Shown: piece after piece, positions 1 through 64,000 of the stretch
How the letters are laid out: each line of letters begins with the position of its first letter
Position numbering within the stretch: position 1 is the first letter of the stretch
Position numbers and translations under genes: made by a program
Notes under the pieces: model-generated
Database searches by the model: none
Seen by the model: the letters and a program-made list of their open reading frames with translations, nothing else
What the model was told of the DNA's origin: nothing
NCBI GenBank assembly: GCA_033439255.1
Contig: CM065884.1
Span: forward strand, 248,001-312,000
Length of the DNA: 64,000 bases
Source: Hericium rajendrae
Taxonomy: Eukaryota > Basidiomycota > Agaricomycetes > Russulales > Hericiaceae
Reading direction: 5' to 3'

Positions 1-239
1 CCCTGCCGAACGAACGCGGTGGCATGTCCTTGCTGCACCGTCCCCTCTTGGGTAGGACGGAAACTTCTGGTAAAAGCAATGTGTTCTGGAACTCTCCATT
101 ATGGATAACCCGCACAGAAGGAAAGACCCGTTATGCGAACCATAGATGTTTGAATACCTAACAACCTGTATCATCCCTACTACGCACAGATTAGGATGTG
201 GACTTCAACCCATATAAGTCTCCCAACCGTGTGTACCGA

Positions 240-315
240 CAATGAATGCTTATGAGAATAGGATCCAGACGGATATCGAACTCACATGTTACGTACGATA
301 ACTTGACGTTGAGCG
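240..315 (+). repeat. Short repeat upstream of FunK1 copy 1
   Basis: This run of roughly 75 bp contains GAGAATAGGATCCAG and, further on, CGATAACTTGACGT. It recurs in the same orientation at about 4440-4515 on the other side of the FunK1 gene, and in inverted orientation at about 7143-7225 in the shugoshin 3' UTR. A partial inverted copy lies near 11297-11345. The FunK1 gene is thus bracketed by degenerate direct repeats of a shugoshin-tail sequence. Confidence 0.55.
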
Positions 316-982
316 GATGGCGCGATACCACGCATTGGCAGCAGATTAATTTGATATAATGGTGACCACAGCGAACTCCTCGAGGCTCAAACAAAGCGCA
401 GGCCGTAAGTTGAAGTATCCGCGAGGTTTGTAACACGTGCTCTGGTATCCTGATTCGGCCTATAAAGCCTGCACAGGACAATGATCACCAGAGGACACTG
501 GTTGTGGACCTGTGGACAGTGGCAGAATAACGCTTCGTGCCGTCACGGTAATCAGGAGAACGGCGAAAAAGCACTGAAGACGTCCATCGACCTGCATATG
601 TAGAAGTCAGGAGAGTACGCGTATAAAATTCCTTGAGTTTAATGCACTACGCACAAACCACGCACGTATAGATTGGACTATGGGGGATGACAGTCGGATA
701 GGATGCTGGAGAAGGCTGACTGGAATGACTTCAACTTACGCGTGCAAGGAAACGCGCGTGTCGCGTGATCGCGTGTCGGAGGTTCTTATTCTTCTCGTTA
801 TGGTAAGTGGTGGATGAGGACTTGTGGCCTCCATTGCGCTTTGACTGACCCTCATATACGCACCGTACACGCCCCACATCCGCCGCCTCCCTGCGCTTTG
901 ATCTCTATTATTCTGGTCCCGAATACATATCTTCACCGCTGTATAAGAAGAATGGGTGCACAACCGCCTCCCCCAGACCAGT

Positions 983-3900
983 ATGGCCCCCCGTTCTAAC
1001 ACTCCCGTCGCAAGAGGGTTCGAGACTGACACCAGTATTGACAGTAACCGCCGCACAACTATCGTCGAGGTCGAGGCTGCCATCGAGTCCGACATACGCG
1101 ACTACGCGCATGGGGACACGACGGACCTCATCGACAAGCACTTCGGTTCCAGCCCCAAGGTTGTCGAGGCAGCCGAACGCATCTACAACACTCTCGTTAA
1201 GGAGAGGTGGTATATCCCAGGCAATAAGGGCCGCCCCTCAAAGTGGAAGGGCCTTCCACTCAAACCCAAATCAGAGAACGAGCTGTATCACCCATTGACC
1301 GCCATCCTCAATGCCATTTCTAACCTGTGCGAGGACCGCACGTTCGATATCACCTGGCAAGACTGGCATGCGAAGTGCCCGGATTCTCAGTTTATGGTCG
1401 ACATGAAGCCCGATATTCTGGCTGTCATCAAGGCCGCGGGCACTTGGTGGCGCGCTCTGCAAACCGTCATCGAAGTCAAGAAGAAGGCGGATATGCTCCC
1501 TGCCATCCTACAGCTCCTGCGCTACGTCCGTCAAGCCCTTCGAGAGCAACCTGACCGGCGTTTCATGCACGGGATGGTCTTCTCGATGTACAATCTCACC
1601 GTCTGGCACGTCGACCGGTCGGGCGCATTGGCTTCTGAGGTCTTCAATGTCCATGAGGTGAGTGGCTGTACGTCGGTTTATATACTTTCTCTGTTGACGC
1701 TGTCCCTCCAGGAGCCATTGAAGTTTATCAAGGTCATCGTAGGCTTCCTCATGTTGAAGCCGGAGGATCTCGGCTGGGATCCGACGATGAAGATGTATGT
1801 TGAAGATTTCGACGAGGATGCCAACGTAACGCGGCGCTATGGGGTTCCTTCGTATACAATCAAGGAGAAATCGGATACCGGCAAAAACAACGCGTACGAG
1901 AGGATGTGGACGATGTCGGTGCCAATCCCTGGTGCCGAACCTGCCGAATCTTGTTCCGATGATCCTGATGCCGCACTTCTCCCACCGCCCGCGGAAGAAG
2001 ACTTCGTCGTCTTCCGTGCCCTCAGCCTGTCTCGGGCCGAGGTACTCAAAGGTCGAGCGACGCGAATTTGGAAGGCTTGGAGAATGGCGGACATGGTGCA
2101 GCCAAAAGAAGAGCGCAAGGTAAGCGTACCCATCTCGCATTGCTGGGACTTGGCAATAACTTAAGGACGTCGTAGATATATGTGATCAAGGACTGTTGGC
2201 GAGACGAACGCCGAGGCCTGGAAGGCGCACTCTATACCAGGGCTCTGGATGCTGCTGGTCTCTGTCCGGGTGTGGCGCTTCTCTATTCGCATGGAAAGGT
2301 CCGAATTGGTGAACGCAAGGAGGTGGATTGTACGTTCAAGCTGGTGCGCAAGAACGTGAAACCGCGGGGAGAGTCATTGGACCTGCGCACAGCGCAGTCC
2401 AGTGCTGCAGTTCCGGAGCATCATCGGGAGGATACGCGTGTCTTGCCATCCGTGATGACCAGCAGGCACGGTAGTACGACCTCTACGTCATGGTCCCGGG
2501 ATTACTTCGCTTCCATCACTGGAAAGGATATCCAACGCATTCCCCGTAACCGGCTTCATACGCGGCTGGTGATGGCCAGTCATGGCTATCCCATCAGCAA
2601 GTTTCTTACCTTACAGGAGTTGCTCGGTGCCCTGCATGATGCCATCAAAGGTGCATTACCTTCTTTCTGCATGCTTTCCAAAATCTCACCTCCTATCCAG
2701 GTCATCAATGGCTCTTTGACAAGGGTATTCTGCATCGTGATATTAGCATGGGCAATATCATCATTACTGGGCAGGAGGCACCTAATCGGGGGATCCTCAT
2801 TGACCTGGATAATGCCATCATTTGGAAAGACCATGAAGCTCTCATTGATGACGAGCGCACGGTAAGCTTCATTTCATTTCCCCCCTCCGGCCGTCAATAT
2901 CTGATGCGTGCGACAGGGCACTATCGCATTCATGAGCTATGAAATCCTTGCGAACACACCATACTTTGCTGGAAGTGTTCAGGATGGCCCCACTGGGGAC
3001 GAGAAGCCCTCTTCGATGGAGCTTGAAGATGAGTCTGAGGAGAGCAAGGAACTTGAAGGCGTTGCCCACAGTGCTGTTCATGACCTCGAGTCGTTCTTCT
3101 GGGTCCTCTGCTGGCTGTGCGTAGCTCGGGAGGGACCAGGGCGGGCTCGCCACTTCAGCGCGGACGGCTTGAATGAAGAACAGAAAGCACAGGCTATGCA
3201 AATTCAGAATGCAATCGTCTTGACCTTCGAGCAGAAGTCCATAACCAGCATCGCTGATCGGAAGTATCGCATCTTGACAGAGATGGGCGGTTTCACCAAA
3301 TTCATCCTCAACTCATTCACTCCCTACTTCAAGCCCTTGAAGAAGTTACTCCGCTGGCTTCACGGAAATCTGCATTATGCCTACAAGAATCGGAATTTCA
3401 ACGGTCTTTACGAGAAGTTTCTCGAGTACCTGACCGTTGCGGAACAGTCGCCTATCCTCCAAGGCTGGGAACAGAAGGATGATTACAAAGGTATGTGGAA
3501 GGACGTGTCGGACCTACGCCGCGAAGCAGCGACCGTCTGGGATTCGCCGAAGCCAGAAAGGATTTCGACCGTACCTGCCGAGAAGACACCCTCTCAAAAC
3601 ACACAAAGCCACAACAAACGACGCCGCGCGGACGATGAGCTCGAGCCCATCGCGGAACAGCCTGAAGACGAATCGTCATCCGCTTCGTCCGAGAAACGCA
3701 ATGCGACGTCCGCGACGAGGAAGAGGCAGAGGACGGCCGGCCCTTCGCATCAGCAGTCAGAGGACGCTGAGTCGGCTGCTGCAGATGACGCTCGGTCCAG
3801 TTCTCCGTTGCGGGGGAAAGGGAAGGCTGCGAAGAAGGGTGGAAAGGCAACGACTGCAAGGACGAAGGCGTCGACCTCAAAGACGAAAGCAACGACTGCG

Positions 3901-3984
3901 GAGGCGAAGGCGAAGGCTGCGGAGACGGCAGCAAAAACGCCAGCGAGGAGGTCGGCGAGACTTGCGAAGTCGAAGGACAACTAA
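983..3984 (+). CDS. FunK1-type fungal protein kinase, copy 1 (intact)
   Basis: Predicted 928-residue FunK1 kinase, a fungal-specific family strongly expanded in mushroom-forming fungi; substrates are unknown. I read five exons: 983-1657, 1712-2119, 2176-2650, 2701-2861 and 2917-3984, all with GT-AG introns and consistent phase. The catalytic part shows ILHRDIS (HRD loop), LIDLDNA in place of DFG, and GTIAFMSYEIL (activation/APE region), followed by VHDLESFFWVLCW, typical of FunK1. The last 150 residues are a disordered tail rich in Lys, Ala, Ser and Arg, ending PARRSARLAKSKDN, which suggests nuclear targeting. An in-frame ATG at 956 is an alternative start; 983 was chosen because MAPRSNTP is conserved in copy 2. 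The copy at 7680-10699 is broken, so this one probably carries the function. Confidence 0.85.
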
Positions 3985-4439
3985 CTCTTCACGGTCCGGA
4001 CGCCGTTGACATGTTACCTTACTCTCGTAGCCTAGTAGTGCCCTCATGTGTCGCCCTTATCTCATATCGAGCTTCACTCCAACTGTCGCTGAGCGACATC
4101 CCTGAGAAAAGGATTGAAGAACATAAAATACATACACGCGTTTGCGATCAAGTGAAAACATTGCAGGGTCGAAGTACATGAAGCTGTAGATGTCGTAGAC
4201 TGGCAGGTCAATGAAAATTGTGCTGCTCAGCCACCGCATAGGCAGACTGTCCTGAAGCTGCGATCCTTCGTTACAAGTACATAAGTATACGACTTACTCC
4301 CCCCTGCAAGCAACATGCAGACGATGTGCCACCTTCACTGGAAATCCCAGTCGCAGTGCATGGGGTACAGCGATCGCAGCCAGTTCACGACCAGTCCGCC
4401 GCGAGCGGCTCCCCGAGGGGGACGACGATGATGGAGGCA

Positions 4440-4860
4440 GATGAGAATAGGATCCAGGTGGATAGTAAACTTACGCGTTACACGATCTGCATACGACAAC
4501 TTGACGTGAATAGATGGTGCACACACAGTGATGAACGGAATCGCTGCATGGAAATGAAGTAGAACAAAATTCGAACGAAGAAGAAAACAAGGAAGTACTT
4601 ATAGCAAACCCCATAAAAATTATCGTGAGGTATAGTCGTGCTCACAACACATCACATCGTTATGCTATGTCGCCGCATTGGCTCGTCGGCACGGACGTCG
4701 CGCCGCCCACCCTGGTCGCGCGCCAGCCGCGTCCGCCTACCCGCAGTCGCTTGCTCCTCAGGCGTGAGCTGACGCTCTTGCGAACTCGTCCCGATCGGCC
4801 AGTTGCGGGCGGGTAGGGGCTGGATGCGCCGGGCATGGGGAAGTATGACGGCGCAGGCAT
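4440..4860 (-). pseudogene. Shugoshin 3'-end fragment (inverted copy)
   Basis: The minus strand encodes a stretch with GRSGRVRKSV, the shugoshin C-terminal motif, and further on a copy of the last residues of the complete gene (GRRDVRADEPMRRHS against GRRRGVRADELRRHS). The remainder matches the shugoshin 3' UTR. Sequence between these two parts is missing and no 5' coding sequence is present, so this is a non-functional tail carried along in the inverted duplication. It lies convergent to FunK1 copy 1, just as the complete shugoshin lies convergent to FunK1 copy 2. Confidence 0.8.
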
Positions 4861-5178
4861 TGTCGGTGGTCATCAAAAGCACAGGCCACGGCGATGTCGA
4901 CCCGTGGATCAGGGCGAGACTTCCATGTCCCAAACGTCCTCGAAGGTGCAGACAATGTAGTCTCCGAGCAGGCCTTACACAGAAGAAAGTCGTTCTGTGT
5001 CTAAGCAGACAATGCAGATGGCCAACTTCTGGTTACTTTCTGGTTCTGCGAGAGAGAGTGGCCGTGCACGTGACGGTTCCCACGGAGGCTGTTGTTCAAT
5101 GCGCGTGTCCAGCATCGTCGACATCACGACCACTGTTCCCCAGATTCCCTACCGAGCTCGTGCTCGCCGCCGGCCACA

Positions 5179-7022
5179 ATGAGCAGGCGCGAGTCGCGTG
5201 TATCGATGAACGTCCGTCAGAACGATGCCCTGCTTGAATTTGAAAACTGTGCGTTCTGATTCTATTCCCGGTTAGACTCACTCTGCTCACCTGGTGGCAT
5301 CCTGCAGTCAAGAAGAAGTTCCTGCTCGCAAATAAGCATATCACCAAGTGGGTATCTTGCTGTTCGCGTGTTTCTCGTATGCTATAGCGACTGATGACAT
5401 GCACAGACTTAATTCCACGCTCAGTATACGAATCGAAGAACTCAATGCCCAAATATCCTCGCTCTACGTCGAGAACCTCCGCCTGCGCGCCTCCGAGATC
5501 GCACTCGCCGCGCAGCTCAAGAAGGAGCGCGAACGCTCCCAACGCATCATGGCCGATGCAGAGATCGCCGTACGTCCTCCTCCTTTGCCTCCACCCCATG
5601 CCCTAACGCAGCGCAGACGCACACCCTGATTAAGCACTTCTCTTCTATCCGCAAGAACTTTAATGTCCCGTCTGGGAAGCCACCATCCCCCTCGAAGCAG
5701 CCACCACCGCACAAGGCCCGCTGCCGCCCCGCGCTCAACCCCGATGCCTCCCCGCACGTGAACCGCCTCGCGCGCGCGCCCGGCTTCCCCGAGATCCACG
5801 AGGAGGACGAGGACGAGGAGGCCGGCACGCCATCGAGCCCCACACCCGCTGCACGTCGGAGGAAACCGCGCGCGAGTTCTTCGTCGCTCCCGTCGCTCTC
5901 GCCGCCGATCGTCGCGACGATCCAGGTCGATGTCGACGAACAGCTACTGAAGCCAAGTCCTGGAAAGAAGCGCATCTCGCGTCGACAGAGCGGGCTGATC
6001 AATGTTGGCGCGGGCTCGTCGACGTCATGGGCGGGTGGTCGCTCACTATCGCCGCCGCGCCCGCCTTCTCCGGCCTTTGGATCGCCGATTCGACTTGAAG
6101 CTGGGCTGGCAGAGGAAGAGGAGGAGATGGCCGCGCTGAGCGGGAAGGTCGATCTGGAGGACGAAGAGGAGGAGCTATTATTAGAGAGAGCAATGAAGAA
6201 GGAGCGAAAGAAGAAGGCAAAGGCACGAGAGGAAGCGGCTGCAGAAAGCAGCAGGACGAAGCGAAGAGCACGCGACGACGACTACTCCAGTGCACTGTCG
6301 GCGGGGGAAGGGAACAAATTCCGCCTGAAGGACGTCACCAACTCACCCGCCGCGCGTGCGCCGCTCCCACCACTCGATACCCACGTCTCAGGTGAGTCGA
6401 GCCGAACCGTATAAGTGCCCGCGGATCTGCTGATCATCTGTTCGCGCAGACAATGATCGACAACACACACCCGACACCGATATACCCACATCCACCCTGA
6501 CCCACGCATCGACATCAACGCGTCCTGTGCTCTCGACGCCATCGACGACGCCCGCGCCGTCGCAACTCCCCACACCCCGCGCATCCAGCCCCCCGCCGCC
6601 CCGCGCATCCAGCCCCCCTCCGCCCGTCCCCGAACCAGAAATGCCCGCGGCCGGCCGGTCAGGGCGCGTGCGCAAGAGCGTCAACTACGCCGAGCCGAAG
6701 CTGAACACGTACGTATACATGCCCCCCTCCCACCGTCCCCACCCGCTCACGCCGCCCCAGGAAAATGCGCAAGCCCGACCCGCCCGGCGCGTCCAAGCGC
6801 GCATCCATGTCCTCCCTGCAGCCCTCCCTCGACCCCGCACCGCCGCCCGACTCGCTGAAGCGGAAGAAGTCGCGCCCGCGCCTGCCGCCCGAGGACGCGA
6901 GCGACGGCGAGCAGGCGGACGCGGAGTTCGCGGCGGGCGCGCGGCCGGGGTGGGTGAATGTCGACGGGCGGCGGCGCGGCGTGCGCGCGGACGAGCTGCG
7001 GCGGCATAGTATGGCGATGTGA
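5179..7022 (+). CDS. SGO1: Shugoshin, centromeric cohesin protector
   Basis: Predicted 522-residue shugoshin, which recruits PP2A to centromeres and protects cohesin from cleavage or separase. Six exons: 5179-5248, 5308-5347, 5407-5569, 5617-6391, 6450-6708 and 6761-7022, all in phase. The start MSRRESRVSMNVRQ is followed by the N-terminal coiled coil (KKKFLLANKHITKLNSTLS, then RIEELNAQISSLYVENLRLR), the PP2A/homodimer region. A long acidic, Ser/Pro-rich middle follows. The basic C-terminal motif GRSGRVRKSVNYAEPKLNTK, which binds phosphorylated H2A, is intact and spans an exon junction. The gene sits in the single-copy centre of the inverted duplication, and only its 3' end has been copied (4440-4860). 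Confidence 0.9.
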
Positions 7023-7142
7023 TGCTCGTACCTGACCTCACGATATTTTTATGGGGTTTGCTGTAGGCGCTTGCTTGGTTTCTCTTCATTTTCATCTATT
7101 TCATTCCGTGCAGCGGTTCCGTTCATCACTGTCTGTGCGCCG

Positions 7143-7225
7143 ACCATTCACGTCAAGTTATCGTATGTAGATCATGTAACGCGTAAGTTAAATATCCAGC
7201 TGGATCCTATTTTCATATGCATTTA
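7143..7225 (-). repeat. Short repeat in shugoshin 3' UTR
   Basis: Inverted copy of the short repeat seen at 240-315 and 4440-4515 (GTCAAGTTATCGTATG and TGGATCCTATTTTCAT on the plus strand). Its place directly after the only complete shugoshin gene suggests that this is the original location. Confidence 0.5.
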
Positions 7226-7679
7226 TCGTTGGTGCGCGCCCGCGGGGAGCCGGGCTTTGTCATGGACTGACCGCGATCGTTGTGCAACATGCCCTGCAAC
7301 TTGAGTTCGCATCCGAATCTGCATCGCAGTCCAACAACTGAAGCTATGGATCCAGAGGATCTGAACGAATGCAAGCATTCCTTCTACTAATATTTCCAAT
7401 CAAAATGCACATCGTTTGCATGTTCTTTGCAAAGGAAGTAAGTCCCATAAGTTAATTATAACGAAGGATCGCAGCTTCAAAACAGTCCGCCTATGCGGTG
7501 GCTGAGCAGCATACCGAAAACCTTCGATATTTTCATTGACCTGCAACAGTCTACGACGTGTTTAGTGCACCTCAATTCTTTTTCTCAGGGACGTCGCTCT
7601 GCAACAGTGGAGAGAAGCTCGATATGATATAAGGGCGATATACTAGGCTAATACTAGGCTACAAGAGAAAAGTAATATA

Positions 7680-10600
7680 TCAATGGCGTCCAGACCGTGA
7701 AGAGTTGTCCTTCGACTTCGCAAGTCTCGCCGACCTCCTCGCTGGTGTCTTTGCTGCCGTCTCCGCAGCCTTCGCCTTCGCCTCTGCAGTCGTTGCTTTC
7801 GGCTTTGAGGTCGACGCCTTCGTTTTTGCAATCGTTGCCTTTCCACCCTTCTTCGCACCCTTCCCCTTCCCCCGCAACGGAGAACTGGACCGAGCGTCGT
7901 CTGCAGCAGCCGACTCCGCGTCCACTGACTGCTGGTCCCGCGAAGGGCCGGCCGTCCTCTGCCTCTTCCTCGCCGCGGATCTCGTGTTGCGCTCCTCGGA
8001 AGAAGCAGATGACGACTCGTCTTCAGGCTGTTCCGCGATGGGCTCGAGCTCGTCGTCTGCCCGGCGTCGTTTGTTGCTGGATCGCGTGTTGCTAGAGCTT
8101 GTGGCCTCGTTTGGCTGCGCGATCCTCTCCGGCTTGGGTGAATCCCAGACCGCTTTGGCTTCGTCCCGTTGTTTCTTTACGGCTTCTGACATCTCCCCAT
8201 ATTTTTCGTCCGTAGCTTCCCAGTTTTCGGAAAGCAGCGCCTGTTCGACAATACCTAGGTAGTCGAGGAACTTCTGGTGAAGGCCCTCGAAATTACGACT
8301 CGTATAGGCACGATTCAGTTCTCCATGAATCCAAATGAGCGGGTCCTGCAAGGGCTCGAAGTAGGGTGTGAACGAATTGATTATCACGTCCGTGAAGGTT
8401 CCCAGGCTTGTCAAGATGTTTTTCTTCCGATCGGCGATGCCGGTGATGGACTTCTGCTCAAAGGTCGAAACAATTGCGCTCTGAATTTGCATGGCCTGCG
8501 CTTTCTGCTGTTCGTTCAAGCCATCCGTGCTGAAATGGCGAGCGCGCCCGGGTCCCTCCCGAGCTACGCACAGCCAGCAGAGGACCCAAAAGAACGACTC
8601 AAGGTCATGTACATAGTCGTGGGAAACGTCTTTCGTCTCCTTGCGTCTGTTATGTTTGATTTTGTACAAAATGGTTCCGTCTGGGGCAGTTGGGGCGGTT
8701 GCGACAGTTTTAGGGAAGTATTCCTTATTCGCAAGGATTTCATAGCTCATGAATGCAATAGTGCCCTGTCGCACGCATCAGATATTGACAGCCGGAGCGG
8801 GGAAATGAAATGAAGCTTACCGTGCGCTCGTCATCAATGAGAGCTTCATGGTCTTTCCAAACGATGGCATTGTCCAGGTCAATGAGAATCCCCCGATTAG
8901 GTGCCTCTAGCCCGGTAATGATGATATTGCCCATGCTAATATCACGATGCAGAATGCCCTTGTCAAAGAGCCATTTATGACCTGGACAGGAGGTGAGAAT
9001 TCAGAAAGCATGCGAAACGAAGGCAGCGCACCTTTGATGGCGTCATGAAGGGCACCGAGCAACTCCTGTAAGGTAAGAAACTTGCTGATGGGATAGCCAT
9101 AGCTGGCCATCATCAGCCGCGTATGGATCCGGTTACGAGGAATGCGTTGGATACGCTGTCCAGTGATGGAAGCAAAATAATCCCGGGACCACGACGTAGA
9201 CGTCTTGCTACCGTGCCTGCTGGTCGTCACGGACGGCAAGACACGCGTATCTTCCCGATGATGCTCCGGAAGTGCGGCACTGGACTGCGCTGTGCGCAGG
9301 TCCAATGACTCTCCCCGCAGTTTCACGTTCTTGCGCACCAGCTTGAATGTACAATCCACCTCCTTGCGTTCACCAATTCGGACCTTTCCATGCGAATAGA
9401 GAAGCGCCACACCCGGACAGAGACCAGCAGCATTCACAGCCCTGGTATAGAGTGCGCCTTCCAGGCCTCGACGTTCGTCTCGCCAACAATCCTTGATCAC
9501 ATATACCTGCGACGTCCTTAAGTTATTGCCAAGTCCCAGCAATGCGAGATGGGTGCGCTTACCTTGCGCTCTTCTTTTGGCTGAACCATGTCTTCCATTC
9601 TCCAAGCCTTCCAAATCCGCGTTGCTCGACCTTTGAGGACCTCGGCCCGAGACAGGCTGAGGGCACGGAAGACGACGAAGTCTTCTTCCGCGGGCGGTGG
9701 GAGAAGTGCGGCATCAGGATCATCGGAACTAGATTCGGCAGGTTCGGCACCAGGGATTGGAACCGAGATCGTCCACATCCTCTCGTACGCGTTGTTTTTG
9801 CCGGTGTCCGATTTCTCCTTGATTGTATACGAAGGAACCCCATAGCGCCGCGTTACGTTGGCATCCTCGTCGAAATCTTCAACATACATCTTCATCGTTG
9901 GATCCCAGCCGAGATCCTCCGGCTTCAACATGAGGAAGCCTACGACGACCTTGATAAACTTCAATGGCTCCTGGAAGGACAGCGTCAACAGAGAAAGTAT
10001 ATAAACCGACGTACAGTCACTCACCTCATGGACATTGAAGACCTCAGAAGCCAATGCGCCCGAGCGGTCGACGTGCCAGACGGTGAGATTGGACATCGAG
10101 AAGACCATCCCGTGCATGAAACGCCGGTCAGGTTGCTCTCGGAGGGCTTGACGGACGTAGCGCAGGAGCTGTAGGATGGCAGGGAGCATATCCGCTTTCT
10201 TCTTGACTTCGATGACGGTTTGCAGAGCGCGCCACCAAGTGCCCGCGGCCTTGATGACGGCCAGAATATCGGGCTTCATGTCGACCATAAACTGAGAATC
10301 CGGGCACTTCGCATGCCAGTCTTGCCAGGTGATGTCGAACGTGCGGTCCTCGCACAGGTTAGAAATGGCATTAAGGACGGCGGTCAATGGGTGATACAGC
10401 TCGTTCTCTGATTTAGGTTTGAGTGGAAGGCCCTTTCACTTTGAGGGGCGGCCCTTCTTGCCTGGGATATACCACCTCTCCTTAACGAGGGTGTTGTAGA
10501 TGCGTTCGGCTGCCTCGACAACCTCGGGGCTGGAACCGAAGTGTCTGTCGATGAGGTCCGTCGTGTCCCCATGCGCGTAGTCGCGTATATCGGACTCGAT

Positions 10601-10699
10601 GGCAGCCTCGACCTCGACGATGGTCGTGCGACGATTACTGTCAATACTGGTGTCAGTCTCGAACCCTCTGGCGACGGGAGTATTGGAACGGGGAGCCAT
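7680..10699 (-). pseudogene. FunK1-type kinase, copy 2, with premature stop
   Basis: Paralogue of the gene at 983-3984 in inverted orientation, with the same exon pattern and the same kinase motifs (HRD loop, LIDLDNA, VHDLESFFWVLCW). At 10436-10438 the codon that is TGG (Trp) in copy 1 reads TGA, stopping translation after about 87 residues in a region that is otherwise unbroken. Downstream exons stay open. The C-terminal tail is a little longer (…KDNSSRSGRH) because the stop codon of copy 1 is missing. Loss of function is the likely outcome, unless translation restarts downstream or the assembly has an error here. It lies between shugoshin and SUV3. Confidence 0.75.
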
Positions 10700-11626
10700 A
10701 CTGGTCTGTGGGAGGTGATTGTGCACCCATTCTTCTTATATAGCGGTGAGAATACGTGTTCGGGACCAGAATAATAGAGCTCAAAGCGTAGGAAGGCGGT
10801 GGATGTGGGGGCGTGTACGGTGCGTATATGAGGGGAAGTCAAAGCGCAATGGAGGCCACAAGTCCTCATCTACCACTTACCATAACGAGAACAATAAGAA
10901 CCTCGAGACGCGATCACGCGACACGCGTTTCCTTGCACGCGTATTAGCGCATAATTCCAGTCCGCCTTCTCCAGCATCCTATCCGACTGTCATCCCCCAT
11001 AGTCCAATCTATACGTGCGTGGTTTGTGCGTAGTGCATTAAAGTCAAGGAAAATTTATTACGCGTACTCTCCTGACTTCTACATATGCAGGTCGATGGAC
11101 GTCTTTAGCGCTTTTTCGCCATTCTCCTGATTACCGTGACGGCACGAAGCGTTATGTGATCATTGTCCTCAGACACGCGTTATAAACCTCGCAGATACTT
11201 CAACTTCCGGCGTGCGCTTTGTTTGAGCCTCGAGGAGTTCGCTGTGGTCACCATTGTATCCAACTGATCTGCTGTGCGTGGTATCGCACCGTCCGTTCAA
11301 CGTCAAGTTATCGCACGTGTCGCGGTGGATTACGCATTGTGAGTTGAAGTCCACATCCTAATCTATACCCAGCGGGGATGCCACACGATTAATGTGATAG
11401 TATGATACAGGCCATTAGGTATCCAGACATCTATGATACGCATAAGGAGTCTTTCCTTCTACGCGGGGTCGTCCATAAAGAAGAGTTGCAGAACACGTTG
11501 CTTTCGGCAGCAGTTCCCGTCGCGTCCAGATACAGGACAGTGCAGCATGGATATGCCACTGCGTTCGTTCGGTGGAGGCGATGTTCTAGTGAGCCATTGC
11601 TAGAGGAAGATCCAAACGCATATGCA

Positions 11627-13952
11627 TCAGATGCTCAACCGCGACGGCCCATCGCGAGACTTGTTGTATGCGAATCCCCCCGCCCTCGAATACTTTTTCA
11701 TTCCCACCTTCTTCCTCTCCCCGCCCTTCTTCAACAACCACTCCATCGCGGCCTCCGTCGACCGCTTCAACACCGCCGCATGCCCATACGCAAAGAATGC
11801 AATCGGCAGCTGTATATGCAGCCACATATACGCCAGCACCACCTTGTGCAGCGACTCGAGCCCCTTCAGCGGCGCCGACACCTGGCCCAGCGGACGGTCC
11901 GCGCGCATCGCAGCGAGCACGTCCTCGAGCGCATCGAGCAGGCCAATCTCCTCGAGGACCCGCCGCAGGTCGACGTAGCGCGTGGTGCAGTACGCCCGGA
12001 GCATCGTCTCGACCGCGGCGCGGCACGCCTCGTCGCTGTGCGGCACGGGCGTCATCTGGATCGTCGCGCGCTCCTCGAACGTCAGGCCCCGCACGAGCCG
12101 GTCGATGAACAGCAGCACGCGGTCCTCGCGCGCGCTCGGCTCCATCACCGCGATGCTCGGCGCGAGGCGTGTCGCGTAGATGAGTGCGTCGCGCGCGTGC
12201 ACGGTGCTCGCGTCGGGCGGGAGCGCGGACATCACGCGCTCGAAGACGCCGTTGAACCAGCCGACGCGGCCGTAGGGCAGGTAGGTGACGGGCGCGGCGA
12301 GGGCGGTGCGCAGGAAGGGGAGGTCCTGCTCGTGGAGCGTGGTCACGATGCCGGGTTCGCGGGTGTTGGCGTGTAGTCCGAAACGGCCGGCACGCCCGGC
12401 GATTTGCTTGACTTGCGAGTTAGAGAGCGGGCGCTCACGGATGCCGTCGAATTTACCGAGCGCGTCGAAAACGACGCGACGGATCTTCCTATAAGAGCAC
12501 AGTGAAAACGGGATGCAAAGACAGAATCGGAGGATCGTACAGATTGAGCCCCATGCCGATGGCGTCGCTGCCCACCAGCACGTCGTAGCCGCTGTCAGGA
12601 TCGTTGAACAACGCCGCCTGCTCGCTGCGGATCTCAGGGGGCAGCCGGCCATACACGAGTGCACAGCGCAATCCAGTCGCCTTCTCGATCTCCCTCTTGA
12701 GCGCGAAGATCCGCGTCCGCGAGAACGCGACGACACAGTCGCCTTTCTGGACATGCTTAAGGTCGCCCTCCAGGCTGCGGTCCGCGATACCGAGGGGCGA
12801 GAGGCGCTCGTAGCGGTTGACGATCAGCTCGTCGCCGGTCAAGTCGAGGAGCGCCTGCACAACGGGCACCGCCGCCTCCTCGCCGCAGAGATGCAGTTCG
12901 CGCGCCGCGGCGCCGAGCACGGCGGACGTCCACGAAAACCCGCGCTCCGAGTCGTCGAGCATCTGAATCTCGTCCACGACGAGCACATCGTACGGCTTGT
13001 CCAGGGTCAACATCTCGATGGTGCAGCTCATCAACGCCGCGTCGTCGAACTTGCGCTCCTCGCCTGTCAGGAGGCCGCATAAGCGTGCGAAGCGCGGATC
13101 GCCGACCTTGCGGATGGCCTTGCCGTCGCGCGGGAGGGCGTCGAGACCGCTGTCTTCTTCGGGAGCAGGGGGAAGCTGCTCGGGGTCAACGCCGAGCGGG
13201 ATAATTTGGCCCGTGCAAAGGCGCTCGTGGATCTCGTGCGCGAGCAGGCGCAGAGGGCCCGCATAGGCGCCTCGCGGCGCGGCAGCGAGCGCGCGCAGAG
13301 CGTTGTGCGTCTTGCCGCTGTTCGTGGGCCCGACGTGCATGATTACCTTTCGACGGATGCGGCGCGCCATCGGGAAAAGCTCTGCGGGATGTCGGAAGTC
13401 GAGCGCGGTGGACAGATTGCGGATGCGGAGTTTGATCTTCTCGGGCGCGGTGGAATGATGCGCGAACCAGGATAGGAAGGCCGTTGTGAGGGCGTGGTCC
13501 ACGGCGTGAGCATTGTTCGGCTGAGATAGGTCCCGCGACATGCGGGCGAGCTCGGCAGGGGTGTAGTCTTTGGGATTGAGCGCAGTGCCTTCCACGATCC
13601 CTTCAGCAAACTCTGACAAGGCATCTGCGACGTGATTTCCCGGCACTCCGAAGTGTCGAATACGGGTGGAAACGGCGGGATAAATGGACCATCGAGCAGA
13701 AAGTCGACGCAAAGTTGAAAGGACGTCGTCAGGTTGGACGGTGCAAGGCACCGAATTCAAGTGTTCCTGAAGAGTAACATGGGGTGCTTTCTTTGGCTCG
13801 TCGGGCGCATGATTTGGTTTGCGTGCCCATTGGAAAGATGGGGGCCCACGGTGTCCTGATTCTGACCCTAGTGTTGCATAATTTCGGATGATACGAGCGG
13901 AGAAGACAGAAGGAAAACGGCGGAAAGTTACACGCGAAAGAGCCGATTGCAT
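11627..13952 (-). CDS. SUV3: Mitochondrial ATP-dependent RNA helicase SUV3
   Basis: Helicase subunit of the mitochondrial RNA degradosome, acting with an exoribonuclease in the matrix. Exon 1 is 13952-12541 and exon 2 starts at 12488; spliced phase is consistent (GMGLNL joined to KIRRVVFDAL). The N-terminus is basic and Ser/Arg-rich, fitting a mitochondrial presequence. Motif I GPTNSGKT, motif II DEIQMLDD, the C-terminal core motif GSDAIGMGLNL and QIAGRAGRFG are all present, followed by the SUV3 C-terminal domain. The unspliced reading gives 757 residues ending …KSRDGPSRLSI. The last conserved block (EHLMHMRLD) is in another frame, so a small extra intron is possible. That block is cut short at 11583 by the inverted-duplication junction, whereas the partial copy at 23940-25050 retains it in full. 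Confidence 0.9.
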
Positions 13953-15541
13953 GAGCAGACTGCTCGAATAGAATGTCTTTCAGTCTTGTGTGACGGTCTC
14001 GCAAGTATCGGACTCACTGTTGGTACAAACTCTGCACTCTCGTACGGCTTTAACTGTTGCAACAGCCAGTCGTCGATCGTGATGTCTTGCCTCGACCACT
14101 TTACCTGACTCCCAGAGACGTGACGGATGGAGATGTAATGGGACGGAGTGCACGACACGCACAGATAATTTAAATTCGAAATTGTTCGCGTTGTTTACCT
14201 CTGTTGTGACGCTAACTTGTAGGAGCACTTCGACTAGTCATCGGCGAAAACGTGAGAACACTAGATGGGACTATAAGGGATTATAAGGACAGAAAGCTCA
14301 CCGTCCGACGAGGATTACGTAGTTTGACATTGGGCATTATAATCATACAATGTGGATTGCCAATGTCCATAATCCTTCCCAAGGGCCGGCAACCTGGCCG
14401 TCCTTCCCAAGGGTCATCTTGGTGGCCAGGCTTGCCAGTCGACATTGTATGACTCTACTGCCTTGCAACCTACTGCGGACTCGTACAAAGGCTTGCCATA
14501 TCGCCAGAAAACCATATTTTTGATTTCATTATTTCCTCACTTTGTAGACAGTATTCAGTGATAAAACATAACGAGAAAATCAGACAGAATATTCAAGATA
14601 TGTATAACATGTTTATTCGAAAAAAAGAAAAACGGCACCCATTACACTTAATACTGACTATCTACCGAATGGAGAAAGGTATGCTTACCGATTGGCCGCA
14701 GTCACAAGGCTGTATCATATCGGTCAGCTGTGCATCGCGGCAAGACCGACCTGTCATCATGTCAGACCAGACGCGGAATTGCGGCTCATCAGCGCTGAAG
14801 CGCTGACATAGGCGAACATGCCGTTGGCCACGACGGACCCCAGCGACGTGATGAGTCCAACAAGCAACCCCGGCGTAGCTTCCGGCGGTGAGGTCGCAGC
14901 GGGAATGGATCCACATCATCACTTACAGGCGCGGGCGACATAGGCTTGTACAGCAGCAAATATTATGCCGGTGTACATACTGTAGAGAAATGACCTAGGA
15001 CACGGGAGATTAGAAGCGAGTGGGGCAGATGGCGACGTTGGTTGCGGACGGCAGTGGTGGGAGGGAAGATAGGCAGTTGAGGAGATCATGGGCTCGGCGG
15101 CCTGCCGTCTTAACCTGTGCGAGGAATTTAGGGCAGGTGCTATTTCACCTTAGATGTCTGACGTCGTCAAAACCACTACGTACTTAGCTGACGAGCGAGA
15201 TGCCGTCGGCGAGAGCACTGGACCCTGGGGAACGGCGAGCAGGCGACCGCGTCCGAAGGCATCGCAAGCCTTCTGGGTGTCCTGTAAGCGCTTCGATATC
15301 AGAAGAATGCTGATGGAAACTCACCTTCAAGCTGTAAAATTGGGCAGGTGAGAGCAGGCTGTTAATATCTTGGTAAAACTTAATATTGCCATGGGTTGCG
15401 CTGGTATACCCTTGTGAGGGTTTGTATACTGAGGCCGTGACGGCGACGCGTGACAAACTTCACCAGGGAGTGCCGTTTCATCACGTTTTCGCTGATGACT
15501 ACACCGTCTGCAACCCTCCGTCGTCGACCTCGCCTTCTGTC
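13953..15541. other. Intergenic stretch, no recognised gene
   Basis: No protein family was recognised here. The minus strand between about 14760 and 15000 encodes two short hydrophobic stretches (SFLYSMYTGIIFAAVQAYV and PGLLVGLITSLGSVVANG) that could be exons of a decayed membrane-protein gene, but no continuous gene could be built. A small hairpin lies at 14341-14452. Confidence 0.4.
14341..14452. repeat. Palindromic hairpin, MITE-like
   Basis: TCATACAATGT at 14343-14353 is the exact reverse complement of ACATTGTATGA at 14442-14452, and the pairing continues imperfectly inward (GGATTGCCAA against CTTGCCAGTC). The interior holds two copies of CTTCCCAAGGG. The whole is about 110 bp and could be a small non-autonomous element or a folded RNA. 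Confidence 0.35.
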
Positions 15542-15920
15542 ATGGCGTCCGTACTACCCTCACGCATCGCGGCCCTCAACCGCCTCAGATGCTCGCTCTT
15601 CCAAACATCATACAACCCCACATCCCAGCGCACCGGCGCCAAATACCTGCGCCGCCGCCTGCAGGGCCCGTCCATGATGCAGTACTACCCGCAGGAGTTC
15701 ACCATCGCCCAGGCGAACAAGATCATCCCCGGGTGGAACCTCGTTGACCGCTTGGAGGAGATGCGGCTGGACGACGTCGAGCAGAAGAAGAAGCGCGGGA
15801 AGGGCACGCCGAAGAAGGCGAAGACGGCGGGTGGGTTGCTGCGTTTGACTGTGTGTCGGTTTGGGTGGTTTGCTGATTGGTTTTGCAGCGGACAGTCGTC
15901 GTGCTTCGAGGAAGCGGTAG
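15542..15920 (+). CDS. RSM27: Mitochondrial small-subunit ribosomal protein mS33 (RSM27)
   Basis: Predicted 106-residue mitoribosomal protein of the mS33/MRP-S33 family, part of the small subunit in the matrix. Exon 1 is 15542-15830, exon 2 is 15889-15920; the junction is in phase and gives KTAADSRRASRKR and a TAG stop. It matches the order of motifs known from yeast Rsm27: a start rich in basic residues, NPTSQRTGAKYLRRRLQGPS, a YY-containing segment, and MRLDDVEQKKKRGKGTPKKA. The length fits the family (about 110). An upstream in-frame ATG at 15386 would add an unrelated leader and was not chosen. Confidence 0.9.
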
Positions 15921-17211
15921 GCTGGGATGTGCGGACGTTTTGCTGTCGTGTATCATATATCTGCTTAATCTCTCCACCCGTCCATGCAAATCCCTCTACC
16001 ATCCATTGCAAGGGCATCGTCTCTTACAAGATGGGTCAATGAGTATCATTCAAACCGCGCAAGGTACGTTTCGCGTATCAGCACATGTCATAAAATTGTA
16101 TGCAGTCTGTGAGTGAAGTTCTTTTTCATTCAAAGAATGGACACGCCAAGCGTCAGAATTGTGTGTTCAAACGCCAGTCATTGATGCTTCAAGCTTCATG
16201 GACGATCCCGAGCGCTACCCATGCGTACATAGCAGACAAGCTTTCGTGTATCCATCCTGCATGTTCTCGCTTCGCCGGCGCCAGCGGGTTTCTGCGGCTT
16301 TCACCGGCTGCACGTCAAGCCGTTCACCTGTGCAAGGCGTACAACGAAGAAAAGACGGTAAAGCATTCCAAAATATGCTCGACATAGCACGGTCAATTGA
16401 TGCATTGATCGAAAGTACATGCATACGACCGTCACTCTTGGTTCACGGTGGATTACCCACCTCGAGTCCAGCTGGACCATGAAGCCAAGCCTATCCTCTC
16501 ACGGCCATTTCCGCCGCTCATGAACACACCCACGCAGTCCTCTCCTCCATGGGGAGATCTAGACCCAGCGCCTTCCGCCGAACCTTTAGCGTCGTCCTGC
16601 CGCCCGAGCTGCCTTGCTGTCCCGCGGCTCGAGAAAGCTATCAAGCACACGACCGACATACTTACTCTCAAGACGCAACGGGCACACCCAAACAGATCCG
16701 AACGCATGTATATATCCAAAGTTCCAGAACCGAATATACAGGCATACGCATGTGTACTATATACCACGCCTCGCAGAGGCACGACACTATACAGCGGAGT
16801 GGCCCGCGCCGCGGGGAACATTAAATAACGAACGTGGTGTATGGACGCGAGCGTGAAGGTGAAGGCGCAGGTGAAAAGGGCATAAGGGCATAAGAGAAAC
16901 GCAGAATTAGACACGCGCGAAAGAACTACGTACGCCGGGCGGACCGGGGCGGCGGGTAAGGGCAGTAGAGTAGGGTAGGGTAGCTATCGGATTCGTATCG
17001 TACCGTGCAGAAGCGGATGGAGCGTGCGATGATGAGCGATAAGGATACAGGATGGATCGTGGACGGAACGGAAGATGCGAATGCGATGCGGGGCCAATCT
17101 CTATCATGGGAAAACGACGACGGGTATGCGGGCGCGGCTGCGCGGGTGAGCGATAACGAGGGGACGGAGCGGGAGGGCGGCTTACCGGTGTACACAACAA
17201 CGGGCGGGGCC
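15921..17211. other. Convergent intergenic region
   Basis: Lies between the 3' ends of mS33 and the unknown gene at 17212-18552 and must hold both 3' UTRs. Several open frames cross it on both strands, but none shows recognisable motifs or a credible exon structure. Confidence 0.5.
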
Positions 17212-18552
17212 TCAGGCGAGGTCCTCGGCGCGCAGGACGGGGCCGACGGCCAGCACGCTCGGTTTGCGCGCGGACGGCGGCGAGGGCCGCGTTTTGACGG
17301 TGCCGCGGTCGCGGTGGCGCATGATGAGCGTCGCGACGAGCTGCGGCATGGTGTAGACCTTCGACGGAGGGGAGTCTTCTGATGGAGAGGACTCGGTCGG
17401 AGAGGTCGGTGGTGTGGCTGGCGCGGACTGGGGTATGCGGGGCAGTGAGTGGGTTGAGGGCGCGGGACTCGGCGGCGGCGGGAGTTTGATGTATGGTGTT
17501 GGGCCCAAGTACACGTCGGGGACTGACAGGACGACGATGTCCATGTCCATATCAATGTCATCCTCGAGTTTAGGGGACGAAAGAAGGTCCGGAGAACGGG
17601 TCGATGCCGCGCTGCTGTCAAGGAGGGTCGGTGGACACCCCATGTCCAGGAGATGCTGCCACAGCCTGTCGACGAGCAACATATCCTGCACCGTCAAGTC
17701 CTTCTGCAAACTCTCGTCCGAGCCATCATCCATCTTGTCTGCGTCATCCGCCGCGAGACATTTCATGCGCGACACGATACTGCGATGGACCGTCGCCGTG
17801 AACTGCAGCTCCGCAACGACCCGCTTGCTCTTCTTCGTGCGCTTCGGACTGCGCGCGCCAGACGCCGGGGTATCCGTATCCGTCCCACCCGGCGCACTCG
17901 CACTCGCACTCCGGACCCGCGGCGCGGGCCCCGCCCCGCTCGTCTTCCGCCGGCACGCTGTGAAAGCAAGTATACAGTATAAGCGACGGGCCGCGGGCGA
18001 CGGGGGCGGTGGGTGCGGTTGCGCGGGCGGGATGGTGGCTGGGGCGCGAGCGGACGTGCGGGGGTGCTTACCGGGTGCGTGGGGCGCGTGCGTGAGCGGC
18101 GTCACGCAGCGCCGCCGGCGGGGCTCCGAGGGGCAGGAGCGCTTCGGGCGCGGGCCGGAGGGCGCGGGCGGTGCGATGTCCATGGGGAACGAGGGCGCGC
18201 TGGGCGTCGCGGCGAACGGGTCGTCGTCGATCGGTACGTCCTCCGCCGCGCAGGGGAATGGGATCACGTTCGTGCTCGATGCGCCGGGGTCGGCGCTGGG
18301 GACAGAGACAGCATCTGGAGGTGGCGAGGAAGGCAGCGGTGCGTTTACAGACGATGCATTCGCGCTGGAAAGCGCGACGGTAGCTGATGCCTTCTTGGGT
18401 TCGCGCAGCGCGAAGCGCGGGTACTGCTTCGCTTTCCAGCTCGCGAGCGCACCGCCTGTGTCTTTGGGGCGCTGTGTGTTGGTGCTGTCGCTGAGCGCGA
18501 AGATCGACTTGCGGGATTCGGCGGTGCGGACAAAGGACTGTAGGTAGTACAT
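17212..18552 (-). CDS. Unknown Ser/Pro-rich protein
   Basis: Not recognised. Two exons, 18552-18072 and 17957-17212, joined in phase to give 408 residues. It is largely disordered, rich in Ser, Pro and Ala, with a basic patch (SPKRTKKSKR) that may be a nuclear signal. More ordered segments are MYYLQSFVRTAESRKSIFAL at the start, a predicted helical part around TVQDMLLVDRLWQHLLDMGC, and PQLVATLIMRHRDR near the end, where conservation would be expected. It is divergently arranged with the C2H2-finger gene at 19928. The sequence just upstream of its start (from about 18590) is where the segmental duplication begins. Confidence 0.65.
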   Translation of the reverse strand: MYYLQSFVRTAESRKSIFALSDSTNTQRPKDTGGALASWKAKQYPRFALREPKKASATVALSSANASSVNAPLPSSPPPDAVSVPSADPGASSTNVIPFPCAAEDVPIDDDPFAATPSAPSFPMDIAPPAPSGPRPKRSCPSEPRRRRCVTPLTHAPHAPGKHPRTSARAPATIPPAQPHPPPPSPAARRLYCILAFTACRRKTSGAGPAPRVRSASASAPGGTDTDTPASGARSPKRTKKSKRVVAELQFTATVHRSIVSRMKCLAADDADKMDDGSDESLQKDLTVQDMLLVDRLWQHLLDMGCPPTLLDSSAASTRSPDLLSSPKLEDDIDMDMDIVVLSVPDVYLGPTPYIKLPPPPSPAPSTHSLPRIPQSAPATPPTSPTESSPSEDSPPSKVYTMPQLVATLIMRHRDRGTVKTRPSPPSARKPSVLAVGPVLRAEDLA

Positions 18553-19927
18553 CTTGAGCTGTAAGATCGGTGTGCGCCAGCGGGATTATAACAAAGAAAT
18601 GAGGTGCGTCGTTGTGTACTGAATGCGGCACGTTGTCGTCGTCGTTTAATGAGAGAGATTGGCGGGAAGGAAAGCTAAGATAGCGGTGGGGTAAACAGAG
18701 GTATGGTGGGGTGATCATGCAGTCACCGTGAAGAGCTCGCCTCACCGCAAAAATACAACTGTAAATACACGCAAATATTCCCGTGCCTCGTTGCTCACCG
18801 CACGCTGCACACAGGTTTCCTACAGCGTCTACTTCTTGGCCTCGAGGAGCTCATCCCGGCGGTATTTATGCAGCCAGGTGTTCCTATCGCCCTGAGATCC
18901 GACCGCATACGTCCCGTCATCGAGGAGACCAGGAAACTACCATAAATATTAATTTAGCACAGCTCCAGGAGATCTCCATCGAGGCTACAGGTACAACATC
19001 CAACGAGCGAGTAGAGGCCTACTGTCCAACTGTGTAGCTTCCAGACAACATTGCCAGGTCGTCCAGGACTATTCCGACGGTGCAAACAACCGCCTAACTA
19101 CCTATCATCCGAGAGCGTTATCATGCTCCATATATACGTCGAGAATGCCTTCGAAGAAGGCAGATCTCCGGGTTTCTTGCTATCTGCCGCTCGATGGCGC
19201 TCATCAAGAACGGAGCATGTCTTCGAGCACTGCCATCTCTGGTTCCATTCCATCGAAATCCTCAAGCTTCTGCCTCGAGGACGCGACCTGACGCGTCGCG
19301 TCGCGACACGATCACATGCTCTCCGCAAAAGGTAATCGGTCGACGCTTGATGGGGACGGTGCTTGAGCCTTTTGTTTTCTAGAAACACGTCCTCCTGGTG
19401 CGCAAGTCCTCTGGACAGCTTGAAGGAGCCTGTCTAGAGATGAGATTTGACACTGCAACTCGGTTTATTGTACCAAGAGCTTACAGGTGAGTCTGCCCGT
19501 GGGGAGTGCAGGACGAAGCGGAATGCTGCAGTCGAACATCCTGTCGATGCATGCTCCAATTGTTTCGCTGACAACCGAAGGCCCATGCATGAGACAATAA
19601 CTCGGGGGAATGCGGGGTTCACCATCCATGAAAGGGATCCACGGTCGCAAAGCGTTGGCCCTGCCCTTCATTTCCCGCTCCCTGCCATGTCAACCAGTCG
19701 CACTTCGCAGCCCCGCACCTCCCTCGTCCAAGCGCTAGCTTTATGGCCCTCCTCCTGGTTCGCCCTTCCAAAAAGAGAACAAGGGGAATGTGAGAGCCAG
19801 TATGGCTTATAAACCGGAGGCAAAGCGCTGCTCACCGCAGGCTGGGACGTGCTCTCCGCCAGTGACACTCGCATCTTGCGTCCTCCCACCGTCCCATCTG
19901 TTAACCATCCAGTTTGTCTGAGGAGAG

Positions 19928-22311
19928 ATGCGCCTACCGCTCAATTTCCTCGGTTTCCACGGCGCGGACAATAGAGCCGCGCCGTTGTCTTCCGCTGCAT
20001 TTGCAGTGCTCCCGTCCCCGGCCCAATCGACCCTGTTCGCCAATGTCCCGCAGGCCCATGTGGAATCTGATGCTTACTCCCTGACTTACTCTCCTGCTGA
20101 GCAATATGCCAACTTCTCTTCTGGCCCAATCGACACGGACTTGGGATCTTTGGGACTCGGATGGAACGGCAATCTGCTGGACGAATCGACTGCGACAACT
20201 TCATACAATGGCGCTTACCTTTCGACCCCGGGCCTTTCGTACTCCAGCCCACCCGCCGCATATGCCTTGCCGGACGCATCCATCCCGGAGCCAACCTACT
20301 ACCCACCAAACCACCCGCCCGCCACATCATCCATCGGCGACGTCGAATGCGGATTCAATACCTATCTCCCCGTCAGTCCTCTCTGACCTTGCGACTTTTC
20401 TTCGATGCTTACCTACATTTCATCCTACAGGAGTCCGCGAACCCATCCTTCCTCTCCAACCGCTCAGCCTGGATCGGCCCTGCACCAGAAGAGCTTCCTC
20501 AGCCCGAAGAGCGCCCCGTACCAGAAGGAACGGCATGCCCAGAGGACTGTTTCGACTTCACCGACCTCCCACTTACATCTCCGGCACCGCTGTACGACTC
20601 GCCACTGCAGACGCGCTATAACACGTCGCCATCGACGGCGTCCTACGACATCTCTCCGTCGATGGTGTCCTACAACTTTTCACCTTCGACGGCGTCCTGC
20701 AACTTCTCACCTTCAACGGCCTCCTACGACACCTCGCCCTCCACTGTCTCCTTCGATGGAAACCTCTCGGAGCAATACCTCCCTCTATACTCGCCGGCCG
20801 CTCAGTCTGTGGGCTCCTGCTCTCCTACCTGGCCGTCTAGTGTTAAGCCTGTCCTGCCGCCGACTCGGATCGCCTACAACTCCTCGCCTTCAAATGCTTC
20901 CTACGACACGTCTCCATCGACGACTTCTTTCGATGGCAGCCTCTTCAAGCAGAATTTCGTTCCGTACTCACCTGTGGCTACATCCGTGGACTCCTGCTCG
21001 CCTACCTGGCCATCGAGTGCGAGACCTATGCTGCCACCGAGTCGGACCGCCTACAACTCCTCGCCTTCGGCAGCGTCCTATGATTCGTCACCTTCGACTG
21101 CGTCCTACGACACATCGCCTTCGATGGCTTCCTTCGATGGCAGTCTCTCCGAGCACTATCCCGCTCTATACTCACCTGTGGCTACATCCGTGGACTCCTG
21201 TTCTCCTACCTGGCCATCGAGTGCGGAGCCTGCTATGCCGTCAAGTCAGCTCACCTACAACATCTCACCTTCAACAGCGTCCTATGACACATCTCCGTTG
21301 ACGGCTTCTTTCAATGACGGCCTCTTCGGGCACGACCTCGCTCCATACTTGCCGGCAGCTACGTCTGTGGACTCCTGCTCGCCTGACCCACCGAGTGCAA
21401 AGCTTGTCCAGCCGCCGAGCTGTACTCCTGTACGCCGAGCCGCACCGTATGCGATCACTGTCGCATCTTCCTGGCCTGTCGCAAGCTCGTCTAAGAGACG
21501 ATACGAAGACGACGACGTTCTTGAGATGCCGAGGACGAAGAGGATCAAGGAGGTAGGCGAGTACCAAGGGCTTGTCTGGCTGCCGCCTGTTGCGGGATCG
21601 TCGAAGAGGAGACTTGAGGACGACGACGTTCTCGAGATGCCGAGGACGAAGAGGATCAAGGAGGTAGGCGAGTACCAAGGGTTTCTCTTACCGCCGCCTG
21701 TCGCGGGATCTTCCAAGAGGAGACTTGAAGACGACGAGGAGAGCGTCGACGAGCCGTCGATGAAGAAGATGAGGAAGATGAAGAACAAGAAGCGTCCGGC
21801 ACGTAGTGCTGAGACGCAGGCGCGAAGGGTCTCTACGGAGGCCCTTCGCCCCACCCAGCTAAGATTTGCGGGTCCCTCGCGTGGAGACATCTCCACGGTC
21901 GAGGACCGCACCAAATTTCATAACCGCGGGGTCGAAGGGCCGGAGCAGGCAACCTCCGGCTCATCATCCCAGACCACGCAGGTAGAGAATGCAACCCCCG
22001 CACCCAGCGAGCCCGTCCAGGCAGCCCCCCCATCCAAGAAGAAACTTCGCTGCCCGCATGAAAAAGAATGCGAGAACAGGACGGGCTTCCAACGCCCGGC
22101 GGAGCTCAACCGTCACCTCTTGTCGGTGCACACGTCGAAGCTGAAGTGCCCGCACGGCTGCCCCATCTCGCGCAGGGACGCGCTCAGTCGTCACCTGAAG
22201 GACCAGCACGGTTGGGAGGAAGGCGCCGCGGCGAGGAAGGCGAGATCCATTGACGAGACGACGGAGCGCTTGCCGCGATCGGGTGCAGGAAGTGAGGGAG
22301 CAACGAACTGA
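19928..22311 (+). CDS. C2H2 zinc-finger protein with Ser/Pro/Tyr repeats, copy A
   Basis: Predicted 774-residue putative transcription regulator. Exon 1 is 19928-20371, exon 2 is 20431-22311, intron phase 0. After a conserved N-terminus (MRLPLNFLGFHGADN) comes a low-complexity region built of YDTSPSTAS-like nonamers and about four units of roughly 58 residues ending YSPVATSVDSCSPTWPSS. Next are short repeats of SSKRRLEDDD…TKRIKEVGEYQG (basic, NLS-like). The C-terminus has two finger-like segments: CPHEKEC…ELNRHLLSVH and CPHGC…LSRHLKDQH. The Tyr-Ser-Pro repeats resemble an activation or phosphorylation domain. A paralogue lies at 26385-29077 and a broken relative at 56715-57450. The target genes are unknown. 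Confidence 0.8.
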
Positions 22312-22993
22312 ATGCGACGACGTCCGCTTGCCTTTATACTTCTCTGCCCGTCGACGCGAGCGCCGATGCGATGATCATTGTCCTTTCCTAGGAACACAAG
22401 GGCGCGCCCCAGATGGCGCGCGTTGTACTCTGCCCGCGGCGCCTTGTTCCAGAACGGGCAGGCGCGGGCCTACGCGCCCTCGCGCATGCAGCGCGTCGGA
22501 CGATGCTTGCTTTCGGGCTTCTGCCCTTTGTTCGAATTGTTTATGCATACCTTTTCTTCTTTGCTCCTTTCTGCTCTTTCTGACTCTCGCCTAACGGACG
22601 ATGCATAGTGTACTCTTTGTACCCCTTGCGCTTTGTATTCAGATTTCCTTGTACTTATTACTATCGATGTATTAGATTCAGTGTCAATGAATAGTCAGTT
22701 TTGAATACGCACCAAAGTGTCTGGGTTATGGGCGTCCTGGGAGGTGCTGGCTGTTCGAGTTCGTCGTGAGGCCGACACGCGACAGAAAAACTGACGCGAT
22801 CAATTACACAGGGACCCATAGAGTCAAATATGGCTGATAAGATTAGATCTCACAACAGCGATCCCCCTCCGGGCATGAGGTTGAAGCTACAACTTGACCG
22901 CCAAGCTCGCAAGCACATCGCTATCTTCTGCCTTGAAACCTGACATATCATAGCCCAGAGACCCATGCCTGAGGCCTCTAACCCAGCGAAACG
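22312..22993. other. Finger-gene 3' UTR and spacer, with the transposon empty site
   Basis: The 3' UTR contains a block around 22380-22520 (CTTGTTCCAGAACGGGCAGG) conserved in all three family members, including near 56540. CCGACA at 22772-22777 is the undivided counterpart of the CCAACA target duplication flanking the transposon in copy B. The rest corresponds to the RTC1 upstream region. Confidence 0.75.
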
Positions 22994-23890
22994 ATGCTGA
23001 CACCGCAAAGACCGCGTCGACAATCTCTACATCTCAACACAATCCCGGGCCCGTCCCCCCGCCCCGCGACACCATCCGAGCTTTACTCAGACGCGCGGAC
23101 CCATGGCTACCAGGGCAGCACCAGGACCGCGAAGCTCCCCAGAGCGACGCCGAGCGGCGGGGGCGCGATCTCGAAGAGCGAAGACGGCTCGCGATGCGTC
23201 GTGGCAGGCCGAGAATGTGAGTGGTCAGACGGACAGACTCTGCTCCTAGCTCATATGCATGTCCAGCGCTGCGCATTCTGCGTATGTCGGAGACACCGAT
23301 GACGTTTGCGCCCGAGCATAAGGCTGCGGCTGGACGCGGGGGGCATCGCATTGATGGCTCGCGGAACTTTTGGGTCGGGAGCGGGCTCAAGATTGACAGC
23401 GTTAGCACGGACGTGGCTTGGTGTCGTCAAAGTATGTGGTAGTTCTACAATGCTGAGTCTAGGGACAACGCTGACGTGAAATCTAGATTTCTCCAATAAG
23501 ATCTTGACGAGCGCACGGAATGGTGAACTTATCATGTGGGATTTGGACAAAATGGGCTATTCGAAGTATGGTGCGTCTGGACATGGAGTCTGGCTTCTGT
23601 TGCTACCCTTTATTGAGGCAGAATATCAGAAAGAAGAGCTCGAGACCATCTCCGGTCCATTCACAAGGTCGTGGTCTCGCCGATCATCCCGTACTACTGC
23701 ATGACTGGATCCGCTGACGGTGACATACGAGTCTGGGTACGTAGAAACGTGCACCCGTTCCTTTATTTTTCTTATGATTATCTCAGGATCTACGAGACAT
23801 CACAACCTCATTAATACGAATACACCATCCAACTTCCGTCCGAGCAATCGCCTTCTCACCCAGTGCCACTTATACCGTCCAAGCAGTCGG
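22994..23890 (+). pseudogene. RTC1/WDR24 5' fragment
   Basis: Copy of exons 1-5 of the complete gene at 46129, including the starting MLTPQRPRRQSLHLNTIP and NGELIMWDLDKMGYSKY. It ends near 23890, within exon 5, and continues into unrelated SUV3-derived sequence. Only part of the WD40 propeller is present, so no functional product is expected. Confidence 0.85.
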
Positions 23891-23939
23891 AAGCCTCGAG
23901 AACTGGGGGATTCCATCTGGCTGCAGCTGGTCTATATGC

Positions 23940-25050
23940 GGCTGCGATCATTTGAACTGCGCACGAGAGTGTCTCGCCGTCGCCGCCGCCCAGGCTTGCG
24001 CGAGGACGCGGCCGCACCCGCGTCGCTGCCGGCGCGGGGAACTGCCGTGAATCGTCAGCAGGAGCGTGTTCCGATCCGTCAACGGATCCCGGTACTGGCT
24101 CTCCGCCGCCAGCAACCACCGCTGGTTCTTCGACAGCCGCTGCTCAATGTTCTCGCGCGCCATCGCTAGAGCCGCCTCGCGGTGTGGAATGAGATCCAAA
24201 CGCATATGCATCAGATACTCAACCGCGATAGCCCATCGCGAGACTTGTTGTACGCGAACGCCCCCACCCTCGGATGCTTTTTCATCCCACCTTCTTCCTC
24301 TCCCTGCCCGTCTTCAACAACCAGTCCATCGCAGCCTCCGTCGACCGCTTCAATACCGCCGTGTGTCCACACGCAAAGAATGCAATCGGCAGCTGTATAT
24401 GCAGCCACATGTACGCCAGCACCACCTTGTGCAGCGACTCGAGCTCCTTCAGCGGCGCCGACACCTGGCCCAGCGGGCGGTCCGCACGCATCGCGCCGAG
24501 CACGTCCTCGAGCGCATCGAACAGGCCAACCTCCTCGAGGACGCACCGCAGGTCGACGTAGCGCGCGGTGCAGTACGCCCGAGCGTCGCCTCGACCGCCG
24601 CGCGGCACGCCTCGTCGCTGTGCGGCACGGGCGTCATCTGGATCGTCGCGCGCTCCTCGAACGTTGGGCCCCGCACGAGCCGGTCGATAAACACCAGCAC
24701 GCGGTTCTCGCGCGCGCTCGGCTCCATCACCATGATGCTCGGCGCGAGGCGCGTCGCGTAGATGAGCGCGTCGCGCGCGTGCACGGTGCTCGCGTCGGGC
24801 GGCAGCGCGGACATGACGCGCTCGAAGACGCCGTTGAACCAGTCGACGCGGCCGTCGGGCAAGTAGGTGATGGGCGCGGCGAGGGCGGTGCGTAGGAAGG
24901 GGAGCGCCTGCTCATGGAGCGTGGTCACGATGCCGGGTTCGCGGGTGTTGGCGTGTAATCCGAAACGACCTGCACGCCCGGCAATTTGCTTGACTTGCGA
25001 GGTAGAGAGCGGGCGGTCACAGTTGCCCTCGAATTCATCGCTACTGCCGT
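23940..25050 (-). pseudogene. SUV3 3'-half fragment
   Basis: Partial copy of SUV3 exon 2 (from QIAGRAGRFGLHAN to the end of the gene), lacking the helicase motor motifs and any start. A frame break lies near 24600 and a stop follows ERKKVG. The 3' end still carries the family C-terminus (LMHMRLDLIPHREAALAM, then ENIEQRLSKNQRWLLAAESQ) that the full-length gene at 11627 has lost. It sits exactly between the two copies of the segmental duplication. Confidence 0.85.
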
Positions 25051-25059
25051 TCGTCCGGA

Positions 25060-28000
25060 CCTCGTCGTCGCGCTGAATGCCGCGCGATGTTGTCGTCGTT
25101 AATGAGAGAGATTGGCGGGAAGGAAAGCTAAGATAGGGTGAGGTAAACAGAGGTATGGTGGGGTGATCATGCAGTCACCGTGAAGAGCTCGCCTCACCGC
25201 AAAAATACAACTGTAAATACACGCAAATATTCCCGTGCCTCGTTGCTCACCGTACGCTGCACACAGGTTTACATCGTCTACTTCTTGGCCTCGAGGAGCT
25301 CATCCCGGCGGTATTTATGCAGCCAGATCTTCCTATCGCCCTGAGATCCGACCGCGTACGTCTCATCTTCGAGGAGATCAGGAAACTACCATAAATATTG
25401 ATTTAGCATAGCTCCAGGAGATCTCCATCGAGGCTACAGATACAACACACAATGAGCAAGCAGAGGTCTACTTTACAACTGGGTAGCTTGCGGACAACAT
25501 CGCCAGGTCGTCTCAGACCATGCGGACGGTGCAAACGACCGCCCAATCACCCATCATCCGAGAGCGTTATCATGCTCCAGATGTATGTCGAGAATGCCTT
25601 CGAAGAAGGCAGATCTCCGGGTTTCTTGCTATCTGCCGCTCAATGGCGCTCATCAAGAAACGGAGCATGTCTTTGAGCGCCGCCATGTCTTCTTGCATTC
25701 CATCGAAATCCTCGAGCTTCTGCCTCGAGGACGCGACTGGACGCGTCGCGTCGCGACACGATCACATGCTCTCCGCAAAAGGTAATCGGTCGACGCTCGA
25801 TGGAGACGGTTGCTTGAGCCTTTTGTGTTCTGGAAAACATCCTCACTGCGTTTGAGTCCTCTCAACAGCTTAGAGGAGCCTCTCTAGACCAGTCCTGCTA
25901 TCGCAGCCGTCATTGTACTAAAGGGCTTACAGGTGAGTCTGCTCGTGGTGAGTGGAGGATGAGGCGCGGAAAGCTGGAGGAAGGCCGTATGGCATCCTGT
26001 CGATGCATGCTCCAATTGTTTCGCTGACAACCGAAGGCCCATGCATGAGACAATAACTCGGAGGAATGCGGGGTTCATCATCCATGAAAGGGATCCACGG
26101 TCGCAAAGCATTGGGCCCTGCCCTTCATTTCCCGCTCCCTGCCATGTCAACCAGTCGCAATTCGCAGCCCCGCACCTCCCCTCGTCCAAGCGCTAGCTTC
26201 AAGGCCCTCCTCCTGGTTCGCCCTTCCAAAAAGAGAACAAGGGGATGAGATGTCCAGTATGGCTTATAAACGGGAGGCAAAGCGCTGCTCACCGCAGGCT
26301 GGGACGTGCTCTCCGCCAGTGACACTCGCAACTCGCGTCCTTCCACCATCCCGTCTGTCAACCATCCAATTCGCCTGAGGATAGATGCGCCTACCGCTCA
26401 ACCTCTTCGGTTTCCACGGCGCGGACAATAGAGCCACGCCGTTGTCTTCCGCTGCGTTTGCGGCTCTCCCGTCCCCGGCTCAATCGACCCTGTTCTCCGA
26501 TGTCCCGCAGGCCCATGTGGCATCTGATGCTTACTCTCCGACTTTCCCTCCTGCTGAACAATATGCGAACTTCTCTTCTGGCCCAGTCGACACGGACTTG
26601 GGATCTTTGGGACTCGAATGGAATGGCGATCTGTTGAACGAATCAACTGCAAGCCCGCATCAGACAACTTCATACGATGGGGCTTACCTCTCTACCGCCG
26701 GCCCTTCGAGCTTCGACACATACGCCTTGCCAGATGCAACTGAGCCAGAGCCAGCATACTACCCGCCAAACTACTCTGCCGCCACATCAAACCTCGACGA
26801 CGTCGAATGCGGATTCAACACCTATCTCCCCGTCAGTCCTCTCTCGCCTTGCCACTTATCTTCGAGACTTACCTTTCTTTCGTCCTACAGGAATCTGCGA
26901 ACCCGTCCTTCCTCTCCAACCGCTCAGCATGGCTTGGTCCCGCACCGGAAGAGCTTCCTCAGCCCGAAGAGCGCCCCGTACCAGTAGAAACGGCATGCCC
27001 AGACGACTGTTTCGACTTCACCGACCTCCCACTTACACCTCCAGTACCGCTGTACGACTCGCCGCTGCAGACGCGCTACAATACGTCGCCATCCACGGCG
27101 TCCTACGACATGTCTCCGGCGACGGCTTCCTACACCTTGGCGTCCTACAACCTTTCACTTTCGACGGCCTCCTACGACACATCGCCATCCGCTGGCTCTT
27201 TCGATGGCAGCTTCTTCGAGCAGCACCCTGCTCTATACTCGCCTGTGGCTACGTCCGTGGACTCTTGCTCTCCTACCTGGGGATCCAAAGCACAGCCTGT
27301 CCTGCCGCCGACTCGAATCGCCTACAACTCCTCGCCTTCGGCAGCGTCTTATGACACGTCGCCTTCCACAACCTCCTACGACACCTCGCCTTCGGCAGCT
27401 TCCTTCGATGGCAGCTCGTTCGAGCAGCACTCTGCTCTATACTCACCTGTGGCTACGTCCGTGGACTCCTGCTCTCCTACCTGGTCGTCTGGTGCGAATT
27501 CTGTCATGCCGCCAAGGCAGCTGACCTACAATACCTCGCCTTCGACTGCTTCCTGCGACACGTCACCTTCGACTGCCTCCTACGACTCATCTCCATCGAC
27601 GGCGTCCTTCGATGGCAACTTCTTCGAGCAGCACCCCGCTCTATACTCGCCTGTGGCTACGTCCGTGGACTCCTGCTCTCCTACCTGGGCATCGAGTGCG
27701 GAGCCTGCCTTGCTGCCAAGTCAGATGGCCTACAACACCTTGCCTTCGACGGCGTCCTACGACTCCTCGCCGTCGACGGCGTCATTCGACGGCAGCCTCC
27801 TTGAGCAGTACCGCTGCTCGTACTCGCCTGTGGCTACGTCCGTAGACTCTTGCTCGCCTACCTGGCCATCGAGTGCGAAGCCTGTCACGTCGCCAAGTCA
27901 GCTCACCTACAACATCTCACCTTCAACTGCCTCCTACGACACCTCACCGTCGACGGCTTCTTTCGACGGCAGCCTCTTCGAGCACCACCGCGGACCATAC

Positions 28001-29534
28001 TCGCCTGTGGCTACGTCCGTCGACGCCTGCTCACCTCCGTCGAGCGCGAAGCCTGTCCAGCCGCCGAGTGGTACTTCTCTGCGCCGACCCACAGCGTATG
28101 CGATCACTGTCGCGTCTTCCTGGCCTGTCGCGAGCTCGTCGAAGAGGCGATGCGAGGACGACGACGTTGTCGAGATGCCAAGGACAAAGAGGATCAAGGA
28201 GGTAGGCGGGTATCAAGGGCTTGTCTGGCCTCCACCTGCTGCAGGGTCTTCGAAGAGGAGACTTGAAGACGACGAGGAAAGCGTCGACGAGCCGTTGATG
28301 AAGAAGATCAAGGAGGTAGGCGAGTATCAAGGGCTTGTCTGGCCACCGCCTGTCGCGGGATCGTCGAAGAGGAGACTTGAAGACGATGAGGAAAGCGTCG
28401 ACGAACCGAGGATGAAGAGGATCAAGGAGGTAGGCGAGTACCAAGGGCTTGTCTGGCCGCCGCCTGTTGCAGGATCTTCCAAGAGGAGACTTGAAGACGA
28501 CGAGGAGAGCGTCGACGAGCCGTTGATGAAGAAGATGAGGAAGATGAAGAATAAGAAGCGTCCGGCACGTAGTGCTGAGACGCAGGCGCGAAGGGTCTCT
28601 ACGGAGGCCCTTCGCCCCCACCAATTAAAATTTGCGGGTCCCCCGCGCAGAGACATCTCCGCAACTGAGGACCGCACAAAGTTTTCTAACTGCGGGGTCG
28701 AAGGGCCGGAGCAGACAACCTCCGGCTCGTCATCCCAGACCACGCAGGTTGAGAACGCAACCCCCGCGCCCAGCGAACCCAGCCGGGCACCGCCCGCGTC
28801 CGAGAAGAAACTCCGCTGCCCGCATCAAGAAGTATGCGGGAACACGACGGGCTTCAAACGCCAGGCGGAGCTCAACCGTCACCTCTTGTCGGTGCACACG
28901 TCGAAGCTGAAGTGCCCGCACGGCTGCCCCATCTCGCGCAGGGACGCGCTCAGTCGTCACCTGAAGGACCAGCACGGTTGGGAGGAAGGCGCCGCGGCGA
29001 GGAAGGCGAGATTCATCGACGAGACGACGGAGCGCGCGCCGCGATCGGGTGGAGGAAGTGAGGGAGCGACGAACTGAATGCGACGACATCCGCTTACCTT
29101 TATACTTCTCTGCCCGTCGACGCGAGCGCCGATGCGATGATTTTTTCCTTTAGAGGAACACAAAGGCGCGCCCCAGATGGCGCGCGTTGTACTCTGCCCG
29201 CGGCGCCTTGTTCCAGAACGGGCAGGCGCGGGCCTACTCGCCCTCGCGCATGCAGCGCGTCGGACGATGCTTGCTTTTGGGCTTCTGCCCTTTGTTCGAG
29301 TTGTTTATGCATACCTTTTCTTCTTTGCTTCTTTCTGCTCTTTCTGAACTCTCGCCTGACGGACGATGCATAGTGTGCTCTTTGTACCACTTGCGCTTTG
29401 TATTCAGATTTCCTTGTACTTACTTCTATAGACGTATCAGATCCAAGGTCAATGTATAGTCAGTTTTGAGAACGCACCAAAGTGTTATGGGGATCTTGAG
29501 AGGTACCTGCTGATTGTTCGAGTTCATCGCGAGG
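25060..29534. repeat. Segmental duplication, copy B (left part)
   Basis: Counterpart of 18590-22771. The homology resumes at 45893 beyond the transposon. Copy B is the one joined to the complete RTC1 gene, so it is probably the original location. Confidence 0.88.
26385..29077 (+). CDS. C2H2 zinc-finger protein with Ser/Pro/Tyr repeats, copy B
   Basis: Predicted 877-residue paralogue of the gene at 19928-22311. Exons 26385-26831 and 26891-29077, intron phase 0. The plan is the same, but the repeats have expanded: about five units ending YSPVATSVDSCSPTW instead of four, and four SSKRR…EDDE segments instead of three. The two C-terminal finger segments (CPHQEVC…ELNRHLLSVH; CPHGC…LSRHLKDQH) are preserved almost unchanged. 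Both copies are open throughout, so both may be expressed. Regulation cannot be judged, but the upstream 1.3 kb is also duplicated. Confidence 0.8.
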
Positions 29535-29540
29535 CCAACA

Positions 29541-29567
29541 TATGGCAACTATACTGTTCAATAATTC
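29541..29567 (+). repeat. Transposon left terminal inverted repeat
   Basis: Starts TATGGCAAC and continues with CTATACTGTTCAATAATTC. It pairs with 45866-45892 at 24 of 27 positions; the mismatches are at positions 6-8. CCAACA directly precedes it. Confidence 0.9.
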
Positions 29568-29668
29568 ATTTTTCATGGTGGTTGGACAAATTTTGCCAAA
29601 AGTGCTGGAAGTTTTAGGAAATTATGACATTAATAGTTGAAGTTCAGGCTTTTTCAGGAAATTTGATG

Positions 29669-29977
29669 AGGTTACCTCAGAATGAAATAAATTATTAGAG
29701 GTTCTGATGTCTAGCATATTCTATCTGAGGTTCAGACAAATATAAATACTGCAGGTTTTGGTCTAGACAAAAATGTACATAGGTTGCTGAAGGTGTGAAG
29801 AAAAAGTTATATTCAGATTAGTGAGCTTAAAAATGTTTGAGGTTGTAGCTATAATATACTCTCAAGAGGTTGACTTTATGAATTTTTACTTTAGGTTGTC
29901 AATATTTAAAGTTGTAACAGGTTCTCTCTTTTAAATTTAATTGAGATTTTTCAATCTTCAACAATTTGTGCTAGGTT
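29669..29977 (+). repeat. Left subterminal AGGTT array
   Basis: Ten copies of AGGTT, all on the plus strand, lie in about 310 bp of AT-rich, non-coding sequence (for example 29669, 29728, 29781, 29840, 29893 and 29973). Fewer than one is expected by chance. The right end carries the same word in inverted orientation. Such subterminal words commonly bind the transposase. Confidence 0.65.
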
Positions 29978-30298
29978 CAGGATGCTATAGCTGTGCATAT
30001 TTTCTTCAAGATTGAGATTTTCAATAGTCCTCCAGCTAAGTTTCTAATAGAGGCAGATAATATAGCCATCTATTTTATCTCCTAGTTGTAAACATTGTAT
30101 AGGACTGCTAGACCAGTGATAGTAGAGTTAAAGAACATAGATAATCAGTTCTAAATGAGTCATCAGCAGGATAGGTGAGTAAAATTAGAATCAGAAGTAG
30201 AGAGGAGGTTGCTGCTGAATAAATATGAGAATATATGTAGATAAGACATATAGTCTGAAAGCTATCACAAAAACATAACCAAGCAAGCTGCTAAAATT

Positions 30299-32619
30299 CT
30301 AAAATCTCATAGCAGGAGGAACTGAAATATAGGTACCCAAAGAGGCAAAATTTGTAGGAATGACATTGGAGCCAGCTTTGCCAGAATGCCCTGCAGCTTT
30401 GGCTTTTTTGAGGGTGTCAAATCCAGTCTCTGCAGACTGAAACATAGTGGCCATATTAAACCAAACCATGCTACCTCTGCCTTCCTCATCCTCCTGTACC
30501 AAAGGTGTGCTGTTTTCAGGAGTAGGGGTCTTAACATTAATGTCAGTGACCACAAACTTGAATTCTGACAGATCTCAATTAGCTAATTGTTGGACTTGCA
30601 TAAGGCAAAATGCACATACCATTGAGGTCAATGTTGAAATGAAAGAAAAGAGAAGATGGATATACAAGCAGGATCCATGGAGGAAGCTCAATAATGATAC
30701 CAGCCTCCCAAAGCACTAGCCAAGATTTCTTGGTATGATTAAAATTAGCTGCATCATGCATAGTTAATTATAGCTATCTGAGATAAGAGGCAAGTAACTC
30801 ACAGGTAGGGCTCACATAGGCCATTAGTGCACACACACTGATGGGATTTTTGGAATCTGCATGAGGGAGAGTGTGGATGCGATGCTGGCCAGGAAAGATC
30901 CCATTTATGCATAAATTGTAGAAAAGTCCAAACTGAGGCTCAATGCCATACTGATTCTTATGCCATTGAGCACACTTTTCAAATCTCTCCTTGATCTTGG
31001 GAAATGCCATCCCTACTATCTGAGATACCCATTTGCTAATATATAATAAGCATACTAACATCAATGAAGTCCAAAACTGCAGGACTTACTTTAAGCGAAT
31101 AATCAGTGGATTCTGCAGAAATGTCTCTACCCTTTGTAGATTCTGCTTATGCCAGCCAGTAAGATCAGGTTTCTGTTATAATAAAAGTAAGTAAGATAAA
31201 CAAACAAAGCCTTAGCTGCTCACTTTTGCAGATTGCCTGTAGTAGCCAATGATACAAGGAAAATGAGGGCCCCTTGCTTGTTTGGCATAATAGGACTTGA
31301 CTTTGGTCTTCTGCAAGGAAGGGTTGAGCAGATCATGAACCAGCTTCCAAATTTTATCTTTTTCCTCTTCCAACCATAGTGCAGGAAATCCTCTATAGAC
31401 AAAGGGCCTCTCTTGCTTGTCCACTATCCAAAGGGCAATTTTTTCACTGAATAACTTACAGATAAGTTGTACAACTTAATTTAGATCTGAACACTTACTC
31501 TGATGGACGCTGATAAGGAATAAACATAAAGTTCTTCATAACCTCTAGAAGCTCAGAATGCTCCCTATCCTCACTAGCAGCTGAGTACATCTTGACAATA
31601 TCCTCTCTGGCCCATTTAGGAGGAGGAGAGCCTTGCCACCCAGTTGAGGTTGTTCGAGCCTCCTCAGCAAGATCATAGGATGTCAGCATCATCATCTGCC
31701 CAGTCTTTAGGCTTCTCATCTGCAATCGCTTCTGACGATCTGCTTCTACATCCTGGCGCTTGGCTGATACAGCCTCATTGCGTCGAACGCGAAAGCGCTC
31801 ACTTGACCCTTGACCACGATGCTTACGCTTCTTTTGTCCTGGAATAGGATCTTCATAGGAGAGATCTAAATCAACACTGGCTTGTGGAACATCAATGCTG
31901 GAATGTCTCAGCCACATAGCATAAGTGTGAAGAAATTACAAGCTTACAGCCAATATCTCCCAGGATCATAAGATATATCAAATTTTGGCTCTGGAATGAG
32001 AAGGCCAGTCTTTTTGTCCCCATAAGGATTACTAGAGACTTTTTTGACAGGTCCAGATTGTTTATCTGAAAAAAAACTCAGATGTGAGCTGCCTGCAGAA
32101 TGTCTCAAGCTTACCCTCATCCTCCTCAACCTCTGCAAGCTATGATAATACCATTCAAATTTAGCCCAACACTCAGGCATAGCAGCTACTCACCAGGTCC
32201 TCATGCTCACTAAGGTCATCCCCAGCCTCACTCAGTGGAGGCAGCGTGGCCACTTCACTGGAGGCATCTGTATCATATCCCAGCAGAAAGGGAAGCTGAT
32301 CATCCACAATCTCACCCTCTTCCAGCTCATCCTCTTCCAGCTCACCCTCTTCTAGCTTGGCACCTTCCCTGCTGCTCTTGTCCTGCTTTTGGATGGCCTC
32401 CCCGTCGTCGATGGACCCAGTCTCAGCAACGGCAGCCTCCTCCTCTTCAGTGTCCGAGTCTGGCTCGCTGGTGACACCGAATGCGAACATGTCAGCTGCG
32501 ACTGCGTCCCTGTCTAAGACATATGTCATCAGCTCCATGTCCCGGGCATATACCTTGTAAGTCTGGATGATCTCGGCCATGTCGCACGCCGTGTGGATGG
32601 TGTATTCAACATCCTGCAA
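30299..32619 (-). CDS. TET/JBP-type 2-oxoglutarate/Fe(II) dioxygenase (transposon-borne)
   Basis: Multi-exon gene read on the minus strand from about 32619 (possibly with 5' exons up to about 32830, including RALERQTLFPRNHHHRHSSE) to the stop at 30299. Exons encode, in order, VEYTIHTACDMAEIIQTYKV and an acidic region; a basic linker; RPFVYRGFPALWLEEEKDKI; the block EPQFGLFYNLCINGIFPGQ; then LPHADSKN (H-x-D iron ligands), SLFFHFNIDL (distal His) and EEGRGSMVWFN (Arg for 2-oxoglutarate). The order and spacing agree with the TET/JBP genes expanded in basidiomycetes, which oxidise 5-methylcytosine. It is much more AT-rich than its neighbours. The exact 5' exons are unresolved, and activity is a prediction. 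Confidence 0.6.
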
Positions 32620-32831
32620 AAATAAGAACTAATGTCCCTGCATGATCGCAACTGCACTCACCCGAATAGATACATTATCAGACCTACCAAACAAAGCTCA
32701 GCAGCGATGTCAACAGCCCGGGAGAGGACTTACATCGTAGATCAGTTCAGATGAGTGTCGATGGTGGTGGTTGCGAGGAAAGAGGGTTTGCCTTTCCAGC
32801 GCGCGACTCGGGGCGCACCTGACCAGCATGA

Positions 32832-33588
32832 GGCGCAAGCAGAAGCGCCGGTCGCCATGTGCTCCGAAGATGCCCCGTTGGGCAGCGGCGGTTCCTAGCA
32901 ATGGGATTACCCATTGGCCGGGCCTTCCCATTGGCCGGGCCTTATATGCTAGTGCATGGACCTATGTCCACAGCTGCCAGAATTCTACACCTCACACATG
33001 CCCTGAAGCCCATTGGCGACGGTGCTTGTGCGAGGTGTCCACTGCCAGCAGCAATGGGGAGGCCCACACACCATACACGCATACCAGCACCAGCATGCGC
33101 AGCTCTCGCACGCAGGCTCGTCGCACCGCGCAGGCCCGCCTCCCTGCCTGCGGCAAGCCGCTCGCAGATGACGCCCTCCATGCCCTTTGTGAGCAGCAGT
33201 AGCAGCCGCTCCTGGACGTACTCCGTGGCCTCCGCTCAGCAATCTCAATGGAGAGGGCGCACACGGCAAACTGGAGGGCGAGCACTGATGAGCTCCACCA
33301 TGGCCAGCAGGCGCCAGCCCTACGCTGCGCGTCCGCTGTGGGCTGTGCGCGGCAAGCAGACATCGTAGTCCCGCCCACTCAGCTGCCAGCAGATGACCTT
33401 GGCCACACCCGCAGTCTGCGCCTTGTATTCGAGCATGCCGCTGCGCCGTCAAAGCCTGCGAGCGCGGTATGGCACGTCGAGAAGCGGCCGAGGTACGTGC
33501 ATGCCTTGCCGGAAACGGCCTGCAACTCTACAGCCAGGGTGGGGGTGTAAGTACTGGTCGCACATGCAGCCAGCCAGATTGAGCCATG
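32832..33588. other. GC-rich stretch with unplaced minus-strand exons
   Basis: The minus strand encodes fragments such as VAKVICWQLSGRDYDV and YVQERLLLLLTKGMEGVICE that read like protein exons, but they are interrupted and were not assigned to a family. Base composition changes sharply here from the AT-rich dioxygenase gene. Confidence 0.35.
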
Positions 33589-33855
33589 AACTCGTACTCA
33601 TGCTTCGCATTCATCTTGACGCGCATTATCGGCACGTCGCCTGTATACGTTGATACCGTGTCGATACTAATGAAAAGCCATGGATAATGGCAAGGTCAGC
33701 AAAATACATATCTTATGAACGAAGAAACGCGCACCATAGATCAAGTCGAGGACCTGGCAGTAGACGGCGCCAGTGCCGCACTGCTCGATCTTTGTGTAGT
33801 TGAGCTGGAGAAGATCGTTGATCCAGGCCAAGAGCTCAGATCGTGACTCGCCCAT
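33589..33855 (-). pseudogene. EB1/BIM1 (MAPRE) 5' fragment captured in the transposon
   Basis: Exon 1 (33855-33735) encodes MGESRSELLAWINDLLQLNY followed by TKIEQCGTGAVYCQVLDLIY. Exon 2 (from 33640) continues in phase with GDVPIMRVKMNAKHEYEF, the start of the EB1 calponin-homology domain. After about 65 residues the sequence becomes unrelated, so most of the CH domain, the coiled coil and the EB-homology tail are missing. EB1 is a microtubule plus-end protein. Its 5' end inside a transposon is best explained as capture of a host gene fragment. A short chimeric product is possible. Confidence 0.75.
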
Positions 33856-33899
33856 GGTTACAAGATGAATGGAACGCGACGACGACGACAAAGAACGGC

Positions 33900-34760
33900 G
33901 TGGAGGGTGACGATCGATGCAGAACGCAGCAGAGTCGCGCGCGAGTTCGACAAATCAGTGCGCCATGGCCGGCGAACCCTAACCCGGATTGCGGCACTTG
34001 GACCGCGTCATGCTCGATCGCGGCTCTCCGTCTCAGCGAGATCTGCACCCCCGATAACTCTGCAACTTAGTCATTTTTCTGCTAGCTAAAGCACCAAGGG
34101 AGTTCGATTTCGTTGTTTTTCTAGCTACTAAGGACCCTCGCAGGACCCAGTTGTGCCCTTGGCCCTGGCCGTGTTCATTTGTACGTTCAACGACGGCTTC
34201 CCGCCCTAGCCCTTTATATACTCGACTTGGTCGTTTTCGACCGTGTCTTGGTAGATGACCTCGGACGCCTCGCGCGAGGTGCCGCAGATGGAGCAGTACC
34301 TGAGGACGGTCAGGACCCAGTCCATTGCGCACATCTTCAGGACCGTGTTCTTGGCGAGAATATCACGATAGCGACATATTTTCATGGTGCGATAACACGT
34401 TGCTCGCCTTTCCGCCTTGTCATGCGAGTCCGCGGACTATCCGTCCAACACGACATTGTGCCAGCGACACCACCGTCTGCGATACCGACGGCCGCGAAGA
34501 GATCTAGCCGATCCCTTCGATGTTGCTGGCCCTCAACCAAGCCGTATCTCGCAGCGACGGTGCAGATCGCCAACAATCCGGCCAGCCGACTCTCGGAGAC
34601 CGTCGCACACGGCGCCGCCGCTATGACCTAGGTACGTCGCACTTTCAGCGCACACGAACCACAACACGGCCCAGTCACGGCCCACGACGCCTACATCACC
34701 GCGCGCACAATGCATATCACCCCGCAGCGTGTCTTGCGCTTGCCTGCGCCTACGTCGTGC
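33900..34760. other. Transposon interior, no clear gene
   Basis: One minus-strand segment at about 34200-34345 (KMCAMDWVLTVLRYCSICG, ending EYIKG) looks like a protein exon of unknown origin. Otherwise nothing was recognised. Confidence 0.35.
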
Positions 34761-37010
34761 GGGGAACTTGACGATGACGCCCCTGGCGTCTGTCGCGCGA
34801 TGCGGGGCCTAGGTCGCGGATGACGACGAGCATGACGCCGTATCGTCGAGGGTCGTCAGCGACGTCGCTCGTGGACCGGTGACCTGCTCGCCTACATGCC
34901 CCTTGTCGTGACGCCCGAGCACGGTAGTGAATCTGCAAGGCGCGCCCGTGAGTATGGTCACCTAGTCCACGAAACAGGACTCACCGGTAGATACGAGTAG
35001 ATATATATTGCTGTAGAAACTTGACGATGACGCCCTTGGCGTCTGCGGCGCGACGCGAGGCCGAGGTCGTCGGGCGCTGCTATACAACGAGCATGCGCGC
35101 TGCGCCATCGCATGGAATATCTATGTCCTCGGTAGACAGGCGATTCCCGCGGCCATTCGAAGCATCCGAAGGGTCCTGGATACCTTTGGATAGATGCAGA
35201 TTGGATCAGACATGCTCACCGGTACGATATAAACAAATACGGCTTACAGGGAAACTTGATGATGACGCCCTTGGCATGTGTGGTGCGCCGGCAGGCCACA
35301 ATCGTGGCGCGCTAGCAACAACAAGCATCCGCGCCGCGGAACGTCAGTGACGACGTTCGTGGATCGAGGAGATACTTACCTGCATACCTCTTTCCGTGGC
35401 GCGTGAACGACGGCAGTGAATCTGCAAGGCATGCAGTGAGTACTATAATTGATTCTGCGAGAAAGGACTAACCATGATATGCGTAGATATAACTTGCTAT
35501 AGACTCTTGACGATGACACCCTTGGTGCCCATCGCGCGGCACGAGGCCGAGATCGTATGTCCTGGGCTGGGTCGTCAAACGGACATCAGTGACAAGCTTC
35601 GGGGATCGGTGGGCCTCTTCCATCGTGCTGCAATGCATCAACGGCGCGGCGAATGTGCCAGACGGCGGTGAGTATTGTCTTTAATCCGATGCAGCAGTAC
35701 TGACCGGTGAGATATACCTTGCAGAAGAAACTTGACGATGACGCACTTGGCGTCTATTGCACGACACGAGGCCGAGGTCGCAGCGCGCTGGGCTGCGACG
35801 GTCATCTGCGCTGCATCGGGAGGGCACGTCAGCGATGACGTTTATAGATCGGCAGGCTTCCCACGCACATGGCTCTGGTCGTAGCATGTCGATGGCGGCA
35901 TTGAATCTGCGAACCGGTCCGTAAGTACTATCATTAGACTGCAAACCATTATGAAACAAGACTCACCAGTAGATATGAGCATCCACGAGTAACTTGACGA
36001 CGACGCCCTTGGCGTCCATGGCGTAATGCTAGGCCAAGATCGTAGAGCGCTGGGCCATGCTACGCATCGGCGCTGCATCATTAGGGGGGCATCAGTAATG
36101 CTCAATCGTGGATTAGCGAGTCTCTCACCAGGATCGTTGTCGCGTCGTGACGCATGAACAGCGGCAGAAATCTGCCAACACATCAGTCAGTGCCATCATT
36201 GAGTCTATAAAGCGAGGCTTACCGGTAGATGAGAACAGATAAAACGTGTATTAGAAACTTAACGATGACGCCCTTGGCGTCAACGGCATGACACCGGGGC
36301 TGGATCCCGATGCGCTGGGCTTGGCCAAGCGTCCGCGCTGCTGCGTTGTTGAGGGAACGTTAGCGACGCTGCTCGTGAACGGGTCAATGTTTCACCTACT
36401 CGCATCTCATCCTGGCGCCTTAAGTACGGCAATGAGTCTGCATGTACGTTGGTGAGTACAATCTTTAATCTGACACAGCGGTACTCACCAGCGGGCAAGG
36501 CGGGCGTGGTGGCGGCAGGGCAGGCGTGACGGCAAGGTGAGCACGGCGAGATAGCGAAGGGCGGCGCGTTGAACTTGGCGATGACACACTTGGCGCTGGC
36601 GTGTTCCATAGCGAAGGCAGCGGAATGGGGCGGCGTGGAGTCTCCACGATGGGTGAGTACATCAACAACCAGATTCGCATGCAGTACTCACCCACAGTAA
36701 GTTCCCATCCCCACCTCGTACTTGATGATGACGCCCAGTGCATCGCACAGAACATGCATGGCGGCCGGGGACTACCGCGCCCAGGCACGTATGATGAAGT
36801 CGCGGGCGGGCGCGCGTCACAGTGGATGACAACACCCTTCTCGGCCCTCAGGCGCGGCCGTATGGCAGGGAGAGTCCGACCTGCCTCCGGCAGAAACACA
36901 GAGATCTGCGCTACAGGTGAGTATATCGACAATGGGGTTCGCGCGGACTACTCACTCCCTGACCATGACGCCGCCCTTCCCTCGCCCGCCCCATATTTGA
37001 CGATCACGCC
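34760..37010 (-). repeat. Degenerate tandem array of about ten exon-like units
   Basis: The word GACGATGACGCCCTTGGCGT, with variations, recurs at about 34770, 35022, 35253, 35507, 35733, 35994, 36259 and 36575, with weaker versions near 36720 and 36997, at spacings of about 230-320 bp. On the minus strand each unit reads like AMDAKGVIVKFLLQ…YR followed by a GTGAGT- or GTAAG-type donor. A second shared motif ending in CAG precedes most of them. The array therefore looks like one exon plus its intron duplicated many times. Whether the exons are spliced together is unknown. Confidence 0.6.
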
Positions 37011-37404
37011 CATCTCTACGCACGCAATGCACGTTGACGTCGAAGACCTTGGCGCCGGAGCATGCAGGGCCCTGGCACATGGAGGCAAGGTGCATCGCCT
37101 TTGGGCGTAGTCGCTCCGCGTACGCCAGCGTCGCCGCTCGCCGCGGCCTCGTGCTCGTCGAGCGCCTTGTGCGCGTGTGCTCCTCCTCGAGTCGCTCGAG
37201 ATCGCGCTTCAACCGGTCGACCTCGAACTGCAGCGAGAAGGGCGCGGTCGCGTGGCTCTCGCCAAGCTTCTTCAACTCCGTGCCCGGCGCCTGCAGCGCA
37301 TTGAGGTTGGATTCGCATGCAGCGGCGCAGCCCTGCACGCCGTGAGCAGGTACACAACCGGTGCGCCGGTGACCTGGGATGCACAAAAAGGCCTGTGCTG
37401 GCAT
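37011..37404 (-). CDS. Coiled-coil protein fragment next to the repeat array
   Basis: One open minus-strand frame contains LNALQAPGTELKKLGESHAT followed by LQFEVDRLKRDLERLEEEHT, a clear heptad coiled coil, then a basic low-complexity end. No family was recognised. It could be the first exon of the repetitive gene made by the array downstream, or a captured piece of a host coiled-coil gene like the EB1 fragment. Confidence 0.4.
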
Positions 37405-38053
37405 GGTTGAACGCGTCTCTAGGACCGACGCCCCGTTGGCCTGAGGCGAGGCTTGCTAAGGGAAATAAGGGAGGTCAGTAAAGTTGAAACGAAGGTGCGC
37501 CCAGTCAAGGGCGATGGAGAGAGGGGATATGGGCCTGAAGAATGACCGGGATCGCTCATGCAAAAAATGCGCGCATTTTGGCGGGCCCGGTCGTGGGGAG
37601 GAGGAGGAAAGGAGGCCTGTCCTTTTAACGCAGACTGTGGCAGTGACCTTTGTTTACTCTCACGTGAGATCATGTGACAGGATCGGTCCGGTGCTTGACC
37701 AACGACGCGCCTTGGCCGATGTAGCAGCTAGGCTCTAGGCCTGAGGAATACTATTAGCTGCGCGATAAATAGCACGGTCATTTGCGCCAGCCGTAGCTAC
37801 GTTTGACCCTGGGCAGGATTCCGGCAATATAGCAATGATGAGCACCTGCAGAAATTCCGCCAGCCAGAGTGCTTGGACCAAGAGTAAAATTCCAGAAAAA
37901 AAGCCGGAAGCCACCGCTCATTCAGCATGCGTTCCGTGCTCTGCAGGGAGCCGCCTCGGGCATCAGGCTCAGGCTTCTAGCACCAGCTAGCTCAGTGAGT
38001 TTTCTAGCTGGCTTTTAAGAATGGGCTAATAATCCAGGAAGCCAGCCGATCCC

Positions 38054-39687
38054 ATGTCTCGTCCACGGGAAGCCATGCATGCCTTTCTCATGGAGGCACA
38101 CAACATCACGATCGAAGCTCGATTTGTCTGCACGTCCCTGCCAAACGTCGACTTGGCAGCTGTGGAGCGAGCTGCACTTCAACTCCATGCAATCCGCCGA
38201 GTTCTAGCAGACTTGAACGAGCCGTTCACATCCTTAGAAGAAGCTCAGTCCCTGATTCGTTTTGTGGACAGTTTCCTCCGACCGTTGGAGGCACATATGG
38301 ATGCGCCGCCAGTGCCTCAGTCGACAGCAATGCCTCGGGTGTATACAGGCAAGTCAGGCAGGCCTACATTCGATCTGAACTTGGAACGAGCCCTGCAGCT
38401 GCACTCGCTGGGCAACTCCTGGAGCCATGTTGCGGCTGCAATGGGGGTCTGCAGGGGCACGCTTTACAACCACTTCCATGCGCATGGCATGTCCACAGCA
38501 CGCCCAACTTACACCGACATTGAGGACGATGACCTGGATGAAGCCGTCGCCAAGATATCGCTGCAGCACCCCTTTGAGGGCTCCTCGCTGGTCCAAGGCC
38601 ACCTCAAGTCTCAGGAAATCTATGTTACAATGGAGCGGGTGCAGGCCAGCTTGCGGCGCGTGGATGCACTTGGGGTGATAACTCGGTGAGCTCCCTCCTC
38701 TTGGCAAGACCCAGCTCCTGAACTCTTCCTCCAGGTGGTCAGGCATTATCAAACGCCGTGTGTACCGTGTTCGTGGCTCCAACGCGCTTTGGCATATGGA
38801 CGGCAATGAGAAGCTGCGTCCATGGGGGTTCTACATCCATGGTTGCATCGATGGCCACTCCCGACTCATCATATACCTGGCTTGTCGCATGAACAAGAGG
38901 GCCAGGACCGTCCAAGAAGTCTTCATACAGCAGGGGATCTCCGTGTATGGCTGGCCCAGCCGTGTTAGGGGAGATTTTGGTACAGAAAACAACCGCGTGG
39001 AAGATGCCATGGTCCAGCACTGGGGCGAAGGGCACCGAGCATTTCTTCGTGGAAGGTCGGTTCTGTGATGCACAGTCCTGGTATCCATGGCTGGCTCACA
39101 ACGTTTTACTCAGATCACTTCATAATGTCCGCATTGAGCGCCTATGGCGCGATGTTCGCAAGGGGACTACAGAGATGTACCGCCAGGTATTCTTCCACCT
39201 AGAAGAACGCTCTCTTTTAGACCTGGATGATGCTGTACACCGGGCTTGCCTGGCGCTGGTCTTTGAGCACCGCATTCAGGCATCGCTCAACCGGACCATG
39301 GATGCGTGGAACCATCACAAGGTTCGCACCGCAGGCAAGCGCACCCCAATTGCACTGTTTGAGATTAGCAGGGAGATGGCGATGCGTAAGGGGTATTGGA
39401 CAGGTGATCCCGGCGATTCTCTGGAGGATGCAGCTGATCCGTTATATGGCTTTGATGGCGATGCTCCCCTTCCTCCTGCAGACGAGCTAGGGGAGGATCC
39501 CATCCACACGCAGCCAGAACTAGGTGGTAACGTGGAAGCAGATGGCACAGAGGAGATGGGTATGGTCCAGCAGCTCTTATTGGACTTTGATTTCAGGGCT
39601 GATGACGGAAACTGGGGAATTAACATCTACTGCGAAGCCGTTCTACTTACCAACAGTCGTCTACATATGAGCACTCATGTACCGTAA
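38054..39687 (+). CDS. Integrase-core (rve-like D,D,E) transposase
   Basis: Predicted 508-residue transposase, three exons: 38054-38685, 38735-39055 and 39114-39687, with all phases consistent. N-terminal helices are followed by a helix-turn-helix region (SWSHVAAAMGVCRGTLYNHF) and the catalytic domain: LWHMDGNEKLRPWGFYIHG (first Asp), IDGHSRLIIYL, RGDFGTEN (second Asp) and NVRIERLWRDV (Glu), with 34 residues between the second Asp and the Glu. The tail is acidic. The family is widespread in mushrooms and fish genomes, and the DNA-cleaving triad appears intact. It is the only recognisable transposase between the terminal repeats and is the likely mobiliser of the element. Confidence 0.8.
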
Positions 39688-39697
39688 TATTAAACAG

Positions 39698-42600
39698 TTA
39701 CTTATAGGAATTCTTCTTGCCCTCCAACGCATTGTTGAGAGCCGCCGTAATCTCAACACATATCTCCGTCCAAGACTGGTCCATGTTAGTGTTCTTGTCC
39801 GGGTGGTAGGTCTGTAGTAAGAATAGCATCAGAAGCAGGCTGGCTGGGTCTAGGGGAAGGGCTCACCGCCATCAGCTTTTTCCACTGCTGCTTTCGAGTG
39901 AGGTCCCAAAAGATGCCATCTCCATATGATATGCGGCGTTGTGGGTCCAAATGCGAGAAGTAAGTCAAGACTGAAGCCACCGTCGTATCCCATTCCAAGA
40001 TGGTGTGAAGCGACTGAGCCTTCTGTACCTGAGTTCTTCCTGACAACGGCTCAGGGAATGCCTTACGAGGCTGACGTGGTACAAGTGAAGCCGGCGACCT
40101 TGACCGATATCTTGCAGTTCCTTTATGAGCTGGGCGTGGCCGAGGTCGAGGCCGAGATCCACTTGAGCTGGGTTTCGGTGCGTCACTACTCTCAGCCTCC
40201 CTCTTGGGTTTTTCAGATTCGTCCTCAGAGCCAGATGGAATCTCCACATAAGTCGGCTTGGAGCTCTTCTTTCCCTTTGAAGGCGCAGGGGGCTTCCATT
40301 CCGATTGTTTTTGGGTAGGTGGTGGCCTACTGGCCTTTTGCTGTTTTTTTTCGCTTAGAATTTCTGAGACGTCTGGAAATTCCACATCTATGCGAGATGT
40401 TAACAATAAACCTAGGTCTCTGAAGCTGAACACCTGACCTGAGTCGTCACCAGTCAAGTCAAAAAGAGGTGGTTTCTTCTTTTTATGTCCGGAACCATCA
40501 GACTTAGGTGGATTTGGCTCTACGTCGGAGAGAGAGTGACTAAACCAAGGGCTATGAGATTTCAAAGTCTATCAAACAGGACTAACTCGAAGCCTACTTC
40601 AAGCCTCCACTCCTAGCTGGGCCTCGACTGCGTGTACGCGGTCCTTGCTGAAACTCCTCTGCATTCTCATGCTGGACGTCATCTCCACCTTTCTTCTACC
40701 CCGATGAGTTAGCCCGGTATGCTATCACGAAGAAGCATATAAGTCGACGAACATTGTCATTCTCTGCCCGTTTGGCTTTGCCATGTACAGTGGACTATTG
40801 GCATCAGAGAATTTAGTATTTCGAAAGGAAGAAAATTAGGTCGGGCTTACCTTGACGTAGTTGCGAAGCTGAAGGCTGAATTCACGGCAGAAAATGTTGA
40901 ATATGTTGAGGAACTCCTGGTAGTATATCTGATCCACAGGGAATGAATCCAGAAAGGGGTATACGACTGATGACATCAGCCGTAGCAGTCCCCAGTTGCC
41001 TCCATAGATGTTGTTGAACGTCATACTGAGATGATTGGCATCGTCACCATAATCAGCTTTCAGGGAAGATCGCAGATCCTCAGGTTGGCAGGAATGAAGA
41101 TGAATAGATGCCATCTCCATACTGTTCCAATCTTCTTGCGTGGCCACCTGAACAGCCGAAGGTTCAAAGCGTGAGGTGGTAGTCTAGGGATTTTAAAGGA
41201 TAATTACTTACGGTCAACTTGTGGTCGACTTGAAGCAGTTGAGCTCCAAGCGATCTTATGTCCTCTGGGTCATAATGATGGCGATCCACCGTGCATCGGA
41301 AATTGGTGACCAGCTCATCGAGAGCGATCACATAACCCTGCAGATTTATGCAGAGCTGACTTCCTGAATGGACGACAGAAGCCTCCATTGCATGAGCAAC
41401 CTCATGGAGCAGAAATAGACCATGGACTGCCAGTTCTATCCCATAGGGCCCGAGAGCGAAGTCCTTTCTCATAACATCTTTGGCTGCATCAGCTGCCTGG
41501 ACGTCTTCGGAGGAAATGGCAGGGATCCGTGTGGCGAGCTCTACCAAGAACATGATGCTATCAAGGAAATCTGGACCGACCATGTCCCATAACAGGCTGG
41601 GCGAATGGATTCCTTGACCGTTCCTCCATTTCTGAACGCTGAGATCTACAAAAATATGAGCTGTCTCTACCTTTTTGTACGGACCTCCTATAGCGCTTGG
41701 CCACTGTAAATAGAAAAGCTCAACGGCAGTCAAATCATCAAGAAAATTAAACCCCAACTTACCCAAGGCTTAGAGGGCTTCGGAGGACAGATGTTGATCA
41801 GAGTTCGAGTAAGGGCGTCATACGCCGAAACAAAGACATCCGCAAAGGGGTCTGACTTTGAGCTTGCATCAAATGCAGCTTTCGATCCAAAATCACCCTG
41901 ATCTTGGAACGCAGTGCTGTGGCGTGATCCCAGATCCTACAGATGGTCTTTAGCATGAGAATTGCTTTAATTAAAGCGTATGCACCTGAAATTCCCTGTC
42001 GCTGCCAGCCGTGGGTATGCTGGCCGAGGCATGTGGCTTCTAAATTATAAACAATCAGTACAGTGAGAGGCAGTTTGCATAGAAAGGTACCCGCTTTGAG
42101 ATTTTCAGGCGGGTCTTGTACAATATCCTGATCTGCGTCACTCATGCTATCACCTAGGCTATGTTTCTCCGCATGAGATTCTGCCTCATTGTTTTCATCT
42201 GCCTGGGAGCTCAGTTCACTTTCACTATCGGTATCTTCATCTGCGACAGCACCCGGTCCAGGCAACAAAGAAATGTTGTCAGAACCTGCGACGAGAGCGA
42301 TGAAGACTGGTTTTGAAAATCCGGTAGAGCTGGAATACCCCAAGGCTGACGTGGCCCTGCAAGATAGCCATAAGTACATGACATGGCCAGTGGCTTAGAG
42401 AGGGCAAACCGTTTCATTTCTTCGTAGTCAACATTCATGGTATCAGGCACCGGTCGAAGATAGCGTGAACCTCCCTTTTTCTCTCCAGTGCTAAAAAGAA
42501 CCGTCCAGATGCGAGACTGATCTAGCTTATCGCCGAAGTTGTCCAATGCCTTTTGAAATGCGGGTACATTTACAAAATGGCTGGAGATAAGGCGATCAAC

Positions 42601-43554
42601 CTCACTGCTTGATGCCATTTTGGAGATAGTTATGGTGCGTGTGAGACCGGCCAGATGTAGATTATTCAAGCTAACAGGCAAGATCTGGGTCAGGATTGTC
42701 GATCCAATATAGAAAGTGAAGAGACTTACAATGTAGGCCCTGGCTTACGATATTCTCCTCTATGGACACGACCTGTGCGCTCTGCCAAGAAGACGGTGAA
42801 TTTTGTAGTCGGAATGGGCTTGGAGGGCTTGGGAGGCTGAGAATTAGTACGTTTTCCTGTTGAAGAGCAGGCAGACTTTGATCTGCTTTTGCTACGGGCC
42901 TCCGGTTTTGCATCAGACCTCTTACGCTTCAAAATGGTTTCACTCAAGCGATTTGCTGCATCTTGCTGAGCCTGTGACGTTGAGTGGGTAAACAAGATAA
43001 ATCTAGAGATACAAACAGCTGGAACGTACCTTGGCTGCCGGGTAGAAAGGCTGAGGCCCTGATCCGCCAGCAATCTTTGCCTGTCGAAGCTCAGCATGTG
43101 CTCTAAACATGCCTCCTGCATCTGGACTGCCTGCAGACCTGCCGAAGTCAGAGGTGGATGTGGGGCGTGAGTTATGCATGGACTCCTGCGTCTTTGAGAT
43201 GAAGGGAGGTGGAACAGGGGGTGAGGGAGCTGGCTGAGCCAGTGGAGCGGAAGACTGCTGCAAAGTCATCTCAGTCACGACAAAGGTAAAATTTTTAGAC
43301 ACAGGCCTCACCGAAGCAGGACTCTGTGCGCCAAAAAATGAGTGTTGCTGTCCAGAAGGCAAGCCATTGGCTGGAAGGATCTTATGCCAGAGAGCGACAT
43401 GGTCACACAACAGACAATGTAAAGTAACGAGAGTAGAGGGGTTGTTTACGAGGTGAGAATCCTCTCCACGAGGAACGAACTGAGGACAATCTCCACAGCC
43501 TCTGAACCGGCAAAGGCCCAGAGACTGGGGAGTTATCTCCCAGGGGGCAGCCAT
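39698..43554 (-). CDS. Large multi-exon protein with J-domain-like C-terminus (transposon-borne)
   Basis: Read from ATG at 43554 to the stop at 39698-39700, with about ten or more introns; inner boundaries are only partly settled. The N-terminus has a Cys-rich, probably zinc-binding block (GLCRFRGCGDCPQF … LHCLLCDHVALWHK). A Ser/Pro/basic linker (KRKRSDAKPEARSKSRSKSA) follows. The middle is helical and contains RHHYDPEDIRSLGAQLLQVD and VHGLFLLHEVAHAMEASVVH. A disordered region then leads to FWDLTRKQQWKKLMA spliced to TYHPDKNTNMDQSW, which carries the HPD signature of a J domain. Related proteins are common in mushrooms, but their function is unknown to me. A role with Hsp70 in the host or in transposition is conjecture. 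Confidence 0.55.
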
Positions 43555-44069
43555 TGCGTTAGCAGAGAATGCCTGGCAGGCGACTCGTGCTAAAGAGACC
43601 AAACGAAAAAGGAAGGTCCCAGTGCGGAGGCAAGCTGACCTGCTAAGGGAGGCGGGGATCGCCACCGCTGATTTTGTAAGCCGAAACATAAGGCAGCTGC
43701 AGCACAGACATTCAATTGAATCGACCTGGCATTCATAAGATACGATACTGGCATCTCTAACATAGTTGCATTAGTGGATATGTTGTTACTCACGTAGTCA
43801 CCGACGTCGCCGGTGAACAGCCCATTTTGCCTGCTTTCTGAGCCTTCAGGCCCTGCCGCATCAGCCGCCAGTACACTGGTCAGACTGGGTGGTCCGGCAG
43901 ATAAAACAGTGGCTCTGCACGCAGGCACAGCCAGGCGTGTCACCGCAGGAATGTGGACGCAGTGCGGAGGTTGTTGTCCGGCCAGAGCCCAGGTGCGAGC
44001 AGGCCGTTGAGCTTGATGTCCACCTCGGAGTCAGAGCCGGTGTGCTGGTGCGACAGGTGCATGTGCGGT

Positions 44070-44305
44070 GTGCAGATGCTGTGGTGCAGGATGAGCAGGA
44101 CCTTCAGGACGAACAGCAGGGCGTAGATAGCAAGGTACAGGTGGATCTGGTCGGGGAGGAAGCACGGCCGGTCGGCGAAGGTGCACCACTCCGTGGAGTT
44201 ATCATGCAGCAGGTGGGGGTTGAGGAGCGAAAGGAGGTGGAAGCCGAACAGTGGATGCCCACGGCCATGGAGAACGACTTGATGCTTACTTTGTGCACGC
44301 ACCAG
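44070..44305 (-). pseudogene. Cdc1/Ted1-like metallophosphoesterase 3' fragment
   Basis: The minus strand reads VHKVSIKSFSMAVGI and, after a frame change, GFHLLSLLNPHLL … FADRPCFLPDQIHLYLAIY, then a hydrophobic segment ending LLILHHS. This resembles the C-terminus and final membrane segment of fungal Cdc1/Ted1 phosphoesterases, which remodel GPI anchors or control ER Mn2+. The catalytic domain is missing, so this appears to be another captured host fragment. The identification rests on a short stretch. Confidence 0.4.
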
Positions 44306-44562
44306 GGCGAGATGGGGTGGTCTTCGTTGGGCGGCCTAGTGCATTTCGTGAGTGTTCTGTGCAGTCTTATTCGCGAACCCAGTACTCACCTGAGTTCTGT
44401 GGGATACCGCGTTTGGCTAAGCTTCCTAACATCCAGGCCACGCAGCAACGAGCGACGCCTACTTGGAAGGACAAGGCCTCCTTGTCCATATCGTTGGCGG
44501 CCTTATGTCGGAGTCATTCTCCGGACATGTTTGAGCCCTGCGCATGCTCATTCAGCGCTCAC

Positions 44563-44943
44563 CTAGATTTGCTTGATACAGTACCCTACCCACCTAATCT
44601 CCCAGGATGCAGGCCCTGCGGCCAGCGAAGTGCATCCTTGAAGCATAATTCTTTCTTGTCGACACCAATGGGAGACCGTTGGCATCGCCGCATGTGATGC
44701 AGGCACTGGGCTCAGCCTGGTGTTGTTCTTCAGGCTTCCACATATTTTGTAAGTGTCCCGTGCAGTGCGATTGAGAATGAAGAAGGCGCACTCAATCTGG
44801 TCAAGATCGTTGGATGTGTTCCACGTCTTAGAGAGGCGACGCATGTCAGACAGTTTGCAGTACACGTCCAGGTCCTGTAAAATGAAGAACGAAGAACGCA
44901 GTGATCTGGATGGAAATGATAGGTAGAAACAATGAGCGGTCAT
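44563..44943 (-). CDS. Unrecognised short frame in transposon right part
   Basis: A 126-residue open frame includes LQDLDVYCKLSDMRRLSKTW and IECAFFILNRTARDTYKI, which look like real protein sequence rather than a chance frame. An acceptor-like CAG lies just before LDVYCKLSD. The family is unknown. It may be an exon of a larger or captured gene. Confidence 0.3.
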   Translation of the reverse strand: MTAHCFYLSFPSRSLRSSFFILQDLDVYCKLSDMRRLSKTWNTSNDLDQIECAFFILNRTARDTYKICGSLKNNTRLSPVPASHAAMPTVSHWCRQERIMLQGCTSLAAGPASWEIRWVGYCIKQI

Positions 44944-45892
44944 ACCTAGAGTGACCAGAGCATTGGCAATCGGAAAATTAGCAAGTTCTCCTCGAACAGA
45001 GAAGCACTGATTTGCGGACCTGGAGCTTCTCCCAGAGTGTAGAGTTTCAGCGCGTGGAGCCCGTGAAGTGCTTCAACGAATGATCATGTCCAACACCTGC
45101 AGTGTCAGCATGTTCGACTCGCCGAATAAGCCCATTCTGGCATCGGATTACCGCATGCCAGACATCGCTTACTGCACCCTAAACGAGTCTTGCGGATGCG
45201 CCTGCCATCAGGAAGGCTGCTAGCGCTAGTGCAGGTGGTGCATTGGCCATTGAGGTCATTCAATGCTAGATATTGAGATCGTCAGGGTCATCAAGAGGGC
45301 CACAACGTGAGTCTGCACCTGTTCTGTTGTCCTGACGAGTGCAATATCACGAACGTCAACTTTTTCTGACACGCATTCACAACATAGGGGCCCATAATCA
45401 ATACGCTTGACTAAACTGCAGCGTAAGATGCCGGGTAGCAGTAGTAGACCCACATGGGCGGTCGCCGGTGATGCAGTCCGCGCCGCGTAGCGATCCTGCC
45501 AAATTGACGTATTCAGCAATATAATCCTTCGGAGGAGACCCACGAACCTACAACATTGTTATCGCAGTAGCGACCTCCTACAGGAATACTGCCACACCGA
45601 ACTTACAGTAAAGTGGAAGGCAGACTCAAACCTCCATTGTTTTGTGTCGTGATGTGAACCTCACTCGGATTTCCAAATCGGGCCACGAAATTTGATCCCG
45701 AGTCGAACGTCCTTCAAAAAAGGCCTATCCCACAAACGACTACAACTTCTCGATCCATTGGAAAAGGTCTATCATTTCTGACGACGCATTCTCAGCCTAG
45801 CCTTCATTTTTTCATTACATACAGAACTTCGTCATTGTTTGAGAACCTCCGACATATTTGTTCCGGAATTATTGAACAGTATAGGACCCATA
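44944..45892. other. Transposon right end, mostly non-coding
   Basis: No gene is recognised. Minus-strand frames such as SPPKDYIAEYVNLAGSLRG near 45540 may be part of an exon. Four AACCT words (45545, 45629, 45657 and 45844) mirror the AGGTT array of the left end. The terminal inverted repeat occupies 45866-45892. Confidence 0.5.
45866..45892 (-). repeat. Transposon right terminal inverted repeat
   Basis: Read on the minus strand it begins TATGGGTCC and continues with CTATACTGTTCAATAATTC, matching the left end. CCAACA (45893-45898) follows directly and duplicates 29535-29540. Confidence 0.9.
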
Positions 45893-46128
45893 CCAACACG
45901 CGACTGACACGAAGAAAAACTGACGCGATCAAATATACAGGGACCCATAGAGTCAAATATGGCTGATAAGATTAGATCTCAGAACAGCGATCCCCTCCCG
46001 GGCATGAAGTAATGGTTGAAGCTACAACCTGACCACCAAGCTCGCAAGCACATCGCTATCTTCTGCCTCGAACCTTGACATATAACATCTCAGAGACCCA
46101 TGTCTTAGGCCTCTAATCCAGCGAAACG

Positions 46129-49100
46129 ATGCTCACACCGCAAAGACCGCGTCGACAGTCTCTGCATCTCAATACAATCCCGTCTCCCCGCCCCGCGACC
46201 CCATCCGAGCTCTACTCGGACTCGCGGACTCATGGCTACCAGGGCAGCACCAGGACCGCGAAGCTCCCCAGAGCGACGCCAAGCGGCGGGGGCGCGATCT
46301 CGAAGAGCGAAGACGGCTCGCGATGCGTCGTGGCAGGCCGAGAATGTGGGTGGTTAGACGGGTACACTCTGCTCCTAGCTCATATGCATGTCCAGCGCTA
46401 CGCATTCTGCGCATGTCGGAGACACCGACGACGTTTTCGCCCGAGCATAAGGCTACGGTCGGGCGCGGGGGGCATCGCATTGATGGCTCGCGGAACTTTT
46501 GGGTTGGGAGCGGGCTCAAGATTGACAGCGTTAGCACGGACGTGGCTTGGTGTCGTCAAAGTATCTTGTCCACTTCCAACATTGGGTTTAATGACAACGC
46601 TGACGTGTGAGACATAGATTTCTCCAACAAGATCTTGACTAGCGCGCGTAATGGTGAGCTTATCATGTGGGACTTGGACAAGATGGGCTACTCGAAGTAT
46701 GGTATGTCTGGATTGGACCTTGACTTTCGATTCTCTCCTTTGTTGAGACAGAATACCAGAAAGAAGAGCTCGAGATCACCTCCGTTCAATCCACAAGGTC
46801 GTGGTCTCGCCGATCGTCCCCTACTATTGTATGACTGGATCCGCTGACGGTGATATACGGGTCTGGGTACGTAGAAACATGCACCCGTTCCGTTAAATTT
46901 CTTATGGTTGTTTCAGGATCTACGAGACATCACAACCTCATTAATACGAATACACCATTCGACTTCCGTCCGAGCAATTGCCTTCTCGCCCAGTTCCACC
47001 TATCCCGTCCAGGCAATTGTAGGTCTTGACAATGGTAGTCTTTACCGGTAGGTCTACTCCCGATCCATTAATGCGACACCATTAACTATCGATAGATGGG
47101 ACCTCAAGATGGGCCAGCGCGGTCAGCTCGATCGCATACCCGTAGCCCACACCGGCGATATACTCGATCTGGACTGGTGCAGCACATCGACCTTCACAGC
47201 GCAGAACACCACCTTCAGCTCGTTCCCGGGCCTCGGCGTCTTCAGCGAGAACTCGGCGTCCAGCAGCTCCAGTTCCGGTGGGTCGACCAACATGGGCTGG
47301 ATTGCGAGCGGCGGCCTCGACCGCACCGTCAAAGTATGGGACCTGACGAGCGCCGGCGCATCGCACATCGCGCACGTCCCAACCTACACACTTTCTACGT
47401 CCTTTCCGGTGCGCAAGGTGTTATGGCGCCCATCGTACGAGTGCGAGCTTGCCGTGGTGTCGAATGCCGAGTTTGGGACGGGCTCGAGCCAGGACCTGCT
47501 GGGCGGAGGAGGTCAGAGCGCAACGGAGGCACCCGACCCGGAGCAGTTGTCGAAGAGCGACGGCGAGGAGGCCAAGCAGCCGACTAAAGCGTCCGGCGAT
47601 ATCGGCGACGCCGTCGAGATCTGGGACGTGCGGCGAGGCTACGTCGCCAAATGGCGAGTTGGAGGTTCTTCTTCGGAAGGCGGTGCTACAGGTCTGTACA
47701 TGCCACTTTCGTCTGAATTTGATTCACCTTCGAATCAGATATTGAGTTCGCCGATTCGCATGCGCTCTGGGTGCAGCATGCCTCGGGGACGTTCTCGCAG
47801 CTTGATCTGCGCCATTCGTATCGCCCTCTGGACGCCATCCCCAGAGTGGCTACGACATGGGAGGCTTCCGGATCATTCGCGTTCGTGGCGGATAAAGCAC
47901 CACAATGGGAGGTCCCTTATGACGATATGTAAGTCTATTTCTCCAGAACATGGTTGGCTTGGTGATACTAATGTAAAACAGAAATCCCGCCGTGCTCCCC
48001 AATCCCAAAGGGAAGCTGAAGGCGCTAGGTGATGGATCTTTCAGGCCTACGAGTCAAGACTTGGGTTATATCCCGTATGAAAATACTCCGGAAGATATGG
48101 AAGCTTTTGCTACCATGGCCAGAGGGTATGTTTACGAGGGTGCAGATCGACACACTATCTGCGTTACCAATGCTGAGGTGAGACGGCGTGCTTTCTGTGA
48201 GCTGTGTCCACTGACTTCATATGCACTTAGGTGGCGTCGAACGCCAATCGTGCTGATGCTGTACAGACTTGGATGCTTCTTCAATCACTTATACCCCCGT
48301 CCACACCCTCCCCATCTCGTCCGCCATCTCCGCCTCTCTCTCCTCTGCCATTTGTTGGGTCTTCGACTCTGCCCCATTCCATCTCCGCTCCTGCTGCTAT
48401 ACCGACTATCTCAGGATCACAGAACCTAACAAGCTCACTTCTCCTTCCCCTCCGCACATCATCTTCTGAACCAACGTGGACCTCGCCACAGAGCCAGACC
48501 AATCTCAGCCCGAATCACTCACCTTCCCGTAACGGCAAACGGGGATCATCGACGTCAAATTCGCCGTCTCCCCGAAGGGTTTCCAGCACTGCGTCCGCTA
48601 TAACAGTAAGCCCCGTGGCGTCCACCAGTACACCATCTACATCCTCCCGCTCATCCTCACTATTCTCCCGGCGGCAGTCTAACGCCAGCTTCTTCCCGCG
48701 CCCGCGTGCGTTCTCCTCCTTCCGCAGACCCTCCATCTCGAACCCCTCGACCGCACACGGCGAGCCCACCAGCGCGGCGCCCAGCCTGCGCGGCGTCGGC
48801 GAGGGCGCACTCGACGACTCCGACTCAAGCGGCGACGAGAGCGACGGGCACCCCAAAGACCAGCTGTCCCCCGTGTCCCCAGAACACCGCCCGCGCCCGC
48901 CCTCCGCCGCCTCCTCCTCGACCTTCTCCCTCCGCAACACCCTCCGCAACACCGCGCACCCGAGCCCGCTCTCGCACGTCGCGGGCCAGCACACGTGGAC
49001 GGACGAGGAGCCCGACGACGGCAAGGACGACGACGGCTCGTCGCCCTCGCCCGCGTCGACCGACACCGAGTCGTGCAGCGCGTCGCCGCCGGGCTCCGTC

Positions 49101-50349
49101 CGCCTCGCGGGAGCGCGGCGCCCCAGCCACACGCGCTCCAAGTCGAGCCCGCAGCCGCAGAAGCTTCCGCGCGCGTGCAAGGGCTCCGTCGTGCATGCGA
49201 AGCGCAGCGCGACGCTCGCGGTGTCCGCGCCGCAGGCGCTCGTGCGCGAGACGTCGGTCAGCAGCGTGCGCACCGTCACCGCGGGCGACATCTCGCTCGA
49301 ACACGAGCGCGCCGCCGGGCCCGAAGCCGCGCCGCCCGCGGGCGAGCGCTCGCCCGCGAAGCGCATCGCGTCGTTCGGCGCGTCCGTGGCGGGCGACGTG
49401 TTCAGCCCGCAATCCGACTACTTGCGCGAGCGCGAGCGGCGCGGCGAGAGCGCGGACGAGCGGCGGTACCATGCGGAGGTGCGGCGGCAGGAGGAGCAGG
49501 CGCGCGGCGCGGCGTGGGCGGCGCTGCGCGCTGCGCTGGAGGCGTACGCGGACGGCGGGGACCTGCAGATGTGTGCGTTTATGGCGCTTGTGGCGCCGAC
49601 GGAGCTGCGGGTGGGCGAGCGGCGGCGGCTGCAGTTCGTGGAGGGGTATATCGGTGGGTTGCGCTGCTTCTGTTTGTGGGGCGGCGTGTTGATGAGAGCG
49701 GTCCAGATGTGCTCACGCGTCGGCGACTGCATACGGCGGCTGCGTACATGCGGAAATATGCCGTGATCGACGAGGTGCGCGCGAGCACGAATGTAAGCAC
49801 CCTCGTGCTTTCCATTTACAACACGACGCACTGACGCGCCGCACAGCTGCAAACAACGATCTACGTCTCCTGCGGCCGCTGCGAACGCCCGCTCGCCGCG
49901 CAGCACGGCACCTCCTACTGCACACACTGCAGCGCCTTCGCGGCGACCTGCAGCATCTGGTAAGCCCTCACCCTCATCCGCCGCGGACGCAACTGACGCA
50001 CACCGGCAGCCATCTTCCCGTGCGCACGGCGCTCTTCCACTGCGGCGTCTGCTCGCACGGCGGGCACCAGGAGTGCTGCCGGCGCTACCTCGAGCGGCCG
50101 ATGGTCGAGCTCGCGGGGCCGCCCGCGCCCGTCGCCCCGTCCGCGCCGCCACTTATGCGCGGGCGCTCGCTGTCGCGGGGTAGTGCTGGGGCGCTGGGGG
50201 AGGATTTTGGTGAGGCGCGGGCGGATGGGGGTGGGGTGGGTGGGGCGGCGCAGGCGAGAAGGTTGATGGGGCATCCGTGTGCGGCGGGGTGTGGGCATTT
50301 TTGCTGGGTTGCGAATGAGCGGACGGAGGATCTGGATGGGGAGGCTTGA
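46129..50349 (+). CDS. RTC1: RTC1/SEA2, WDR24 homologue of the SEA/GATOR2 complex
   Basis: Predicted 1215-residue WD40-RING protein of the vacuolar SEA (GATOR2) complex, which activates TORC1 signalling in response to amino acids. Twelve exons with consistent phase: 46129-46345, 46396-46560, 46618-46701, 46760-46866, 46917-47047, 47096-47691, 47739-47928, 47982-48177, 48231-49653, 49707-49792, 49847-49959 and 50010-50349. The N-terminal propeller shows NGELIMWDL, ADGDIRVWDLRD, GLDRTVKVWDL and AVEIWDVRRG. A very long Ser/Pro/Arg-rich linker follows. The C-terminal RING-like zinc domain has CGRCERPLAAQHGTSYCTHC, CSIC, FHCGVCSHGGHQECC and HPCAAGCGHFC. Its 5' part is duplicated at 22994-23890, and its promoter borders the transposon. 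Confidence 0.9.
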
Positions 50350-50517
50350 GTTGTTGTAATGTGATATACTGCGCGTATTCGAGGTGTTTGATTAGGCGAT
50401 GGATTACTATTTCTTACAACAAAAAGACTAAGGATATTCGAGCAAGGAAAGACTAAGGATATTCGTGCAAGGAAAACCGGTATCGACTGGAGAACTGGCA
50501 GAGCATCTAAGATATTA

Positions 50518-51662
50518 TCACGCCTCCGCCCCAACCTTCCGCACCTCCTCAATCCTCCCCTCCAGCAACCTCACAATCGTATCAAGCCCCTTCAACACGC
50601 CCTCATCCGGACCTTCCCCTGGCCTCAACTGCGTATGCGCAAAATCAATCAGCTTCACCGCATACGGCGGGCCGGGCTTGCCCTCCTCCTCTTCCTTCTC
50701 CTCTTCTTCTTCCTCATCTTCCTCCTCATCATCCTCATCCTCGTCCATCTCCATCCCACCCGGATGCTTCTCCAACCACTCCACTCCCTCCGCCGCGCGC
50801 GCCCAGTCCGCCTCATACACGACCAGCAAGCTCGCGCCGACCATGCGCATCTCAACCCCCGCGACCGCCTCCCGGATCTCGCGCACGTCCTCCACCAGCC
50901 TGCCCAGAATCGGGAGCAACGCGGCGGCGGGCAGCCCGCCGCCCTCCTTGTTCCGCGCGTCCGGGTCCGCGACGGGGAAGAAGCGCGCGATGCCCGCGGG
51001 GAGCTCCGCGGGCGCGAGCGCCTTGCCGTACTCCTTGCCGGTGACAACTGCCGCGCCCATCGCGTTATCGAACACCTGCGCAGCACACCGTGAGCGTGGC
51101 CCGGCGGACGAGATGAGTGCATGACGCACCTGGAACCCGGTGAGCCGCACGCCGGTCGTCGCGGACGTCGTCGCGCGCGCCACGGCCTCCATGCGCGCAC
51201 GCTTCTCGGGCAGCGCGTCCCCGTCGAAGAGCACCGTGCCGAGCTTCGCATCGAGGATATTCGGCTTCCCAAACGCATGCGCGAGGTTCTCCAGCACGAG
51301 GCTCTGTAACCCCCCATCAGCCTCCCACCCACCTACCCGAAGCGATGAGGAAAAGACCTATCTTTCTCTGCAGAAAGCTCGGGCGGGACACTCTGCACGA
51401 CGGCGCCCGCAGGCGTGGTCTGCCCCGCGAGCGCGAGCGTGCCGAGGAAGCGCGGGACGAACGGGCGCAGCGGCGCGAGGCGCGGCTCCGCCGCGACGGC
51501 CTCGTAGAAGCGCGCCTCGAGCGGGAGCGCGGGCTTGATGAGCAGCTCGCCGTCGCCTGCGAGGTGCACGCCCGCGTGCCCGCCGACCTGGTGCGCGAGC
51601 GGCTCGGTCGGGGCGATGGTCGTCGTGGGGGGCGTCTCGGACATCGGGGGTGTTTCGCACAT
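50518..51662 (-). CDS. ARG82: Inositol polyphosphate multikinase
   Basis: IPK-family kinase that phosphorylates InsP3/InsP4 toward InsP5 in the nucleus; in yeast (Arg82/Ipk2) it also affects transcription. Three exons on the minus strand, the first joined as HRFG to LVLENLAHAFGKPNILD. The family signature PxxxDxKxG is present as PNILDAKLG, with VRLTGFQVFDN following and AVKLIDFAHT as the metal- and ATP-binding end; GASLLVVYE fits the SLL element. A run of about 20 acidic residues (near 50680-50740) interrupts the C-terminal lobe. The start at 51662 or the in-frame Met at 51644 is possible. It converges with RTC1, 168 bp away. Confidence 0.88.
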
Positions 51663-52480
51663 CGTGGGCGGGGGGGTGTTCTCTGAGGTGGTTTAGAGGC
51701 GGCGGGCGGGGCGGGGGGTGTGCTTACATTTCGGGTTTGGGAGGTATATGGGATCGACTTGGGTCCTGCCATGATGGGATGCGTTGGCGCTTTGGTTGGA
51801 AAAAGCACGGATAGATCATAGACTTACTATATGTTGTTGGATCTTCCGATTCCCAATGCGATATCAAGATGCAAAACGTGATCTAGCTCTACCCGGAAGC
51901 ATGAATGTCACTGAGGACGCACTCGCACATTCGTGATGCACTTACCACGTTAGAAGATATAAAGTATATAGGGAATCAAAAGATGGTCGCTGTGCGGGTT
52001 CAAGTTGCGCGCTTGGTTACGCGTGATCAGCCAGTGAGCACATTAGCTTAGCATCGCTTCAGCGCCGCAAAAAAAAAGAACAGAGGTAGAACAAAAAGAC
52101 AAAAGGTTTGCGAGGGGCACGGCGGGCCTGCGCGACAGACGACACGGCCTGATCTCCTAAGACTAACTCGGCGGAACCTGCAGACTGCGGAATTGCTTCC
52201 CTGGTCAGTCAAGGACCTATTACTCCAAGGTCAGCCACAGCTTCCGCTGCGGGGACGGATGGACGCCAAAGTTTTCTGGAGGGGACGGTCTTGAACTCAG
52301 CGCACAAGCTCGTAGGCCCGTTGGAGTAAACACCACCTCGCATTCCCAGTTTAGGGCCGTTACAGCCACTAAGCCAAGAGGTCTTGTTTATGAATCTTTG
52401 GATCAAAATTATATATCCTTTATCAGCGCCAAAGCTACAGCCCCGCATCTGCTCTCTGTCCTTCCTCGACATACACAACG
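51663..52480. other. Divergent promoter region between ARG82 and CDC73
   Basis: About 0.8 kb with no recognisable gene. It must contain both promoters. Lower GC than the flanking genes around 51800-52100. Confidence 0.6.
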
Positions 52481-54155
52481 ATGAGCACTGACCCCCTCCT
52501 CGCCCTCCGTGGCGCCGTGACATCCGGCTTCACCATCGCCCCTGTCGACAGCAGCAATACAGACGTTCCCTCGCTCGCAGCCGCGACCCACCTCCGCCTC
52601 TCCGACTCTCTCATCCTCCCAAAGTCTGCACCGACCCGCCTTCGCCGCCCAGGCAATACCGCTACAGATCCGTCCTCGAAGCCCGAAGCATTCTTCTCGC
52701 TAGAAGCCGTTTATCTGACATGGGCCCTGCGCAGCGCGGGGAGCGCAGAGTATATGAAGCAGGCCCGCGAGAGCGGGCTCGCGGTCGGCTTTGTGAGCGT
52801 CACGGAGCGGAAGAGCGTGGTCGAATGGCTCCAGGGAAAGGTCGCCTCGCTGGATAACATCGTCCCTCAACCTGGTGGTGCGTTTGACGTTCCTTTGTCT
52901 TGAGCACATCTGATAGCCATGGTCAGAAACTACGACACCACCCGGGACCCCTCCCCCGACCGCACTCCAGCGCACACTTCCTGGAGAGTCAACATTACGA
53001 CCTTCTGTAAGCCGTCGAGAACCCGGTATCTCGACTATACCGTCGAAGCGACACTATGTCCCCGATGTCCACGACGTCGAGATTGTTAAGAAGATCAAGC
53101 AGACGGAGATAGAGCTGAAGGATCGCAATACTGTCCTGCGGGGCACCAAGCCAATCGTGAGCACTTCCCTTCCGCGAGTTACTCGACGGTTCGTCATATG
53201 ATACATGCGTTCCCAGAACTTTGCCTCTGTCCGAGACGCATTTTCTGCGAAGCTCAAGAGCCTGAAGGAGAAGAAGCCGGGCGCGACTGCCGCAGCCGTG
53301 CCTACACCAGGTATGTCAATTTACCCCGTCCATCCAACTGCCTCTCAAACACCCCCTCAGACCTAAAACTCCAAGCACGCAAAGCGAGTGAGTGCTTCAG
53401 ACCCGTGCACGTGCCGCAGCCTTCTCATAACCCGCAGAAAACATGTACCCCATCATCATGATCTCCTCCTCCCCCACCGCCCTCATCACAATGCACAACG
53501 TCAAGCGCTTCCTCCAAGACGCCATGTACGCCCTCCCCCCCTCCCCCCCTCCCCCTCCCCCACTAACCCACCCACAGCTTCGAGCCCTCCGCCGACGCGC
53601 GCGCGCGCGCAGCCGCGGAGGGTAACCCGCGCCCGGAGGACATGATCCCGATCTACCGCACGCGCACGACGATCGACAGCGCGGGGCGCGAGCAGACGAG
53701 CGCGCAGCGCTACGTCGTCGTCGACAGCAGCGAGGCGCTCGCGAAGTTCGGGCCCGACGCGTGGGACCGCGTCGTGTGCGTCATGACCACGGGGCAGGCG
53801 TGGCAGTTCCGGCCGTACAAGTGGAACGAGCCGCGCAGTCTCTTTCATCACGGTGCGTCGCGCTCTTATCCTTGTCCTTGTCCTGCGTGTGGGTAGATGC
53901 TGAAGGGTGTGGGTCATGTGTAGTGAAGGGGATCTATGTGTCGTGGACGAACGACCCGCCGAATGCGAAGATCAAGGATTGGAATGTGACGGAGCTGAAG
54001 GCATGTTTCTTTTTTGCTGTAAGTTCGCGGGCGCGTGCTGATGCGCGCAGATCGACCCGCACCGGCGGCACGTCGACAAAGCGACGGTCGCGCATTTCTG
54101 GAAGACGCTGGATACGTGGACGATGCACAACAAGCCGTCGCTGATTCGGCATTGA
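52481..54155 (+). CDS. CDC73: Cdc73/parafibromin, Paf1 complex subunit
   Basis: RNA polymerase II elongation factor of the Paf1 complex. Eight exons: 52481-52877, 52927-53156, 53217-53310, 53361-53387, 53438-53525, 53578-53852, 53924-54000 and 54051-54155; 430 residues. N-terminal MSTDPLLALRGAVTSG and FFSLEAVYLTW are typical. The C-terminal Ras-like domain shows YPIIMISSSPTALITMHNVK, WQFRPYKWNEP, VKGIYVSWTNDPPNAKIKDW and RRHVDKATVAHFWKTLDTW. The seventh intron uses either a GC donor at 54001 or a canonical GTAAGT 18 nt downstream; both keep the frame, the second adding six residues (ACFFFA). The length is close to that of other fungal Cdc73 proteins. Confidence 0.9.
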
Positions 54156-54420
54156 CGGTCGCGCTGTGTGGGGTGTGGAGGTGCCAAGTGGGGCTGTGCT
54201 TGTAGTTTTTGTCTTGTTTTCGTGTAATGTTATTCGGTTCTCATCAAAAATGTTGGAATCGCCATCGCTGGGGCCGCGTTGGAAGTCGGCGGTGATAAGT
54301 CATAATCAAACCTCTGACACCGAGCACTGGCATTAGAGCTTCGACAAAACGGTCGGATAGGACATGCGTGCAAGCTACGCGAGCACCCGCCTCCCGCATG
54401 AAATGCAAGAGTCTGCCCAT

Positions 54421-54433
54421 GACCTCGCGACCT
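54421..54433 (+). promoter_or_regulatory. Candidate U6 proximal promoter element, copy 1
   Basis: GACCTCGCGACCT occupies -27 to -15 relative to the proposed U6 5' end. The identical word sits at the same distance from the second U6 gene, while the surrounding flanks have diverged. No TATA box is seen at this position. Confidence 0.5.
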
Positions 54434-54447
54434 CAGCAAGGAATAGT

Positions 54448-54471
54448 GTCCCCTTCGGGGTGACATACGAA

Positions 54472-54502
<31 letters not shown>

Positions 54503-54568
54503 GGCCCCTGCACAAGGATGACACGCTTTCCCAGAGTGGTAGACCTACGGGTCTCAATATTTATTTTT
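54448..54568 (+). ncRNA. U6 spliceosomal snRNA, copy 1
   Basis: Catalytic spliceosomal RNA. The 5' stem-loop GTCCCCTTCGGGGTGAC is followed by ATTGGAACGATACAGAGAAG, which contains the invariant ACAGAGA box, then GATTAGCATGGCCCCTGC with the AGC triad and internal stem-loop, then AAGGATGACACGC. A small hairpin AGACC-TACG-GGTCT and a T-rich end (TTTATTTTT) finish the 121-nt region, fitting RNA polymerase III termination. The exact 3' end is uncertain. The second copy at 58050 has the same 121 bases. Confidence 0.95.
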
Positions 54569-54729
54569 GCCGTACTATATGTGACTTGATTTTGGATGCA
54601 GCGATGTGTTCGAGACTCCACGAATACTTGGTATCATATGCAGACCGGTCCAAGTACAAATGCATACAGACAACATGTCCATAACCCACTACCTAACGTC
54701 CACAAAGCACGAAGCAGCGCTACCTCTAA

Positions 54730-55838
54730 TCACATGCTCCCAGTCCGGTCCACCACCCGCGCGACCAAATGCGCATGCCAACTGACCATCCCAGGCCCCG
54801 TCGTCGGGCTCAGCGCAAGCAGCGCCAGATCCTCCAACACAAGCCCTTGGACATCCTGCCCGCCTTCGTGCGCAGTCGGCGGCAGCAGCGGCCACGTCCC
54901 CATCTCGCGCTGCCACGCGCATGAGCACACGCATCCACCACGACAAAGGGAGGGGGACACACCGCGAGCCACTCGAGCCGCGTGGCGATCTGCTGCGCCG
55001 CGAAGCGGCCGAGCTCGCGCGGCGTGAACGGCGGGTCGCCCGCGCGCCGCGCGACGCACGTCGCGGGGACGAAGTACCCCGGCCAGTCGAGCGTCTGCCC
55101 ATCAGCTCTATTCCACACCACGCAGCACGCAAGCAAACGGACTCACCACGCGCATGCAGCGGAAGTGCTGCAGCAGCCCTCGCGTGGGCGGGTGGCTGAT
55201 GGCGTTCCAGGGCCGCGGCGGCGCGTCGGGCGCGAGGTCCGTGAGGCGCACGCCGGGGAAGGCGACGGGGCCTGTGTAGCGGAGGAAGAGGGCGAGGGGG
55301 GAGGGGAGGGGCGCGTTGTATGAGGGGAGGGGGGCGTAGGATGGGTGGGCGGATGGTGGTGGGTGTGGCGCGGGCGCGTGGTCTGCGCAGAGGGTGCACT
55401 CGGGGATGAGCACGCCGTAGATGGGGGTCTGGGGGGGGTGTTAGAGATGCGGGGTGGGTGGAGTGTGGTACGTACGCTAGGGCCTTTGTAGACGTCCAGT
55501 GGGCAGATGCCGTTCCATTCGTTGGCGGCAGCGGAGGTGGGGTGCACGTCGTAATTCAAGTCTTCATCGCTCTCGGGCTCAGAGTGGTCGGGCAGGCCGT
55601 TGAGCCACTCGGTCACTCGATGGACCACGGACGCCCGGGGTGCGAGCGCAGCCAGCATCGCCGGCGGAGGGTTCGTCGCTCCTGCGCGCGCGTCGAACCA
55701 GATGGCGTCCGGCTGGGGGGTGGCGTGGTCATAATGCAGGGTGCGCAGATGTTTGATGGACGGCGGGTCGAGTCCTCTTGGAAAATGTTCAGCCGACATG
55801 CCGGTGGGGCGTACCTTAGGGTGCGGCATGGAACGCAT
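54730..55838 (-). CDS. Unknown protein, paralogue 1 of the U6-linked pair
   Basis: Not recognised. Four exons, 55838-55476, 55428-55147, 55094-54963 and 54909-54730, all in phase: 318 residues. An N-terminal variable part is followed by LALFLRYTGPVAFPGVRLTD, then LDWPGYFVPATCVARRAGDP, TPRELGRFAAQQIATRLEWL and a C-terminal block with MGTWPLLPP and LVLEDLALLALSP. The same blocks occur in the gene at 58313-59629 (LGRLAARQIAARLEEIA, KTWPFLPPL, LEDLTLLSLTPWQF), with introns at the same positions. Together they define a small family of unknown function. No signal peptide or enzyme motif is evident. Confidence 0.7.
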
Positions 55839-56060
55839 AGAATGGAAAGCGGGGGGAAAGGGCTTGGCGAGTGGACGTTTGGGTGTGCTTTATAGGCAGG
55901 GAAGGGGAGTATCGGGGGCATCTGGCCACACCTGGCCGTTGGGGAAGGTCCCCGCTCGGGCGGCGTCCACGACATCAGTGGCATGGGTGCGGAATGTAAA
56001 CGCACCTCAACAAAGGCATAAAGAGGATTACGAAAACAAAGACGGTGGTGGAATTTGTAC

Positions 56061-56714
56061 ATAATATAGGCCTCAAACCGGCGGCAGTGCAACTGGCGAC
56101 TATACAGTGGGCATTGACGAGAGACGGAGGACGGAGTTGTTGGCGAACTTGTTGGCGAGGTGCTGCTGTCGACCTGATCCAATCTTATCTTATCTTTCCA
56201 GTTTGTCATTGTGGGTCCCAGTATATTTGGTCTCGAGATCTTCGCCTTGGACGTCCTGTCACGTCCGGCTTCCCCGACGAACTCGAACATTCGATGTGAG
56301 AAAGCTCAGTCACAGACCTTTGGTGCGTGTTGGATTTATCTTTTTATTCTATTTGTGATACTTCATCCCACAGGCAGATCCGACTAAGGCAAATGGTACG
56401 GTACACTACGCATCGTCCATCATCAAAGCAAAGATCAAGAGAAAAAAGGACGAAACGGATGAATATACAACAAAAAAAAGCCTGAAAGAATATGTATCTT
56501 CCGACGCAAGCATCTCGTGCGAGAAGGTGAGCGACCAAGCCTGCCCGTTCTGGAACAAGGCGCGCTCGGGCAAGTACAAGGTAAGCCATCTCTGGACGTG
56601 GATCCTTGTTTTCCTTGCAAAAGGAACATCATATCTGCGTTCTACTTCGATAGATGGAGAGGATAAAGGGTGAGCAAGCGTGCATCTTACTCGTTCCGTC
56701 GTTCTTGGTGACTC
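56061..56714. other. Spacer with conserved finger-gene 3' UTR
   Basis: Upstream region of the gene at 54730-55838, then the 3' end of the C2H2 fragment. Around 56530-56580 the sequence CCTGCCCGTTCTGGAACAAG matches the reverse complement of the 3' UTR block at 22440 and 29210. Confidence 0.55.
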
Positions 56715-57451
56715 CTTCTACAGCCCACTCGCGGCCTCCGCCCTCTCCTCGGCCGCCTTCGCCTCCTGCGTCGCGCGGTTCGCCTCATAACCGTGCTGCT
56801 TCCTTAAGTGTCGGCTTAGCGAATCAGTGCGGCCACATAGGGGTTTCAAGCAGAGCGGGCATGGTAACCTCGCCAGGACGTGCACAGTTCGGGTATGGCG
56901 GTAAAGGTGCATCTGCCGTCCGCAGGTTGTGGTGCATCCGGTATGCTGGCACGGAAAGCGTTTCTTGGTCGCGGACTCTCCTGGTTAGCCAACACTGGTG
57001 CGGAGGTCGTTCGAGCTACCTGCTGGGTCTGGGATGACGAGCTGGAGAGCGCTTTCTCCGGCCCTTCGACCCCGCAGTTAGAAAACTTTGCGCGGTCCTC
57101 CGTGGTGGAGATATCTTCATGCGAGGGACCCGCAAATCTTAGCTGGGGAGGGCGAAGGGCCTCCGTAGAGATCCTTCGCGCTCGCGTCTCAGTACTGTGT
57201 GCCGGACGCTTGTCTTCTCTCCTCTTCATCAACACGTCGTCGATGGTGTCGTCGTCATCATCATCATGCTTTCTCTTGACAGATCTAATCGGCAGCGATG
57301 ACATACTGATCTCTTGATAGGATCCGTGGCTTCTAATCTTCTTAGTGGCCGGTTGGGCAACGACGTCTTGATCCTCGCATTGCCTCTTGGAGCTCGAACC
57401 AGCAGACCGAGCCGACTCGCCAGCAGACATATACGAAGGCACACATATCAA
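56715..57451 (-). pseudogene. C2H2-finger gene, third copy, truncated and frame-broken
   Basis: Matches the C-terminal third of the genes at 19928 and 26385: GSSSKRQCEDQDVV, RRISTEALRPPQLRFAGPS and DRAKFSNCGVEGPEKALSSS. The whole Ser/Pro/Tyr repeat region is absent. The finger part (CQHTGCTTTCGRQMHLYRH, CPLCLKPLCGRTDSLSRHLR) lies in a different frame from the upstream part, with the break near 56975. It was either inactivated by a frameshift or is spliced in a way I could not find. The fingers differ more from copies A and B than those do from each other. Confidence 0.7.
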
Positions 57452-58022
57452 TCCGTGTACTGGTAGGCATACGGACGGCCTGAAGTGTATTGTGTGCCCA
57501 AGCTTTTACGACCGCGGAGCCTTTTCGTGCAGAAGCGCCGGATCCCTATTTCCTCATGAATTTTCCCTCAAGCAACAAAAAAATGAAGACAATATTGTCC
57601 GGATGGAGAAGTCTCCGTCGAGCTCTCTCTTGTTCTTCTGTTCTTGTTTGCGACGAGCTTGAAGGTGATGCTTAGTAGAAACTAATGAAGTGAATAGATG
57701 CCGCATTGCCATCACTCGTTGCGCTCCGTTGAGGTCACTTGATTGCCGAAGGCAAAGCTGCAAGCTTCAGGATGTGCTATCGGAAAACAAGATGAACCAA
57801 AAGCGCGATCAAACGTCGACTGAATAAAAGGTGCCTCGTAACGCGACGCGATGCGTCTTTACGCGTCTCGTCATGTCTTCAAGACAACATGGAAACTGCA
57901 CCGAGGATGGCTGCAGATATTGAGGAGATATGAGTCGTCAAAAGGAAAGATAGAGCTGCTAACGGGACCAACTTAGCCGAGCCAACACCCGCCCCCCACA
58001 CGCAATGCAGAAATCCGCTTGC
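57452..58022. other. Intergenic, no recognised feature
   Basis: Between the broken finger gene and the second U6. Short frames only, and no motif was recognised. Confidence 0.5.
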
Positions 58023-58035
58023 GACCTCGCGACCT
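58023..58035 (+). promoter_or_regulatory. Candidate U6 proximal promoter element, copy 2
   Basis: GACCTCGCGACCT at -27 to -15 from the U6 5' end, identical in sequence and position to the element at 54421-54433. Confidence 0.5.
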
Positions 58036-58049
58036 TGGCAACGAGTAAT

Positions 58050-58073
58050 GTCCCCTTCGGGGTGACATACGAA

Positions 58074-58104
<31 letters not shown>

Positions 58105-58170
58105 GGCCCCTGCACAAGGATGACACGCTTTCCCAGAGTGGTAGACCTACGGGTCTCAATATTTATTTTT
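58050..58170 (+). ncRNA. U6 spliceosomal snRNA, copy 2
   Basis: Identical over 121 nt to the U6 gene at 54448: 5' stem-loop, ACAGAGA box, AGC triad, internal stem-loop and T-rich end. Downstream sequence is unrelated. Perfect identity inside diverged flanks indicates strong selection or gene conversion, so both copies may be expressed. Confidence 0.95.
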
Positions 58171-58312
58171 GCCCATTTCACACATGTTCCATAGGTTCCT
58201 GCCGCCGTGCGAACCACTGCAACTGGAAAACAATACGACACAAGTAGGTACATCACGGCATAGAGTCTGGTATAGATACATATATACTACAGAATCAAGG
58301 TGCTAGTTATTC

Positions 58313-59629
58313 TCACTCGGGGATTTCTCCGTCCTCAACCATCACCCGCATCATCAGATTCGCCTTCCACCACATACAAAGCGGCCCCTCGGGATTCAGA
58401 AACTGCCACGGAGTCAAAGAAAGCAGCGTCAAGTCCTCGAGCTTCAGCTCGCGCAACCAACGCTCGCCGAGCTTCAGCGGCGGCAGGAACGGCCACGTCT
58501 TCGCGGCGCGCTGCAATATGGAGGATGAGCACACGCGCGACGAGAAGGAGCAGAGCGCTTACGGCAATCTCCTCCAACCGTGCTGCGATCTGGCGAGCCG
58601 CGAGTCTGCCCAGGTCATTGGACGTGAAGGGCCCGTTCGTAAGGGTGAAGTAGATGGTCTGGTTCGCTCCAAGCCCGGGGAACGAGAGAGTCTGGGATGT
58701 CGTCGATCAGTGGCGGCTTTGATGCAGGCGCACAGAGGCGGACTCACCACGAGCGCGGCAGGGCATCGCTGCAGCGAGTCCTTGGTGAGCGGTGTGTTCT
58801 TTCCGAACCACCGCTTTGAGGGATTGTCGGCGATGAGGTCGGCGAACTTCACGCCGGGGAATGGGGAGAGCGCTCTGTATTGGTAGAGCAGGTCATTCCT
58901 GCTTGAGCGCGGAGCGGTGTCAAGCGATGGGACGGGATGGTAGGTTGGCTTGAGTTTGGGAGATGTCGGCAGTCTTTCCGCAGGGCGGTCCTGAGCGGAA
59001 TCATGGAGCAGCAGTCGAGTCTTGCCAGAGCCGCTCGGGTTTAGCATCACGTTCAGCGTGTCGCCCCTGCTTGGAATCGTATCTTCCAAGCCTTGTGCAA
59101 CGCTAGCCGGATCGTCATGGTGTACCTTGTCGACGGAGTCTTTGTATTTCACCCCATCTTTGACCTTGACGTTAGAACCGACTTTGACAGCATCCTTGAC
59201 CTGGATAACCAGGCCGACATGATGTACCTCGTCGACGGAGTCTTTGGTCTTCGGCCCAATTTTGACCTTGACATTGGAATCGACCTTGACAGCATCCCTA
59301 ACCCGGACAGCGACAGCACCCTTGACCTGATCTCGCACGCTTGAGTTGGTGTTCAAAGGGCCTGGCTCGTTCGCGACGACATCCCTCCGGTGCTGGACGG
59401 CGAGCTGCTTCTTGACCAGCGCCTTGAGCTCTGCGAGCTCCCGCTCGATCTCGTGTTGCTTCAAGTCGAGGGTTCTGAGGTGCTCTTCTGTTTGCTGCTT
59501 GTACCTGGCGATTTCCTCCCCGTTCTCGCTTTGCTTTTGTTCGAGGAAATAAAAGCGATTTTGGAAATAAGAAGGTCCGACTTGGACCAGATCATCGTCG
59601 GAAACGCGTTGTCGTAGTAAAGCCGGCAT
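58313..59629 (-). CDS. Unknown protein, paralogue 2 of the U6-linked pair, with coiled coil
   Basis: Not recognised. Three exons, 59629-58748, 58691-58563 and 58510-58313: 402 residues. The N-terminus differs from paralogue 1: a predicted coiled coil (EEIARYKQQTEEHLRTLDLK, then HEIERELAELKALVKKQL) followed by two related Val/Lys/Asp-rich repeats (VRDAVKVDSNVKVK and VKDAVKVGSNVKVK, each followed by KDSVD…VHH). The C-terminal 200 residues match paralogue 1, including LYQYRALSPFPGVKFADLI, NDLGRLAARQIAARLEEIA and KTWPFLPPLKLGERW. The two genes point away from their respective U6 copies in the same arrangement. Confidence 0.7.
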
Positions 59630-60252
59630 TAGAGGAGGCTCGTCTTGGAAGGCTAGTGGACGGGGAAGTTTGGCGATTGTGTGAAGCCATCCTCCACTAG
59701 AGCCTTAAGTAAAACTGGTGGAGTGCCACACGTACAATGTCGACGACATCAGTGGCAGGGGCGCAGAACACAAACGCACCTCATAACCAAAAGGCAATCC
59801 AAAGGCATGCCTTGGGTGTCGGTAGCAACGACGGTGGCATACTAGGCTGATCTGGGATATTAGAAAGAGACAAGGCGGCTTAGTTACCTTCAATTGAAAT
59901 CGTAGCTCGACTGGCGTGGGTTCCAGGCCACAACACAGTTCCGATCCGAGGCTACTCTGCACACCAAAGCAGAGAAGACGTTCTATACAGTGCGCACAGC
60001 GCACTGCTTCACAGCTGCAAACTGACGTGGGTGACTGAGCAGAAAACAAGAAAGCTATGTTTGGCTTACGTCAGCCTGGTTCAGGAATTTTGACAGCCAC
60101 CTGCGCCTTCTGCAGCTCACTTTCAACCTCTCCTCCTCCCATCTCCTCGTTTCCCGGGTTTGATCCCTTCGTCTGGTCGTCTTGATCGCCGTGAAGCATT
60201 AATTTGTTTCGCAGTCTACCCCATCCACAGAAGTTGCTCACCAGCGATTACA

Positions 60253-62610
60253 ATGGCATCTCAACTGTCCGAGCAGTATGCGTGTACGTACTCGTTTTCT
60301 GCGGTCATCCAGGATCGGCTTCGTGGTGTCAGACAGAGACTGGAGCGAGGTTAGAGACATTGAAGGGAGACCGGGCGTGCGAACGAGGTGCGTGTCTGGC
60401 AGACTCAGCATGGATGTCGTTGTTCATGGCTCATGTCTATCGCCGGCTGCCCTCGGAATTTCGTACAGTGCGATATTTTCCACCCATATCTCCTTCTTCG
60501 TCATCTGGCTCTGTCTGGCATGCGAATCTGATTTTGTGGCATGGTTTCACTTTGCTGAATTCTTGCTGACATGCATCCTTACAGTCCGCGCACAAAAGTC
60601 CATAGGCCTTGTCAGCGGCACACCCACCTACGACCCTCTGTCAAATTTCGAGGCGCCTGATGTCCCAGCGAGGACCTACCAGTACAGCCCCGATGGGCGA
60701 CTGTTCGCATACGCAATTCCCGCCTGGTGCGTCTGTGTTTCAATTTTATCGATGGCGGGAAGCCTAACGCGTGTTGACGCCCATGATCCGCAGTGTCCGA
60801 ATATATCGGGCAGAAGGCGCCGTGCTGCTCCAAGAGCTTGCCATTCCGAACGTCGTCGAGATCAACTTCTCCCCGCGGGGGACGTACCTCTCCACCTGGG
60901 AGCGACCGGTCAAGCTCGAAGACGGCGCGCAGCACAAGAACCTGCGCGTGTTTTCCGTCTCGACCGGCGAGGAGCTCATCGCATTCTCGCAGAAGTCTCA
61001 GGAGGGTTGGGATCTGCAGTACACGATCTCAGAGTCTCATGCCATCCGTCTCGTCGGACAGGAGATTCAGGTGTATCACCCGGCGGAGTGGAACCGGAGC
61101 GTCGTCGACAAGCTCAAGATTGAGGGCGCGTCAATGGTCGTGCTGAGCCCGGGGCTCAACCCATCGTTCGCAGTCTTCGTGCCAGAGAAAAAGGGCGCCC
61201 CCGCTGTTGTCAAGATCTACTCCTTGCTGAACATCAACGCGCCGCCCACGTCCCAAAAGACTTTCTTCAAAGCAGAGAAGTCACAGATCAAGTGGAACAC
61301 GCTCGGCACGCAGGTCCTCGTGCTGACTCACACAGACGTGGACAACACAAACAAAAGCTATTACGGCCAGACAGGACTTTACCTGCTCAGTGCCGCTGGC
61401 AACTTTGACTGTAGGGTGGCTTTGGACAAGGAAGGTCCGATTCATGACTTTGCATGGAGTCCCAACTCGAAGGAATTCGGCGTCGTGTATGGCTGTGAGT
61501 CTTCTCTATCCAAACCCATCTCTACAGTACTTATGCCTTTGCAGTCATGCCCGCAAAGGCCATGCTCTTCGATCAGCGCGTGCGGACCCTGCACGACTTC
61601 GGCGCCTCCTTCTACAACTTCATCGCGTTCAACCCGCAATCGCGCCTCATCGCGCTCGCCGGCTTCGGCAACCTCGCGGGCAAATGCGACATCTTCGACC
61701 GGCGCTCGCTCACGAAGCTCGCGACGATCGACGCCTCGAACACCTCGTACTGCGAGTGGTCGCCCGACGGCAAGTTCCTCCTCACCGCGACGCTGAGCCC
61801 GCGCCTGCGCGTCGACAACGGCATTAAGGTCTTCTACGCCCTCGGCCAGCTCGTGCACGTCCAGCCGTGCGACGAGCTCTACCAGGCCGGCTGGCGCCCG
61901 ATCCCCGTCGACGCCGCGCCCGCCTTCCCGCAGGCGATCCCGCCCTCCCCCGCACCGAGCGCGGCCGCGCAGGCGTTCCTTGCTGTCGCGAAGCCGACGC
62001 CGACGAAGGCCGCGGGCGCGTACCGCCCGCCGGGCTTGCGCGGGCAGACCGTGTCGCTCGCTTACAAGCGCGAGGAGGACGGCGGTTCGCCCGCAGGCAG
62101 CGGCGCCGCGACGCCGACCCGCGGCCGCGGCGGCGCGCCGCACCAGAACGGGCGACGGTATGTCCCGGGCGCGGCGCCGACGTCGCCGTCGCCTGTGCCG
62201 GACGGTGATAAAAAGGCGCGCAAGCGCAAGGGTGGGAAGGAGAAGAGGGGTGGGGAGGCGCCGGCGGGGGTGAATGGGAATGGGGAGGTGGGCGAGGCGG
62301 CGCCATTGCCTGCGCTGAAGGTCAATGGTAATGCGCCGGCGGCGGTGACGGCCGAGGAGCCGCAAACGCCGCTCGATGGCGTGCTGGATCCTGTGCAGAA
62401 GAAGGTTAGGAACCTGAACAAAAAGGTCAGTGGAGTTTGCATTGTCAAGTATGGGTCCATTGTTGACGACGCTGTTTCGTGTAGCTCAAGGCCATCGACG
62501 AGCTGAAGGAGAAGTCGCAGCGCGGCGAGCGGTTAGAGGCGACGCAGCTAAAGAAGATCGAGAGCGAGGTAGAGATCCGGAAAGAGCTCGCTTCGCTCTC
62601 TGTGTCGTAG
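60253..62610 (+). CDS. Eukaryotic translation initiation factor 2A (eIF2A)
   Basis: WD40-propeller factor that can deliver initiator tRNA independently of eIF2 and is used in specialised or stress initiation. Five exons, 60253-60283, 60585-60726, 60794-61494, 61545-62425 and 62485-62610, in phase: 626 residues. The start MASQLSEQYAFRAQKSIGLV, SPDGRLFAYAIP, HDFAWSPNSKEFGVVYGFMP, AGFGNLAGKCDIFDRR and SNTSYCEWSPDGKFLLTATL are characteristic. After the propeller come LYQAGWRPIPVDAAP, AYRPPGLRG, a Gly/Ala/Lys-rich linker and the C-terminal helix (KAIDELKEKSQRGERLEATQ). The first intron is unusually long (301 bp). Confidence 0.9.
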
Positions 62611-62974
62611 TATCCCTCCCGTCTCCCAATGCACATCTTCGTTCTCCCTCTCGCTGTCGCATTGCTCATATTTAGATGTTTTGGGGTGGTTTTGCATGGA
62701 GATGTTGTATGACCGGACTATCTGTGCTGTGCTCAAGTTTTACTTTATTGGGGATCCATGTACTGCAATATTGTGTTCGGATACATCGTTGGATGCATGG
62801 TTGTGGATTCTGGTTGACAGCTAGCTTGTGTTCGGCACCTAAGCAGCCACCCTGAGTTGACTCTGAGTCATAAATGGGAATCAAAGCGAGCCAGCCGGGA
62901 TGGTCTTGGTGCACTGCGAAAGTTTCGGTATATTCGTGCACGCCGTCCGTGGGTATAACCACTGTATAACCGTC
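62611..62974. other. Convergent 3' intergenic region
   Basis: Holds the 3' UTRs of eIF2A and the methyltransferase. No gene is seen. Confidence 0.6.
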
Positions 62975-63818
62975 CTACACCGGCTTGGTAGCCCTGGCAA
63001 AGAAGAAATCGACAGGACCGCCGTGCATCTTCCCAGGCGCCAGCTTCTCGAACGAGAAGTGACGCAGCCCCGCGCCCTCAAACGCGGCGCGCATGTCCGC
63101 CTCGCTCAGCCCAGCAGTATGCGGCACGATGTGGTGATACTCCGGCGCGACGAGCTCGCCGCCGTCGGTCATCCGCGTGATGTCCGCGACCATAAGCTGT
63201 CCGCCCGGCTTCAGGAAGAACGCAAGCACGCGCGAGATATCGCCGATCGACGCGAAGTGGTGGTACGCCATCGAACACTGCACGCTTCACATCAGCCATC
63301 GTCAACGCCGAGAACGGGAAGGAAAGCACGCACGACGACGACGTCGAACTTGGCGCCGCCGAGCTCGCCCTCTTCGCCCTTGAGCTCGGCGCGCACGGCG
63401 CGCATCTCCTCGGGCGCGATGCCCTGGGTCGCGACGCGCGCGTTGTAGATGTCGACCATCCCCTGGCTGATGTCGACCCCGACGAGCGCCTTCGTGTGCG
63501 CCGCGAGCGCGCGCGACACGGCGCCTTCTGGGGTCAGCGCGGCGCGTGCAAGGGGTGGGCAGACGCACCGGTTCCGCAGGCGAAGTCGAGCACGGTCGTG
63601 GTGTCCTCATCGAAGGGGTGCGCGGCGCGCACGGCGGCGGAGAGCTTCCTCGCGAGCTTGCGCACGGAGGGCCGGTCGTCCGTCGTGTGCGCGATGCTGT
63701 CGAAGTGCTGCTCGTTGGCGCTGGCGATGTCGCTGGGGGTGTGCCCGTGGTCATGGGGCACGGGCGCTGCGCCGGCGCTCGCGGAGTCGGCGTCGATGTC
63801 GATGATGTCGTCCGACAT
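62975..63818 (-). CDS. Class I SAM-dependent methyltransferase
   Basis: Small-molecule or protein methyltransferase of the class I Rossmann fold; the substrate is unknown. Three exons on the minus strand. The start MSDDIIDIDADSASAG precedes NEQHFDSIAH. Motif I is DFACGTGAVSRALAAH (spliced through an AAG acceptor), followed by LVGVDISQGMVDIYN (acidic ribose-binding residue), FDVVVCSMAYHHFASIGDIS (motif IV-like, splice in the middle), LAFFLKPGGQLMVADITR and the end GGPVDFFFARATKPV. The His/Asp-rich beginning is typical of fungal members of this group. Another in-frame Met further upstream (63929) is less likely. Confidence 0.8.
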
Positions 63819-64000
63819 TGTAGATCTGGATTCTAGGATTCGGGTTAGATGTGGGAAGGTCGAGGTCTGGAGAGGTTTTGAGCAGGGGTTGAGAGCAATG
63901 GCTTGGACGCTTTCTGGCAAAAGGTCCAAGCTTTATACCTTGCATCCCAAAGAGTACCTCCACAGACATGAACACTTGAGATGAGTGAATCGGTGGACAG

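Follow-up and report, generated by a model that had tools for sequence, protein, structure and literature searches.

The 64,000-nucleotide window analyzed here (the window is this whole stretch of DNA) contains an element of 16,352 bp, positions 29541-45892, that by its sequence features is an IS3EU-type DNA transposon (Table 1). It is apparently autonomous and combines a divergent TET/JBP-like gene with pieces derived from the host genome. We consider it probable that this is a cut-and-paste transposon of an Agaricomycete that carries its own TET/JBP-like dioxygenase, that the enzyme relieves silencing of the element, and that host DNA has been picked up on the way. The class name IS3EU, the TET/JBP-like gene, the host-derived pieces, and the CpG depletion were all absent from the original prediction made on this DNA.

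Table 1. Features of the element and of its empty counterpart, in positions of the window. C-numbers here and in the text (C3, C4, C6, C11, C12, C14, C16, C17) are contigs of the host genome assembly.
Feature	Positions	Strand	Basis
Empty target CCGACA in the other copy of the duplication	22772-22777		sequence
Target-site duplication CCAACA, left	29535-29540		sequence
Left terminal inverted repeat, TATGG...	29541-29567	+	sequence, TATGGCAACTATACTGTTCAATAATTC
TET/JBP-like 2OG-Fe(II) dioxygenase gene (putative), nine exons	30299-32613	-	hand splice model, paralogues, profile link
P4-ATPase (flippase)-like fragment	33129-33475	-	78% over 107 nt and 68% over 218 nt to C12:513170-513585
EB1/BIM1-like gene fragment	33583-33989	-	89% to C3:3486940-3487347
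Repeat array, units of ~225-265 bp	34752-36489		76% to C4:995703-997436
Host-derived pieces (repeats or coiled-coil-like genes)	36547-37090		71-72% to C11:1777265-1778072
Coiled-coil-like gene piece	37131-37300		76-85% to four genomic places
Transposase, 508 aa, three exons, rva_4 integrase core	38054-39687	+	spliced frame, Pfam
Gene X, multi-exon, tail-to-tail with the transposase	39698-43554	-	model by eye
Membrane-protein-like gene fragment	43917-44327	-	84% to C14:825354-825765
Right terminal inverted repeat, inverted partner of the left end	45866-45892	-	sequence
Target-site duplication CCAACA, right	45893-45898		sequence

Insertion Site and Termini

The original prediction placed a DNA transposon in one of the two copies of a duplicated locus, and the ends, the target duplication, and the empty site support it. 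Its span of 29535-45898 is correct to the base, both duplications included. Reading of both ends confirmed the 27-bp inverted repeats, in which 24 of 27 positions pair in ungapped extension and the three mismatches are adjacent, as well as the 6-bp duplication CCAACA, which is perfect; the termini of the element are TATGG..CCATA. The empty paralogue has, as predicted, a single CCGACA followed by CGCGAC. The proposed comparison of the paralogue with the flanks, joined in silico without the element, gave one alignment of 2,386 bp at 89.4% identity that spans the junction.

The end pattern, with up to three mismatches, occurs twice in the window and in none of 100 dinucleotide shuffles. Within 28001-47000, just one diagonal contains a 27-mer inverted match of at least 24, and three mononucleotide shuffles reached 22. 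The source is a single assembly, in which two loci might have been joined artificially, but the perfect target duplication, the inverted ends, and the independent empty site coincide to the base, and such an artefact is extremely improbable.

Further copies with 6-bp duplications and the same TATGG ends, which the prediction had offered as support, did not turn up: in the 46.8-Mb genome (19 contigs) the end pattern forms no pair besides both ends of this element, which is single-copy in the genome and so gives no sign of recent mobility by its copy number. Since the pattern recurs only as a lone match at C14:31614, the ends are defined by the empty paralogue and not by further copies. The C14 sequence, TATGGGCCCTATACTGTCCAAGTATTC, has three mismatches to the end pattern and is possibly a remnant of a related element.

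The insertion looks intergenic, because the duplicated unit has long putative zinc-finger-type ORFs on its left side (20101-22311 and 26744-29077) and a putative WD40-like ORF starts on the right at 47052; the names follow the original prediction. The tandem zinc-finger-type gene copies hold internal repeats, and their ORFs differ in length (736 vs. 777 aa). Elsewhere in the window, 527-4117 and 7572-11155 form an inverted duplication of 3.6 kb with 89.6% identity.

Transposase and Assignment to IS3EU

The spliced transposase frame has two GT-AG introns and no internal stop. Parts of the protein match the Pfam model rva_4 ('Integrase core domain') with E-values of 3.3e-33 and 1.7e-24, and the rve model weakly (E 0.0016); the HTH-like N-terminus is weak. 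We take rva_4 to be the model of the IS3EU-type DDE transposase class. Complete IS3EU families are described as having TA..TA termini and usually a 6-bp target-site duplication (TSD; PMC10045372), and the fungal TET+ IS3EU elements of rusts as having TAYGG..CCRTA ends and a 6-bp TSD (Kojima 2025, PMC12730594); both papers are cited here and below from excerpts. The element analyzed here combines TATGG..CCATA termini, the 6-bp CCAACA duplication, and an rva_4 transposase with an intact frame.

Two other classes were considered and set aside. Starships differ from this element in the enzyme, which is here a DDE transposase. Mavericks/Polintons have a 6-bp duplication (PMC10045372, excerpts), and they were put aside because the integrase matches rva_4; 19 pieces of the element were scanned with Pfam.

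The genome contains 24 rva_4 matches at 11 loci, and the proteins at the 10 other loci are 29-38% identical to the window transposase over the matched part. A search for inverted ends with 6-bp duplications in 20 kb around these 10 loci gave no convincing pair. Common blocks are present in the C3/C6 and C11/C16 pairs of loci, and their outer limits yield no full elements. Compared with C3, the C6 locus is interrupted by identical 424-bp direct repeats ~6.7 kb apart (L020 2189-2612 and 8864-9287), likely a recent LTR-type insertion.

TET/JBP-like Dioxygenase

In a hand-made splice model, the nine exons of the dioxygenase gene are joined at GT-AG introns without an internal stop; a tenth, 5' exon at 32734-32961 is possible, and the start codon is uncertain. 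The product of ~620-630 aa has the HAD...H...R residues. The motifs HAD, FFHFN, and RGSMVW are invariant in three aligned sequences, and the arginine of RGSMVW is presumably the 2OG-binding residue. The window protein had no direct match to Pfam Tet_JBP, and no TET chain was matched in PDB. The alignment of its profile with relatives from the same genome that lie beside KDZ transposase matches (hhalign probability 96, E 2.8e-9) covers 75 columns, among them HxD and the second H. One of two such KDZ-side relatives scanned against Pfam matches Tet_JBP with an E-value of 2.2e-4 (20.9 bits, below the Pfam cut-off of 34.9) and 2OG-FeII_Oxy_3 with an E-value of 0.0048; the second had no Pfam match. 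An AlphaFold model of a KDZ-side relative, built without an alignment, had a pLDDT of 30, too low to judge the double-stranded beta-helix of TET/JBP dioxygenases. It is on the paralogues and on the profile link to the KDZ-side relatives that the product is called TET/JBP-like, and the gene would encode a divergent dioxygenase of this kind.

With HAD as its HxD motif, the protein does not have the HxE that marks the PE type. Counting along the sequence from this motif, the positions of CcTET G331 and D337 are occupied by N and A, which would speak against a typical AG type. Residue D337 of CcTET is reported to be essential for activity on 5-methylcytosine (5mC; PMC12730594, excerpts). These two residues and the strong divergence of the protein would suit a 2OG dioxygenase acting on another base or substrate (6mA, hypermodification) and not a 5mC eraser. 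However, the CpG depletion described below points to cytosine methylation as the pressure, and the profile link leads to TET/JBP-like relatives; we regard another substrate as possible but doubtful.

Linkage of TET-like Genes to Transposase Loci

Three other close paralogues of the dioxygenase gene were found in the genome, at C11:855.4-857.0 kb, C6:2294.7-2296.3 kb, and C3:3634.0-3635.5 kb. All three have an rva_4 locus nearby, at 0.7, 17, and 31 kb, respectively, with 11 such loci genome-wide, and the nearest KDZ match, among the matches listed, is ~40 kb off. Seven weaker relatives all lie within 2.3 kb of one of the 172 KDZ matches in the genome, and none is near rva_4. The probability of finding all three paralogues within 32 kb of rva_4, a distance chosen after the data had been seen, is (0.0137)^3 = 2.6e-6 with C3 and C6 taken as independent, and ~2e-4 with C3 and C6 taken as one event. 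The latter way of counting may be the right one: the C3 and C6 paralogues adjoin recent copies of one transposase region.

Because the 10 other rva_4 loci gave no convincing pair of ends, the paralogous TET-like genes are rated as neighbors of these loci, not as proven cargo. The arrangement of the two genes is not conserved, since the TET-like gene and the transposase are convergent in C11 and divergent in the window.

CpG Depletion

Different layers lie side by side in the element: a CpG-stripped dioxygenase end, a moderately depleted region of the transposase and gene X, and a host block mostly at host-level CpG. The CpG o/e value is 0.00 in 29541-30298, 0.26 in the dioxygenase gene, 0.72 in the transposase, 0.65 in gene X, 0.82 in 43601-45892, and 1.13 in 32962-37900. 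Both flanks have 1.14, and their minimum is 0.94 over 173 overlapping segments of 2,315 bp, the length of the dioxygenase gene. At the left end the value steps from 1.22 (29041-29540) to 0.00 (29541-30040); no CpG step is seen at the right end, with 1.03 in 45541-46040 and 1.17 after it.

The dioxygenase coding sequence contains 30 CpG, of which only two fall in its 933-nt coding core; 500 permutations keeping codons and protein average 61 and never go below 48. TpG+CpA is raised to 1.28, compared with 1.02-1.03 in the flanks. These values would most simply be read as the result of methylated CpG being deaminated while the coding sequence was retained; the CpG-poor DNA could also have been CpG-poor already when the element gained it. 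Also against the plain reading, hypermutation is cited as not detected in Agaricomycotina, although CG methylation in Agaricus bisporus is almost confined to transposons (PMC12730594, excerpts). At four loci of the host genome there are matches to DNA_methylase (PF00145), weak ones at two of these loci.

The other TET-like loci on the rva_4 side are depleted as well (0.32 in C11, 0.13 in C3, and 0.14 in C6), which gives a range of 0.13-0.32 for the four rva_4-side loci, whereas values of 1.02, 0.87, and 1.08 were obtained for the three TET loci measured on the KDZ side. The loss is not special to TET-bearing loci, since the C17 rva_4 locus is also depleted: the ~8 kb beside it (C17:398001-406000) have CpG o/e of 0.0-0.5 in 1-kb steps, and no TET-like paralogue was found at this locus in the genome search.

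Host-derived Pieces

Comparison of the element with the rest of the genome gave 16 matches, its own locus not among them, and the host-derived mosaic takes up ~4 kb of its length. The source genes of two pieces are presumably a P4-ATPase (flippase)-like and an EB1/BIM1-like gene. The EB1-like fragment includes upstream flank and start codon, an exon with an intron, and a portion of the following exon; its CH domain match (E 0.0042) falls below the cut-off. The retained intron sequence points to pick-up as DNA.

In the block 33541-37540, CpG o/e is 1.08-1.36 in 500-bp steps, and this central host block was probably acquired later than most of the CpG loss. For the P4-ATPase-like piece the value of its step is 0.84, and for the membrane-protein-like piece the steps give 0.73-0.77; since both are below the host level, the pieces may have been acquired at more than one time.

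The central mosaic might instead have arisen when other mobile DNA was later inserted into the element in nested fashion. The pieces at 34752-36489 and 37131-37300, which match arrays or several genomic places, would fit such an origin, but the EB1-like and P4-ATPase-like pieces consist of gene fragments, and no further clear terminal repeats stand out among the best (longest) 25 of the 31 inverted pairs in this region. We therefore give nested insertions a limited chance and prefer capture by the element.

The apparently broken host fragments indicate that accidental capture happens in this element, and the dioxygenase could likewise be a passenger of an IS3EU transposon, caught by chance and unused. 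Unlike the host fragments, however, its gene runs undamaged through nine exons with introns of the GT-AG type. Moreover, rva_4 loci are found near the three close paralogues as well, and the CpG state of the gene differs from that of the central block. A mere passenger is thus unlikely, and we retain the dioxygenase as a component of the element.

Gene X

The original prediction that the element carries non-transposase genes holds for the TET/JBP-like gene and for gene X. The latter is possibly damaged, since its exon model, made by eye, leaves one junction near 41.9 kb without a solution. One exon that was checked is single-copy in the genome. Seven exon-sized ORFs of gene X scanned against Pfam had no match, and an AlphaFold model of one exon, built without an alignment, was weak and all-helical (pLDDT 54). 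The C-terminus contains an HPDK-like motif, which, as we assume, recalls J domains. An alpha-kinase was also considered as a third gene and rejected: its five matches in the genome all lie outside the element and more than 50 kb from any rva_4 locus.

Proposed Mechanism and Comparison with Known Elements

The following scenario can be proposed for the element. The DDE transposase would bind the TATGG..CCATA ends and join them to the target with a 6-bp stagger, leaving CCAACA on both sides; the duplication itself is observed, and catalysis is expected from family membership. The dioxygenase would oxidize 5mC on the DNA of the element and so relieve silencing by host CpG methylation. Past methylation would then explain the CpG o/e values, with strong loss at the dioxygenase end and a moderate one across the transposase and gene X. 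The central host pieces would have been taken up as DNA, intron included, after most of this loss. In sum, the element may protect itself against silencing and at the same time move host DNA; we infer its enzyme activity, mobility, and self-protection. A broader generalization is speculative and rather improbable: Agaricomycete IS3EU elements might form an anti-silencing, gene-shuffling lineage, in which a TET/JBP type outside PU, AG, and PE keeps a methylated, CpG-stripped element active and host genes are picked up. In this view, expression of the dioxygenase might be driven by the captured EB1-like upstream region and start, which precede its gene in the same orientation.

TET/JBP genes borne by transposons are believed to act against DNA methylation, a function described as not experimentally validated (PMC12730594, excerpts). 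The ends of the element are known to the base, its transposase is intact, and an empty paralogous site exists, which makes it a good test object for whether the enzyme protects its own element.

TET-bearing IS3EU elements have been published from rusts and Tuber, and the TET-linked elements named for Agaricomycotina are Kyakuja, Zisupton, EnSpm, Plavaka, and Helitron2 (PMC12730594, excerpts). Neither the excerpts of this survey nor our literature searches on IS3EU and Agaricomycetes gave a TET-bearing IS3EU element from Agaricomycetes. Relative to these sources, the range of such elements is extended to a host group without entries in the survey.

The TET+ IS3EU elements of Pucciniales have in common with our element the class, the TAYGG..CCRTA ends, the 6-bp TSD, and an internal TET/JBP gene. 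They differ in three respects: (i) their terminal inverted repeats exceed 30 bp, compared with 27 bp here, (ii) their TET gene lies between the transposase and an alpha-kinase gene (PMC12730594, excerpts), of which no match was found in our element, and (iii) our element resides in a presumably Agaricomycete host and contains host gene pieces. IS3EU-1_TuIn of Tuber indicum is likewise an IS3EU element with a TET/JBP-like gene, but of the PE type, defined by HxE, whereas the dioxygenase described here has HxD (PMC12730594, excerpts). As in Pack-TYPE elements and Helitrons, host gene fragments, one with an intron, are found inside the transposon. Pack-TYPE elements, however, are described as non-autonomous and as coming from plants (PMC8903248, excerpts), whereas our element keeps an intact transposase frame.

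The Kyakuja/KDZ elements with AG-type TET/JBP in Agaricomycetes are also transposon-linked TET/JBP systems, but their transposase is different, and so is the CpG state of the loci measured (n = 3 on the KDZ side, n = 4 on the rva_4 side). The host genome contains 46 Tet_JBP matches, 38 of them above the cut-off. Together with the abundant KDZ matches and with eight matches to PF11895, the class II peroxidase extension typical of Agaricomycetes, they suggest that the host belongs to this class. Nine Tet_JBP matches of equal score (66.7 bits) are found on several contigs, with similar runs among the KDZ matches, and these runs suggest a recent burst of KDZ elements.
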